Source: Cordylochernes scorpioides
Taxonomy: Eukaryota > Arthropoda > Arachnida > Pseudoscorpiones > Chernetidae
NCBI GenBank assembly: GCA_030710605.1
Contig: CP092881.1
Location: forward strand, 71,043,118-71,107,117
Direction: 5' to 3'
Length of the DNA stretch: 64,000 nt
Within the stretch, counting starts at the first letter, position 1. Each line of letters starts with the position of its first letter. Both the position numbers and the translations under genes were made by a program. The notes under the pieces were generated by a model that was not told the origin of the DNA, made no database searches, and saw only the letters and a list, made by a program, of their open reading frames with translations. Shown piece after piece: positions 1 through 64,000 of this stretch.

Positions 1-747
1 ATATCTGATCATTTTTCTATTTTTATTTTATTTTTCATTAATCTTTATTTAAATATAACTAAAATTGCGTGTGAAGACTTAATAAAAAGATATTAAAATG
101 ATGAGAAAATTGGTAAAATAATTTAAAATTTATTCCAAAATTCATTCTATCGCATTGGAGGATTTGCAGAAAATATTTTAAATACTCAATCATTCTAAAA
201 TATATCTAACAAATATGAATATATGTATATAAACTATTTAAAGACATATTGACCAAAACTTTTAAAATCAAAGCAAAGTTGTAAATTTCTATTTTAGGGC
301 AGTATTATTTAATGGGAATAACTTACTTTGGGCAGTAGATTAGGCTGAGAAATGGCATCGCTCTCCTAGCTAAGGCCATATTTGAACTCTTTCATTTTGT
401 GAGCGTCTATTTATTTATGATGGGGAGGCGAGAAAATGGATTGGTGACTTGGAAGTAAATTCCAGCTAGCGCAGATGTCGGCAAACTTGCGGCTCGCGAG
501 TCACATGGGGCTCTTTGGATGTGAAGGTGAAGCTCTTTATATAGTTCCATACGTAAATATTATTTATGTGAGTACTATTTATTGTTGGCAAGAACACATT
601 GTGTGGCTCTTTAAAAACTTTGAATTTCTGTAAAATGCAATTTTTGACTCTTACGACTCAAAAGTTTACCGACCCTTGTACTAGCGGGATGGATTCTTTC
701 CCACAGTAACCACAGATGGATACATACGCCCCCATACCGAGGGAGGG
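1..747. other. AT-rich sequence, no gene seen
   Basis: No open frame with coding character, no RNA gene and no clear repeat structure could be recognised. The sequence is AT-rich up to about 300 and mixed afterwards. Confidence 0.5.
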
Positions 748-851
748 TAGAACGCTTCACGATTTTGCATGTCATTCTTCCGCAGGGGCCATTGCTAATC
801 TTTTCTATATCGTTCCAATTTTAGTATATGTACGGGAAAACAAGCGTGTAC
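748..851 (-). ncRNA. U6 snRNA-like copy 1, probable pseudogene
   Basis: Read on the minus strand this matches the spliceosomal U6 snRNA over its whole length. Visible landmarks are ACATATACTAAAATTGGAAC, the GATTAGCA...GGCCCCTGCG segment, a TGACATGCA tract and a GTGAAGCGTTC 3' part. U6 base-pairs with U4, U2 and the 5' splice site in the spliceosome. The ACAGAGA box reads ATAGAAA here. There is an extra A in the AGCATGG segment, the 5' stem-loop is altered, and no run of T (Pol III terminator) follows the 3' end. These changes point to a pseudogene. The extra A is shared with the neighbouring copy, so both derive from one altered ancestor. The identification rests on recall of the conserved U6 sequence. 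Confidence 0.85.
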
Positions 852-860
852 AATCTACAA

Positions 861-965
861 TAGAACACTTCACGATTCTACGTGTCATCCCTTGCGCAGG
901 GGCCATTGCTAATATTTTCTGTATCGTTCCAAATTTAGTATATGTACCGCCGAACAAGTGTGTAC
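861..965 (-). ncRNA. U6 snRNA-like copy 2, probable pseudogene
   Basis: This is a second U6-like copy in the same orientation, starting 9 bases from copy 1, so the pair forms a tandem repeat of about 113 bp. It keeps GCGCAAGG-type and TGACACG sequence better than copy 1 and has a CGGCGG 5' loop. Its ACAGAGA box reads ACAGAAA, AGATTAGC reads ATATTAGC, and it carries the same extra A before TGG. No T-run terminator follows, and no proximal promoter was recognised upstream. Probably a tandemly duplicated pseudogene; a divergent functional U6 is less likely. Confidence 0.85.
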
Positions 966-1350
966 CACTTAGGGATAGTGTTTTAAGGAAATAGCTATCA
1001 ATAAATAGCTCGAATACATCAACAAAACTATCCGCGTTGTATCTAAGAAATAACATTGTTTCTATTGTTACACTTATATACACCCATAGACACAAGGAAC
1101 TTGTACCTTTTAGCATGTATATCGAGATTCAGATAATAACTCTGAAAGATATTTGATACATTCTGACCATTAATGAAGACACATGAGATAAACAAGTGTG
1201 AGAAAATTGCCTCTGTCTCCTTAAAAAACAAAAACAAAACAACAAAAAAATAGAGGACCTGCGACATCAGACTTTCTACTTACGTGAGTTGTGTGTCTGT
1301 GAGTATATATATGAAAGAATCCTTAAAAAAAATAATAATAAAAATAAAAA
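966..1350. other. AT-rich spacer
   Basis: No gene seen. A stretch near 1102-1170 (TTTTAGCATGTATATCGAGATTC) recurs in diverged form near 5705-5770, so it is an interspersed repeat of unknown type. Confidence 0.4.
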
Positions 1351-1570
1351 GGTCAGGTGTTGATATTAAAAACAAATTAGGCATATCTTGACCACTAACA
1401 TGAGCGTCCAATAGGTGGCAGAGCGCCATCTAGTGGAACAGAAATCAACTGAACGTTGATTTAACCTGTTCCTTGGTATTTGGCCAACCCATTTTCTCAA
1501 TAAATCAAGATAAGTCAACCACGAAGTTGTTTCGGGCTGTTGGCCCTCGTCAGCGTGGGGCAAGCCTCTA
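1351..1570 (-). repeat. Family 1 ribozyme repeat, single arm
   Basis: This is a copy of the family 1 small repeat, also seen at 21960, 26768, 35455, 38341, 52470 and 58014. Shared blocks include a small inner hairpin (GGCAGAGCGCCATCTAGTGG), TTTGGCCAA, and the hammerhead segment at 1517-1560. Unlike the 38 kb copy it shows only one arm of the palindrome. Confidence 0.7.
1517..1560 (-). ncRNA. Hammerhead ribozyme-like motif, family 1 (decayed)
   Basis: On the minus strand: stem I CCACG, core CTGACGA, stem II GGGC-CAACA-GCCC, GAAA, then ACAACT-T and stem I partner CGTGG. Core positions C3-A9, G12-A14, A15.1, U16.1 and H17 can all be assigned. The stem III palindrome ACGCGT of sister copies has decayed to ACAACT, so this copy is probably weak or inactive. 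Confidence 0.7.
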
Positions 1571-2790
1571 ATATAAAAAAAAATCTGGGACTTTCTCTAT
1601 CTTTATAAAATAAAGATCATTTTTTCATGGGTTTGTTTGTTTAGCATTGGTTTCCACAATATTTGACCTATTTTTATGCTGAACTATGCAATATTTTCTG
1701 TTATTCAAACAATATATAGATATAGTTCTGGAAATAGTCACTATCATAGTTTCGAATTCGAAATATGCTAATTAGTCTGAAAATAGGCTAACTTGCATAT
1801 TTCGCTTCAGAAAAAAAGCTGGAGCCGTTTCTGACACGTAATGTCGGTGGCAGGTTCGGCGGTCGTCCTGTAAACCGCAGTAAAAAGAGGCCAATGGGCA
1901 AATATTTACTTAGGGAAGATCCTGGACGAAGCCAGTTTATTCGTCTTGTTTACAATATAACAATAATAATTCTTTTCACTGTTATTTTTCAATTGAGGTA
2001 ATAAAATATTTTGTGATGTGCAATGCAATCAGAACTCCTTCAACATTTAGAATGGCAATTTTAAGAGAATATTTCATAATGTTTCTATTGGGGGTTTGAT
2101 AATTATTTCTCGAGTGTTATTGTTGATTTTTGCACTGTTAGTTTTCAATTGATAAGATAAGATTTTCCTGTTGTGTGTGCAATGCAATAAGAACCTCTCC
2201 ATCATTTAGAATGGAAATTTTAACAGAATATTTTATATTATCTTTGTATTGGGGGTTGTGATAATCACATGTACTGTGTTACCCAATCTGCTAAAATATC
2301 TAGCACAATACTCTCTAATTCCCAGCCGACCCAAGTGCCTCCACAATGACTCCCACGCTGGAGTTACACTAATCACCGTTTTTGTCGCAAGTTTTTCTGG
2401 CAGCAGCTTGCTGAATTGGGCTTAATTTGTCTTCCGACAGCCTCCTATCTGTATAGACTTTATCATACACTGTGGGTAAATTATTCATTAACAGGTAATT
2501 TCAAACTTTCGTTCTATCTCATTCTAAATTTATATAATTTTTGCCCCCGGAATACACCGACTTGTTGAGAGACCTCCTCACTGTCAAACTCTCTCCCCAG
2601 ACTTGATGTTTACTTGAACCCCGCAGTCACTTCCCCTACGCTGTTGGCCCCCCAGCATTGTTTGTTCTGCTTGCTTATCTCACCCCGTGCTACTCCGCTG
2701 AAGCCAGTATGATTTCCTTGTTTTCCCATTTGGATTCCAGATGTCATAAAATATATTTGTTGTTTTATAAAATTTATTAGGTTGTTAATA
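1571..2790. other. AT-rich spacer, no gene seen
   Basis: No coding or RNA feature recognised. Two short diverged direct repeats lie at about 1965-2100 and 2118-2270 (both contain TGTGCAATGCAAT and a CATTTAGAATGG block), which looks like an old local duplication. Confidence 0.4.
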
Positions 2791-2792
2791 TG

Positions 2793-2831
2793 ATAATCCT
2801 GTTGAAGGACTGACAAGTCCGAAAGCTTGAA
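2793..2831 (+). ncRNA. Hammerhead-like motif, family 3
   Basis: CTGTTGA, stem II GGACT-GACA-AGTCC, GAAA, then the palindrome AGCT and T. The layout is that of a type I hammerhead, but core position A6 is U, as in the other family 3 copies. The downstream sequence (AAGTTGCACAAGAAACTTAACCC..GGAAGCTTC) recurs inverted at 20466-20500, showing that this is a family 3 repeat end. Confidence 0.55.
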
Positions 2832-3039
2832 AAAAAAAGTTGCACAAGAAACTTAACCCTGGAAGCTTCATTTATTTTATAATAAACACATTTGTTTTTC
2901 TAAAAGTATGATAGTGTTATTCTATTCAAGCAATAGTTATCTAGAAATTAATTGAATATGGATAACTAGTTTTGGGCAAAGAGTTTCTTTATGTTGAGGT
3001 GTTGCAAGTTATAGAGAATTTTTTGCTTCTAAACGGGTA

Positions 3040-3400
3040 AATCCAAAATGAAATGATTCACGCACGGGTTTGGCCTCTCTCTCAAAAAGGCTCTCAGTTC
3101 TTCGCTGTGAACCAACACGGCCCGAGGCAGTGCATTAACGCAGCGCGCGCTTGTTAGTTCCATTTTAAAGCGTTCCTAATTGTGTGAGAGCCCGTCCCCG
3201 GGGGACTGCAGGAACAATGTCGGGGACAGATTGGCTCCCACGGGGGAAGACGCGCGATCGATTCCCTGCATGAGGAGGTGTTAATCTGCGGGCCACGTGT
3301 TGCCAAATTGGACGTCGCCGGGAACATGTTATTCGATTAAATCCCAATTGAAATTACGTTGATTCCCAGCGTGATTGAAGCGTTATTTGTACAGATTGTT
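3040..3400. other. GC-richer unique non-coding block
   Basis: This block is markedly more GC-rich than its surroundings (for example around 3130-3330) and has no repeat relatives in the window. The short open frames in it lack coding character. It also holds GATTAAATCCCAATTGAAATTA-like AT words of the homeodomain-site type. It could be a host regulatory or conserved non-coding element, but that cannot be shown from one sequence. Confidence 0.3.
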
Positions 3401-4059
3401 TGTAGAGAAGAAACTGGATTTTGTCCTCTTGTCGGAACAATATGAGGGTTATTATCAATTTTCTCGTATTTAATCAATTCCTAGGACTATTCTAACGTGA
3501 TATTCGCATCTATAAGCCTATTACAATCATTTTATTTGCGATAAAACGTTGTACTGTACGTATTACATCCCAAACACGATGCGACACCAGCCATCTCTGT
3601 CTTGAGCTCAATGTACCATCTCGGTGACTGTTAAGTCAGTGAGTTCCTTAATTTGGTGACTATATCCTATATGATACTATAATACATAACTACATATATA
3701 AAAGGCATCTCCTGATCCATAAACTGACAAATTACTGCCATCTACAGGTAAATATATCAATTATCAGCGGAATTTTTAAAATATTTCATAATTAGTGGTT
3801 CCCTTTCATCATATATCATATCGCCCTGATCTTTATTTCTTCGCTATTTAAAATCATTTTAAATGCATGTCTACATGTTATTCGGAATTTCCTAAATACT
3901 TGCCACCTCAGTCCATCCTTCACTACCAGTCTAAACTAGAGTGTGTCTGTAGCTTTTCATTACCATTATCTCTCTTTGGTGAACATGTTTAAATGGTGGG
4001 GAATGATAGAAACAATTTAATTCAAATATTTCTACACAAAAAGAAATATACTATAGACA
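3401..4059. other. AT-rich spacer, no gene seen
   Basis: No open frame or RNA signature of note; ordinary intergenic or intronic sequence. Confidence 0.4.
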
Positions 4060-4350
4060 TTTTACAACATCAACAAGCATTCCAGGGCCAAGTTTCTTTA
4101 ATTACTTTTTTCTACTCTATCTTTCGGGACAACATGTCCTTCAACAGAAGACCTAGAATTATGACTTCAGCCAACTATACAGAAGACCTAGAATTATGAC
4201 TTCAGCCAACTATACATGCTGTGCATAATTGGCTGAAGTCATACTTCTAGGTCTCCTGTAAAAGGGCATGTTGGTCCGAAAACTAGATAATTTCTTTTAA
4301 AAAGTAGTTAAAAAGACCTAGCCCTGGAATGCTTGATGTTTTAAAATTGT
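4060..4350. repeat. Family 3 hairpin repeat with two inverted hammerhead-like motifs
   Basis: The outer arms pair: AAGCATTCCAGGGCCAAG at 4075 against CTAGCCCTGGAATGCTT near 4318-4335. A minus-strand motif lies at 4112-4153 (CTGTTGA, stem GGACA..TGTCCC, GAAA) and a plus-strand motif at 4249-4290 (CTGTAAA, stem GGGC..GTCC, GAAA). Between them, ACCTAGAATTATGACTTCAG occurs twice in tandem and once inverted. No protein is encoded. Confidence 0.65.
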
Positions 4351-4783
4351 AAAGACAGGGATGAAAATGTGTTAGACTAGTGAAATATATAGGAAGTTGG
4401 AATCCTCTGATGAGTATAAGTATACATCCCACCCACATGCATATTACTCTAATATCAATAGCAAATTCAAAAGATTAGTCGTCGAGGCGTTGCTCTCTTT
4501 AAAACACAATAGTATTAACCGACACATAGAGATCCCTGACGCATATAAAGCAATATTTCCATAAATAGTGTACCATAGTTGCCCACTGCCAGTTTGTTTT
4601 ATTTCGGAAAGTTTCAACTTTGCAGATTTTATGAATGTATCATAGTCCATAATCCACTTTTGATGTCTCTACTTTGCATACTCAAAACTTATAGATATAT
4701 CTTAAAATTATTTTTTTACTTACATATGTTAATTTTCCTAGTTTTCTGATAAATATATAAGATGCACATTTATTTGTTGGAGT

Positions 4784-4822
4784 GTAGTCCTGTAGAAGGG
4801 TTATAGGCCCGAAAGCTCGAAT
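4784..4822 (+). ncRNA. Hammerhead-like motif, family 3
   Basis: AGTC, CTGTAGA, stem II GGG..GCCC, GAAA, palindrome AGCT, C, then GAAT. The stem I strands AGTC and GAAT pair at three of four positions. Core position A6 is U, as elsewhere in family 3. Confidence 0.5.
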
Positions 4823-6141
4823 CTTTATTAAAGTTTAAAAGAAAAGTATCCTCGTTCGCTTCAAATCTTTTACTAGTGAAATAGTTAGCGAAATCTAAAG
4901 ACCCACTAGCGATTCTCGACCAAACTCTGCAGCGCTGGCAGAGGCGCCATATTCATTGAACATAGTATATACAATGCATATTATCTTTTTTAAATAGTGC
5001 AGACTGTGCACTTTGCATGTATTGACAAGATGTCAATAAAATTATTTTAAATGTCAATTGTCTAAGTGTGTGCAAAGTGGTTTTCGAACTGGGTGAACCG
5101 GCTTGACCACATCCAGCGGATTTCATTGGCCTACCGATAATTCCTTCCGTAAATATGCAAATAGGTTGAATCCACATGCTGTTACATAGTTTCCTTTTAT
5201 TTTGTAGTATAACATATGCCTAATTAAATACCCCATGTATTTAATGCAAGTAGCATAAACCTTTTATTCCACACACTACAAAAAATACTGTTGCTATTAC
5301 GTAATTAATTGTATTTGCGAGGATAAGAGCTTTTAATTGAATAATGCATTTATTTATTTAATAAATAACAATAATTAGTTTTACTCTGTGTGAAATATTT
5401 AAAAATAATTAGGCGGTAGAAAAAATATTCTGGGAATATGTTTTAATTTAGACACATCCCTCTATTTGTTACGAACCATCTGAATTCCTTGAGGTATGTG
5501 GTGAAACGATATTTTTAACTAATAGATAGAAATTCGTGACTGGATTCCATTATGTCATTGTTATTCATCAAAAGTATCTATTATTCAATTAATCATTGTT
5601 CTTCATTAGAATTATTAATCCCTTATAATTGTTGCTTCATTAAGTCCTGATTATTTCACTAATACATTGTTTTTACTTGTCATTATTGTGTCAGGCTTGT
5701 ATAATACCTTTTAGCATATATATCGAGATTCAAACAATACCTTTGAAAGATATTTAATACAGAGTAACCTTTATTTTTTTATCATTACAGTATAAAGTCT
5801 GTAGAGATAATATTCAATATAAAAAAAGTCGAATTAAACAAATTCCTAAAATAATTGACCCAAATTTTGGAATAGAACTGCCTTTAAAAAACAAATCGAT
5901 TTCCATTATCTTTCAATGTTTGAGTTATCGGAAAGGACTAAGATAGCCTTGAAGGAAATGAGTTATTAGATCTCAATAGTGATTAGTCAACTTCGGATTG
6001 AAGGAATAAGAGAAAATAAAGTTTTATAGAACGGTGTACTCTAATATCTGGACATGTATAGCAAGTCTGGTGAGTTCGAGTCCAGTCTAGTAAGCACTGT
6101 TTATAAATTAACACAAAGCAATAACGCGCCATCTATACACA
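4823..6141. other. AT-rich spacer
   Basis: No gene recognised. It contains TTA/ATT-rich simple sequence near 5320-5400 and the diverged interspersed block at 5705-5770 that is shared with 1102-1170. Confidence 0.4.
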
Positions 6142-6509
6142 TAAAATGAAAGGATTTAAAATCACGAATGTTCCTTTTATATATAATACAAACATCTACT
6201 GTCTTACTGCGATGGAGAAATATATTGGGAGGGCTCGGCTCATCAGTGTCCTATAAGCTTATGTCCATAGTTTTCTTGAAAACCATTTCTGAGATTCCAT
6301 CCTTCAGTGCTGCGTATATAAGCAGAATCGTCCAATACAGTATTAGAACTCTGAGAAGCGGTCTGGTGGATTAAATTGGCGAAACCGCTGGGAGGGTTCA
6401 CCACCGATGAGCCAAGCCCTTCCAATATATTTCTCCATTGCAGTAAGGACAGTAGAAGTTTGTATTATGTATAAAAGAAACATTCGTGATTTTAAATCCT
6501 TTCATTTTA
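6142..6509. repeat. Hairpin MITE, GGGAGGGCT family
   Basis: Arms of about 95 bp (6142-6237 and 6414-6509) are near-perfect inverted repeats: TAAAATGAAAGGATTTAAAA at the left pairs with its complement at the right end. The interior carries GGCGAAACCGC and CCACCGATGAGCC, discussed in the findings as a permuted hammerhead-like layout. Partial relatives occur at about 25325, 39060, 42830, 46440, 49525, 51510 and 57360. It has no coding capacity. Confidence 0.75.
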
Positions 6510-7140
6510 CTGTTTAAAAATATTCATTTTGAAATATATATACTTGGAGAAGAAACGCCTATGAAAGAGTTCTTTAACTTAAAGATATTGAAATGCTTAT
6601 GATTTAGAAAATAAACAATTTTTAGAGTAGTTGATTAAGTATTCTGAAATTTCCAACGCGTTGTATTTCTGTGGTGAATACCTTTGTATTCCCTCAGTTC
6701 ACTAAATATCTAGCCACAACTACTGAACGCAGAACCACATAACTCTAAAAATGACCATAATCTGAAGAGAGAGAGAGAGAGTTGGCAAATATCTATAAGA
6801 GTCATTACAAATATGTTTATAAGAATTCCCATCATATAATGAAAGAGAGACATTCGAGGAATAGAGGTAATGTGTTATTTTCTAGTTAGAACTGGAGTTG
6901 TCAGCCATGCTCCTATACACTCGGGATGTGAGCGATCCACTTCTAACCAACCTTCCAGTCAGCGGTGGAGCTCATTAATTAATTGATTTTTAATTACTAT
7001 ACTTTTCTCTCTCTCCAAAGGTCATTAGATTTGCCACGTTGGTTATTGATAAAGTTCGTAGAGATCGCTACTTCTGAACAACCTCTATCCATATAGCTGA
7101 GTCCCTCTATCACGCGACGATAGAGATTAAGACAATATAT
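6510..7140. other. Spacer with short (GA)n microsatellite
   Basis: A GA run lies at about 6766-6781. The remainder is unique AT-rich sequence with no gene seen. Confidence 0.4.
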
Positions 7141-7159
7141 GTTTATCCCCTGATTTATA

Positions 7160-7475
7160 ATGTGGAAATACAACAAGCATTCCAGGTTTGAGTTTCTTGT
7201 ACCATTTTCATTTCTCTAGCTTTCGGCCTAACATGCTCTTCAACAGGAGCACCTAGAATCACCTGTATCCAGACTAATAGTTTAATAAAGTAAACTAGTA
7301 TTCCAGGATTATGTTTCTTGTACCATTTTATTTCTCTAGCTTACGGCTAACATTCCCTTCAACAGGAGCACTTAGAAGCACCTATACTTCTAGGTTCTGA
7401 AGAGAATGTTAGCATGCAAGCTAGAGAAATAAAAATGGTACAAGAAACTTAATCCTTGATTGCTTGTGTTTAGAG
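7160..7475. repeat. Family 3 hairpin repeat with three hammerhead-like motifs
   Basis: Two direct copies on the minus strand (7211-7252 and 7331-7372) and one inverted copy on the plus strand (7388-7430) share TTTCTCTAGCTT and the core. The 7211 copy reads CTGTTGA, stem AGAGC..GGCC, GAAA, palindrome AGCT, A, then GAGA; GAGA pairs with TCTC placed before the core in the family consensus. The 7388 copy reads CTGAAGA but has lost the GAAA context. The outer ends AAGCATTCCAGG and CCTTGATTGCTTGT also form an inverted pair. Confidence 0.6.
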
Positions 7476-7508
7476 ATGTTGTTATATAAATTTGAGTCGA
7501 TTACTAAT

Positions 7509-7665
7509 CCCGAATATTCTTCGAGTTATTTGTAAATTGCGTTGCAAATTTGCCTTTTCGCTCGCAAGCAGCGCCTCTAGCGGTGAAGATGGGAGGTAAT
7601 ATCAGCTGACCTAATTTACATGTAAAACGTGTTTTGACAGGACATAGAGAAAAATCTTGAAAATA
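7509..7665 (+). mobile_element. Internal Helitron fragment
   Basis: About 155 bp nearly identical to 8818-8965 inside the Helitron at 8650-9562 (GCGTTGCAAATTTGCC, GCGCCTCTAGCGGTGAAGAT, GTGTTTTGACAGGACATAG). It has neither Helitron end, so it is a fragment or a deleted copy. Confidence 0.65.
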
Positions 7666-7853
7666 TAAATTATATAAATTTAGAAAATCTCTAAACTGCT
7701 GTTCTTTGTGTAGTATATTGAAACATATATCATATATTTAATTTAAAAAGTATATATTGGATCAAAAAATCATTTATATCCAATATGTGCATTTTTAATT
7801 AAAGATTTATTTATGGATTGCTTTGATAAGGCACAATTTGGATTATAGATTAT

Positions 7854-7982
7854 AAACACAAGGTAATAAGACCAAATCCAAATAAATAAATAGTGTGTGA
7901 CGTTTGAAGATGGTAACAACGCTGTTACCGAAACGTCACACACTATTTATTTATTTGGATTTGGTCTTATTACCTTGTGTTT
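7854..7982. repeat. Perfect 52-bp inverted repeat with hammerhead-like loop
   Basis: Arms 7854-7905 and 7931-7982 are exact inverted repeats of 52 bp. The 25-base loop contains a nested stem GGTAACA-ACGC-TGTTACC, bordered by TTGAAGA on the left and GAAACGTC on the right. This resembles a hammerhead core with palindromic stem III ACGT and cleavage base C, but the long flanking arms compete with that fold. The exactness of the arms suggests a recent insertion. Confidence 0.6.
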
Positions 7983-8649
7983 ATGGATTGCTTTATTTTA
8001 AATATATCATATATATTTAAAGACAATTTTGATAGTTACATTCGAGAGTAGGCTTGTTCGATAATTCATATGACATTGATAATGGGAAAATAATTTACCT
8101 TTGTGAAGTGTGTGAGAAGATTTAAGATCCAAAATAAATCAAAAAGGTTACTTTTTTCTTCGTTAGGAACAGCAACTTACCTGAAACATACCAAACAACT
8201 GTCAAAAATAACATCACACACATGCAATTTCATGTATATTAATACAATATATATATATATTATGGGTAATTTGTTTGTTGTTAGATATAAAGTATTGATA
8301 AGACAAAGGATTGATAAGATAAAAGGTTGAAGGTGCAGTCGTGATAAAAAAAAACCTTTTTTCACCAATAAGTAGCTTTTATTTTCAATTACTTGAGGAA
8401 AGATTACACATTAGTTTTTTTCACATTATATAGAATTCATAAAGTTAATCTTATATTAGTGATTCAAAAAGATAGATATGTTAACTACGCATAATTACAA
8501 CAAAACTGAAAGTCATTCTAAAAACGATGATAAAAAGTAGAAATATCAATGAATAAAAATAAAATATATATCTTTTAGAATATAGAAATATTTGAGTTTT
8601 TAGATTATATAATATATATATGGATCTTTATAATAAATTTATATTTTAA
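7983..8649. other. AT-rich spacer, no gene seen
   Basis: Low-complexity AT sequence with (AT)n near 8245-8260. No supported feature. Confidence 0.4.
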
Positions 8650-9562
8650 TCCCTATATATATAAAAGTCAGTGTATGTATGTATGTATGTATGTGGGTAT
8701 CTATGTCGGCTATACACGTCCACAATACGTAACTAATCTGACTGAAATTTTAACTGTATATAGAGTAGAATCTGGGAAAACTTCTAGTGAAAATTTCAGG
8801 TCTCTATCCCGATTATTATTCGAGTTATTTGTAAATTGCGTTGCAAATTTGCCTTTTCGCTCGCAAGCAGCGCCTCTAGCGGTGAAGATGGGAGGTAATA
8901 TCAGCTGACCTAATGTACATGTAAAACGTGTTTTGACAGGACATAGAGAAAAATCTGAAAAATATATTGATTCGAATTTTAGCCAATAAAAATAAAATTG
9001 ACAGGTTTTGGGCAAAAATAGTTGTTTTTTTAGTCAGAAAATGATGATGACAATATTGCTGTATCATGTTTGATTATCAGATACAAAATTATATCGGGAA
9101 AAATTCCAAAAAGCTGAGACCACGGGTGAAGCCAGTTCATTTTTAGTGTGCAGGAACAAAATTCTAACAGAAAAACATTCATTTGAGCAGAAGACACAAA
9201 GCCAGATCATCTCTTTATAAAAATATCGCTTCTCTGACACAAAGTTTGGAGCGGGACATTTGGTTCAAATCACATTAATAGATACCGCTCAGCAAGAGCA
9301 ACCTAGTTCATGATAATTGAACAATGAATAATATGTGAAGTTTATTCACATATTGAACAATTTTTAACGCGGGATTCAATCCCGGTTCATGACTGTCGGG
9401 AATCGAGCGTGTTACCCTCTCATCCACCGACTTTTGTGATTTTTTGCGGGACGTTTCACAAGAGTGACATCCACGGCGCCAATTTATAATTGTAACGAAT
9501 AGTATTTGAATAAAAACATTTAATCGGGTAAAACCCGGGCGTTGCCCGGATCATTCGGCTAG
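8650..9562 (+). mobile_element. Non-autonomous Helitron
   Basis: The 5' end TCCCTATATATATAAAAGTC is followed by a TGTATGTATG run, a start common in animal Helitrons. The 3' end has a hairpin from complementary CCGGGC/GCCCGG next to ATTCGGCTAG, that is, CTAG preceded by a GC hairpin. The flanking bases are A before TC and T after CTAG, as expected for insertion between A and T. The element is 913 bp and has no RepHel open frame, so it would have depended on an autonomous partner for rolling-circle movement. An internal segment at about 9361-9420 resembles degenerate tRNA-box sequence, which may be a captured fragment. Confidence 0.75.
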
Positions 9563-9675
9563 TATATTATACAAGATTGACATCCACGCCGCCAATTTAT
9601 AATTGTAACGAATAGTATTTAAATAAAAGCATTTAATCGGGTAAAACCCGGGCGTTGCCCGGGCCATTCGGCTAG
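9563..9675 (+). mobile_element. Second, tandem Helitron 3' terminus
   Basis: About 108 bp repeating 9455-9562 (GACATCCACG.CGCCAATTT, GCATTTAATCGGG, CCCGGGCGTTGCCCGGG, ATTCGGCTAG) and ending again with CTAG followed by T. Here the terminal GC hairpin is perfect, while the first terminus carries a change. Tandem 3' ends like this arise when replication passes the first terminator, or from insertion of one Helitron beside another. Confidence 0.65.
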
Positions 9676-10011
9676 TCTTCTATAAATAATAAAATTCTTA
9701 ATTTTAATCACTAAAATTCTCTCTTTTTATGTTTTACCATTTACGTTTTATATTTTAAGAAAAAAAAAGATAGAAACTAAAAAAGGCAAAACTTCACACT
9801 TTTTTTTTCAATCTGCGTTTTGTAATATTTTATTGTATAAATGAAATTCAAAAACTCATTTAAAATTGATTAATTTTTATATATGTATGGAGATGAAATT
9901 CATATTAGAATAAATTGCTTATCAAATTTTCTACAGAATTTATTACTTTTTCAAATATTATTATCTTTTAAATTTATAAAAAAGAACAAAAAAGAGATTA
10001 CGACAAATATA

Positions 10012-10280
10012 CACCCATACCTCGCTTTGCGTCGGGGTTACGTTCCAAAAAAACACGACGCAAATAGAAACGACGCAAAGTGAAAATAAAATTTTGATGC
10101 CATGGCGCAATCAAAAACAAAGGTATTGCCATATTTTAAGAAAAAAAAAATTAAAGACTCGAATCCAAAACAACGCAACTTCGAAAATCTAACGACGCAC
10201 AGTGAAAATCAGTAAAAATTAAGCAGCGACGCAACTTCGAAAAAACGCAAAACGAAACGACGCAAAGCGAGGTATTGGTG
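10012..10280 (+). mobile_element. TA-flanked MITE, CACCCATACCTCGC family
   Basis: Terminal inverted repeats CACCCATACCTCGCTTTGCG and CGCAAAGCGAGGTATTGGTG are bordered by TA on both sides, typical of Tc1/mariner-related MITEs. It is about 269 bp with no coding capacity. Two further copies of almost the same length lie at 26219-26479 and 41288-41545. Confidence 0.85.
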
Positions 10281-10309
10281 TATATATATATACAAATATA
10301 AAATAATTT

Positions 10310-11186
10310 TGAAAGGCAACATTATATATCAAAAATAAGAACCAAAAGACATTTATATATATATGACCTGATCATATTGACACCAAACGATAATAACACT
10401 ATAAGAAAGAACAATAAGTACGACATATATATGTAATATTATAAAGAATATTGTCTAATAAATAATTATGTACCATGTTGGATATAATGTATTCTGTATG
10501 GATTCAAATAAAGATGGCAGTCAAAGGACGTGGAGATGGAAGAAGTAGAAGAGAAAAGAACGACAGATCCAAGTCGTGTATCTAGGTCACTTAGAACAAA
10601 GAGGCCCTCATATTCCAGAGTTGAATGTCCTGAGAGATTGGGATGTTAGGCAAAGCTTCTTCCCGACCAAATTCACCATCATGGCCGACAGAGACAGGGA
10701 CCAATCAAAGGTCAAGCAGGGTCCCACATGACCCAAGCCGGGGGGTGGGGCAACCGCAGTTCGGTCGGTGTAACGTGTGTGTCAAGACGTGTGTGTGCAT
10801 CTTCTAAAAGTAGTGCCTCGAGGTCCAAGATGTGAGTCATCTCAATCCAATTTAATCGTGAAAATCCTTCCATCTCCTCTCCCGAGCCGCCAATGATTAA
10901 TATTCCGAGGTGTTTTGTGATTCATTAATCGATATAGTGTGCCGATTTTTCATCCACCGCCATCGATAACGACTGCCCAAACATACAAAAACCCCATCCA
11001 CTCCCGAGGATTCTCAGGACAAAGCACTATATCACAGTGAAGTCGACAAGCATTCATTTTTTTATATTATATATATATATATTTAATAATATTTTAAAGG
11101 TAAAATTATATATCAAAAATAAGAACCAAAAGACATTTATATATATGACCTGATCATATTGACACCAAACGATAATAACACAATAA
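10310..11186. repeat. 90-bp direct repeats flanking a 690-bp unique segment
   Basis: 10310-10407 and 11096-11186 are nearly identical (AAAATAAGAACCAAAAGACA, TATATGACCTGATCATATTG, ACACCAAACGATAATAACAC). The segment between is GC-richer (around 10540-10980), has no repeat relative here and contains no convincing open frame. The arrangement could be a local duplication around unique DNA or an unrecognised element with short terminal direct repeats. Confidence 0.6.
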
Positions 11187-13330
11187 ATTTTATAAATTAA
11201 AAAATGGCCAATCGCTCAATCACGGCACTATCAAAGTAGCGGGCATATTGGCTAAATGTATAACAGGCGGGTGGGTGTAGGCCGTTATTGATAAAGGGGG
11301 AAAAAGGGTTAAAAGTAAAAAAAGGCGGTTCTCTAACGCAATTTTAACGCGGCGACTATAAAAGTTGATATGGAAATAGATGATCGATCAGGAAGTCTAC
11401 AATGGACGTAGATAACAACTTTAACAAGTCCTGTGCTCTCTCATCTTCAAAAACTAAATAAAATATCCGACCCCATATTGGGGCGCCATCTATTGAGGAA
11501 GGTCTTTATTAGGTGGCGTTCTTATTGGATCCGTTCCCCGCTCGATAAGCCTAAAATTAATATAGGCTAGGCTAGAGATGAATTTATCTCCCATTTAGTA
11601 GATTGGCTTCTTTTTGGGTCTTTGTAATCGCGATTTTTATAGGATACTTTGTGGATATTCACGACACTGCTGTCTTACCACGAAATTGTGCTTAGGATTT
11701 TCATTATGACCAACATCTTTTTGATTATCTCTAAATGTTCATTAATACTTTCGATGAGATAGTTCTAAGAATAGAAACTTTTCTTTTAATTAAAAATGAC
11801 TATTATTACCTAATTTTATTGTCATTTTTATTTCTATATAATAGAGGACTTTTATACATCATTTTAAAAATATTATTTAAAATATAAATTAAAAAATTAT
11901 ACCACAAAATGAATCAGGACAATAAAAATAATTGAATTAATTTTAAAAGGAGTAATTTTTTTTCACATCTTGGATTAAGGGTATTTTTTTTTTACTTTTG
12001 TATTTTATTATCAATATTTAATTACAATTATGATATTAAAATACAAATATTTAATTTCAATATTTCATATCATTAAAAAAAATTGTCAATATTTTTCTTA
12101 TCATGAATTTTAAAATCATTATCATATTATTGATATCATCATCATCTTCATTCATACGAGTTAAATTACAAGGTTGTCCTAAAGTTCGTAAACACTTACG
12201 AAAATTTGGAATACCAATATTATTGGCCGTTATGTATAATGTATTTGTATTATGTATTATTATGTATTCGCCCTAATAATATTATTAATCAAATAATAAG
12301 AAAATCAACGTTTAAAAAAAACGAACTTTTGGGACAACCTTATAAAAATATAATACCACATCAACAAAACATAGTCCTTTCTCAATATGTGTAGTCAGGT
12401 TTCCTTAATAATCAAGAATATCAGGAGAAGACATAATAGCTCTTGTTTACAAAGGTTTGATGGATTTCCGATGAACATTCAGAAACAGAGTGCGGTCTGT
12501 GACCAATGTTATCATCATGGCCTCAGCAATTCCAGGTGTTGAATCCTGGGTGAAGACAAAGGCCGTCTAATTATTCCACAACCATTGTACCTACATTCAC
12601 TCCCATTATCACACAGCGTGGAATGGATTCCTGCGTTTGTTTCCGCCAATCCTATTGTTGGCTCGACACCATCCTGATTGGATAATTGGAAATTTGGGGC
12701 CACTACTATCCATTTATTTTAAAGAAATGTCAATTCTTGAAGCTGTTGTCAAAGGTCGTGAGATAAAATAAACAATATATTTTAATAGTATTGCTCTCCT
12801 TCTCCCCAAATTTCCATTCTATTTTTATAATAGTTAGAAAGGAGTGCAATGTTTTCTCAAATTCCATCTCAAGGAAAATATTACAGCTACTTATAAACGC
12901 AATATTTTACAATTTTAATATATATTTTATAAATGTGTAAACATAGCGTGTTTTATTATTTCAGCTTGGAAATATTAAATGATAATCCACTCTAGCTTGT
13001 TCCCGAAACTACTTGTCTAAGAATAAATATAAAATAAAATTTGTTATGTTTATGTACCTAAGGAAATTATATTTATAAGCCTTATTTTCTCACAATAATG
13101 TAGAAAGACTATCTTAAAATATTTAAAGGATTCTAAAAAGAATACAAGTAGTTACAAATTATTTTGTTTTCTATTCACTAAATTAATTAACCTGTTCATA
13201 GTTAATTCTTTAAATGTATTCAATTATGTAAATTTTTAAATTCTTATTTCCTGTATTTACATAACCTCTTCTTTAAAATGATATATATTCTATTTCTAAT
13301 TCCTTGTTTATACATTTTATTTGAAAATAA
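11187..13330. other. Spacer, no gene seen
   Basis: 11190-11560 is moderately GC-rich and unique. 11700-12170 is strongly AT-rich. 12400-12760 is unique sequence with short open frames lacking coding character. No RNA gene or recognisable element was found. Confidence 0.4.
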
Positions 13331-13534
13331 CCCGCATGTGTTTCTTTTCAACGAAAAATCAATATTTATTCCAAGGAGAAATAACGATTATTTCTAACCT
13401 TGTGGATGAGGTATGAAAGGATGAATTGTGAAGAGTAATGATAAACGGAAAAATAAAAGTGTCCAGGGATGGGAATCGAACCTACAGTGTTCCGCTTACC
13501 GGGCAGATGCCATGTCCACTAGGCTACCCTGGAC
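13331..13534 (-). repeat. tRNA-headed SINE, family S1
   Basis: Minus strand. The 5' head (13461-13534) folds like a tRNA. Ends GTCCAGG and CCTGGAC pair, TAGCCTAGTGG fits a Pol III A box and GGTTCGATTCC a B box. A 5-bp anticodon arm CTGC/GCGG-type can be drawn. The body continues to about 13331 with sequence shared with 46996-47235. It could be mistaken for a tRNA gene, but the shared non-tRNA tail shows it is a SINE. Transcription by Pol III from the internal boxes is expected by analogy. Confidence 0.8.
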
Positions 13535-13603
13535 ATATTTTTCCGTTCGTAAATAATACATGAAGTAATTTATAAAACAATTTAATGCGGCTTGTGATTG
13601 TAA

Positions 13604-13845
13604 AACGACATTTGAAGATTACCCCGCATGAGTTTCTTTTCAACGAAAAATCAAAATTTATTCAAAGGAGAAATATCCCTGGACACTTTTATTTTTCCGT
13701 TTATCATTGTTCTTCACAATTCATCCTTTCATACCTTATCCCTAAGGTTAGAAATAATCGATATTTCTCCTTGGAATAAAATTTGATTTTTCGTTGAAAA
13801 GAAACTCATTCGGGATAATCTTTATATGTCGTTTTACGAAAGGTA
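13604..13845. repeat. S1 SINE bodies in inverted arrangement
   Basis: Two tRNA-less S1 bodies face each other. ACCCCGCATGAGTTTCTTTTC at the left and GAAAAGAAACTCATTCGGGA at the right are inverted, with AGAAATATCCCTGGACACTT between them. AAAACGACAT-type sequence sits at both outer ends. It lies just beyond the full copy at 13331-13534. Confidence 0.6.
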
Positions 13846-14038
13846 TTCATAACCGGATAACCTATCTATCATTTTTTTAAATTGTCCGGTATAAAGTGAA
13901 TATAAGAGTTTATATAAAGACTTGCGCAAGCCATCATCATATGGTAAGAGTTAAAATCTTGGAGAATTGATTCACTTAGCCATAGCCTTGATTCTATAAT
14001 CAATCAGTAATTATCTGTATCTTATATATTCAATTATA

Positions 14039-14369
14039 CCATAAAAGCAATGGGCGCTTCTCCCGTCAAAACAAACGTCAGAATCTGACGCCATCTATTG
14101 ACCGTCGCCGCAACTAGCGGCCTCGGGTCGGTGACAAAGCCACAAACACCAACTTTGGCAAACTGATAAGCGTCCACCTAGAGACCATGGTTTCGGGCTA
14201 ATGGCCCACGTCAGTCTAGGGCGGACTTTATTCCATGAGATCCACACGGGATCTAATGGAATCCTCACAATCTACCAAAGAGGTGTTTTGCTGGCAATGT
14301 GGCTGGACCAAATCTGGCGTCAGATTCTGACGTTTATTTTGACGGGAGAAGCGCCCATTGCTTTTATGG
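14039..14369. mobile_element. Long-TIR MITE carrying a family 2 ribozyme
   Basis: Ends of 55 bp are inverted repeats with a single mismatch (CCATAAAAGCAATGGGCGCT at the left; its complement ends at 14369). The 331-bp element has no coding frame and contains a hammerhead-like motif on the minus strand. Fragments of relatives lie at 37830-38040 and 51700-52010 (shared GGTCGGTGACAAAGCCAC and ATCTATTGACCGTC-type sequence). Confidence 0.8.
14177..14220 (-). ncRNA. Hammerhead ribozyme-like motif, family 2
   Basis: Stem I CCTAGA pairs exactly with TCTAGG. The core reads CTGACGT (A9 changed to T), stem II is GGGC-CATTA-GCCC, then GAAA, and stem III is the palindrome ACCATGGT followed by cleavage base C (GTC). 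All elements except A9 fit a type I hammerhead. Confidence 0.65.
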
Positions 14370-14789
14370 ATTAATTTCCTCCCGGCAAATTTTCCATCTA
14401 TGTTCAATTATATCACAAGCGATAATAAAGAATTGTAATTCATCGCACTCGGGACATCAATCTAAACAGAAATTCTAAGCCTTTTTACATTACCTATTTA
14501 CATACATGTATTGATGTCAAAAGAGAAATAAGACAAGTACGGAAGAACCATTCAGTAGGCGAATAAAATAGATAATATCTATGATTATGAATACTTTGCT
14601 GAAATATTAATTGCTATTTCCTTTGAGTACATGAGTACTTAATGGTTTTGTTTGCAGTCGTTTCATCTTGAAAGGAAAAACAATAAATCAAGTTATATCA
14701 CATTGATATATAGAATTAATACTTATTGATGCTGATTTCTTTGATATTGTAAGCATTTTGGCACTGGTTTGTAGTCGTGAAACTTGAGA

Positions 14790-17700
14790 TGGAGTAGGTC
14801 GAAGTTTACAGATAGACAGTGAGAGATGTCACAACTCACAGACACTGGGCCATGGAGTAGTTTAAAGTTTGCAGATAGACAGTGAGAGATGTCACAACCC
14901 ACAGACACTGGGCCATGAGGTAGCTTAAAGTTTACAGATAGACAGTGAGAGATGTCTCAACACACACAGACACTGGGGTGGGATGAACCATGGAATAGTT
15001 TAAAGTTTACAGATAGACAGTGAGAGATGTCAGAACACACAGACACTGGGCCATGGAGTAGTTTAAAGTTTACAGATAGACAGTGAGAGATGTCTCAACA
15101 CACACAGACACTGGGATGGGATGAACCATGGAGTAGTTTAAAGTTTACAGATAGACAGTGAGAGATGTCACAACACACAGACACTGGGCCATGAGGTAGT
15201 TTAAAGTTTACAGATAGACAGTGAGAGATGTCACAACTCACAGACACTGGGCCATGGAGTAGTTTAAAGTTTACAGATAGACAGTGAGAGATGTCACAAC
15301 ACACAGACACTGGGCCATGAGGTAGCTTAAAGTTTACAGATAGACAGTGAGAGATGTCACAACTCACAGACACTGGGCCATGAGGTAGCTTAAAGTTTAC
15401 AGATAGACAGTGAGAGATGTCTCAACACACACAGACACTGGGATGGGATGAACCATGGAGTAGTTTAAAGTTTACAGATAGACAGTGAGAGATGTCACAA
15501 CACAGACACTGGGCCATGGAGTAGTTTAAAGTTTACAGATAGACAGTGAGAGATGTCACAACACACAGACACTGGGCCATGGAGTAGTTTAAAGTTTACA
15601 GATAGACAGTGAGAGATGTCACAACACACAGACACTGGGCCATGAGGTAGCTTAAAGTTTGCAGATAGACAGTGAGAGATGTCTCAACACACACAGACAC
15701 TGGGGTAGGATGAACCATGGAGTAGTTTAAAGTTTACAGATAGACAGTGAGAGATGTCACAACACACAGACACTGGGCCATGGAGTAGTTTAAAGTTTAC
15801 AGATAGACAGTGAGAGATGTCTCAACACACACAGACACTGGGATGGGATGAACCATGGAGTAGTTTAAAGTTTACAGATAGACAGTGAGAGATGTCACAA
15901 CACACAGACACTGGGCCATGGAGTAATTTAAAGTTTACAGATAGACAGTGAGAGATGTCACAACACACAGACACTGGACCATGAGGTAGCTTAAAGTTTA
16001 CAGATAGACAGTGAGAGATGTCTCAACACACACAGACACTGGGGTGGGATGAACCATGGAGTAGTTTAAAGTTTACAGATAGACAGTGAGAGATGTCACA
16101 ACACACAGACACTGGGCCATGGAGTAGTTTAAAGTTTACAGATAGACAGTGAGAGATGTCACAACACACAGACACTGGGCCATGAGGTAGCTTAAAGTTT
16201 GCAGATAGACAGTGAGAGATGTCTCAACACACACAGACACTGGGGTGGGATGAACCATGGAGTAGTTTAAAGTTTACAGATAGACAGTGAGAGATGTCAC
16301 AACACACAGACACTGGGCCATGGAGTAGTTTAAAGTTTACAGATAGACAGTGAGAGATGTCTCAACACACACAGACACTGGGATGGGATGAACCATGGAG
16401 TAGTTTAAAGTTTACAGATAGACAGTGAGAGATGTCACAACACACAGACACTGGGCCATGGAGTAGTTTAAAGTTTACAGATAGACAGTGAGAGATGTCT
16501 CAACACACACAGACACTGGGATGGGATGAACCATGGAGTAGTTTAAAGTTTACAGATAGACAGTGAGAGATGTCACAACACACAGACACTGGGCCATGGA
16601 GTAATTTAAAGTTTACAGATAGACAGTGAGAGATGTCACAACACACAGACACTGGACCATGAGGTAGCTTAAAGTTTACAGATAGACAGTGAGAGATGTC
16701 TCAACACACACAGACACTGGGGTGGGATGAACCATGGAGTAGTTTAAAGTTTACAGATAGACAGTGAGAGATGTCACAACACACAGACACTGGGCCATGG
16801 AGTAGTTTAAAGTTTACAGATAGACAGTGAGAGATGTCACAACACACAGACACTGGGCCATGAGGTAGCTTAAAGTTTGCAGATAGACAGTGAGAGATGT
16901 CTCAACACACACAGACACTGGGGTGGGATGAACCATGGAGTAGTTTAAAGTTTACAGATAGACAGTGAGAGATGTCACAACACACAGACACTGGGCCATG
17001 GAGTAGTTTAAAGTTTACAGATAGACAGTGAGAGATGTCACAACACACAGACACTGGGCCATGAGGTAGCTTAAAGTTTGCAGATAGACAGTGAGAGATG
17101 TCTCAACACACACAGACACTGGGGTGGGATGAACCATGGAGTAGTTTAAAGTTTACAGATAGACAGTGAGAGATGTCACAACACACAGACACTGGGCCAT
17201 GGAGTAGTTTAAAGTTTACAGATAGACAGTGAGAGATGTCTCAACACACACAGACACTGGGATGGGATGAACCATGGAGTAGTTTAAAGTTTACAGATAG
17301 ACAGTGAGAGATGTCACAACACACAGACACTGGGCCATGGAGTAATTTAAAGTTTACAGATAGACAGTGAGAGATGTCACAACACACAGACACTGGACCA
17401 TGAGGTAGCTTAAAGTTTACAGATAGACAGTGAGAGATGTCACAACACACAGACACTGGACCATGAGGTAGCTTAAAGTTTACAGATAGACAGTGAGAGA
17501 TGTCTCAACACACACAGACACTGGGATGGGATGAACCATGGAGTAGTTTAAAGTTTACAGATAGACAGTGAGAGATGTCACAACACACAGACACTGGGCC
17601 ATGGAGTAGTTTAAAGTTTACAGATAGACAGTGAGAGATGTCACAACACACAGACACTGGGCCATGAGGTAGCTTAAAGTTTGCAGATAGACAGTGAGAG

Positions 17701-20098
17701 ATGTCTCAACACACACAGACACTGGGGTGGGATGAACCATGGAGTAGTTTAAAGTTTACAGATAGACAGTGAGAGATGTCACAACACACAGACACTGGGC
17801 CATGGAGTAGTTTAAAGTTTACAGATAGACAGTGAGAGATGTCTCAACACACACAGACACTGGGATGGGATGAACCATGGAGTAGTTTAAAGTTTACAGA
17901 TAGACAGTGAGAGATGTCACAACACACAGACACTGGGCCATGGAGTAATTTAAAGTTTACAGATAGACAGTGAGAGATGTCACAACACACAGACACTGGA
18001 CCATGAGGTAGCTTAAAGTTTACAGATAGACAGTGAGAGATGTCACAACACACAGACACTGGACCATGAGGTAGCTTAAAGTTTACAGATAGACAGTGAG
18101 AGATGTCTCAACACACACAGACACTGGGGTGGGATGAACCATGGAGTAGTTTAAAGTTTACAGATAGACAGTGAGAGATGTCACAACACACAGACACTGG
18201 GCCATGGAGTAGTTTAAAGTTTACAGATAGACAGTGAGAGATGTCACAACACACAGACACTGGGCCATGAGGTAGCTTAAAGTTTGCAGATAGACAGTGA
18301 GAGATGTCTCAACACACACAGACACTGGGGTGGGATGAACCATGGAGTAGTTTAAAGTTTACAGATAGACAGTGAGAGATGTCACAACACACAGACACTG
18401 GGCCATGGAGTAGTTTAAAGTTTACAGATAGACAGTGAGAGATGTCACAACACACAGACACTGGGCCATGAGGTAGCTTAAAGTTTGCAGATAGACAGTG
18501 AGAGATGTCTCAACACACACAGACACTGGGGTGGGATGAACCATGGAGTAGTTTAAAGTTTACAGATAGACAGTGAGAGATGTCACAACACACAGACACT
18601 GGGCCATGGAGTAGTTTAAAGTTTACAGATAGACAGTGAGAGATGTCTCAACACACACAGACACTGGGATGGGATGAACCATGGAGTAGTTTAAAGTTTA
18701 CAGATAGACAGTGAGAGATGTCACAACACACAGACACTGGGCCATGGAGTAATTTAAAGTTTACAGATAGACAGTGAGAGATGTCACAACACACAGACAC
18801 TGGACCATGAGGTAGCTTAAAGTTTACAGATAGACAGTGAGAGATGTCACAACACACAGACACTGGACCATGAGGTAGCTTAAAGTTTACAGATAGACAG
18901 TGAGAGATGTCTCAACACACACAGACACTGGGGTGGGATGAACCATGGAGTAGTTTAAAGTTTACAGATAGACAGTGAGAGATGTCACAACACACAGACA
19001 CTGGGCCATGGAGTAGTTTAAAGTTTACAGATAGACAGTGAGAGATGTCACAACACACAGACACTGGGCCATGGAGTAGTTTAAAGTTTACAGATAGACA
19101 GTGAGAGATGTCACAACACACAGACACTGGGCCATGAGGTAGCTTAAAGTTTGCAGATAGACAGTGAGAGATGTCTCAACACACACAGACACTGGGGTGG
19201 GATGAACCATGGAGTAGTTTAAAGTTTACAGATAGACAGTGAGAGATGTCACAACACACAGACACTGGGCCATGGAGTAGTTTAAAGTTTACAGATAGAC
19301 AGTGAGAGATGTCACAACACACAGACACTGGGCCATGAGGTAGCTTAAATTTTGCAGATAGACAGTGAGAGATGTCTCAACACACACAGACACTGGGGTG
19401 GGATGAACCATGGAGTAGTTTAAAGTTTACAGATAGACAGTGAGAGATGTCACAACACACAGACACTGGGCCATGGAGTAGTTTAAAGTTTACAGATAGA
19501 CAGTGAGAGATGTCTCAACACACACAGACACTGGGATGGGATGAACCATGGAGTAGTTTAAAGTTTACAGATAGACAGTGAGAGATGTCACAACACACAG
19601 ACACTGGGCCATGGAGTAATTTAAAGTTTACAGATAGACAGTGAGAGATGTCACAACACACAGACACTGGACCATGAGGTAGCTTAAAGTTTACAGATAG
19701 ACAGTGAGAGATGTCTCAACACACACAGACACTGGGGTGGGATGAACCATGGAGTAGTTTAAAGTTTACAGATAGACAGTGAGAGATGTCACAACACACA
19801 GACACTGGGCCATGGAGTAGTTTAAAGTTTACAGATAGACAGTGAGAGATGTCTCAACACACACAGACACTGGGATGGGATGAACCATGGAGTAGTTTAA
19901 AGTTTACAGATAGACAGTGAGAGATGTCACAACACACAGACACTGGGACGGGATGAACCATGGAGTAGTTGTAAAGTTTACAGATAGACAGTGAGAGATG
20001 TCTCAACACACACAGACACTGGGCCATGGAGTAGTTTAAAGTTTACAGATAGACAGTGAGAGATGTCACAACACACAGACACTGGAACGGGATGAAGA
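14790..20098. repeat. Satellite array, 63- and 75-bp units in higher-order repeats
   Basis: A tandem array of about 5.3 kb. The common core is GTTTACAGATAGACAGTGAG. Type A units are 63 bp and end CACTGGGCCATGG or CCATGAGG. Type B units are 75 bp and carry TCTCAACACACACAG and GGGATGAACC. A-A-B triplets give a 201-bp period, and A-B plus A-A-A-B plus A-A-B gives a 603-bp super-period, clear between about 17.1 and 18.9 kb. Both unit lengths are multiples of three, so minus-strand frames stay open for tens of residues. They end at TGA in B units and are not genes. Edge units are the most diverged. Confidence 0.95.
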
Positions 20099-20459
20099 AG
20101 TTTAAAGGATCGATCAGCCCAGGATCCACCTTTTCCATGTCAATCTCCGCAACATGGCGAACTCACCAATTAGACTTCTTCGTCAAATTATTCCTCCCGC
20201 TTTCCCAATTTTCTGAATCTTATTTTATCGAGTACATATTCTCTGCGTCATATATTTCAATAAAATAAAAGTAAACGCACGCATCCTTGTATCTTAAATT
20301 CAATAGAGAACTAGTGGACGAAGTGATTTTTACGATACATTCGAGTCAAGAATAATCATTATTTAAAATCATATCGCATCAATTAGAACAAACAGAAGTG
20401 ACGAGTTAATTCATTATTGAAAATTAAAGCTTTAATAAACAACATTTTTCATTATAAAG
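20099..20459. other. Spacer, no gene seen
   Basis: Unique sequence after the satellite; no supported feature. Confidence 0.4.
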
Positions 20460-20548
20460 TAAATAAAGCTTCCAGGGCTAAGTTTCTTGTTCAAATTTTT
20501 GTTTTCAAGTTTTCGGACTTGTCAGTCCTTCTACAGGAGTATCACGAT
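20460..20548 (-). repeat. Family 3 repeat end with hammerhead-like motif
   Basis: Minus strand motif at about 20503-20543: CTGTAGA, stem II GGACT-GACA-AGTCC, GAAA. The stem III palindrome AGCT of other copies is changed to AACT here. The flank AAGCTTCCAGGGCTAAGTTTC matches the 2.8 kb copy. Confidence 0.55.
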
Positions 20549-20917
20549 AATAAATTGATGATGTATTTTTATATATAAATTATTATTTACATGTTTTAAA
20601 TATTAATGATATTGAAAGGGGGAGAAAATATATATTACATTCTTTGTGTGTTATAAACAATTTTTGAAAATATATATACGTGCATGGTGGATGATACGTG
20701 CTGGTTGAATGATATATCGGGACTTCAAATTGAATTGAATAAATTCGTGAACTATTGTGGTATGTATAGAAGACTGCTTACATCTTTTTATAATGGAATC
20801 AAATTACTGCTATTAACTTGGTCTTTTTTAAGGAATGAAGGTATTGAAAATATGGAAACCAAATGAACGCCAAACCTATTCTAGTGATTTGAGTCAAAAG
20901 GCGACCCATCAAATAAG
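20549..20917. other. AT-rich spacer, no gene seen
   Basis: The short open frame at 20684-20866 has no recognisable domain or codon character. No other feature seen. Confidence 0.35.
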
Positions 20918-21211
20918 TTTATATATAAAAGGGGCGTACCTGTATCTGTAAAGAAAAACAAAAAACATTTTTCTCAAAATATTTCGAGAGAATGCTCCCT
21001 CTTTATCAATTTGCAACAGTAGTGTAAGAATTTGTAAATTAAGTTCACTGTGTTGTTGTTGTTGTCGTGTCCAAAGAAGAGTCTCAGATGTCTCCAGTTT
21101 ACCGTGCAATAAATTGATAAAGAAGGAGCAATCTCTCGAAATATTTTGAGAAAAATTTGTTTTTTTTTTCCTTTATAGATCCCGGTACGCCCTTTTTCAT
21201 ATAAACATATT
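20918..21211. repeat. Family 4 hairpin repeat with two inverted hammerhead-like motifs
   Basis: Left arm (to 21013) and right arm (from 21110) are inverted repeats. The minus-strand motif at 20971-21013 reads TTGATAA, stem II GAGGGAGC..TCTC, GAAA, TATT. The plus-strand motif at 21110-21152 reads TTGATAA, stem II AGGAG-CAAT-CTCT, GAAA, TATT. Both have U3 and A8 in place of C3 and G8, and stem III palindrome ATAT. The loop holds a (TTG)n tract and GTCGTGTCCAAAGAAGAG, which recurs near 53995-54025. Confidence 0.6.
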
Positions 21212-21344
21212 CTAGTTAGTAGAAATATAATTTGCTCTGCAAATAGCATTAACTACATTGAGCTGTCGCGTTTTTCATGAATACAAATTATAGAATCACC
21301 ACATTATTTTATATGTAAAAATATGCTTCAAAATATCACACACA

Positions 21345-21405
21345 CAAAGTCCTTATTAAGACACCAGTCTTATACCGATTCTCATCTCTCAATACTGGCT
21401 TGCAA
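21345..21405 (-). repeat. LTR-B fragment
   Basis: Short match on the minus strand to the 3' part of LTR-B (TATAAGACTGGTGTCTTAATAAGGAC-type), which is better preserved at 42165-42390 and 37590-37835. Confidence 0.4.
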
Positions 21406-21959
21406 CGTATTCCCACGATGATCAATCACATTTCAACTATTTTACCCTTGTTTTCAAGTTTAAGTGTTCTAATGGTCTCCGTACTCTTTGAACAGTATTT
21501 ACAAAGGAATTATAAAATGATATAATCATTAGGCATAAAACCTGTTTAAATTATAATTAATAGCTTTTACACAGAAGATATATTATCTTGTAGAAATTCC
21601 ATATATAATTTAAAAAGTCGTAAAAATAATAAAAGCGCATTTAAAATGGAATTATCTGTGAAGCGGACTATGAGGGCGTTTCCGTGAAGGGAATAGGCCC
21701 GTTGAAGAGCGTCAGGTTGATGGATGGTCTGAGGGTCAAAGGTCCGAGGCTTTGACCGAGCCGACGCCAGCTTGATGCTTTGCCTTTCAACCACACTCTT
21801 ACAACACGCAAAATTATCAAAATTTGTTCAGAATCATTATCATTCCTAATTGTTAAATACTTTCCCTTTAATTCATAAATAGACCAATCCAAATTGGACT
21901 TTAAGATAATTCTTAACGATAAATTGACTCGACGAATACCAATTCGAAATGTGAACAAA

Positions 21960-22147
21960 ATATAAATAAAAGTTGAGGTTTTGGTATTAAAATAAAAAAA
22001 AGGCATTTCCTGACCACGTACACATGAGCTTTTAGATGGTAGAGAGCCATCTAGTGGAACAGAACTCAACTAATAATTGATTTAACCTGTTTCCTGATAT
22101 TTGGCCAAACCATTTTGTCGATAAATCAAAAGCCAACCACGGCTCTC
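21960..22147 (-). repeat. Family 1 repeat truncated at the ribozyme
   Basis: It shares the outer arm with other family 1 copies (GGCATTTCCTGACCAC, GGTAGAGAGCCATCTAGTGG, ATATTTGGCCAA). It breaks off immediately after the stem I strand AACCACG, so the ribozyme core is missing. Confidence 0.6.
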
Positions 22148-22984
22148 GGTACAGCTATTCTCTCCTCGAAATCACTTTCAAAACAGGCTCTTAGCATCTA
22201 ATAGTGGAAGAAATCGCTGATAAAGTTAATACCATGTACTCTCAAAGTTAAGATATAAGATCAATTTAAATAAAAAAATTAGAGGCCCTTCTAATACACA
22301 AAATAGATTATAAAAATGTCTTTAAAAAAAGCAGAAGTTTTACTAATTTTTCATCCAATAATATTTTATATTCGAAAAGTTACATTTACCAAAAATAAAA
22401 TATTTCACAAAGTTTGGTAAGTTAAAATATATTTCAATTCATACGACAAAAGCATATATTTCATAGAAAAAAACACAAAAGAACCATATTTAAATAATAT
22501 AAATGATATTCGAGGTTTGAAAAAAAACATAATAAATTGTCCGAGACCCACCATGTGATTGTAGCAATGATAAAAAGATTTGCCACAACCTACGGGTGTC
22601 GTGCTAGCTCGCTCCCGGCCTGTCGCGTGAAGAGTTTTGGATTAATTGGAGAAAAAGTGTTCTGGAACTGTTCCCATTCCTATCGACCAGCTGATTTTTT
22701 CTCCAATCTCGCTAGATGAGCCCATTGTTCCAGAGCACCATCCGAAAGCCATTAGGCCCTGCAGCCGCCAGGAAATTTAAATGTCCAATCTCTACTTAAT
22801 ATTTCATCGTTTTCCCAAATTGTGCCATTATAAAGTTATAATAGAATTTCGCCAGGATTTTATAGCTCTCGTCTTCAATGTATGCGACCGTTTAAATTAT
22901 CCTTAATCTCTATTCTCTTTTATCTTTGGACGGACCACTCTGGGACGGTCTCTCTCCAGGGTTCTCTTTATCTCACCTACTTTC
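22148..22984. other. Spacer, partly GC-richer and unique
   Basis: 22530-22790 is GC-richer with no repeat relative, but no coding exon or RNA can be defended. The rest is AT-rich. Confidence 0.35.
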
Positions 22985-22989
22985 TAATT

Positions 22990-23245
22990 TAGAGAGAAGA
23001 CATTTACCACACGCTGTACCTATTCCACTATCATATTAAATGAAACTATCCTTAGGCCCCTATATAACCGAGGGACGACCATTAATGATGTCGAGTATGC
23101 GGTCCTGTATTTTAGGGAGAGTTTCCTCGCGGATACCTTACCTAAACACAAGATTATTCTTGTCAAGTTCCTCAACACAGTCATCGCTGGGGACACGGAT
23201 TCCATAACTCGCAAGTCTGAACTCAATACGATTCTAAGCTCCTGA
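22990..23245 (+). CDS. Unidentified open frame, possible exon or element remnant
   Basis: An open frame without a usable start codon runs from after a TAA at about 22984 to a TGA at about 23245 (roughly 85 residues). It includes the segments RPLYNRGTTINDVEYAVLYF and LPKHKIILVKFLN, with a protein-like composition. No family was recognised. It lies just upstream of a non-LTR 3' end and could be part of an old mobile element or a host exon. It has no ATG, signal peptide or membrane segment. Confidence 0.25.
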
Positions 23246-23339
23246 TAGGATCCAGACGTATATATTTCTCTACTATTTTAAACTCTGTAAACTCTTTTTG
23301 ACTGTTGACTAGATGTTAATAAAATATTTTTAATTGTCA

Positions 23340-23695
23340 TATTAAATGAAATGTGGGTGAACTACCCAATACCTGCAAGAATGGAAATCTAATGCTGCCC
23401 ATGACTAGCACAGAGCAAGGTGAACACGTTCTGTCCTCCCAAGAGAACAACAAGTTATTGATTTCCATACTTAAGTCTGGTCATCTACAGACAATGACTT
23501 TCCAGAAATGTTTCCGAGTTTTTCCTACTATGTACTAAGTGAAATTATCGACCTGCAACCCCAAACCACATCATAGACTGTATTGACTCATCCATTGATG
23601 AGCTCTACTTATGCCCAACAGACACCATTAACAATCTTTACAAGTTTGATACCTTAATATGATTGAGTGGAGATAAGAAAGAATAAGATAAATAT
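23340..23695 (+). pseudogene. 5'-truncated non-LTR retrotransposon 3' end
   Basis: This encodes, with frame breaks, the C-terminal tail of a non-LTR polyprotein. It has the form ILKSGHLQTMTFQ, then a Cys-rich FPLCTKC-like segment, then PATPKH..DC (clearer in the copy at 43458-43690), ending SIDELY...LYKFDTLI and a stop. It is followed by GAGATAAGAAAGAATAAG. Sister copies end in a (GAA)n tail, so this is a 3'-anchored, 5'-truncated insertion family. The Cys/His tail resembles the zinc-binding C-terminus of I/Jockey-type ORF2 proteins. Confidence 0.55.
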
Positions 23696-24279
23696 GTTAT
23701 CGCATGACATATATTATGACTTTTTAGACACTCATAAGATGATAGGTGACGCTATATATGAATTAATGACGCAAAAACAACATTTCTTCAACTTTATTCC
23801 TGAATTTTCCGCGACAATCAAGTTATAAACTTTCTAAATTGGAACAAGCTACTGTAGGTCACCGGAACGTAGATAATATAATTAAATAAAGTTTGTGTTT
23901 GATTCCAATTCATATAATTTTTCAACCTACAATAATTTGAGTCAAAAGGCGATTGTTTTTTATTTCTTTACAGATCCAGGTACGCCATTTTATATAAACT
24001 ACAATAATTTGTTTCTCTCTAGATGCTATATCATTTAATATGTACATATATCCATCTTTAGATATAGTTATATTCAAAAAATGAAAACCATTAATATGAT
24101 TAAGAAAAAGTCATCTTCTGATGTATCCATCTTATCAAATACAATCTCAATTTTGTACTATTCTTAAATTTATATCATGTTCATATCATATCTTTCTCTA
24201 GATGCTATAGTATTTAATATTGTAACAAAATAATGATTATATTTCATATACAGATTATTATTGTTTTGTGTGTTATTTA
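23696..24279. other. AT-rich spacer with a family 4 fragment
   Basis: 23941-24000 matches the outer arm of the 20918-21211 hairpin (GTCAAAAGGCGA, ACAGATCCAGGTACGCC). No other feature seen. Confidence 0.4.
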
Positions 24280-24606
24280 AATAGAACGACGTTTAACAAG
24301 TGTAACCGCAAATGTTTCTTTTTACAGAAAGAAAAAACGTAATTTATTTTAAAGAGAAATATCGAATATTCTTATATTTAGGGAGGATATTTATCCTTAA
24401 ATAACACAGGTCCACAAATTTTTAAAAATATTTTGATGTTTGAGCATTTAAAATTCTTTTTGGGTAATCCAATGGCGTTTATTCCGAATCTGCTCTTAGT
24501 TTTTCTGTATGTCATCAAAATCTATAGATAATAATAATTGAACGATTTCTCGTTCTGTAAAAAACATTTTTGGTAAAACATGTTAAACGTCGTTTTACAA
24601 CCAAAG
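24280..24606. mobile_element. Possible MITE with AACGACGTTTAACA ends
   Basis: AGAACGACGTTTAACAAG at the left and CATGTTAAACGTCGTTTTAC at the right form an inverted pair about 300 bp apart. The interior has no coding frame. GTTGTAAAACGAC with TGCGGCTT also occurs near 13585-13610. The boundaries are uncertain. Confidence 0.45.
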
Positions 24607-24639
24607 CCGCATTATATTGTGTTATTCATAATATTTATA

Positions 24640-24761
24640 TTTTGCTTCTCTAGAATCTTCCCTCATTAATTATCTTGTATCTTAAAAATGTTTATATTGT
24701 TTTTGCCCTAAATAAATTGCCGTGTCATTCTGAAGTTTGTCTTTCCTAATTTTCCACGTGA
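24640..24761 (-). repeat. LTR-A fragment
   Basis: Minus-strand copy of LTR-A: CACGTGGAAAATTAGGAAAG, AAACTTCAGAATGACACGGC, AATTTATTTAGGGCAA. Relatives lie at 37163-37300 and 55195-55415. The boundary TG is altered to TA. No internal element is attached, so it is likely a solo LTR. Confidence 0.55.
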
Positions 24762-25049
24762 TATTTGGTGAAGATGCTGGGTAGATTAGGGAAGGCAAAC
24801 TGAGGATCGCCAAGAAGATCTTGAGGCTTTAGATATAGTGCTTAAGAAAAGAAAAAAAAGGAAAAATTATATGATATTAGTTTTGTATCTTTCGTGATAT
24901 TTGTCTATCATTACCCTGACCATCGAATTTAATAAATTAAGATAATATACAAAGAGCGCTAAGGGGGGAATTCGAGTTCCAAAAAAAAATATTTATATAT
25001 ATAAGATTATTCTTAAAACACACTATATATTTTTTTTTCGAAAATAGAG
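24762..25049. other. Spacer, no gene seen
   Basis: No feature recognised. Confidence 0.35.
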
Positions 25050-25260
25050 CAATCCATAAATAAATATTCAATTAAAAAGGCAAATATTGGATCAAAATAT
25101 CATTTATTTTGCCAATATTACAGTTGGCTAAACGCCAACTTTTATTAAGGTATTATAACATTTTAATGTGTCTCAACAACAAACTCAGCGCCTTATTGGT
25201 AAAATAAAAAATAATTTGATCCAATATATTCCTTTTTAATTAAAGCTCTATATATATATT
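25050..25260 (-). repeat. Family 4 repeat with decayed hammerhead-like motif
   Basis: Contains GCAAATATTGGATCAAAATA and, on the minus strand at about 25111-25160, TAATACCTTAATAA, stem GTTGGC..GCCAAC, then GTAATATTGG. Core G5 and the GAAA are mutated. Relatives: 36016, 48183 and 48403. Confidence 0.55.
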
Positions 25261-25319
25261 GTGTGGATAGAATAAATGAGTTTATGATTGTCTACAAACC
25301 TTACTGTATGGTATGTATT

Positions 25320-25440
25320 ATCTCACTGGGCCAAGCCCTCTCATTCAATAACTTTTATCATTGCAGTAAGGTCTGTAGAGATTTTATATTTGATGGTATT
25401 ATATCCAAAATAAACATATTGATAGTGAATTTATTTGTTA
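25320..25440 (+). repeat. Fragment of the GGGAGGGCT/hairpin family
   Basis: Shares GCCAAGCCCTCTCATTCAATA and TTGCAGTAAGGTCTGTAGAGA with repeats at 46780 and 57380. No coding capacity. Confidence 0.45.
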
Positions 25441-25482
25441 CAAGCTTATTTCATAGATAATATCTTATATAAAATGTAATGG

Positions 25483-25777
25483 GGGGAGGTCTGTGGAAGG
25501 ATGGTCTAAACCATTGGTTTTCGACCGCTACGACCCGGGAACAAATCCCGTATTGGACACTTTTTCTAATTAAAAAGATGGCTCCCGATTCTTGCAGAAT
25601 TCCAATCCCACCAGCGAGTGCAAGTAACCAAACGGGGCTCTGGGAAATTTGTATGTGCAAAATCGAACTGCTTTTCACATGTGTAGACGGTGCACTTAGA
25701 GTAAAAACAGTCACTAACTACCCATCATGATTATCATGGCCTGCACCACGTGTACTAGGGATAATAAAAAAAAAAGA
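25483..25777 (+). repeat. tRNA-headed SINE, family S2
   Basis: The head GGAAGGATGGTCTAAACC with CCGCTACGACCCGGG carries decayed Pol III boxes; the sister copy at 50449 has an intact GGGTTCGATTCC B box. The body includes CACCAGCGAGTGCAAGTAAC, CAAACGGGGCTCTGG, CTTTTCACATGTGTAGAC and ACCACGTGTACTAGGGATAA, followed by an A-rich tail. Both strands show long but meaningless open frames. Pieces of the same family lie at 36155, 46647 and 50449. Confidence 0.75.
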
Positions 25778-26218
25778 ATAAAATGTAATACAATATAAAT
25801 GTGCATTAAAATATTACAATATCTAGATAAAGCTAATCAATTGTATTCTTACAGAAGGAGAGAGCTATTTTGTAAGAATAATCAGTGATCGCATGGGTTA
25901 ATCAGTGATCGCATGGGTGCCAGGCTGAAAGTTTCCTTCAGTATTAATTATTCATAGAATGTCGTGCATATTGTATTGTCGGCTGATCTGGAATTGGAGC
26001 GAACATCTCTTACAATTTGTTTATTTATCGAGTATATTTGAAGAACTAGCTTGAAGAAGTATTCAACCTTAGACATCAATTCGCAGATCAATCAAGAAAT
26101 AAATACCAAACTGAAATGCAATATCAAAATAGTGATTATAACAGTAAAAAATCAAAAAGGCTAAATTCACCTTGATTTTATTTGTTTTTTTTTTGCGTAT
26201 TAATAAATTCAGATTATA

Positions 26219-26479
26219 CACCCATACCTCGCTTTGCGTCGGGGTTACGTTCCAAAAAAACACGACGCAAAGTGAAAATTGGGGAAAGCGCAATCAAAAA
26301 CAAAGGTGTTGCCATATTTTAGGGAAAAAATTCAAAAAAAAAAAAAATTAAAGACTCGAATCCAAAACAACGCAACTTCGAAAATCTAACGACGCACAGT
26401 GAAAATCAGTAAAAATTAAGCAGCGACGCAACTTCGAAAAAAAACGCAAAACGAAACGACGCAAAGTGGTGTATTGGTG
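26219..26479 (+). mobile_element. TA-flanked MITE, CACCCATACCTCGC family
   Basis: Left end CACCCATACCTCGCTTTGCG, right end CGCAAAGTGGTGTATTGGTG, TA at both borders, about 261 bp. The right end has mutations relative to the 10 kb copy. Confidence 0.85.
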
Positions 26480-26767
26480 TATATGCATTATTTTGTATAA
26501 TGAACTTTATTCTTATCTTCAGATACTATTTATTGAATTATATTTTCATATTTAAAATAGAGCAATCCATATTAATCTTTAATTAAAAAGGCATATATTG
26601 GATCAAAATATCCTTTATTTTACCAATATTATATAAATATATATCAATTTTTTCTCCCCATTGAATATAAGCAAATTTTTTTTTTAAACTTAATTCTATT
26701 GTGGTTATGTGGCGCTTAGTTTGTTGTTGACAAACTTTAATATGTTATAATACCTTAATAAAATTAA
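26480..26767. other. AT-rich spacer with a family 4 fragment
   Basis: 26570-26650 shares GCATATATTGGATCAAAATA with family 4 repeats. No gene seen. Confidence 0.4.
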
Positions 26768-26965
26768 GAAAAAGGCATCTACTTATCGTGCAACTGAAAG
26801 TTACTGATAGCTTGGGCCATCTATCGGAATAAATATCAACTATTCTCGTTGATTTTTAATTATTCCAGAATTGGCCAAATACCCATTCTTTATTAATCAA
26901 GAAAAGCTAACCACGGACGCGTTTCGGGCTGTTGGCCCTCATCAGCGTGGTGCAAGCTGTACCTC
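26768..26965 (-). repeat. Family 1 ribozyme repeat
   Basis: A single-arm copy starting at GGCATCTACTTATCGTGCAA and including GCCATCTATCGGAATAAATA, ATTGGCCAAATACCC and the ribozyme at 26910-26951. A GA microsatellite (26968-26986) follows. Confidence 0.7.
26910..26951 (-). ncRNA. Hammerhead ribozyme, family 1, intact core
   Basis: Minus strand: stem I ACCACG, CTGATGA, stem II GGGC-CAACA-GCCC, GAA, palindromic stem III ACGCGT, cleavage base C (GTC), stem I CGTGGT. All conserved type I hammerhead positions are present. Cleavage would fall between the GTC and CGTGGT. Stem I extends beyond an internal loop to AGCT/AGCT, which could support the loop contacts natural hammerheads use. A six-base palindromic stem III is too short to close as a good hairpin, so dimer formation is likely. 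Sequence match only; no activity shown. Confidence 0.85.
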
Positions 26966-27119
26966 GACGAGAGAGAGAGAGAGAGTGAAAATATATTTAT
27001 TTTACGGGGCTGCTAACCAAAATGAATGATTTTTGAGCCCCGATGGACGCATAAAGCGGAATATATACAATGCATATTTCTACAGGTAAACTCCGTATAA
27101 TTGGTATAACTGTATAACG

Positions 27120-27579
27120 AATTAAAAGTTTTACGAAGGAATATAGCATAGTTGGAGGGGCCTGGGGATGGGTGGCCAGGGATCATAACAGGGGAGGCCA
27201 GGAGAGCCGGGATGTAGAGGAGGACCGGGGGGGGGGGGAGCAGGGTGGTGATTCGCGGAGTTCAGGGGGTGGCAGAGACTGGTTCAATGGTGTTGAGCCC
27301 AGGGGTGACCGTGGAGAGCAGACAGACCGCAATGATTAAAGTGTATGATTTTTAAGCCCAAAAGGTGTAGCAGGCAGACAAGCCGCAATGCACAATGCCA
27401 AAGTATCAAGGTGCTGCACGCAACCAAGGCTGTTCAAAAAGGTTAGATTCCCCAGGCCAGGGAAAATAAATGAAAGACAGCTGTTGTTTAAATAAGAATA
27501 TTAGATAAAGCGAAAATGATTCAGCAACTGATAGGAAAAGATAGATTTTTTTTGTAAAAATAAATATATATAAAAGTTT
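27120..27579. other. G-rich tract with quadruplex potential
   Basis: 27157-27181 has four G-runs with short loops (GGGG-CCT-GGGG-AT-GGG-TGGCCA-GGG), and 27227-27238 is a run of 12 G. The tract ends in AT-rich sequence (27540-27590) next to the non-LTR element. No gene seen. Confidence 0.5.
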
Positions 27580-27847
27580 TAGATAAGATTACTGGTGAGG
27601 GTACCAGTGCTAAGACAATCAACCAGAAAAGTACACCATAGATTGCATAGCGCGTTCAAATGGGTCGCTGCGTAAGTCGATTTCTCGAGCAGCCCGCGCC
27701 GTCGAATCGCCAAACCATTTACCCTCTGTCCTTGGGTTACAGAGACAGCGTCAGGGGCGATCACATACGCAGGGCAGGTCGCGAAACCGATCTTAAACAG
27801 CGGCACATGCCAGAGTTACGTCTACGAGCGGCCGCCAATGACCGGTG

Positions 27848-30800
27848 TTAACCATGAGGTGAGGAGTCCGAGTCACTCAGGTGATCGGAATCCTCCGCGC
27901 GGACGCGTGGCCTAAGTCTATCAGAGGCCTTTAGGAACTCCAGGCAGGCTCGCCAAGTGCTTCTGTTGAAAATAAAGTATTTGAGTGACCGCGGAGTGTA
28001 CCCTAATTCTTCTGCACAGGTGGAAAGAAGGGGGAATCTAAGGGCATCAAGGCTGCTGCACTCAAGCACGATGTGAGACAGAGTTTCTTCCCTGTCAGTG
28101 TCGCAGTAAGGGCAGGAAGGATCGTCAATGACGCCTATCCTGTGGGCGAAACCGTCCGTCCACGTGTGTCCCGATAGCAGGCCAACCACAATGTGCTCGC
28201 TAGGGACGATGTACGCATACCTTTTGTCTAAAAGACTCATTGGAGTAAGGCCAAAGCGGGTGTGGATAGAAGGAGCTAGAGAGAGGAATCTGCTTCCCCA
28301 TGCTTCACGCGCCCGGCCGTAAGATTGCCGATTTTACAAACGACAAAGGAGCGAGTTTGTAACAGCTTGGGTCAGCAGACTCAGCACCCCGCTTTGCGAG
28401 TGTGTCCGCAATGTCATTACCCATGTTCCCACTGTGGCCCTTGATCCATTGTATGGTGCATCTGTTCCCATTGCGATTCAATCGCGAAATCAGTAGCAGA
28501 GCTCTGTCGATAAGGTAATTACCAGTCTTAGAGTTCAGAACTGACTTCACGACTGAGAGGTTGTCCAGGAAGAATCCTAAGGTTAGATGATTTGGTGAAG
28601 TGGTTGCGTTTTCAAGTGCCTTAACCAATCCAAGGGCTTCCGCCTGAAAGACAGAACAATGAGGGGACAGAACATGAGATTCACGTATTTCAAGTGCACA
28701 ATCGAGACAAGAGAACCTGTACACGCCGGCGCCAACTCCATCTCTGGTTTTGGAACCATCTGTATAGTATGCCACGTGGAAGAAAAGAGCAGGAATATTA
28801 CTGGGAGCGGAGTAATAGGGGGGGTAGGGGAGAGGGTGTGGAAAGGGAGGAGGCTCGAGTGGAATTTCAGCGTCAACCAATCCATACTTTTTAAGGTATA
28901 GCTCAGTTTTACCCGAGATTTCCAGATCGAGAGGAAGGACTCTAGAGAGGGAGATAAGAGCAGCGTTGCTGGTTGATCTGAAAGCTCTACAAGCTCTCAC
29001 TAGGAAAGGCCTTTGAGCACTCAGTAGAACATTCAAGGAGCGTTGAGAAAGATTAGGAAACCAAACCGCCGAGGCATAGGCAATGGCCGGAACAACCTCT
29101 TGCAGATACAGAGTTCTCAAGGCGCGGTAACCAAAACCAAAGTTGAGATTAGCGGCTGCGGTCAAACGCGGCAACATGCCGCGGACCTTGGCGCAGACTT
29201 CAACTACGTGCTGGTAGAAAGATAGACGTTGATCAAATCTCACTCCCAGCACCTTAATTGAGTCGCACCATTGGATTGGCCGTCCGTGGATAACCAGATC
29301 CCGGCGCGGTTCAGGCAGTCTCCCGTGTGGTCTGAGGAGAACCATAGTCTGGCACTTCCCCACACTGAGTTCCAGTTTATGCAAACTGCACCACCTAGCG
29401 ATCATATCTATGGTGTGTTGGGCCGCGGGAAGTTGACTAGGTCGGCGTCCCGAGACCACCACGACCAGATCATCCGCGTAGGCTTGCGGGAAAACATTAT
29501 TTCTGTAGTCCAGCGTGAGGAGTTCGTCAAAGACAATATTCCAAAGGAATGGGCCGAGAACTGAACCCTGGGGACATCCTTTGAAAATTCGTCTCGGCAC
29601 AGTACAACCATTCATAGATAGTCTCACAACACGGTTACATAGAAACGAGTTTATCAGGTGATAATAGTTTCTGGGACAAACGCTTTTGTGCAACGCTCTC
29701 AAGATACTGGAGTGGAGCACGTTGTCAAAAGCGCCTTTAACATCAAAAGAAAGAAGAAGACATGATTTCCTATTTTTAATCGTCCGGGTTATAGTATATT
29801 TTAGATTTAAGAGTGCGGCTGTAGTAGATCTACAAGGCTTAAATCCGAACTGGTTTGGATGCGCTTTACACATCCTATCGGCCATCCACGACAGCCTAGC
29901 AAGAATTAGACGCTCAAGGATCTTGCCCAAACCAGGCAGCATCGTGATTGGACGGTGTGATGCGAGAAAGTCCTCCCCACTTCGCTTGGGGACGAGAACG
30001 ACGTCCCCCAGCTTCCATGTAGATGGAAAGTGGCCAGTGGTTAAACACTTGTTGAAAATACTTAGAAAAAAACGTCCGAAAATGTTTAACTAGTTTTACG
30101 ATAAGAAGAGGTGGCATGCCATCACTACCAGGAGAAGAAGATAAGTTCACCTTATCCGCTGTCAACAACAACTCGTTATCTGTAAACAAAGGGTCGTTAT
30201 CAGATGACGATGAGATGACTTTGCTTAAATCTTCGTGTTCTAACATGGTATCGGGCGGGACGCGGCCGAAATAGTAATCTAATACGTGATTTAATGTGTC
30301 CCGCGGACCTTCAGTGAAGCCGCTACCAACTGGGGAGCTGAGAGGGGTTTGCGCTTAAAATTTCCCTTGATGAAACTGTAGATTCCACCCCAAGGGCTGA
30401 TTTCGCAACGGGAGCAGGCTGCCCTCCATGCTTCTTTCTTAGCCAGTCTCCTCGCACGGCGATATCTTGCCTTCAGTCTTTTGTAAAAGACCTCCAGCAT
30501 ACCCTTAACGACACCGCGTGCCTTTATAAAGGCCCGCTGTGCCTTTTGAGTGGCCCTTTTGAGAGGATTCAAATCAGATTTCCATCAAGAGATGGACTTG
30601 AGGTATTTATCACTTCTGGGACGGGATGGAATGGTGTTTAGGCATGTGTGAAAAATCTCTACGCCGAGTAAATTAATTACATCGTCGAGGGAGGATGAGT
30701 CACGCACGTTTTCTAAAAAAAGATTAATATTTTCTATTTTCTGGCTGAAATGTTCAAAAACTCTATCCCAGTCAGCGCGACCAAAGCTGAAGTATATTTC

Positions 30801-31520
30801 GCTAAATTTATTTAATTTAAATCTGGTGTTGTCCTGTGAAGAGGGAGCGAAATTTAGGTTAAAGACGAGGCGTTTGTGGTCAGACAACTCCTGGTACTCA
30901 GGATGCCAATCGGTAACGCTATTTACAAGGCCAGTACTACAGCAAGTGACGTCGATGGAAGAAGAGCGGTTGCCCTCCTCCCACGTCACCGCGCCGTGAG
31001 TGTTGAGCACATGCAAATAGTTGGCATCAATAAAGTTTTCAACTAGATCTCTCTTAGGTGAGTGATGCCTGAGGAGCAGAGGTTTATCCGACCACCTAAA
31101 AGATTCAACATTTAGATCGCCGCAAAAAATGACCCCGTCATAGTTCAGAGAATTAAGGCTATAATTTATCTTATCGAGAAGAGGGGAGGGATCACATGAT
31201 GGCGGAAGGTAAACATTACAAAGAAGAATACATTTACCACTTAATTCATACATGACAAACGCGACATTAACATTGGACAAATGGACAAATTTAAGGCTAG
31301 GATTTACTACAATGACCATAGCTCCCAACCTAGAGTTTGTAATAGGGCCATAGCAAACTCTGTTAGATGGGATTGGCAGCGATGGGATTTTGCCGCGCGC
31401 GGCTGGGAGCTCTTGTAAAAGTAGTAAATCTATGTTCTCCTCACGACAATCATTCAATACTGAATACAAACAAGGCTGAGAGCGTCTTATATTGATTTGT
31501 AGGCACTTGAAAACATTCAT
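27848..31520 (-). pseudogene. ORF2: endonuclease, reverse transcriptase, RNase H
   Basis: Starts at ATG 31518-31520. The endonuclease (to about 30590) shows LQINIRRSQ, LLLQELP, FCGDLNVES and ELSDHKRLVF, the apurinic-type nuclease motifs that nick the target. The reverse transcriptase shows SPGSDGMPP, NQFGFKPCRSTT, FDVKGAFDNV, GCPQGSVLGP and the catalytic YADD. RNase H shows YTDGSKT, FQAEALG and KGHSGNMGNDIAD. The C-terminus has CPYC...HIVLEC. Breaks: an in-frame TGA at 30585-30587, where relatives usually have Trp-Trp, and frameshifts near 30290, 30060 and 28310. The protein would nick target DNA and copy the element RNA onto it. Confidence 0.9.
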
Positions 31521-32793
31521 TTGACCATCAACTTATTGAACTGATCCTGGGCATCTCGCATGTGCTTGCACATCATGGAGTTGGCATTGTGCTTGTCACC
31601 GCACCTGTAACACTAAGCACGCTTTTATTTTCACAGGCAGTGGTAAAATGTGCACCTGCACAATTGGCGCACTTGGGCGCTTTGGTGCACTTTTTACCAT
31701 CAGTGTGCGTCCTGTGAGAGAGGCTACCGCAGATACCACATGGGAAGACGCGTTTCGCCCGGGCGAGCCTGAGGGACAGGAAGTCAACAGTGACGCGGCC
31801 GCGTGCAAGGAGAGCTTCCTCGATACCCTTAGTGACCTCTATGATAGCGGTGGAAGGCGAACCTTCCTTCCTAATCAATTTAACCAGCTTCAAGCCGCCG
31901 CTGTTATTAATTAACTGCGGGGCTATTACAGGGTTTTCCATCAGATCAGACACCAGATCAGATTCAGATTTTTCGACAGGGATGGCGAAAATTGCCAACC
32001 TGGGCCTGAATGTCGGGTTTGGTAGGACTTTAAGTCCGTCTATGTTTGCGGTCTTAATTCCGTCCACAAACCGCTTTGATTCTGCAGAATTGGGAAAGTG
32101 AAGGACAAGTTTTTTGTCCTTCCCAGTTACCGCCGTCACATCACAACTCTTCAACTGTGGAGTCTTGGCAATTTTGGCTCTTATGCCTCGAAAGATAAGT
32201 TGTCTGAGGCAATTTTTACATGGTTTACACTGTTCTTTAACGTCTGCGCGTAGGATGAACGCGCTGGCACTCTAGGGTGTACAGTTGTGGTTTGGTTGGA
32301 CCTAATTTGGATAGTAGAAGTATCTGGTTGGGGGATCATTTTAACGGGGTTAGGAGGAGAGGGAGGCTTGGCCAACCTTTTCCTAAGTTGGATGACCTCA
32401 TTTTCAACTATTTTTACTTTTTTTTTTGAAGATTCTTAACACTTCAGTTTGTAAAGCGTTAAAAATACGCCTTACATCGTCTTTCACTGAGTCAGATAAC
32501 CCAGTGCGGGTGGTAGCAGGAAGGTTAGAGGCAGCGATATCCGCTACCTCATGAAATTTTTTGTTGAAAAGAGAATCTATCTCTTCCCAGCAGTCAGAGG
32601 ATCCAGAATGGGTACAGGAAGGAATGGAAGTAGGGGCCTGGGGGATCTTACCTTGGGCAGTCCTATTAATAGGAGCGGAGACCTCTTCGGCCACGGTCCC
32701 AGGACTTTTAGAGGGCTGCAAAGGTGGGAATGGGTCGTCAGCTGACATGGCCCGCGTCTGCAGGCGAGTGTAGACCATCTTGTATCTTGTCAC
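31521..32793 (-). pseudogene. ORF1: gag-like RNA-binding protein
   Basis: The N-terminal part (from about 32793; another Met lies close downstream) is low-complexity. The C-terminal half carries zinc knuckles CGICGSLSH..C and CANCAGAHFTTAC, and a further CYRCGDKH..C in a shifted frame near 31600. ORF1 proteins of this group bind the element RNA in a ribonucleoprotein. Frame breaks lie at an A-run near 32420, near 32185 and near 31620. The natural stop (TGA at 31521-31523) abuts the ORF2 ATG, a spacing seen in elements that couple ORF2 translation to ORF1. Confidence 0.8.
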
Positions 32794-32824
32794 TTCGTGG
32801 TTGTTATGGTAGTCAGTCGTTGTA

Positions 32825-32830
<6 letters not shown>

Positions 32831-32861
<31 letters not shown>
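32831..32861. repeat. (AT)n microsatellite
   Basis: An uninterrupted TA/AT run separates the non-LTR element from the maT-like transposon; its last TA serves as that transposon's target site. Confidence 0.9.
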
Positions 32862-32866
<5 letters not shown>

Positions 32867-32950
32867 TCTAGCCATAAATTCTGTTACAAACAATTTCAAT
32901 TTTATAAATTAAATGATTAAGAACAAAAACTAATGGAATATAAATACATA

Positions 32951-33899
32951 CAAGGTATGTCCCATTTTTCTATTATGTCATTCATGGTGTCAAAATGTTT
33001 TCCTTTTAATACTGCTTTAAGTTTGGGGAACAGGAAAAAGTCATTTGGTGCGATGTCTGGGGAATAGGGTGGTTGAGGTAGGATTTGCGTCCCGTTTTTC
33101 GCCAAAAAACTCGTCACAAGTGCGCTGTGTGAGGAAGGGCATTGTCATGGTGTAGGATCCAGTCACTATTAGTCCATTTTTCTGGCCTTTTTTTTTCGAA
33201 TCGCTTCCTTCAGACAGCGAAGAATGCCCAAATACATTTCCTTGAAAACTGTTTGGCCTGCAGGAAGATACTCGTGATGAACAATGCCCTAGTTATCCAA
33301 AAAAGCGACCGAAGCACCTTGTTTCTGGATTTCAATATCCTGGATTTTTGGGTCTAGGCTTACCCTGACCTCTCCACTCGGCAGATTGACGTTTGGTTTC
33401 AGGGTCATAGCCATTGACCCATGTCGCGTCGCCTGTTATTATTTTGTCTTTATATTCCGGATCCGTTCTTGTCATTTCCAACATGTCCTCACAGGTTGCA
33501 AGCCGACACAGTTTTTGCTCATTAGTGAGGAATCTTTGGATAAATTTTGCAGGAGTCTTTTTGAGCTTCAAATCTTCGGTTACGATTCTTCCAATCGTTG
33601 TTTTAGAGATCCCTGTGTCTTGCTCTATCTCCAGCAAAGTGGTTCGAGAATTTCTTTTATCAAAAAGGTGATTTTTTGCACATTTTCATCAGTTCTTTGA
33701 AATATTGGGCGTCCTTGACGAGGATCAACTTCAATGGGAATTCTGATAGCTTTAAATATATAATGCCATTCAAAAACAGTTGTTCTCTTTGGGCCTCATT
33801 GGGGAATTATTTATTTAGCATTTCAAAAGTTTCGGTTGCTGATATTTGAAGTTTCACACAAAATTCTATGCAAATCCTCTGCTTCAATTTTTGTTCCAT
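32951..33899 (-). pseudogene. Mariner (DD34D) transposase, truncated
   Basis: The start ATG is at 33897-33899 (MEQKLKQRICIEF). The segments TGDATWVNGYDPETK (first D), HDNA-type DNALPHTAHL and YSPDIAPNDFFLFPKL (third D) are mariner signatures. Breaks: a stop near 33810, a frameshift near 33650 and another near 33110. After NDFFLFPKL only about 20 residues remain before the terminal repeat, so the usual C-terminus of about 50 residues appears deleted. The third-motif frame runs directly into the inverted repeat. Confidence 0.85.
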
Positions 33900-34094
33900 C
33901 GTAAAATCGCCGCAGCGCTAGGTGTAACCTTTAAATAAATTAGAATGACTTTGGCGCGCGTGCACGTACCGCCTCGATATTGGTCCCACCGTGTTGCCAG
34001 ATATTTTTTCTATAATAAACAGTCATATTTATTTACATTTTTCATTTATTCATTTTTTATGGACCCAGTCCGGGAACTTATGGGACATATCTTG
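32951..34094 (-). mobile_element. Mariner transposon nested in the maT-like element
   Basis: The ends CAAGGTATGTCCCAT and CAAGATATGTCCCAT (reading inward) match over about 15 bases and are flanked by TA at 32949-32950 and 34095-34096. Length 1144 bp. It must be younger than the maT-like element it interrupts. Confidence 0.85.
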
Positions 34095-34136
34095 TATTTT
34101 ATTAGCCAATAGGACATAGATTTTAAATATATACAA

Positions 34137-35178
34137 TTATTCAAAATGTCTTCCCTTATTTTTGACACAGGATCTCAAACGTTCGGGCCACTGATCTATG
34201 GCGGCACGCACCTTTTCTAAGGGTATTTCTTTCATTGCTCTCACCAATGCTGATTTAAAGTGATCCAAATTACGATATCTTTTAGAGCACACCTTCTCCT
34301 CTAAATATGCCCACAAAATGTAATCAAGGGAGTTTAAATCAGGGCTTCCAGAGAGCCATTCATTGGCCTTTATGAACTCCGGAACATTCGTCTCCAACCA
34401 TTGTTGAGTAGACTTAGCTTTGTGAGCAGGAGCTGAATCTTGTTGAAATATCTAATGTTCTCCATCAAACATTTTTGTATTCAGAGGCTTTACTATTTGT
34501 TCCAAAATATCTTTTTGATAGTTTTTAGCTGTAGTTTTTACCCCTTTGGCATAGAAGTGGAGATCTGTTACACCTTGGTAGCTAACTCCCCACCAAACCA
34601 TGACAGAAGAAGGATGGTGCCGTTTTTCAAGTCTTCTGACTTTTAAAGAAGCTTCTAGAGAGCTACGAGCATATATCCTATCATTCTGACAATGAATGTT
34701 TTCCTCGACAGTGAAAATTTTCTCGTCTGTGAAAAGGATTCTCTCATTCCACTGACCATCATGCCGAGCCAACAACATCTTTGATCTAACCCTTCTAATA
34801 TCTCTAAGAGCAGGGGTTATCAAATGACCTGTGCGTCGTTTGAAAGCTCTCAGTCCAAGGTCTTCGTTGATTATCCTAGAAACTGTTCTTGGAGATAAAT
34901 TCATCTGCTTTGCTAAGATCTTTTGTTTGCGACGTGGGTTTCGACGAATTCTTTCGCGAATGGCTTTTATAGCTGCTTGCGTTCGTTGTACGCGCGGTCG
35001 ACCAGATCTTTCAAGGTCATTAATAGTGCCAGTCTTGTTGAACCTTTCAATGGTTCGATAAACAAATTGGCGCGTAATATTCGAATTTTGTAAAAGTTTA
35101 AAAATAGATGAAGGACTTTGGCCTACCTTATGTAAAGGCTATTACAGCTATACGGTTTTCTTTAACACCCCAATCCAT
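34137..35178 (-). pseudogene. maT-like DD37D transposase
   Basis: The start ATG is at 35176-35178 (MDWGVKEN). The N-terminal helix-turn-helix region has RTIERFNKTGT, the RSGRPRV linker and a second helix region with LSPRTVSRIIN. Catalytic segments: LFTDEKIFT (first D), QQDSAPAH (second D) and SPDLNSLDYILW (third D). Counting from QQD to SLD gives 37 residues between, hence DD37D. Breaks: a frameshift near 35120 and an in-frame TAG at about 34444-34446, just before the QQD block. The enzyme would cut and paste the element at TA sites. Confidence 0.85.
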
Positions 35179-35332
35179 TATCAAAAAACAAATATATTCC
35201 GACTTTTTTTCTAAACACGTGTGCACGAGATATTTAAATAACAACTATACTGTATTTTGAATAATTCACGCGGTCAAATTAAAATTTTTATCACTGATTT
35301 GGTTTTGTAACAATATTTATGGCTAGACTAAG

Positions 35333-35454
35333 TATATATATATTTTCAATTTCTAAATAGATAAATGAATAAGCAGATTTTTTGAGACTAACTTCAGGTT
35401 GACACAGCTGAAATTAAATAGAACTTTAAAAAAATTACTTCTACCTGGTTATCG
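35333..35454. other. AT-rich spacer
   Basis: No feature seen between the transposon and the next hairpin repeat. Confidence 0.4.
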
Positions 35455-36019
35455 GGCACCACGACGACCAAAAATAATTGGTCATTAAGGCATCCTGAAA
35501 AATCATGAAACGGGTAGTTAAGGCCAGAATTGAGTGAGAGCGCTACAAAATGTGAAAAAATAGTACAAATGTAATATTGGACTGGGATAAGGTGCATAAA
35601 TTAAGAAAAAGGGATCTACTTATCGTGCAACTGAAAGTTGCTGAAGGCTTGCGCCATCTATCGGAATAAATATCAACTATTCTCGTTGATTATCAAGCAA
35701 TTCTGGCCTTAACTACCCGTTTCATGATTTTTCAGGATGCCTTAATGACTAATTATTTTAGGTCGTCGAGGTACAGCTTGCACCACGCTGATGAGGGCCA
35801 ACAGCCCGAAACGCGTCCGTGGTTAGCTTTTCTTGATTAATCAAGAATGGGTATCTGGCCAATTCTGGAATAATTAAAAATCAACGAGAATAGTTGATAT
35901 TTATTCCGATAGATGGCGCAAGCCATCAGCAACTTTCAGTTGCACGATAAGTAGATGCCTTTTTCTTAATTTATGCACCTTATCCCAGTACAATATTACA
36001 TTTGTACTATTTTTTCACA
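35455..36019. repeat. Family 1 complex palindrome with ribozyme
   Basis: Outer arms 35551-35690 and about 35880-36019 are inverted repeats (TGTGAAAAAATAGTACAAAT at the left, its complement ending at 36019). A second inverted pair, 35455-35540 and 35690-35770 (CTTAACTACCCGTTTCATGA), is interleaved. The ribozyme lies at 35782-35823, between the arms. No protein is encoded. Confidence 0.8.
35782..35823 (+). ncRNA. Hammerhead ribozyme, family 1, intact core
   Basis: ACCACG, CTGATGA (35788-35794), GGGC-CAACA-GCCC, GAA, ACGCGT, C, CGTGGT. It is identical in all core positions to the 26910-26951 copy on the opposite strand. The GTC cleavage triplet ends at 35817. The best copy for a structure or activity check. 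Confidence 0.85.
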
Positions 36020-36064
36020 CCTTAATAAAAGTTAGCGTTTAACCAACTGAAATATTGGTAAAAT
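36016..36064 (+). ncRNA. Hammerhead-like motif, family 4 (decayed)
   Basis: ACCTTAATAA, stem GTTAGC..ACCAAC, GAAATATTGGT. Core G5 has changed to A and stem II is damaged. It abuts the family 1 palindrome. Confidence 0.45.
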
Positions 36065-36154
36065 AAATGATATTTTGATCCAATATATACCTTTTTCCTA
36101 TGTAAAATATATTGGTAACAACTTATCATAAGCAAGTTTCTGTTTATCTCTAAC

Positions 36155-36325
36155 CCCAACCATACCAGCGAGTGCAAGTAACCAAACGGGGCTCTGGCAC
36201 ATTCGTAAGTGCAAAGTCGAACTGTTTTTCACATGTGTAGACATGTGGTGGACTTACATTAAAAGCAGTCGCTAACTACCCACCATGATTATCATGGCCA
36301 GTACCACGTGTATTAGGGATAAAAA
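36155..36325 (+). repeat. S2 SINE, 5'-truncated
   Basis: Matches the S2 body from CCAGCGAGTGCAAGTAACCA to CCACGTGTATTAGGGATAAA; the tRNA head is missing. Confidence 0.65.
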
Positions 36326-37162
36326 AATATATTTTTTCGGTACTGTATCACTTGAAGCATCTTGGTAGTATGAATATACGAAACTTGTTGAAAAATGTAG
36401 ATCATGTTTGACTACCACACTTATTTCGACTACTTAGTTCGACTATTACTTATATCTCAGGTTCTCACACTATTTCTTATCAACATCAATATATCAACTC
36501 TCCCACACAACACACATACAGTACTGGACACGTGTGTCCGACAGTGTCAATTAAACAACTGTACGTATCTTGACACATTAGCCATTCTCGTCTGCCGGAA
36601 TACCAAATGAACGCAAGCCTCATTTAGCCTCCACCCCAGCCTGTTAATGACCTCTAACGAGAATAAATTCTGAGAGTTATCTGGGAACGAGAATAAACAG
36701 TTTCAACTTTTATGATTATTTTAAAACAACTGGTCCCGCTGGTAATGTAGGGAATATTTTCTGGGCAGGCGATAAAAGTTTATTTATGGCGTCTGCCATT
36801 CTTTTTATATGTATATTATATCGTTATGTAATTATCGTGTATATTATTTGGTGAAGTGGTTTTGTTGCATGTTTGCTTTTATATACGTTTTATTTTAATG
36901 TGCTTTACTCTTTTTTTTAACTTTATACGATTTTTTTATTCGGCGTGAAGTATTTTATTTCGAATACGTGGCATGTAAATTAAACGGAATGGTTTAAACG
37001 CAGTTATATTAACACTATTTTCGTTTTTTTTCTTCTTCTTTTATTTTCATCTCAGAAATGTACATTTTATATAAAACATGGAAATATATTATGATACTCA
37101 TTCAGTCAGAATGAAAAATATTGCATGTGTTTAAAATTTGGGCAGCTTTTCTCTATATATAT
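36326..37162. other. Spacer, includes unique non-coding block
   Basis: 36600-36800 is unique and contains TTTATTTATGGC and TAATGTAGGG words of the homeodomain-site type. No open frame of note. The function is unknown. Confidence 0.3.
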
Positions 37163-37300
37163 TGCCACGTGGAAAATTAGGGAAGACCAACTTCGGGGAT
37201 AAGACAGCAATTTATTTCAGGCAAGAACAAACTATCAATGGTGAACAAAAGATAAGCCACGAGGGAAATTTACAGAGTAGCAAGATATAAACATAAGAAT
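37163..37300 (+). repeat. LTR-A copy
   Basis: Starts TGCCACGTGGAAAATTAGGG and runs through AACTTCGG, CAGCAATTTATTTCAGGCAA, ending near GTAGCAAGATATAAACA. It begins with TG and plausibly ends with CA. No internal region is attached. Confidence 0.6.
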
Positions 37301-37436
37301 GACCACTCTGTTAATAAAAATAATAAAATTAATAAATACTTTGTTAGAGTATTTAGGAAAGTGTTAACAATTTAAATTTTCATACACACACATACAGCTG
37401 TCCATTCAATGAAATAATCCATTTTATAAATTTTGA

Positions 37437-37593
37437 GTAAAATTAATCAGACCTCCAGGCAAAAGTATCTTTTCAAATAATTTTTATTCTCTAGCTTGTT
37501 TCCTCCTGTAGTAAGGTGTCCGTGCCCGAGAGGGAGAATAAAAATGTTTTGAAAATATACTTTTCCCTGGAGGTCTGATTAATTTTACTCGAC
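37437..37593. repeat. Family 3-type hairpin with decayed motif
   Basis: The arms AAAATTAATCAGACCTCCAG and CTGGAGGTCTGATTAATTTT are exact inverted repeats. The centre CTCCTGTAGTAAGG..CCCGAGAGG looks like a decayed family 3 core. Confidence 0.6.
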
Positions 37594-37835
37594 ATACAGT
37601 TTTATTAAGACTTAGGTCTTATACAGATTCACCACAGGAAGAAAGGAAGTATAGATGAAGATCCTATACTCCAGGGAGCACAGAACTCAACAACAGCCTA
37701 CAGGTTCGACGTATGTCCATTGCCTACACGTTCCTTCGTGCATACGTCAAGGTTAGCGTATCAGTGGAAAAGGCGAGTGTTGAATCAGCCGTGTTCTATA
37801 GGAAATTGATTCATAAAAAAGAGGTCGCCTTCCCG
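37594..37835 (-). repeat. LTR-B copy
   Basis: Minus-strand relative of 42165-42390: GAATCTGTATAAGACCTAAG, AATAAAACTG (polyadenylation signal context), GACGTATGCACGAAGGAACG. No internal region is attached. Confidence 0.55.
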
Positions 37836-38040
37836 GGAAAATATATGCTAAAACTAAGAGCCATCTATCGAATGTCTTTGCAAACTAGCGGATTCAGTTC
37901 AGTGACAATATCACGACATCAGCTTTGGCCCCACTCAGTTTGCCAAACCTGGTGTCGTGGCTTTGTCACCGACCCGATTCCGCTTGTTTGCTAGACAGTC
38001 AATAGATGGAACTTTTGCGTCTATTTTTCTAGGAGAAGGA
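37836..38040. repeat. Family 2 MITE remnant
   Basis: Shares GTCGTGGCTTTGTCACCGAC, AGTCAATAGATGG and AGGAGAAGG with the 14 kb and 51.7 kb copies, but the ribozyme segment is missing. Confidence 0.5.
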
Positions 38041-38478
38041 ATTTCTATTTTCAAGGATTTAGATTGACGTTGCCTGGTTGGAGATGGCTTGAACTGTTAA
38101 TTTGGAAGAATGAAAGAGGAAATCAGGGATAATATTCCAAAGCCTGAGTGGTAATGTATTTATCAACAACTACAAAAAAACATTTTTAAGAACACTCATT
38201 CTTTACAGGATTCTTCCAGATGTGTAAACAGAATTTATATTTATATTATTTGTATATTTATAAATGAAAAAACAATAGAAAAAAAAAGATAAGTGGGTCA
38301 GGTGTTGATATTAAAAATAAAAAGTAAAAAAAATTAAAAAGGCATCTCCTGACCACGAGCACATGTGCTTTTTAGATGGCAGAGCGCCATCTAGTGGAGC
38401 AAAAATAAACTAAACGTTTATTTAGCTTGCTCCGTGATATTTGGCCAACCCAATTTCTTGATTCATCAAGAAAAGCCA

Positions 38479-38520
38479 TCCACGAACGCGTGTCGCGCTG
38501 TTGGCGCTCGTCAGCGTGGA
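38479..38520 (-). ncRNA. Hammerhead-like motif, family 1, core mutated
   Basis: TCCACG, CTGACGA, stem II GCGC-CAACA-GCGC, then GACA where GAAA is required, ACGCGT, T, CGTGGA. The stem II change keeps all pairs relative to GGGC/GCCC. The GACA change should abolish activity. Confidence 0.7.
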
Positions 38521-38739
38521 GAAGGCTGTAACCACTGCGACCAAAAAAGAATTTTGGTCCCAATGGCTTCTTGAGAAATCAGAAAATGGGTATTTAAGGC
38601 CAAATTAGCGTAAAGACACTTAACACATGAAAAAACAATAGAAAAAAAAAACTAAATTGGCCTTAAATACCCATTTTCTGATTTCTCAAGAAGCCATTGG
38701 GACCAAAATTATTTTTTGGTCGCAGTGGTTACAGCCTTC

Positions 38740-38781
38740 TCCACGCTGACGAGCGCCAACAGCGCAAAACGCGTTCGTGGA
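38740..38781 (+). ncRNA. Hammerhead-like motif, family 1, core mutated
   Basis: TCCACG, CTGACGA, GCGC-CAACA-GCGC, then AAAA in place of GAAA (G12 lost), ACGCGT, T, CGTGGA. It carries the same compensated stem II as the other arm but an independent core mutation. Confidence 0.7.
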
Positions 38782-38920
38782 TGGCTTTTCTTGATTAATC
38801 AAGAAATTGGATTGGCCAAATATCACGGAGCAAGCTAAATAAACGTTTAGTTTATTTTTGCTTCACTAGATGGCGCTCTGCCATCTGAAAAGCACATGTG
38901 CTCGTAGTCAGGAGATGCCT

Positions 38921-39029
38921 TTTTTTATTTTTAATATTTATAAATGTATGAAATTCTGCTGTCCTCAAAGTTCATGTCCAGAGTTAATCTAAAATACACA
39001 TTCAAAGAGTATTGCATCAGTATCACTTA
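38921..39029. other. Spacer
   Basis: No feature seen. Confidence 0.35.
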
Positions 39030-39165
39030 AAAGGGAGATAAAAAAATGCAATATAACAGCGGTATGGTAGATTAAACTGGCGAAACCGATGGGAGGGTTC
39101 ACCACGAGCCAGGCCCTCCCATTAAATTTCCCATTGCAGTAAGGGCAGTAGAAGTTGTTTATTTT
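39030..39165 (+). repeat. GGGAGGGCT hairpin family fragment
   Basis: AAACTGGCGAAACCGATGGG, GAGGGTTCACCACGAGCCAGG and TTGCAGTAAGGGCAGTAGAA. The pair CTGGC/GCCAG differs from TTGGC/GCCAA at 6.4 kb by a compensated change. Confidence 0.55.
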
Positions 39166-40400
39166 TAAAAAGAATCTTACGTGTCTAAAATAGTTTCGAA
39201 TTTTCAAGACAGAAGTAAACATAGAAGTTATTTACAGAAAGTGGAGAATAACATCGACAACTCTTTAAGTTGGATCCAATAACTATGTTGCGCCTATTGT
39301 CTGTGTTGTTTTCCAGAATTTGCGAGAAGCTAAGGTTTGAAGGACTATCTGAAAGAACTGTAAGTTAAAAAGCCAAATGTTGGTGGTTGGTTCTTTGGAA
39401 AGAATTGGATGTAGTTTGTTTCAAAATGAAGATGGCGGCTGAATGGTGCTGTGTCATGTCGTCTTACTTCAATTTCACCATTTAACATTTCTGATTCATA
39501 GGTTAAATATGACACATTCAAACTTTTTTATAATTTGAATTTATTTCTCAACAAAGAGATAAATTCAAAATCAGATAATACTTTTGAAATATTTCGCAAT
39601 AGAAACCCATTTTAAATAATAAATCCTACGCTAATTTCGAAATTATTTGCAAAGGTTATGTGTGAAGAGTAAATTAACAGTGTGACAAATGTAGGTTTTA
39701 CATGCAAAAAACCGTGTAGCTTTTTTATAACTTATCGTTTATATGGAAGATTTATAAATATATATATATAATAAATAAATAGAGAGATATAATAGGATAA
39801 AAAAGATAGAAAACTCCAGCATAGCTTCGGCCGTTACGTTTCATAAGCTGGGTAGAAAATTTTAATGCTTAAACTATACTTTATTTTCAAAATTAGTGAA
39901 TCAAAATTTATAATATTTCATATAACTTCTTCCAAATTTACTCAATATATATATATGTGATACATAATCATATATATATATATATATATATATGTGGTAT
40001 ATATTTTCTCTCCAATGAAGTGTGAGATATATAACTCCGCTAACTAGCCGTAAATAATTTCTGGGCTAGTAAACCCGACGACTGTTTAGAAAACATTAAT
40101 TCCGCCAAATAAAATGATGCGATGAGAACAAATGACGTCATTAGCGGGACGTGGTTCGCCTGGCAACATTGGTCACGTGACTTCTCCACCAGCGCCCTCT
40201 GTGTTCTCTTGTGTCTTTTGGTTTAAAATTACAATTTACATATGTGTTTACATGAAATTTTACAGTGTCGTTGGCTATATTTCCAACATATATATACAAC
40301 CAATGATGAATTGATGAATACATCGGCAAATAGTTTCAAAGAAATAATTATTCAGTTTACAAACACACGACCATATAGCAAATAAAATCTCTTTTGCATC
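39166..40400. other. AT-rich spacer with (AT)n microsatellites
   Basis: AT runs lie near 39757-39770 and 39970-39994. 40020-40210 is GC-richer and unique. No gene seen. Confidence 0.4.
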
Positions 40401-40560
40401 TTCTTCTTCTTTCTTATCTCCACTCAATCACACTAAGGTATCAAGCTTGTAAAGCTTGAGACTTTTGATGGTGTCTCCCGGGGAAGAGTAGAGCTCATCA
40501 ATGGATGAGTCAATACAGTCAATAATGCGTCTTGGGATTGCAGGCTGAGAATTGCACTTT
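40401..40560 (-). pseudogene. 5'-truncated non-LTR 3' end with (GAA)n tail
   Basis: Minus-strand copy of the family at 23340 and 43458: CAATTCTCAGCCTGCAATCC, TTGACTCATCCATTGATGAG, ATTGAGTGGAGATAAG, then an AAGAAAGAAGAAGAAG tail at 40401-40417. Confidence 0.65.
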
Positions 40561-41059
40561 TCAATCTCTTTTGCATGATGACCTGCTATGCCAAATTATT
40601 GATATGATCCCTAGGAGAGTCCAAAACCACCGCATCCCAATTGTATTAATCCAAAGTGGAGACATTTGCCCCGATCTGGATCAGCCTAAAGATGACCAAG
40701 AAAATTCTTTGGATTTATGCATTCAAAAAATAGGTTTATGTTTTTCACACTAATATAATTTTCCTCCCATAATTAACATAGGAATATGTGAAGAATATTT
40801 AATTATAAACGATGTTTTACAATGAGTATATTTTAAACTTAAAATGCAAGTGTTTTAAAGCGAGAATCTTTCTTCTACAATCTTATATAAAAGAGACATC
40901 AACTATTTCTAAAACTGTTTGAATATATAGCGTGTTTATTTGATCTTAAATATACTTTAAGATATTTAAATATGATAGCTATTTAACGTATGAGGAGCAT
41001 ATATGATATATAGCTAATTTTAATTTCATTTTGTGTTAATTTCACAACAAATTACTCTG
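40561..41059. other. Spacer, no gene seen
   Basis: The open frame at 40532-40753 on the plus strand overlaps the antisense of the retroelement tail; it has no recognisable domain. Confidence 0.35.
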
Positions 41060-41165
41060 TAAAGTCAACCGCCAGATATCACGGCTTTCCATATATAAAC
41101 CATTGTTGCTGTTTTCCCGTTGGCCGGCTCAAATCTTTCTGAAGATATGTAAATGAGTAATATTT
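41060..41165 (+). repeat. LTR-C-like repeat with TATA box
   Basis: Shares about 105 bp with 47480-47590: CGCCAG..TCGCGGCTTTCC, TATATAA, CCCGTTGGCCGGCTCAAATC, GATATGTAAAT. The TATA-containing layout suggests an LTR or other retroelement promoter fragment. Confidence 0.45.
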
Positions 41166-41287
41166 TCTTTATTATTTTCACGCCTTGAATCAGGTAACCA
41201 TACCTTAATTTTTATCAGCACAATTAAAGCAAATAGTGATCTAAAATGTTTTTATTTATATTTTTCTAAGATGCCACGAATACAATA

Positions 41288-41545
41288 CACCAATACCTCG
41301 CTTTGCGTCGTTTCGTTTTTTGCGTTTTTTTTCGAAGTTGCGTCGCTGCTTAATTTTTACTGATTTTCACTGTGCGTCGTTAGATTTTCGAAGTTGCGTT
41401 GTTTTGGATTCGAGTCTTTGATTTTTTTTTTTTTCTTTTTCCTAAAATATGGCAACACCTTTGTTTTTGATTGCGCCTTCACATATTTTCACTTTGCGTC
41501 GTTTCAATTTGGAACGTAACCCCGACGCAAAGCGAGGTATGGGTG
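41288..41545 (-). mobile_element. TA-flanked MITE, CACCCATACCTCGC family
   Basis: Third copy, reversed. CACCAATACCTCGCTTTGCG at the left, CGCAAAGCGAGGTATGGGTG at the right, TA at both borders, 258 bp. Confidence 0.85.
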
Positions 41546-42164
41546 TACCATAAATAATCATGTGTTCTATACCGTTGACGCGAGGCCGCTAAAATTCTCA
41601 ATTAATTCAAAATCTCAATATTTAATATAACAGTAAACCTATAAATTATATTACTATATAAAACATATATTCAGAAATCAGTAACTCTATTAGTAAATTA
41701 TCCAGTCAAAATAAACTTGGCATTATGTGAAGGAGATTCACCCCGGTAGAGGTGCAACGGAGAGTGACGCACCTTTTTCACCAATAAAGGCCTCTCTCTC
41801 TTCATTAACTAATTGGTTAACCCGTTACTAATTAAAACCAACACACGTATGTAAACTCTCCTTCATCTTCGGCCGATATGTTGTTAATTATGAAGCCTTA
41901 TTTACCGTTCTTCTATTCTTCGCCTTTGTCTTTATTGTACAAGGCTCCACTCGTACACTTATTCTAGTACATTCTTCCTCTGTTTTAATTATATTAGTTC
42001 ATTAATTGGATTGAAAGCTGTTTTTACTTTTGCGTTAATCAATATTTTGAAGATTTTCACAAAAGTTCACACTTTGAAAGAAACTAAAAAAAAGTATTCT
42101 TGAAAGCCTGATATGTTCACCTTAATAAGAAAGACATCGGTAGAACACCATTTGGATGGATGGC
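41546..42164. other. Spacer, no gene seen
   Basis: Unique AT-rich sequence; no supported feature. Confidence 0.35.
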
Positions 42165-42390
42165 GAAGACTAGAACGCGGCTGATTCCACACTAGCCTGT
42201 TCAGTGATTTTCTAACGATGACGTATGCACGAAGGAACGTGTGGCCATTGGACATACGTCGGACCAGGAGGCTGTTGTTGGGTGCTGCTCTGCCTGGAGT
42301 ATAGGAGATCCATCTATTATTTCCTCCTATGGTGAATCTGTATAAGACCGCTGGTCTTAATAAAGCTTTGTGTGTGTGTGTTTTGGTAGA
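42165..42390 (+). repeat. LTR-B copy
   Basis: Contains GACGTATGCACGAAGGAACG, GGAGTATAGGAGATCC, GGTGAATCTGTATAAGACCG and a polyadenylation-type TTAATAAAGC followed by a GT-rich tract, the order expected in a retroviral-type LTR. Relatives at 37594-37835 and 21345. No internal region is attached. Confidence 0.55.
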
Positions 42391-42799
42391 ACACACATTA
42401 TTGTCTACATTGTATGAAGGCAACAACTTAAAATTTCATTTAGTTTGATATTTGCGTCGAGGATAAATTATATATAGGATAATTCTAATGATTCAGAATC
42501 CAAGAATTGTCTGGATTTTCACCTGGTGTGAGGGTTTGTAACCCAGACCTTCTACTACATATCTTTAAACTTATCGAAAAATGTTTATTAAAGAGCCTAA
42601 ACAACTTCTCAATTTGTCCTGGTATCCTATTTGAGAGTATTTTCATCTCTCGAAAGGGTTTGGGTCAATACTGCCGGGAGTATATTTCTCTCATCACACA
42701 AATTTGAACTCCTGTAAGACTTCAGTTTCTTCCATCGAGCAACAAGAGAGTGGCCCAATGAAAGAACTTATAAGAGCTGTTAATACAAAGGAATATTTA

Positions 42800-43060
42800 T
42801 ATGTAATTCTACTGTCCTAGAAGCTTATATCCATAGTTTTTTTAAATACCATTTCTAAGATTCCACCTTTCAGTCTAGCTAATAAAAGCTGAATGATCCA
42901 ATACAATATTAGAGCTCTAAAGAAGCGGTCTGGTAGATTAAAAATGGACGAAACCGCTGTGAGGATGGTATGAGCCAAGCCCTCCCAATATGTTTTCATC
43001 GCAGTAAGGACAGTAGAAGTTTGATATATTTCTGAGAAAGAAGCATTCTCGACCTGAAGT
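42800..43060 (+). repeat. GGGAGGGCT hairpin family copy, diverged
   Basis: Shares AGCTTATATCCATAG, AATACAATATTAGAGCTCTA, GAAGCGGTCTGGTAGATTAA and GCAGTAAGGACAGTAGAAGT with 6142-6509; the outer arms are not preserved. Confidence 0.6.
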
Positions 43061-43457
43061 TTTCATTTTTTATATATAAGAGTTGTGTATGACAGTTAGA
43101 AGACGGTGATCAGAGGTATTGTTGCTCAAACAAGCAATCCGATACAAGAATCCACTCGAGCGAGGAATTCCTGACACAATACGTAGAGTATAGACATTCC
43201 TGGCGAGGTCATCCATCTCCAGAGCTATTTATGTATCTACCTGTCTCTTGGCTCTGCCTTGTTATTGGCCGGCTTAAACAGACCTTCTCGCTTTGAATAG
43301 TGACCTCTCAATAGGGATTTAATTTCAGGGAAATGACTCGACTTCCAGAAAATAATGAAATTGGAAAAATCTAACATTTAAAATAAAAGAGGGCTTTCCT
43401 TAATGGAACTTAGAAGAACAATGTTATCAATTAGAAGAAGGTTTTTACTTTGAGTGT
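43061..43457. other. Spacer, no gene seen
   Basis: Unique sequence, no feature. Confidence 0.35.
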
Positions 43458-43690
43458 TCTTTTTCTTCTTCTTTCTTATTTCCACTCAATCATATTAAGG
43501 TATCAAGCTTGTAAAGCTTGTTGATGGTGTCTGCCGGGAAAGAGTAGAGCTCATCAATGGATGAGTCAATACAGTCAATTTTGTGTTTTGGGGTTGCTGG
43601 TTGAGAATTGCACTTAGTACATAGTGGGAAAACCTTGCAACCATTCACTTTGAGTGCAAAGAGGTAATATTATGATTGTTAGTTTAGGTT
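43458..43690 (-). pseudogene. 5'-truncated non-LTR 3' end with (GAA)n tail
   Basis: The best-preserved copy of this family. The minus-strand translation includes CKVFPLCTKCNSQPATPKH, then DCIDSSIDELYSFPADTIN, ending LYKLDTLI and a stop. The CxxC..H..C layout is the zinc-binding tail of a non-LTR ORF2. A (GAA)n-like tail occupies 43458-43483. Confidence 0.65.
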
Positions 43691-43984
43691 TTGATCGAAT
43701 ACTTGATATGAAGGATTTTATTTTCCACAGAATACACGAGTCACTATGGAGGTCTATTTGAATGTCAACATAATTTGCTAGAGTACCTTAATTTTAATTG
43801 GTAGTCTAAAAGGTGTATCTGCGAGTAAATTGGGACTGGTGTTGACAGCCATAAAACGAATAAAACTTTTTTAATCCATTATTTGCCTTTTAAATTAATT
43901 AACAAACGTATATATTAATATTTTCTTTCTTTCTCTATCCGTAGCTAAATATATTTATGTAAAATATAACAAGACAGTTTCGGC

Positions 43985-45010
43985 GAATATTGTTTCACTG
44001 CTCCTGGAAGGAGCCCAAAAAAGAAGACCATTCTCAAACTTTCAAAAAAAAAAACGTTTATCGTGTTAAGAATCAGTTTGATGAGGCCAACAGTGACAAA
44101 GAGGGAGCGCCTGCGAGGAAACAGCACTCGGGTCTGTCGGATAGGGTAAGAGACGAATTTATCAAAAATGTCGAGGAGAAGATTGATGGAGACCCTGGAT
44201 AAAAACATCAAGGCCATAGCCAAGACAATTGTCAGAAATGTCCACAATGACTTATGTATTAAATCTTGTAGCCTTCGGAAAGGCCAGTTACTGACTAAGG
44301 TCATGAAGGAAAAACAGAGAAAGGAAGGCTGATGTCTTCCTAAACAACCTAAAAAAATGACTCTTGTGGTACATAGAGGCTTTTCACTGATTAAAAGAAC
44401 ATTGACGTGAATAATAATAGGATCTTGGAGACCTATCAGAGATAGATGACGTAATGTACAGGATATTTATCTCATACATACATTACGCTTCTTTGACCAA
44501 GGCCTCAGGATGAACGATGACACCTACAGCAATGTCTAAGAGACCATTTTGAAGCCTTAGATAGACATTCAGTCTCAAGAAGGAATATATCTACCAACAG
44601 GACTTAATTTCAGCCCACAAGGCAAAGAAGACTAAGGCATGGATAACGCTTAACTACAGAAATGCAAATTGAAACTAGTGTAAATATATATATATATATA
44701 TTGGACTCATGTTAATATTGAATTGTATATAGTACTTGATTTATATTCATTTAAAACCATTTTTATACTGGGAGAATCCTGTATGGGGCTTGATCCCTAA
44801 TAAATGTTTTTGTTGTTGTTGTTGGATAACGCTAAACTTTACCAGTCGCTAGAGTTACGGGATTAGGTCCACTAACTATCCAGACTGTACGCCCTTGACT
44901 TCAATGTAGGAGGATTGTTGATAGTGATGTATTAAATAAAGCTCCTCACAACACAATTCAGTTTCCAATGGATTCGGTTCAAAAGGTGATGACTAGAGGG
45001 ATAAGATAAT
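43985..45010 (+). pseudogene. Decayed Tc1/mariner-superfamily transposase
   Basis: Fragments in shifting frames keep the family order: a helix-turn-helix segment with NVYRVKNQFDEANSDKEG, an arginine-rich linker, DKNIKAIAKTIVRNVHNDLC with KSCSLRKGQLL, then YQQDLISAHKAKKTKAWI (catalytic D) and NYPDCTPL (third motif, D lost). The spacing from QQD to the last motif is about 37-41 residues, so it belongs with the DD37D-DD41D mariner-like groups. Several stops and frameshifts mark it as dead. A small retroposon (44656-44822) interrupts it just after the QQD segment. Confidence 0.65.
44656..44822 (+). mobile_element. Short retroposon with (TTG)n tail and target-site duplication
   Basis: TGGATAACGCT occurs on both sides (44640-44650 and 44823-44833), extending imperfectly to about 15 bases. 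The insert ends CCCTAATAAATG followed by a (TTG)n tail, as in non-LTR 3' ends, and has an internal (AT)n. The 5' part is missing. It splits the transposase pseudogene, whose reading resumes after it. Confidence 0.7.
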
Positions 45011-46213
45011 TGTCGCCAACACTTGTGCTTACTTCTGCACCCTCTCTAGTCTGTTCATATAGCTAATAATGGAGACTCAATTGAATGATTAAACACTATA
45101 TCATTTTACTGCTGATGGGCCATACAATTTGAATTTCAACACTTTGATGTTTAAATTGTAATAAAATTATTTTTAAACTCCAAAAATTTTCCAAATTTAT
45201 ATACCTGTGCTACACTCGACATATTGTGAATATTGAAAACTTAAGATTTATTTTTCAAATTTCGAGCAATTTAAAGAATAAATAACTAGTTCTATTTGGC
45301 AATCACCTCTCACCTGTCATGCCTCTCGATAATTTCGTAAATATCATCTTGATACAGATTTTTATCTGGAATTTCTTCTATATGGCGACATCTAGATATT
45401 ATCGTCAAAGGTGAAGCAGAAATTCACATTCCTGCTCTATATGGAAAAGGGTATATGGGGAGGTATAAAACGTCTAGAAATCCGCAAATTGCCTCACACC
45501 AGGGGCGTCATTAACACCGCATTATTTAAGAGGTCAGCTGTAAAAAAAGTCGTCGTGTTTAAAATTTCAGAAGCAATCACTCCAATGACACTGTGGAGGG
45601 CATAAAAACTTGGCTTTATGGCTCGAATATAAGCTCTTCTTTAAAAACATTACTTAAAAGCACTTCAAAATTTAAGAGGCCGCGGAAATAAAATTTTAAA
45701 TATTAATAATCTACAAAAATGGCCTATAAAAGCTGGCTAATCCATAAATCAGACTTCCCCCTTGTGATTAGGGCTCTAACAACCTTGTCACTTCTCGGAT
45801 TGCTCTGTCATTACCTGTCCGACTTTCTCGAATATTTGTTCGACAGCTGGGTGACATCTCTGGACAGTCATTTTGAGAAAGAATGCAACTATTCCACTAG
45901 TCTGACCACACAAGTTCACTAACTAACGCAATATTTTATGTAATATTTCGCGAAGTATAAAATTGTTATTGAAATAGTATATAATTTTGATTCAATTCTA
46001 TATTTGATTCTGGAAATTTCTTTCTAGATTTTAGGTTGATGGAATATCTTTCAAAGGTTATATATATATATATAGCATATAGTGATATATTTATACATAT
46101 TAAAAGGGAAAAGAAAGTATAAATATAATCAAATACACACACATATATTCATTGACTTTGTAGAACCAGAGTGGTGTACGCGTGCTAGCATGTTTTAGAA
46201 AAAAAAACACAAA
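45011..46213. other. Spacer, no gene seen
   Basis: Short open frames at 45411-45605 and 45719-45922 have no recognisable domain. (AT)n lies near 46058-46072. Confidence 0.35.
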
Positions 46214-46260
46214 CATCCTCGATAAAGAGAGGTGAGTTGCCCCTCGAAATATTAGAACAA
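46214..46260 (+). ncRNA. Hammerhead-like motif, family 4
   Basis: CC, TCGATAA, stem II GAGAGG-TGAGTTG-CCCCTC, GAA, palindrome ATAT, T. U3/A8 replaces C3/G8 and U4 has become C. Stem I is short. Confidence 0.45.
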
Positions 46261-46995
46261 TAAAATAATTATAAATCCAATATATGCAGCTTTTTTTATA
46301 TATATGTGTGTGAGAGAGAATATAAGAAAAAAATAATAAAAATGGTCAGGTCTTGATATTAAAATTATTGAAAAAGAGGGCTTGGCTCAGCAGTGATTAT
46401 CTCTCTTAGCTGTTTTGTCAAATGATTCTCCAGACTGTTATTTTTGTAATTTATAGATGCTTCTATACAGACCCATAAGCTCATGTCCATAGGTTCCTTA
46501 AACACCACTAAGCTGCTTTCTTCATTAAATACAGGGCATATAAGAAAACCAATACAATAATAGAATCTGGAGATTTAATTTGGTGAAACTCAGAGAGAGT
46601 TCTTCACTGATCATCAAAGTCCACTCTTTCAACAAAATCAATCAATGCCTGCTTTTCACATGTGCAGACATTTGGTGCACTTATAGTAAAAGCAGTCGTC
46701 TACTTCTACCCACCATGGTTATCATGGATTGTACTACATGTACTAGGGATAAGCAAAACAAATCATTGCAGTGAGGTCTGTAGAGATAATATTTAATATA
46801 TTAGAAATATTTGCCCCAATAAATTTACAATGAAATTTATATATATTGGTATCAACAAATTGGTATCACACGTTATATCTGAGACTTTATTTATAATTCC
46901 GTGTGTGTTGATGAAAAATAATATTTAAACATCAGGAATTAGCATCTATCCACAAGAACCATTATACTCGAATGTTGATTTTCCAAAGAAAATAT
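46261..46995. repeat. Mixed repeat fragments (hairpin family and S2 SINE)
   Basis: 46375-46640 has pieces of the GGGAGGGCT family (GGGCTTGGCTCAGCAG, TTGGTGAAACTC, TTCACTGATCATC). 46647-46755 is a 5'-truncated S2 SINE (TGCTTTTCACATGTGCAGAC, GTACTAGGGATAAG). 46765-46800 returns to the hairpin family (TTGCAGTGAGGTCTGTAGAG), so the SINE appears to have inserted into the hairpin repeat. Confidence 0.5.
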
Positions 46996-47235
46996 GTCCA
47001 GGGTAGCCTAAAAGACATGGCATCTTCTTGGTAAGCGGAACACTGTGGGTTCGATTCCCATTCTTCGACACTTTTATTTTTTCGTTTATCATTACTCTTC
47101 ACAATTCATTCTTTTATACTTCATCTCTAAGGTTAGAAATAATCGTTATTTCTCCTCGAAATAAAAATATTCGATTTTTCGTTCAAAAGAAAGACATGCG
47201 GGATAATTTTCAAATGTCGTTCTAAAAACAAAGTT
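46996..47235 (+). repeat. tRNA-headed SINE, family S1
   Basis: The head 46996-47069 keeps GTCCAGGGTAGCC, GTGGGTTCGATTCCCAT (B box and T arm) and GGTAAGCGGAACAC, but the A box and 3' acceptor strand are mutated. The body through TTCTCC..AAAT and GCGGGATAATTTTCAAATGT matches 13331-13534 in reverse. Confidence 0.75.
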
Positions 47236-47479
47236 TCTATTTTTTTTCTTGATTGCAAACATATTGGGAAGGCTTGATAATAAATTTGGAAGTCTTCTAT
47301 AGGCTCTGCCAGTCTACTCGAATAGACCGAATTTAGAGAGACCAAATTATGTATTGAACGAATTCTGCTCATAAACGCCACACTGAAGGGTAAAATATTA
47401 GTTATGCTATTTAGGAAAACTTTATGTATGTTATATAAAAATTGTATTTTCTTTTAAAATTATAATTCCCAAATCAAAT

Positions 47480-47590
47480 TACTCTGTTAAATCTAGCGCC
47501 AGCTGTCGCGGCTTTCCCTATATAAGCCTATTGTTGTTGTTACCCGTTGGCCGGCTCAAATCTTTCTGTAGATATGTAAATAAGTAAGGT
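47480..47590 (+). repeat. LTR-C-like repeat with TATA box
   Basis: CTAGCGCCAGCTGTCGCGGC, CCCTATATAAGCC, CCCGTTGGCCGGCTC. Second copy of the 41060-41165 sequence. Confidence 0.45.
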
Positions 47591-48182
47591 ACACTTAACT
47601 AAGGTACACTTTCTCAAATATGTATTTTATATTCCTTAAGCAATAATTAAATCAAATTGTGATTATAATCTGTTTTTTTTTTCACAACGACTGCAAAAAA
47701 ATATATCATAAAATACTCATATATCCAAAAAATAATCATCATCAGTAAGTAATAATTCTATAATTCCAAAATCAACAGAAAAATATTTTTTGTAATATGT
47801 ATATATGTACATTAGCTTCTAGGAGAGAAGAATTGTATATGAATATTCGCATCGAGAAAATGCTCTGCAACAAACAATAAGAAAACGCCAAGTAGAAATA
47901 AATTAAATATAAGGCAATAACGTTCCATTTATATACAAGAAGTAAAATATTAAACACGAATGTTAAAAATCAAAATTTTCTGAGATCTGAGATGAGTATT
48001 AAATGGATTATATTATCTTAGCTTGTTTTTAAAAGACAGTCTATCAAAATATATATGAGCTATTAAATAAAATTAAATCGTTTTTTACAAACATTGATAT
48101 AAATATATATACCCGAGTTTTTTTTTTGTTGTTTTTTGGACAAGCTCATGACGTGTATAAAAGCCGATTTAAATTCTTGGTA
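47591..48182. other. AT-rich spacer
   Basis: No gene or repeat recognised. Confidence 0.35.
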
Positions 48183-48232
48183 TGATAATACCTTGAAAAA
48201 GGTTGGCGTTCAGCCAACTGAAATAGTGATAA
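48183..48232 (+). ncRNA. Hammerhead-like motif, family 4
   Basis: TAATACC, TTGAAAA, stem II GGTTGGC-GTTCA-GCCAACT, GAAATAGTGAT. U3/A8 is kept with N7 = A; the stem III palindrome is damaged (ATAG). Confidence 0.5.
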
Positions 48233-48289
48233 ATTAAATTATATTTTGATCCAATATATATATATATATATTGATTAAATGTATATATA

Positions 48290-48540
48290 TATATGTTTGT
48301 TCAATTGAAAAGACACATATTGTATCAAAATATCATTTATATTTCAACCTAATTTTATTGACGGTATGTGGCGCTGAGTTTGTTGTTAAACACACATTAA
48401 TATGTTATAATACCTTGATAAAGGTTGGCGTTCAGCCAACTGAAATATTGGTAAAATAAATTATATATTGATCCAATATATGCCTTTTTCATTAAAGATT
48501 TATTTATGGATTTCTCTATTTTCAATATATATGTTTGTGT
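48290..48540 (+). repeat. Family 4 repeat
   Basis: Contains GTATCAAAATATCATTTATA, GTGGCGCTGAGTTTGTTGTT, the motif at 48403-48460 and ATTAAAGATTTATTTATGGA. Shared with 7770-7830, 25050-25260, 26570-26770 and 36016-36100. Confidence 0.6.
48403..48460 (+). ncRNA. Hammerhead-like motif, family 4, best copy
   Basis: Stem I TTATAATACC against GGTAAAATAA (8 of 10 pairs), core TTGATAA, stem II of 7 bp (GGTTGGC-GTTCA-GCCAACT, closing pair G-U), GAA, palindromic stem III ATAT, H17 = T. The core differs from CTGATGA only at positions 3 and 8, which pair with each other in hammerhead structures, so C-G has become U-A. Activity is unknown. Confidence 0.6.
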
Positions 48541-49009
48541 ATCTATAAACCTTATTCGATAATTTCAATCTAAATAGAGAAGATTGGAATACACAGCTTC
48601 CCCACGAATTCAAGAAGGAAATTAGAAGTTATTTCTGCCCAATTCCCACCACAAATCTATGAAATATTCAATATGGCCCCTGACTATCGGAAGCCACATT
48701 CAAATAAATACGGCGACTGAATATCAATTCGGGAGTCGACGCCTAAACTTGAGCATATCCTAATATATGGATATAGAATATATAGAGACGCGCGCGCGGC
48801 TCTGTTCATATCTTTGGTGTATATAAGAAATTAATTATGTTTAACACACAACTTCGGTATTGAGTGATCTATACGTGAGTATTGAATTCATGAAGTCGGA
48901 TGAAACTACGTATTTGAAGTCTTATTGGCATTTTATCAGGTAGTCCAGCACTGATAGTTCATATAAGTAAGCAGAGGTAGCCATAGCAGCATGGCAAAGT
49001 ATTATAAAT
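48541..49009. other. Spacer, no gene seen
   Basis: Unique sequence without a supported feature. Confidence 0.35.
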
Positions 49010-49385
49010 TCTGTATTCGTGTGCTATAGCCAAATGCCAAAATCAGAGTACCTTTGTAAAGTAACTAAACCGCCGGATAGGTATTATATATTTAAATAAC
49101 AAAATCGATTAATTTGTTAAGAGTTCAATAGCGCCGGATTGGTATGATATATTTAAATAACAAAATCGATTAATTTGTTAAGAGTTCAATAGCGCCGGAT
49201 TGGTATGATATAGTCAAATACCAAAATCAGAGTACCTTTGTAAAGTAACAATACCACTGGATTGGTATGATATATTCAAATACTAAAATCGAAGAACCTT
49301 TGTAAGGGATCAATACCGGCGGAATGGTATAATATAGCCAATACCAGGATCATAGTACCTTTGTGAAGTATCAATAACGTCGTAT
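49010..49385. repeat. Tandem repeat of about 61-62 bp, six units
   Basis: The unit begins GCCGGATTGGTATGATATA and ends with AGTACCTTTGTAAAGTAAC or GATTAATTTGTTAAGAGTTC followed by AATA. The two middle units (about 49074-49195) are almost identical; the outer ones are diverged. Confidence 0.8.
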
Positions 49386-49925
49386 TCTCTTTAAGCCTTC
49401 AATAAACACTTCGACTCAACTTGCCGCTCCAAAGGCACATGAAAGCTCATTGTAGAACCGAGTTTCTGGTATTTTTCTATGACTTTGAAGTCAAAATCAG
49501 AAATTTATCTTCTTGATGGCTGATTGATGATTGATTCTTTTTCGGCCAAGCCCTTGTCTTCTGACGATGTTGTCGGTTATACCTATTATTTCCATAACTG
49601 GAATAATGCATTTCGGTTAACATTGATAAATTTGGCGACTTCACTGTCTGGGATTGGTCTGTTTCTATTCTTCCAATATTTATTTATCGTATTGAATGAG
49701 ATAAACTATTATATAAAGCCATTTTATTTCCAATTTCTTACAAAGTGTATGATGTATTAAATATGTTAATATATTTTTTAAAAAATTTTAATTTTTAAAA
49801 GCCGTTTGTTCTCTCAAATCTGAACCCAGGTGTAAGTTCGAAGTATCATTGGAAGTAATAAGACAAACAACAATAAAACAAAATATTTTTATCGTTGAAT
49901 TTGAGATAAATATATATGACAAAAA
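49386..49925. other. Spacer, no gene seen
   Basis: The open frame 49524-49760 has no recognisable domain; part of it overlaps a hairpin-family fragment. Confidence 0.35.
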
Positions 49926-50130
49926 ATAAGGCATCTCCTTATCGTGCAACTAAAAGTTGCTGATGTGTTGCGCCATCTATCGGAATAAATATAAACTATT
50001 CTCGTTGATTTTTAATTATTCTGATAGATGACGCAAGTAATAGGCAACTCTCAGTTGCACGATAAGGAGAGGCCTTTTCTTTTTAATAATGTATGCACCT
50101 TATTCCAGTACAATATCACATGTGTATTAT
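49926..50130. repeat. Family 1 palindrome, ribozyme deleted
   Basis: The arms GGCATCTCCTTATCGTGCAA and TTGCACGATAAGGAGAGGCC, with CGCCATCTATCGGAATAAAT between, match the 35.5 kb copy. The centre is deleted, leaving a short hairpin. Confidence 0.65.
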
Positions 50131-50448
50131 TTTTCTAAATCTATTTGGTTCAGAATAGAGATAACATATGTATTTAAAATATTATGCATTGTTTATCTTG
50201 CATAATAATGCATATACACTCAGACAAAAATAGCGCATACTCTAGAGTCCTACTTCTATATATAGCACCAATTCCAAGCAAATAAAGAAATAGGGAATGG
50301 AATATTCCGCCCATAAACAACCGTCCACGTTCTGTCCACGTTATTCTTCATTGACCTAAGTCCAGAGTTGATCCTAACTACATCCCTGGGGTCATTTCTC
50401 ACTCGCTGCTAGTTCTTCTTTACCTTCTGCAACCTCACATCTCCATAA
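50131..50448. other. Spacer
   Basis: No feature seen. Confidence 0.35.
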
Positions 50449-50741
50449 GGGGCTCGGTGGAAGGATGGTCTAAACCCTTGGTTTTCGACCGCTACGACCC
50501 GGGTTCGATTCCAGAATTGGGCACTTTTTCTGATTAAAAAAAATGCTCCAATGGCCTCCCGATTCTTGTGAAAGTACAACCCCACCAGCGAGTCCAAGTA
50601 ACCAAACGGAGCTTTGGCATATTTTTAAGTGCAAAAGTCAAACTGCTTTTCACATGTCTAGACATGTGGTGCACTTACAGTAAAAGATGTCGCCTTCTTC
50701 TACTCACCATGATTATCGTGGCATGTACCACGTGTACTGCT
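50449..50741 (+). repeat. tRNA-headed SINE, family S2
   Basis: GGGGCTCGGTGGAAGGATGG, CCGCTACGACCCGGGTTCGA and TTCC give a good Pol III B box (GGGTTCGATTCC at about 50502-50513). The body is as at 25483-25777 and ends near CCACGTGTACTG. The best head for this family. Confidence 0.75.
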
Positions 50742-51302
50742 GAATATTTGAACTTCATTTTTTTACGACATTTCCTTTCTAGTGGTTTATTTTCCAGAAC
50801 TATTGACGTTGGCCGAAGCAGTGAACATAGTTTCCAACACATTAGGTTATAAAGAAAGCCAGTCGAATAACGGGCGAATAGAGGAACACATTTGACCGTA
50901 AACACTTATTTTTGACAATTTAAAAAATTTCTTGATTCTTCTAATTAATTGTTACAAAGAGAAAAATTAAGAGAGAAAAAAAGTATAATATATAATAAAG
51001 GAGTAAATGTGTACAAATTTCTTTATCAAGGAAGGCTTTTCCACTTTGAGAGAGTCCTTGGAAATGTGTACAGTTTCACTTTGTGTTATATCGCAATGTT
51101 AACTATACCTAATCATACCTTCGTTTTGGAAGATTAGCATAATTGTTACTGAAAATAAATTTATCGAATATTTGTGTACATAAGATACTAAGAAATGAGT
51201 CCTAAATACTAATGTTTTTTTTTTAAATATTATAACTTTCAAATTAAACCAACTTTCTCTATTGTGAAAAATAATACAAAAGTGAATCAATACTTGGATC
51301 AG
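50742..51302. other. Spacer, no gene seen
   Basis: No supported feature. Confidence 0.35.
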
Positions 51303-51475
51303 GTGGAAAAATTAAGAAAAAAGGCATTTCCTGATCGTGTAACTGGAAGTTGCTGATGGCTTGCGCCATATATCGGAATAATTTCGGAAAAATATTTATT
51401 TCGATAGATGGGGGAAGCCATCAGCAACTTTCAGTTGTACGATCAGTAAATGCCTTTTTTCTTAATTTCTCTATT
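51303..51475. repeat. Family 1 short palindrome, ribozyme deleted
   Basis: The arms GGCATTTCCTGATCGTGTAA and TTGTACGATCAGTAAATGCC, with GTTGCTGATGGCTTGCGCCA and its complement, form an almost continuous hairpin. Confidence 0.65.
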
Positions 51476-51509
51476 GTGTCTCTTCACTGCGATGAAAACC
51501 TATTGGAAT

Positions 51510-51600
51510 CACTTGACTCATCAGTGGTGAACTCTCTCACAGCGATTCTGTCAATTTTTGAGTTCTAATAGTGTATTTTACGACTCGGCTTATATATGCG
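51510..51600 (-). repeat. GGGAGGGCT hairpin family fragment
   Basis: The minus strand carries TTGACAGAATCGCTG, GAGTTCACCACTGATGAGTC and AAGTG. The pair TTGAC/GTCAA again differs from the 6.4 kb copy by a compensated change. Confidence 0.5.
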
Positions 51601-51699
51601 AGACACTAAATGATGGAATCTTAATTATGAAATTTAAGAAAACTATGAAAATAAGCTTCAATAGAAAGTAGATTTACATGCAAATATTTGCATTGTGCA

Positions 51700-52010
51700 A
51701 TGCTATTCCGAAATAATTAAAGACAAGGCCGGTTTCCTACTATCTTATTTGGCAAAATTATTTCGGAATTCTTCTATCAATAGATGGCAGATAATGCTTA
51801 TTATAACCCCAATGTATACTGACACAATTTCTATAAGATACGTCCATCGGGAGACCATGGTTTCAAGCTAATGGCCCTCGTCAGCCCCTTTTAAATTTGC
51901 CAAAGCTGGTGCTGTGGCTTTGTCACCGACCCTAGGCCTCTAGCTTGCGGGGAAGGTCGACAGATAGCGTGCATTTTTGACACTTATTTTGACGGAAAAG
52001 GCGTTTTATA
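51700..52010. repeat. Family 2 MITE copy with ribozyme
   Basis: Contains ATCAATAGATGGCAG, TACGTCCATCGGGAGACCAT, GTGGCTTTGTCACCGACCCT and TATTTTGACGGAAAAGGCG, matching the 14 kb MITE. The terminal repeats are partly decayed. Confidence 0.6.
51848..51889 (-). ncRNA. Hammerhead ribozyme-like motif, family 2
   Basis: Stem I GGGG/TCCC, core CTGACGA (intact), stem II GGGC-CATTA-GCTT, GAAA, palindromic stem III ACCATGGT, cleavage base C. The core is canonical; stem II is weakened by changes on one side. Confidence 0.7.
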
Positions 52011-52139
52011 AGAAAAAAAAAACTTTGAGATAGAGAGGCAATGTCATCTTGACTCTAATGGTTATATACCAGATGTGGATGACGGCCTTTGGGGCAACAG
52101 AACAGTGTTTTACTCCCAGTTACACTTCCAATCAATATC

Positions 52140-52330
52140 TACCGATTGTAATTAACAACCTGGTCTATAATTATTTTTAATTTAGCGGCAGCTACAATGG
52201 GCTTATTTTAATTGTGGACAGCTAATTAGGTTCGCGCCTACCTTATTAACGTGCTAAATTAGCAAGAAAGGGCGACCTATAAATTAATAAGGTAACGATG
52301 GAATCTCTCTTTTTTTACGCTTCAGTTGAA
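52140..52330. other. Unique block rich in TAATTA-type words
   Basis: Contains GTAATTAAC, ATAATTATTTTTAATTTAG, TTTTAATTGTGG, CTAATTAGG and ATAAATTAATAAGG within 190 bp and no repeat relative. Dense homeodomain-type core sites could mark a regulatory element, but AT-richness alone produces many such words. Confidence 0.3.
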
Positions 52331-52469
52331 TAGTCTGAAATAGGGAGTGATGGAACGGCATTGATGTATTGTGTTGAGGTGAACAGCTGTGGTAGAGTCA
52401 ATGTAGCCTTGTCGCTACCAGGCTCTCATACAGTAGATATATTAAAAATGAAATTAAAAAACATATTAT

Positions 52470-53030
52470 GATAGCTCACATGAACATTCTAAAGAGCAGA
52501 GCGTCATCTAGCGAAACAAAAATAAACTAAATGTTTATTTAGGCTCGACTAAAATAAACTCTTCGAGTTAAAATAGAAAAATAAAAAGGAGATTGAAGAG
52601 GAGTATTTTGTGGGAATTTTAATAGTAAGCTTTCGGACGTCCTTCTACAGGCATTTTTAAGATGAAATTATGTAAAAAAACCTGTAGAAGGACGTCCGAA
52701 AGCTTGCTAATAAAAAAATCGCAAAAGAAACTCCTATTCAATCTCCGTTTTATTTTTCTATTTATTCCATAAAATGATCACATAGCCTCTGGAATCAAAA
52801 CATTTTTGGTCGCAGTGGTACAGCCTGTACCATTCTGATGAGGGCTAACAGCGGGAAACGCGTTCGTGGTTGGCTTTTCTTGATTTATCAAGAAATTGTG
52901 TTGGCCAAATATCAGCATATCAACATTTAGTTGATTTCTGTTTCACCAGATGGCACTCTGCCATTTGCACATGTGATTGTGGTCAGGATATGCCTTCTTT
53001 GATTTTAATACCAACACCTGACCTTTTTAA
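52470..53030. repeat. Family 1 repeat interrupted by a family 3 hairpin
   Basis: The left piece 52480-52556 (GAGCAGAGCGTCATCTAGCG, AAACTAAATGTTTATTTAGG) and the right piece 52780-53030 (GGTCGCAGTGGTACAGCCTG, ATATCAGC, GATGGCACTCTGCCATTTGC, CCAACACCTGACC) are the two family 1 arms. 52558-52775 is a family 3 hairpin (AAAATAGAAAAATAAA..GGAGATTGAAGAGGAGT against its complement) with inverted motifs at 52626-52655 (minus) and 52678-52706 (plus), both CTGTAGA, GGACGTCC, GAAA, AGCT. Confidence 0.7.
52829..52870 (+). ncRNA. Hammerhead ribozyme-like motif, family 1
   Basis: ACCATT, CTGATGA, GGGC-TAACA-GCGG, GAA, ACGCGT, T, CGTGGT. The core and stem III palindrome are canonical. Stem I lost its two innermost pairs (TT for CG) and stem II has one mismatch. 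Confidence 0.7.
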
Positions 53031-53099
53031 ATTATATTTTCCCATATATAAGTATTCTGTGAATATAGAGCAATCCATAATATATATATTAAAAGAATA

Positions 53100-53235
53100 A
53101 GGCTTATTTTGGATTGTAATAAGATGGATTAATTTCGATGGACCAATCGTGCTTCATAACAAAAAACCTCGTAAAAGATGGACGATTGGTCCATCGAAAT
53201 ATTGGATTGATAAATAATCTTATTACACTACAAAA
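53100..53235. repeat. Family 4-like hairpin
   Basis: TAATAAGATGGATTAATTTC and GATAAATAATCTTATTA are inverted ends. GATGGACCAATCGTG and ATGGACGATTGGTCCATC pair internally. The plus-strand motif at 53164-53212 reads CC, TCGTAAA, 6-bp stem II GATGGA..TCCATC, GAA, ATAT, T, GG. Confidence 0.5.
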
Positions 53236-55194
53236 TGAGCCATATTCTTTGAATATATATGAATATGTGTGTATTTATTTCGATATGCAAGTCAGTCGAT
53301 GTTATAATTGAACTATAGTATAATCATTTTAAGGTTTAAAATATTTGGCTTCAAAATATTTCGAGAAATTGGATGCAAAACCTCAGTGATTGACACTGTA
53401 CTTTGATAGTGATTTTGCTGCTTTTTGACGATACAGGTATCCGTAGGTCTCATATCTTCTTGGATATGTTTTCATTCTTCTTTGAGTCCATCAATCCGAG
53501 TAAAAACAACATTACTTCATAAATTACCATCAGGTTAGACTTTTAGAATATTTTCGAGCGTTTTTTTTTACTGTCAAATTATTTTATATAAGCATTGATG
53601 CCTTTTCGCTGTCCAAATATTTATTTCAGACAATTGACCTGGTTATAGGTACAAAAAAAGTCGAAGTTATATTTTTACTTAGAACCACTCAATAAGGATG
53701 TTTACCTGTATTATACTTTAAATGCTTGTTTATAAATTGACCACGTTTGGAAGGCATATGTAGACTTGGAGTTATTGAGAAAGTGTCCCTATTGAGTAGG
53801 AATTTCCGCCCTTTAAAATCATTCTTTTTATCGAGTGATATATTGTCTTTGGCGTCGAAATAACACCTGCCCACATTCTAATGCCCAGCAATGGCCGCAG
53901 CTTTGCAGAAAATTGACATGGACCCATAACAGCAGCTTTACACACCCAAAATAGTGGACATTGCGACTGCAGTGATAGAGATACATGGAGACATCTGAGC
54001 TCTTCATTGGACACGACAACAACAACAACATTGAGTGATATAATGTCGCAATTGAATACTGAGAGTTTTTGGCGAAGAGGTCAACATCTAAATCAAGACA
54101 TTCAAAAATATTATTACTTGAGTCGACAATTTATGGATTTTTCAATATTTGTATAACTTTTCGACGTACAATTTGTCACTTACTGAAAAGAAAACTATTT
54201 GCTCGTCCAAAATCTGCCATCAGCAACCAAGAAAATATTTTTATTGCATCAAAATAGAAACGTCGAAGATCAATGGGGTCCAAGTTAAAGGAAAGAATAT
54301 TTGTCAACGTGTACGGGGAAACGCTGAAAAATTTAAAACCACGTTTAAATAAATTTGATTTGAAAAACGATTTATGTGAGGAAAGGGCCGCTAGGATTCC
54401 GCCATATTTCACCGAGGGGAGAGCGACGTCATTTTTCTGGCTGTAGTTTACGTGCCAAGTTTTCTGTCTCTGTGGTACGTAGCTGGTGTAGCCAGTTATC
54501 ATGAGTTAGGTTCATGGACGTTGGACTCCACGTGTCAAGGTTTCGGCGAATGAAGAAAGCAATACTATCATGATCATTTTTCAGACTCCACAAAACGAAG
54601 ATTTGCCTGCTATGACTATGTTAGGCTATGACAAGCCTGTTGACACTATGACGCGGATTTCCTCAATACATACGGAACAAACTGTCAAAGGTTCCTACAG
54701 ATGATCGATGTGGAATTCGGAATGAAACGAATATGCAATTTATCCTGATATTTCGACTCATTAAAATATGAGTTCAAACTATTGAGCCAATGTTACTCCA
54801 TTCTGATTAACTAGACAAATATGACCCAGATAGGTAAAATTTTGTGAAAATCTATGCGGAATTAAAGAACTTTGTTCAATAACATGCTTATTTACCTATT
54901 CCGCCAGGTTCAAACCATGGCAGCGAATACTTCCAAACTGAATGGCTCTAGATATGACAATTTGAAAAGTTATATTCATCACACAAACTATTTCATTTTT
55001 ATACATGATAAATGTTATTAAAATTGTTTCAAAACAATTCTTTTCTGCAGATGTAGTTCTCCTGACTGTTGTTCAGAGATGCAAAGAATTCAAGACCAAA
55101 GCAAACAGATATTTTAGGAAATGTATATAGAGCCTAAAAAGTGATAAATATATAATATTGCAGGAAAGTATTTATTATTTTATTAACAGAATAT
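53236..55194. other. Spacer, no gene seen
   Basis: 53760-54360 has several overlapping short open frames without a recognised domain. 53995-54025 shares ACACGACAACAACAACAACA and GAGCTCTTCATTGG with the loop of the 20918-21211 hairpin. Nothing else can be supported. Confidence 0.3.
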
Positions 55195-55415
55195 CATTTT
55201 GATGTTTATATTTTGCTACTTTGTAGTAGTAAACTTCCCTCATTGCTTATCTTTTTTATATAATTCATAGTTTATTCTTGCCTTTAATAAATTGCTGTGG
55301 ATCAACCCGGATAGTTGGCGACTTTAGTACGTGGCTCCAGGAATCCCGGTTACCTCAATAGAGAGAAAGAGTTGTGTCATACTGAAGTTTGTCTTTCCTA
55401 ATTTTCTACGTGACA
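55195..55415 (-). repeat. LTR-A copy, longest
   Basis: The minus strand starts TGTCACGTAGAAAATTAGGA, continues AAGACAAACTTCAGTATGAC, has a GC-richer middle (GGGATTCCTGGAGCCACGTA) and CAGCAATTTATTAAAGGCAA, and ends near AGCAAAATATAAACA. The middle part is absent from the other two copies. Confidence 0.6.
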
Positions 55416-55886
55416 ATATCATTTCAGGAAGGGGTTTATGTTATGGATATCTATAAATGAGCACAACTAGAATTCTCAAGTTCAATAAAAATAGAATAAA
55501 GTTACAAGAACCAAACCTTGACAATTAACAACTTTAATCACTCCTAGTCAATAACAAAATAATAAATTCACAGAAAAATTAAAATACAGTATTGTAATAA
55601 AAATAGAAAATATTTACACCAGAGGAAGCCTTCTCTGAAGGGACGTATGGATCAGGTGCTACAAGCCGCCCTGAGTGTGGACCTTGCTTATTGTGCAGGT
55701 TTTCTCCCCAACATTCTCAATGGCAATGTTGAGGAATTCGCACAGAATTTTCTTGTGTTCAGTCGAGAGTATCTCGAGGACATCATTCCTCTCAGGGCGG
55801 TATATAACCACGCACATGATGTCGTCCCTAAATATTTCCTCATATAATTAGAACCAAATCTTGAGAGGAAACAGTGAAACATATAT
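55416..55886. other. Spacer, no gene seen
   Basis: The open frame at 55647-55847 overlaps an antisense frame of similar size; neither shows a recognised domain. Confidence 0.3.
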
Positions 55887-56014
55887 AATTCTCTCGGCTA
55901 TTTACAAATTGATATAGATCTACAACATTATTTATTGTCTCTTCTTCACCGCTAGACAACAGACAATAAATAATGTTGTAGATCTATATCAATTTGTAAA
56001 TAGCAGAGAGAATT
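55887..56014. repeat. Near-perfect 54-bp inverted repeat
   Basis: 55887-55940 and 55961-56014 are inverted repeats with one mismatch around a 20-base loop (CTTCTTCACCGCTAGACAAC). No coding capacity. Confidence 0.8.
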
Positions 56015-57120
56015 ATCATAAGTTTAATTATTTTTGTAAATATATTCATGATTTTCTTTCAAACCTGAAAGGTTCAGGTTCCTAATATATAAATATTTTT
56101 TCTCTTTTTATTTCGATTACTTTTTTTTGTAAAAATTTTATAACTGTTTCTGTTTAAAAAATGTAAATCGACGCAATTATCCCTAGCCGGGATATCGCGT
56201 TTGTGTGTTGAAATAAATAAATAAACATATTTTAAGATAAAGGATATAATCGGAAGGGCGTGACAATATCAGTGTGATAAATTTAATTGCCAAATTAGAA
56301 ATGGAGTTAAGTATATAAAGGTGAATGAGTCATTTCTAAAATTATACCTTTTAACCAACCTCAATGTATTTTGATTGGGGAAAATTTAATTTGATCACGT
56401 TCCATTTAAGAAATGTAAAGGGCGTGGTTGGCGTTCAGTTTAACCATATTTCTAATAATGAATTTAATTTCCCATCGTTGAATACTTTGTCTACCAACTG
56501 CTGGTCCAAATTTGCATCGTTCTTCAAAGAAATTTGAAAGAAATAAATGGAAGATGTTATTTTAATGAGTTTTGAATTATGTTCATATATAGAGGCTTAG
56601 AGGATTTTCTCCGGTTTAATTAAAAGTTATGTAAATTTAGTGACTTTTAATTAAAAAAGAGAAGAAAACGAATCAATAAAAGCTGTGTGGTTCTAAAGAA
56701 TGTACAATTTTAACTGTTTCCGTTAAATGAAATAAAACCAATTTGAAATCAATAAACCTGTGTGCTGGGTATTGTATTGGAATAAAAGCGATTTAATACG
56801 TTCTCTCACTTATTCAGCTTTTTATCGTTTAATTTCTGTAGAAGGATGGGATTAGCTGAACCCCGATATGTTTGTTTCTGACTTGTCTGAGATCTACCGC
56901 CCGGATTAACTCCTCGGTATTGTGGACTCCTATCTTCTCGTGGATTAGCACGGTCTCTTTTATTCTCCGTCTTTCTTCCACTGATCTTTCTCTCTCTTAC
57001 ATTTCAACCATAAAGAATTTATTTCTCTCCAATGTCCGTTAGTTAATGTACAACCTCGCAAGCCATTATATCATCAAAAGATTTTTTTTTAAATTTGTAA
57101 CAAATAAATATACTGTCAAT
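56015..57120. other. Spacer with GGATTA-rich block
   Basis: 56840-56960 has GGGATTAGCTG, CCCGGATTAACTCC and GTGGATTAGCACG within about 120 bp, the core recognised by bicoid/Otx-type homeodomains. No gene seen. Confidence 0.3.
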
Positions 57121-57480
57121 CTGTTACCTTTTAATAATATCATCAAATATTATCTTTACAGACCTTACTGCAATGATATGTTATTGAATGAGAGGATTTC
57201 AATGTGTTTCTTTTCAATGATATCATCAAATATTATCTCTACAAACCTTATTGTAATGATATAAGTTATTGAATGAGAGGATTTCAATGGTTTATTTTCA
57301 ATGATATCATCAAATATTATATCTACAAACCTTATTGTGATGATATAAGTTATTGAATATGAGGATTCACTAATGATGTGCCAAGCTCTCTCATTCAATA
57401 ACTTATATCATTACAGTAAGGTTTATAGAGATAATATTTGATGATATTATAGAAAAGAAACACATTGCCAGTAAATTTAT
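57121..57480. repeat. Tandem and inverted repeat of about 110 bp
   Basis: AATGATATCATCAAATATTA with CTACAAACCTTATTG, ATGATATAAGTTATTGAATG and GAGGATT is repeated about three times in tandem, followed by an inverted copy (TCATTCAATAACTTATATCA, AATATTTGATGATAT). The inverted end also matches 25325-25400. Confidence 0.7.
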
Positions 57481-58013
57481 TTGTTACAAATTTTATCGAT
57501 TGATGGCAATTGAATTTATAAATTTATTTGTTTGTCTTTGAGTTATATTAATTTATAATCTGAATGAATACTTCTTTTGTAATATTTACTTCGATTCTAT
57601 AAATGACATCCAATATACCGATAGATGGCAGATGAAAATCATTATTAACACGCACAATCAGGGAGATTAATAAATCCTCATTTTCAAATATCTTCAGAAT
57701 TTGACCACCTACACAAGATAGAGAAGGGAGTGTTCAAATCCCGGCTTTTTTTAATTACCTTCCAAAGTTCACTGGTATTTTGGCCAGACAATTCGCCTAT
57801 CTTTTTCAGAAGGCAGTACGTCGCTAGAATCTATTTTGGGAGATGCTCCGTGTGTGAAATATTGAAAGCCATCGCCTAAATTCTCTTAATAGCATCCGAA
57901 ATAGTTTCATGCTATAGATAATACACTGGCCAAATCTCTCCTGCATATCATTTGATGTCCATGCTAACTCAAGAACTGACAAAAAGGTAGTCTATCTACA
58001 TTCCATCTTATTA
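57481..58013. other. Spacer, no gene seen
   Basis: No supported feature. Confidence 0.35.
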
Positions 58014-58330
58014 AAATCAACAAAGACATATCTTGACCACGAGCGCATGTGTAATTTAGGTGGCAAAGTGCCATCTAGTGGAACAAAAATCAAATAAACG
58101 TTGATTTAGCTTGTTCCCTGATATTTGACAACCTATTTTCTTAATAAATCAAGAAAAGTCAACCACGAACGCGTTTCGGGCTGTTGGTCCTCATCAGCGT
58201 GGTGCAGACTGTAACTCTACGACCAAAATTTAGTCCCAAGGCTTCCTGAGAAATCAAGAAATGAGTATTTAAGGCCAAGTTTTCGTAAATACGCTTTTCA
58301 TGTGAAAATATTTTATTGTTTTTTCACAAT
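58014..58330 (-). repeat. Family 1 ribozyme repeat
   Basis: AAGACATATCTTGACCACGA, GGCAAAGTGCCATCTAGTGG, GTTGATTTAGCTTGTTCCCT, then the ribozyme, then ACGACCAAAATTTAGTCCCA and GGTATTTAAGGCCAAG-like sequence as in the 38 kb copy. Confidence 0.7.
58162..58203 (-). ncRNA. Hammerhead ribozyme, family 1
   Basis: ACCACG, CTGATGA, stem II GGAC-CAACA-GCCC (one mismatch), GAA, palindromic ACGCGT, T, CGTGGT. The core is canonical with GTT as cleavage triplet. Confidence 0.8.
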
Positions 58331-58598
58331 TCAATCTTATGTAAGACAGGTATTACCGAATGCTAAGTGCCCAATGAATATTCAGGCGGCTATACTAGGG
58401 ATATATCAATCCATACTGTGCCAATCAATAGTGCTCTGATCCCGACAGTCATTACAGGGATGCGCTAACTGGCGCCGACAGCTCGGCCAACTGGGCTGAA
58501 TTTCAAAGAGGCTCCACCGCCAATTGGAGCGTCTAATTGGTGAGCGAGCTCCGTTAATTGGGAGGTAGATGCTGCACTACTCTCGTAACTATACCTCT
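58331..58598. other. Unique block with clustered ATTGG/TAATTG words
   Basis: Contains AACTGGCGCC, CCAACTGGGC, CCGCCAATTGGAGCG, TCTAATTGGTGAG and GTTAATTGGGAG within about 100 bp, GC-richer than the surroundings and without repeat relatives. It may be host regulatory DNA; this is inference. Confidence 0.3.
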
Positions 58599-59064
58599 AC
58601 TCTAAAATCTACATATGTGCGTATTTACTCTGGTATCTACATATGTACGTATGTACTCTGGTATCTACATATGTACTTATTCACTCTGGTATCTACATAT
58701 GTACGTATGTACTCTGGTATCTACATATGTACGTATTTACTCTGGTATCTACATATGTACTTATTCACTCTGGTATCTACATATGTACATATTTACTCTG
58801 GTATCTACATATGTACGTATGTACTCTGGTATCTACATATGTATGTATTTACTCTGGTATCTACATATGTACTTATTCACTCTGGTATCTACATATGTAC
58901 TCATTTACTCTGGTATCTACATATGTACTCATTTACTCTGGTATCTACATATGTACTTATTTACTCTGGTATCTACATATGTACGTATGTACTCTGGTAT
59001 CTACATATGTACTTATTTACTCTGGTATCTACATATGTACTTATTTACTCTGGTATCTACATAT
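58599..59064. repeat. 28-bp tandem array
   Basis: About 16 units of CTCTGGTATCTACATATGTA plus 8 variable bases (CGTATGTA, CTTATTTA or CTTATTCA). 28 is not a multiple of three, so all three plus-strand frames translate as overlapping 28-residue repeats; these are not genes. The array is cut at 59064 by the gypsy 3' LTR. Confidence 0.95.
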
Positions 59065-59400
59065 TGTTGCACCAGGTTGCGGCTTGGCAGACTCTTCAGC
59101 CTTGATTCTCTCCTGTGCTGGGTCTTGCATCTTACCAGAGCGTGTTTCAACCATCCTACAAATTTATAAAAGGGAATAATGAGATAAGTCTACTTTATGT
59201 AGCCACCAGAATCATTTATTTATTTTCTCACATCAAAGAGAGCAGTGAAGTCACAGTGTACCTAAATACAAATGATGATAATCTAAAAATAATCTGTTTT
59301 AAATAAATATCATAGAATATAAAAATAAATAAATATATAATTTAAATTTCAAATATATTAAAAATAATATAATAAATACGCCATTAATCATGATGTAACA
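59065..59400 (-). repeat. 3' LTR
   Basis: 336 bp, from TGTTACATCATG (59400) to GGTGCAACA (59065), with inverted termini TGTT/AACA. A TATA-like TTTTATAAA lies at about 59163-59171. The last 80 bases equal 63921-64000 and include an ATG that opens the gag frame in the 5' copy. Confidence 0.9.
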
Positions 59401-59413
59401 CTTCCCCCTCTCC
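59401..59413 (-). other. Polypurine tract
   Basis: GGAGAGGGGGAAG on the minus strand directly before the LTR TGTTACA; it primes plus-strand DNA synthesis in LTR elements. Confidence 0.85.
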
Positions 59414-62400
59414 AGAGGTCGTCACGTCCTCGTGAGTTACCTCATCAATTCTCTCAAAATAGGGTTTGAGTCTTGAGACATGGACGATCAATGGGTCTTG
59501 GCCAGGATTATCTTTCGGCTCAATTAAGTAATTTACGTTAGACAGCTTCTTTAATATTCGATATGGGCCAAAATATTTTCTCAATAGTTTTTCGCATTTT
59601 CCGATTTTCCTGACTGGTGTCCAAACTGCCACTAAATGTCCTGGTTCATAGATTTTCTCATTGTGTTTTTTGTCATAGTTTCTTTTCATTCTTTCCTGAG
59701 TCTTCTCTGTGTTGTTAATGACTACCTGTCTCGTCCTTGCTATTTTATCTAAGTAGTTTTCTATATATTCGTCGTAATCGTCCATGTTACTGTCCGTTGG
59801 GATATTCTCGTCGTCTAAGAGGGACATGGGTTCCCTTCCAAACAACAGGAAAAATGGAGAGTAGCCTGTGGTTTCTTGAATCGTGGTATTATACGCGTGG
59901 GTGATAAAAGGGAGGATTTCATCCCAGTTCTTTTGGTCTGTGTTCACATACATGCTGATCATATTGATTAAAGTTCTATTTAGCCGTTCCGTTAGTCCGT
60001 TAGTCTGGGGGTGGTAGCTCGTTGTGAAGCAGTGTTTCACTTTGCACATTTTCATTACCTCCTTCATCAAATTGCTAGTGAATTGTGAACCTCTATCGCT
60101 AATAAGAAATCTTGGGGCCCCGTGACGTAAAATAATATGTTCGATTAAAAATGTAGAGACTTCTTTCACGGTTGCTTCTGATACTGCCTTTGTTTCAGCA
60201 TACTTGGTATAATAATCAGTCAACACAATTATCCACTTCCTTCTTCTTTTCGTTGATGGCAAGGGGCCAACAAAGTCAATTCCGATTCTTTCAAAAGGGT
60301 AGTTAGCTGGGGGAATAGGTTGTAGAAGTCCAGAAGGCAAGTGATTTGAACCTTTCCGACTTTGGCACAGATGGCACGTCTTTACAAATTCTGAAACATC
60401 TTTCAACATGGAAGGCCAATAGTATTTATTCTTCAATCGGTAAGTGGTTCTGGCGACGCCCAGATGGCCATTCAGCATATGGTTGTGGTATTCACTCATG
60501 ACTTCCTTCCTTTTCTTCTTTGGCACTACCAGCAACCATGCCCTACCTTCAGGATTTGGATTTTTCTTGTAGAGACATCCATTTTCTTCTTTGAAGTTCT
60601 GTGTAATTGAACGCTTGTTTCCACTAAGGTTCTCCTTAATATTCTCAATAAAATCATCCTTTTCGTCTATTATTTGATTCAGAAATAGTCTTTCATAATC
60701 TTCGTCCCATTCGTTTTCAGGTAAGGGTCCTCTAGATAGACCATCAGCGTCCAGATGTTTTTTACCCGATTTATGTATGATTTCGAAATTATATTCCTGA
60801 ATCTTCAGTGCCCATCGTGCTAATCGGCCGGTCGGATCTTTCAGATTCTTAAGCCAGCATAGTGCGTGATGATCAGTTACGATTTTGAAGTGCCTTCCAT
60901 ATAGGTAGGGTCATAACTTGGACATTGACCACACAACAGCTAGACATTCTTTTTCGGTAGTCGAATAATTTTGCTCAGGTTTGCTCAGTGTTCGACTTAA
61001 ATATGAGATAACTTTTTCTTTATCGCCGAACTTTTGGACTAATGTTGCACCCAGGCCGATGTTAGATGCGTCAGTATGAATGTAAGTAATTGCATTCGGG
61101 TCAAAGTGCCCTAAGATTGGAGGATTTATCAATGCTACTTTAAGGGTTTGAAATGCCTTTTCTTGATTTTCTGTCCAGGTAAAAGGTACATTCTTTTTTA
61201 TAAGACTGGTTAATGGATCGGCAATTTTTGAAAAACCTTTGATAAATTTTCTATAATATGAGCACATTCCTAAAAATGATTGAACTTCTTTTATCTTTTT
61301 GGGCCGAGGAAAATCTCTAATAGCCTTGATATTATGCTCCGCTGGTTTTATACCATGTTGATTAGTTATATGGCCAAGAATCTCCAGTTCTTCGAAAGCA
61401 AATTGGCATTTTTTGTTGTTCAATTTTAAATTAGCCTCGCGAAAACATTTTAAAACAGCTTCTATTCTTTTGAGATGTGTTGAAAAATCCGAGCTATAAA
61501 TGATTACGTCATCTAGATAACATAAGCAAATTTGCCATCTAAGATTACCAAGCATATTTTCCATGTTCCTCTCAAATGTAGCAGGGGCATTGCATAGACC
61601 AAAGGGCATTACGTTGAACTCATATAGGCCATGTGCTGTAGTGAAGGCTGTCTTTTCTTTATCTTTCTCCTCAACCTCTACTTGCCAATATCCTGATTTA
61701 AGGTCAATTGCTGAAAAGATTTGGATCCTTGAAGTGTATCCAATACTTCATCAATTCTGGGAATTGGGTAAACATCCTTCACTGTTACATCATTCAATTT
61801 TCTGTAGTCAACGCAAAATCTGTACTTACCATCTCGCTTCTTGACCAAAATTACAGGGAAGGACCATGGACTCGAGGATGGTCTAATTATGCCGTCTCTG
61901 AGCATTTCATCAATTTGTTCTTTTATGATTTCTCGCTCTTTCGCGCTCACCCTATACGGCTTGTGTTTGATCGGTTTCGCGCCTTCTGTATCGATCCGAT
62001 GTTTTGCTAAGTTGGATCTTCCTAATCCCGACGAAAACAAATCCTCGTACCTTTCCAAAACTTGTTTCAATTGCTCCTTTTCCGTATATGCTAAATTTTC
62101 GTTTATCTGAAATTGGGGTTCTTCATGCTCTTTTTGTTCACTTTCTTCCATAAGATTCACTTCGGCTGGCTGGCTTCCAAAGCACAATGTTTGGTTTTTT
62201 AATATTTTTAATGGTCGAGGGTAAGGGTTTGTTATCCAGATATATGTTTACTTATTCACAACATTTATTAAGCTTCTCGCTAGACGAAGTCCATTTGTTT
62301 GAAACATTTTATGGTTCTCCTCGATGATGTATTCGCCATCCTCTGCTTCTACAAATGCATTAATCAATTTAATAGAAAGTTCTGGTATAATGGCATCCTT

Positions 62401-62846
62401 TGCACTTTTTATTTTCTTCTGTTGATATTTGATTACGTCACGATTTTCTGTCAAGTCATATTTGATTATTTCACGCTGACAATCAATTTTTGCGTTCATT
62501 TTCTTAAGAAAATCACGTCCAAGTATAAATATTCGCAAATGTGTTCTCATTATCACAAATTGATGTGTAATTGTTTTGTCATCAAATTTTATATTTAAAA
62601 TAATATTTCCTACGATATCTAATTCTTTGCCATCGGGTCCGGAGCACATTTTATCAGGATTTATTATTTCAAGACCTGTGTTAAGAGCTGTACTAAGGTC
62701 GACCACTGAAAGATCGGCGCCTGTATCAATCAAAGCTTCGCAGATACCGATTCTATCCACGTTAATGTTCATTTTATATTTGGGGTCTAACTTTTTAATT
62801 CCATTTATGGTCGACTTGCTTTGATTGACGGACTCAGGCGCGATGT

Positions 62847-63986
62847 TTAGTTTAAATCTTCTAATGCAGCATATCTATTCCTTGTAGGGATACTCGAGTA
62901 CGGGCTATTACTTACGTCAGAGTAGAGCAGAGGTCTCGACTTCTGAGTTCCATTATCCATTCGGATTTCTTCTTCGACCTTGTCTTGTGTAACTATGGGG
63001 TCCTCTTCCACAATTCTTACAAACCTGACTCTGCAATACCGCGCTACGTGTCCTGGCTTGTTACACTTGAAACATATTGGTCTCCAGTCTTCTGTCCTAT
63101 TCCTATTTGAATTTGGATTCTTATTGTATGTTTTACTTGGGTAGACCGGTTTTGGCTCAGGATTGGGAGTGTAAGATCGTCTAGGGGCAGATACCTGGGG
63201 CAGAGGCTTGTTCTGGTAATACCTCGGAGTGGGGGCCTGGGGCTTGGAGGTGTTCTGGTAGTACCTCGGAGCGGGGGCCTGGGGCTTGGAGGTGTTCTGA
63301 TATGGTCTTCTGAACGACGTAGCATTCTTCCATTGCTCTTGATGATGGGGACGAGGAGAGCGTGGTCCATTATAAAGAGCTTTTGATTTTTCTGCACGTT
63401 CTTGGTAATTCTTTTCGAACAAATCCAGCTTTTTACAAATTTCTAGAAGTTCATTGGTATTTTTAGGAGGGTTTAGGTGAAGGGCAAAAGAGTATTCTTT
63501 CTTTAACCCTCCAATAACCCAGTTTATTTTAGTCTCTTCTTCCATTTGGGGGTCGACCTTGTTGCACAGTACAAGGATATCCTCTGCGAACCTGATTGCA
63601 GGTTCATTCCACTGTTGTATCCTGTTTAATCTCATCCTCATTTCTTCTTTGTTGGCGTCTGAGGCAAAATCCTCAATTAGGCGGCTCTTGAAATTTTCCC
63701 AGCTGGTGAAACTTACTTTGTGTAGGTTCAGCCAGGTTTTGGCGCTACCAATCATATTCATGGCAGCATAACGGGAGATAATGTAGTCTGCCCAATGGTA
63801 CAGGAAGCCAATTTCTTCAAGAGATTCAATCCATGGGCGAGGGTCTTCTGTTCCATCATACTTGGGGATGTCGATGTTGGGATTCAGGACAACTGGGTCG
63901 GAACTAGCATCTCTACCAATTGTTGCACCAGGTTGCGGCTTGGCAGACTCTTCAGCCTTGATTCTCTCCTGTGCTGGGTCTTGCAT
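62847..63986 (-). CDS. gag: gypsy gag, intact open frame
   Basis: A 379-residue uninterrupted frame from ATG 63984-63986. The N-terminal 22 codons lie within the LTR and the next few cross the primer site. The central region (PRPWIESLEEIGFLYHW, GSAKTWLNLHKVSF) is capsid-like. A Pro-rich repeat PRYYQNTSKPQAPxP follows, then one zinc knuckle CFKCNKPGHVARYC. Gag packages the element RNA into particles. It ends with TTA AAC TAA, where the heptamer TTTAAAC allows a -1 shift into pol. An upstream start beyond the window cannot be excluded. Confidence 0.88.
   Translation of the reverse strand: MQDPAQERIKAEESAKPQPGATIGRDASSDPVVLNPNIDIPKYDGTEDPRPWIESLEEIGFLYHWADYIISRYAAMNMIGSAKTWLNLHKVSFTSWENFKSRLIEDFASDANKEEMRMRLNRIQQWNEPAIRFAEDILVLCNKVDPQMEEETKINWVIGGLKKEYSFALHLNPPKNTNELLEICKKLDLFEKNYQERAEKSKALYNGPRSPRPHHQEQWKNATSFRRPYQNTSKPQAPAPRYYQNTSKPQAPTPRYYQNKPLPQVSAPRRSYTPNPEPKPVYPSKTYNKNPNSNRNRTEDWRPICFKCNKPGHVARYCRVRFVRIVEEDPIVTQDKVEEEIRMDNGTQKSRPLLYSDVSNSPYSSIPTRNRYAALEDLN
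62850..62856 (-). promoter_or_regulatory. -1 ribosomal frameshift site UUUAAAC
   Basis: T TTA AAC in the gag frame, immediately followed by the gag TAA. It is the canonical X XXY YYZ heptamer, and the -1 frame is open through the protease. No downstream pseudoknot was established by eye. Confidence 0.75.
63904..63918 (-). other. Putative primer-binding site
   Basis: TGGTAGAGATGCTAG starts two bases after the LTR end (AACA, then AT). TGGTAG is compatible with a tRNA ending CTACCA, such as initiator Met, but the match beyond six bases is poor. Confidence 0.5.
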
Positions 63987-64000
63987 CTTACCAGAGCGTG
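63921..64000 (-). repeat. 5' LTR, partial
   Basis: Identical to 59065-59144. The remaining 256 bases of the LTR are expected beyond the window. Confidence 0.9.

Follow-up and report, generated by a model that had tools for sequence, protein, structure and literature searches.

A hammerhead-bearing, gene-less repeat in the pseudoscorpion Cordylochernes scorpioides: a retrozyme-type element probably moved by Penelope-like enzymes

Non-coding repeats of 150-450 bp that carry type I hammerhead ribozymes are described from animal genomes as non-LTR retrozymes (PMC7229834). Hammerheads are also published from Penelope-like elements (PLEs) (PMC7761336, PMC11167929), and PLEs have been named "likely candidates" for the movers of retrozymes on account of their shared type I hammerheads and their presence in the same genomes (PMC7761336). 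As described for a rotifer, PLEs carry inverted pseudo-LTRs (pLTRs), most often head-to-head, with an optional 31-bp "tail" on one of them; target duplications of 8-10 bp accompany several copies and none accompany others, one family has mostly direct pLTRs, and solo pLTRs occur (PMC3846280). The same account reports pLTRs that carried unrelated DNA in trans, and it suggests self-priming at palindromes as a mechanism (PMC3846280). The PLE enzyme PAc acts on both strands of the target, cutting and extending each, with a preference for AT-rich DNA; in the experiments described, mutation of its hammerhead left insertion in vitro unaffected (PMC11167929). In amphibians, hammerheads with a "palindromic tetraloop" are described as acting as dimers (PMC7229834).

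The hammerhead motif and a second ribozyme family

In the window, i.e. the whole 64-kb stretch of C. scorpioides DNA analysed here, a type I hammerhead (HHR) is present in seven dispersed copies, all of them at the positions given in a preliminary description of this DNA:

35773..35830, plus strand: intact type I HHR (35782), subfamily A, predicted cleavage between 35817 and 35818
26903..26960, minus strand: intact type I HHR (26951), 58 of 58 nt identical to 35773-35830
38731..38788, plus strand: HHR 38740, subfamily B, AAAA in place of the core GAAA, stems I and II with compensatory changes
38472..38529, minus strand: HHR 38520, GACA in place of the core GAAA, stems I and II with the compensatory changes of 38740
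52820..52877, plus strand: HHR 52829, core bases kept, stems I and II broken, stem I ACCAUU
58155..58212, minus strand: HHR 58203, core kept, stem II with an A.C mismatch, distal stem I with a compensatory change
1511..1568, minus strand: HHR 1559, core kept, stem III palindrome broken, mismatch at the end of stem I (CCCACG)

The motif places CUGANGA, GAAA and UH between three stems, is open at stem I and has a minimal stem III. In the copies 35782 (plus) and 26951 (minus), the two flawless ones of the window, proximal stem I has 6 bp, stem II has 4 bp and the loop CAACA, and the cleavage site is GUC. Their stem I extends via an internal loop to a second 4-bp helix, which brings the motif to about 58 nt (35773-35830) instead of the 42 nt first assigned to it. 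The "stem III" of this family (family 1) consists of the palindrome ACGCGU only, with 2 bp in the monomer. All core bases are intact in five of the seven copies (35782, 26951, 58203, 1559 and 52829). The preliminary description had claimed at least three, given there as 26910, 35782 and 58162; all three hold, the last (58203) with the A.C pair in stem II. It had also taken stem I ACCACG/CGTGGT and the GAAA box as common to all seven. The former fails in 38740 and 38520, where stem I is a compensatory UCCACG/CGUGGA, as well as in 1559 (CCCACG) and 52829 (ACCAUU); the latter stands in five copies and fails in 38740 (AAAA) and 38520 (GACA).

A strict scan of the window, which required CUGANGA, GAAA and UH together with 3 or more bp in stem II and 5 or more contiguous bp in stem I, retrieves 35782, 26951 and 1559 on their respective strands (plus, minus, minus), with no match in 100 first-order Markov simulations. 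In Rfam, Hammerhead_HH9 is the best-scoring member of the hammerhead clan here (E 7.5e-5 if 201 bases alone are searched). It matches four of the seven copies at 24.3-26.5 bits, every match lying under the gathering score of 52, which is a curated cut-off and no test of function. The idea that the copies score no better than shuffled sequence of the same repeats is countered by the simulations and E-values, used in place of shuffled repeats. A loose pattern without stems was rejected as evidence: it yields 44 matches in the window against a shuffle mean of 19.3, and 2 of 100 shuffles reach 44. Single-strand folding of the lone 58-nt motif gave no z-score below -2 against shuffles in the seven copies (-1.49 for 35782, range -1.97 to +0.74), and viral contigs scanned with the HHR core pattern gave 0 matches.

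Among the seven window copies (six distinct), whose alignment was not fitted to a covariance model, two-sided changes affect 4 of 16 stem pairs (six cells), spread over stem II and the two parts of stem I, compared to 0 or 1 in slid controls; shuffles reach four pairs in 31 of 500 cases and six cells in 3 of 500. A larger set of 52 HHRs (23 distinct), taken from the window and 40 genome stretches, displays two-sided changes in 7 of 16 pairs and 26 cells, in an alignment fitted to the covariance model and therefore biased toward structure. Shuffles average 8.4 cells and in 0 of 500 cases come up to 26, and slid controls have at most 5 cells; seven pairs are reached by 35 of 500 shuffles. On these figures the stems are judged to covary. 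Between subfamilies A and B the HHR retains a mean identity of 84%, as compared to 60-62% in the flanks. Selection on the HHR, assessed by the mismatch rate outside the search pattern, is not significant (2.3% vs 7.1%, p 0.12), and in the 20 loci L009-L028, picked by an exact core match, conservation within the 29-mer is no independent evidence.

A second HHR family was found with a covariance model built from family 1 only:

14167..14229, minus strand: second HHR family, 33 bits, E 7e-8
51853..51885, minus strand: second HHR family, weak match, 12.8 bits, E 0.23, 86% identity over 44 nt to the 14 kb copy

The second family differs from family 1 in stem I, which is CCUAGA/UCUAGG followed by GUCC/GGAC, and has the palindromic stem III ACCAUGGU; in the 14 kb copy the last A of CUGANGA is a U. 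A copy of this family in genome stretch L020 has a full HHR core. The weak match at 51853-51885 is outscored by a core-less model match at 34257-34295 (15.2 bits). Outside the ribozyme, the searches made returned no match between the second family and family 1. To note, a segment around GGGTCGGTGACAAAGCCAC (51888-52003, with relatives at 14055-14170 and 37939-37991) shares 79-83% identity between second-family copies.

In both families the part from GAAA to the cleavage site is palindromic, and in family 1 it is too short to form a stable stem within a monomer. With the intact sequence, a double hammerhead is predicted at -42.9 kcal/mol, where the dimer optimum is -43.4 and two monomers reach -37.6. 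In the case of 58203, the value for the double hammerhead (-27.7 kcal/mol) lies far above the dimer optimum (-38.5).

The host repeat and its spread through the genome

The HHR is carried by a gene-less unit of about 338-363 nt that occurs as singles, tandem arrays and inverted dimers, and in two subfamilies, A and B, with the HHR in common. Unit A is 340 nt long, as defined by a tail-to-head junction in the left arm of the dimer 35458-36019, and unit B 363 nt, as defined by an exact 24-nt terminal redundancy (38264-38287 = 38627-38650). Both have a GC content of 39%, and their longest stop-to-stop frames, read over three tandem copies, are 50 and 68 amino-acids long. Folded as circles, they reach -95.4 and -117.3 kcal/mol; the corresponding values from 30 mononucleotide shuffles are -67.0 (sd 4.9) and -71.1 (sd 5.1). 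A non-coding unit with a single type I HHR and a GC content below 50% falls within the size range of non-LTR retrozymes (about 150-450 nt). The inverted arrangements of the window, none with an assigned strand, and an HHR-less copy are as follows:

35458..36019: subfamily A dimer, inverted and head-to-head; left arm 35458-35691 on the minus strand, right arm 35698-36019 on the plus strand and holding the hammerhead
38254..38946: inverted head-to-head dimer, subfamily B, with two HHRs; 13-nt direct repeat ATATTTATAAATG at the flanks, included
51254..51478: head-to-head dimer, subfamily A, without HHR; exact 13-nt repeat TTTCTCTATTGTG at the flanks, included
49922..50134: head-to-head dimer, subfamily A, without HHR; target duplication not found
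52477..53041: head-to-head dimer, subfamily B, its arms separated by another inverted repeat; target duplication not found
14028..14376: head-to-head dimer, second family; 10-nt word TTCAATTATA at 14029-14038 and 14403-14412
51841..52003: head-to-head dimer, second family
37861..38009: inverted pair without HHR, related to the second family
21988..22141, minus strand: copy without HHR, its first base being the first base after the predicted cleavage site

In the subfamily B dimer 38254-38946, the last 24 nt of the left arm repeat its own start, with a period of 363. The second copy of TTCAATTATA lies 26 nt beyond the right arm of 14028-14376. The inverted repeat lodged between the arms of 52477-53041 is a separate one (52571-52763), with 83% arm-to-arm identity. 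Within the 64-kb window, no tandem unit array is found.

The copies lie among other repeated sequences. Transposase-like pieces with helix-turn-helix Pfam matches, read here as Tc1/mariner-like, are located at 34137-35138 (minus), directly beside the 35782 repeat. Elsewhere in the window, a tandem pair of U6-like snRNA copies occupies 741-965 (minus; Rfam, 76 and 73 bits), and two related tRNA-like matches are found at 13461-13533 (minus, 47.9 bits) and, more weakly, at 46997-47069 (plus, 32.8 bits). Long coding-like tandem arrays of DISHCLSVNFKLPHGPVSVCC repeats, perhaps satellite DNA, run along the minus strand at about 15000-19200, and a further tandem repeat at 58569-59179 (plus) is open in three frames. 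A retroelement at 59384-62874 (minus), with reverse transcriptase, RNase H and integrase domains spread across several frames, is Ty3/Gypsy-like by our reading. A reverse transcriptase at 28305-30086 (minus) shares 98% identity over 66% of its length with LAZ67_5001032 of C. scorpioides. Rfam matches resembling microRNAs (MIR8562, MIR5048, mir-753 and others) score far under gathering; those that could be placed fall on inverted arms or hairpins and were set aside as by-products of inverted repeats.

In the C. scorpioides genome (24 contigs, 2.62 Gb), the 29-nt HHR core with at most two mismatches has 28,617 matches, and the reversed control 0. Spacings among the 100 matches listed reveal tandem arrays with a period of 338-350, and the genome stretches L016, L026, L027 and L028 hold unit-to-unit arrays without an ORF; the dimer-to-multimer tandem arrangement of retrozymes is thus found in the genome. 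In 20 arbitrary 10-kb stretches at round coordinates, 13 contain at least one piece of the element (23 pieces in total), and these 200 kb hold five HHRs that pass E 0.01, all diverged. Twenty-seven of the 52 HHRs are identical across 58 nt, in a set that includes 20 loci chosen by core match. The loci L001-L008 are the same places as L009-L016 and were excluded from every count. Such a number of near-identical copies suggests that the spread was probably recent.

Because covariation, a model match in an independent family and genome-wide copies concur, a genuine type I hammerhead inside a non-coding, non-autonomous element is well supported from the sequences, and this central claim of the preliminary description stands. 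The ribozyme might nevertheless be a relic, its RNA no longer cutting, or its cutting playing no part in the spread. The broken core of two of the seven window copies, the divergence of all five HHRs in the arbitrary stretches and the dispensability of the PAc ribozyme for insertion in vitro, as described in PMC11167929, would fit this reading, which is nonetheless distinctly unlikely: the recent spread indicated by the 28,617 copies within two mismatches of an intact core, and by the 27 identical HHRs, argues against it.

Insertion pattern and candidate movers

The ends of the mapped copies bear on the way the unit was inserted. Where neighbouring pieces on opposite strands belong to one subfamily, all 25 of 25 pairs are head-to-head and none is tail-to-tail; three of the pairs are near-copies of each other. 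Four tail-to-tail neighbours are all mixed A/B pairs and were excluded from the dimer count. In L022, L023 and L024, B tails lie 13-40 nt from A tails, tail to tail, the pairs of L022 and L023 involving the same B stretch. The 3' ends fall into discrete classes. In subfamily A, 24 of 44 are located at unit positions 266-277 and 17 at 310-328, with 3 elsewhere, the two classes being about 50 nt apart. In subfamily B, 10 of 21 are at 312-322, 5 at positions 20-24 of the next unit and 6 elsewhere. The 5' ends are scattered. Among 14 A dimers, ten combine a short and a long 3' end, two have both short, none both long and two are of another kind; short-plus-long combinations thus make up 10 of the 12 classifiable A dimers (binomial p 0.015 vs independent ends). 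The near-copies L010 and L011 of L009 were left out of this last test and retained in the 25 neighbour pairs, the end counts and the 49 insertions below. Pieces with less than 80% identity do not enter the end counts; the second family was left out of the end, dimer, insertion and short/long counts.

A direct repeat of at least 10 nt spans the insertion ends in 16 of 49 cases, mostly AT-rich, compared to 0.5% of random place pairs, a null drawn from the window and not from the flanks of the genome loci. The 16 include several AT-rich simple-sequence repeats and two repeats located 14-15 nt away from the mapped end; 13 are 10-14 nt long, and three, within AT repeats, 18-20 nt. The other 33 insertions have no flanking repeat of at least 10 nt, and in the window no target duplication of that length was found at 35782, 26951, 58203, 22141, 1559, 49922-50134 or 52829. 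By these ends and flanks, the element inserts like a retroelement, and the architecture of PLE insertions recurs in it: copies are inverted and mostly head-to-head, one arm may bear a tail, and target duplications, where present, are short.

The many copies with inverted arms also recall a DNA transposon, of MITE or fold-back type, that acquired an HHR and whose arms would be terminal inverted repeats. This is very improbable: the arms are unequal at their start and end, singles and tandem arrays exist, and those flanking repeats that reach 10 nt differ in length, between 10 and 20 nt. The MITE form of the reading was rejected on account of the variable termini.

That a hammerhead-bearing SINE was moved by a LINE is also improbable, if somewhat less so. 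The Schistosoma Sm-alpha repeat is such a SINE. The copies here are short, dispersed and non-coding, with target duplications often of 12-13 nt, and the window holds an R1-type LINE. The window copies examined have no poly(A) tail, though subfamily B ends T-rich; discrete 3'-end classes and tandem arrays also speak against a SINE, and the arms of the head-to-head dimers overlap, unlike the two parts produced by LINE twin priming, which do not.

PLEs themselves are present in this genome. The window contains one remnant:

4379..4561, plus strand: Penelope-like C-terminal remnant, 46% identity to a PLE elsewhere in the genome, E 1.1e-11

It lies away from the window copies, with no hammerhead unit beside it. 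A PLE in L029/L049 combines a reverse transcriptase (PF00078, E 1.9e-10) with a GIY-YIG match (E 8.9e-5) in a head-to-head inverted arrangement, and L032 holds a reverse transcriptase piece of a PLE. L029 has no HHR model match; in L029/L049 loose pattern matches fall within coding sequence, with no real match to the unit, and no HHR unit was found on any of these coding pieces (L029/L049, L032 and the window remnant). The unit itself carries no ORF with reverse transcriptase and GIY-YIG and is not classed as an autonomous PLE.

The copies could still be the solo pLTRs of an ordinary autonomous PLE with the HHR in its pLTR, in which case there would be no independent gene-less element. Inverted pLTR pairs, solo pLTRs, one-arm tails and short duplications are all described for PLEs (PMC3846280), and PLEs do occur in this genome. 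Two features point instead to RNA made of units alone: the ORF-less unit arrays of L016, L026, L027 and L028, and the tail-to-head junctions within 35458-35691 and at 38264-38287 = 38627-38650. Moreover, the 312 kb examined, a small sample, hold no PLE that bears the unit as pLTR. Solo pLTRs are therefore a rather unlikely, if serious, explanation.

In the best explanation, which has good likelihood, the repeats are copies of a gene-less retroelement of retrozyme type that is non-autonomous, bears a single type I HHR in each unit and probably depends on a PLE enzyme for its movement. Units or unit multimers would be transcribed and the transcripts cut by the hammerheads, probably best as pairs, since stem III is a short palindrome with which two copies may form six base pairs. 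A PLE would then supply the reverse transcriptase and endonuclease that copy linear or circularised RNA into AT-rich DNA, starting at preferred sites near the 3' end of the unit; priming would often occur from both cut target strands, with a head-to-head pair of copies as the result. Of these steps, we infer cleavage in the animal, the circular RNA and the PLE enzyme as mover. For dimer formation, two-strand priming is favoured over self-priming at palindromes, because the arms often start and end at different positions of the unit, unlike the product of simple fold-back copying.

A further proposal, that the hammerhead retrozymes of this animal are integrated by a Penelope-type enzyme priming on both cut strands, with an HHR-processed unit, multimer or circular RNA as template, is put forward tentatively, its chances being real but somewhat short of even. 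The genomic footprint of such priming would be head-to-head dimers with one short and one long end, together with copies starting at the cleavage site. Two of 65 mapped 5' ends (22141 and L021:1221) are exactly at the predicted cleavage site, 22141 having been added by hand to this count since its 79% identity is below the cut-off. The start of 22141 (minus) is the first post-cleavage base in five of seven pairwise alignments, one of the others being shifted by one base and one stopping short of the site; the right arm in L021 starts at the same base. With a mean of 0.19 expected if ends were uniform, the chance of two such ends is estimated at about 1-2%, which makes them a hint of cleaved RNA, not a proof. 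The HHR-less copy 22141 was absent from the preliminary description, which likewise mentions neither the inverted head-to-head arrangement and the two classes of 3' ends nor the tandem arrays elsewhere in the genome, the second HHR family and the coding remnants of PLEs.

Comparison with known systems

The term "undescribed" first applied to this element was too strong as to its kind, both non-LTR retrozymes and PLE hammerheads having been published (PMC7229834, PMC7761336, PMC11167929). With animal non-LTR retrozymes, as presented in PMC7229834, it shares one type I HHR per unit (units of about 170-400 nt there, 338-363 nt here), a GC content below 50%, the lack of any described LTR, PBS or PPT, tandem arrays and a strongly self-paired RNA. 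It departs from them by its many singles, head-to-head dimers and preferred 3' ends, and by two unrelated HHR families in one host. No chelicerate is named as host in the account of animal retrozymes drawn on here (PMC7229834). Searches for literature combining hammerhead ribozymes and pseudoscorpions, a weak check of novelty, found none; as far as they went, an arachnid host with two independent ribozyme families is thus added.

The head-to-head inverted units, the one-arm "tail" and the short target duplications resemble the pLTRs of PLEs (PMC3846280), and the AT-rich sites, the type I HHR, located in PLEs in the pLTRs, and the weak or absent stem III are further likenesses (PMC11167929, PMC7761336). 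Unlike PLEs, the unit has no reverse transcriptase or GIY-YIG ORF. Its hammerhead combines a stem I internal loop and second helix with a stem III palindrome, whereas the PLE variants described lack helix III or loop contacts. Dimeric action and a link to PLEs would bring it close to the small dimeric PLE-associated variants of Lunse et al. 2017, as cited in PMC7761336. Plant LTR retrozymes are likewise non-autonomous and hammerhead-bearing, with a circular RNA model (PMC4918200), but are described with type III HHRs, LTRs and about 700 bp between the HHRs (PMC7229834).

The mover of animal hammerhead retrozymes is not settled, and this genome makes the question testable, because it offers 28,617 near-identical cores in copies that stand singly, in tandem or inverted, with preferred 3' ends and with target duplications. 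If true, integration by PLEs would tie animal retrozymes to the PLE machinery, as proposed in PMC7761336. Since the unit holds no ORF, the element is, by its defining features, a retrozyme-like non-autonomous element and not a PLE: its kind is known, the variant is new.
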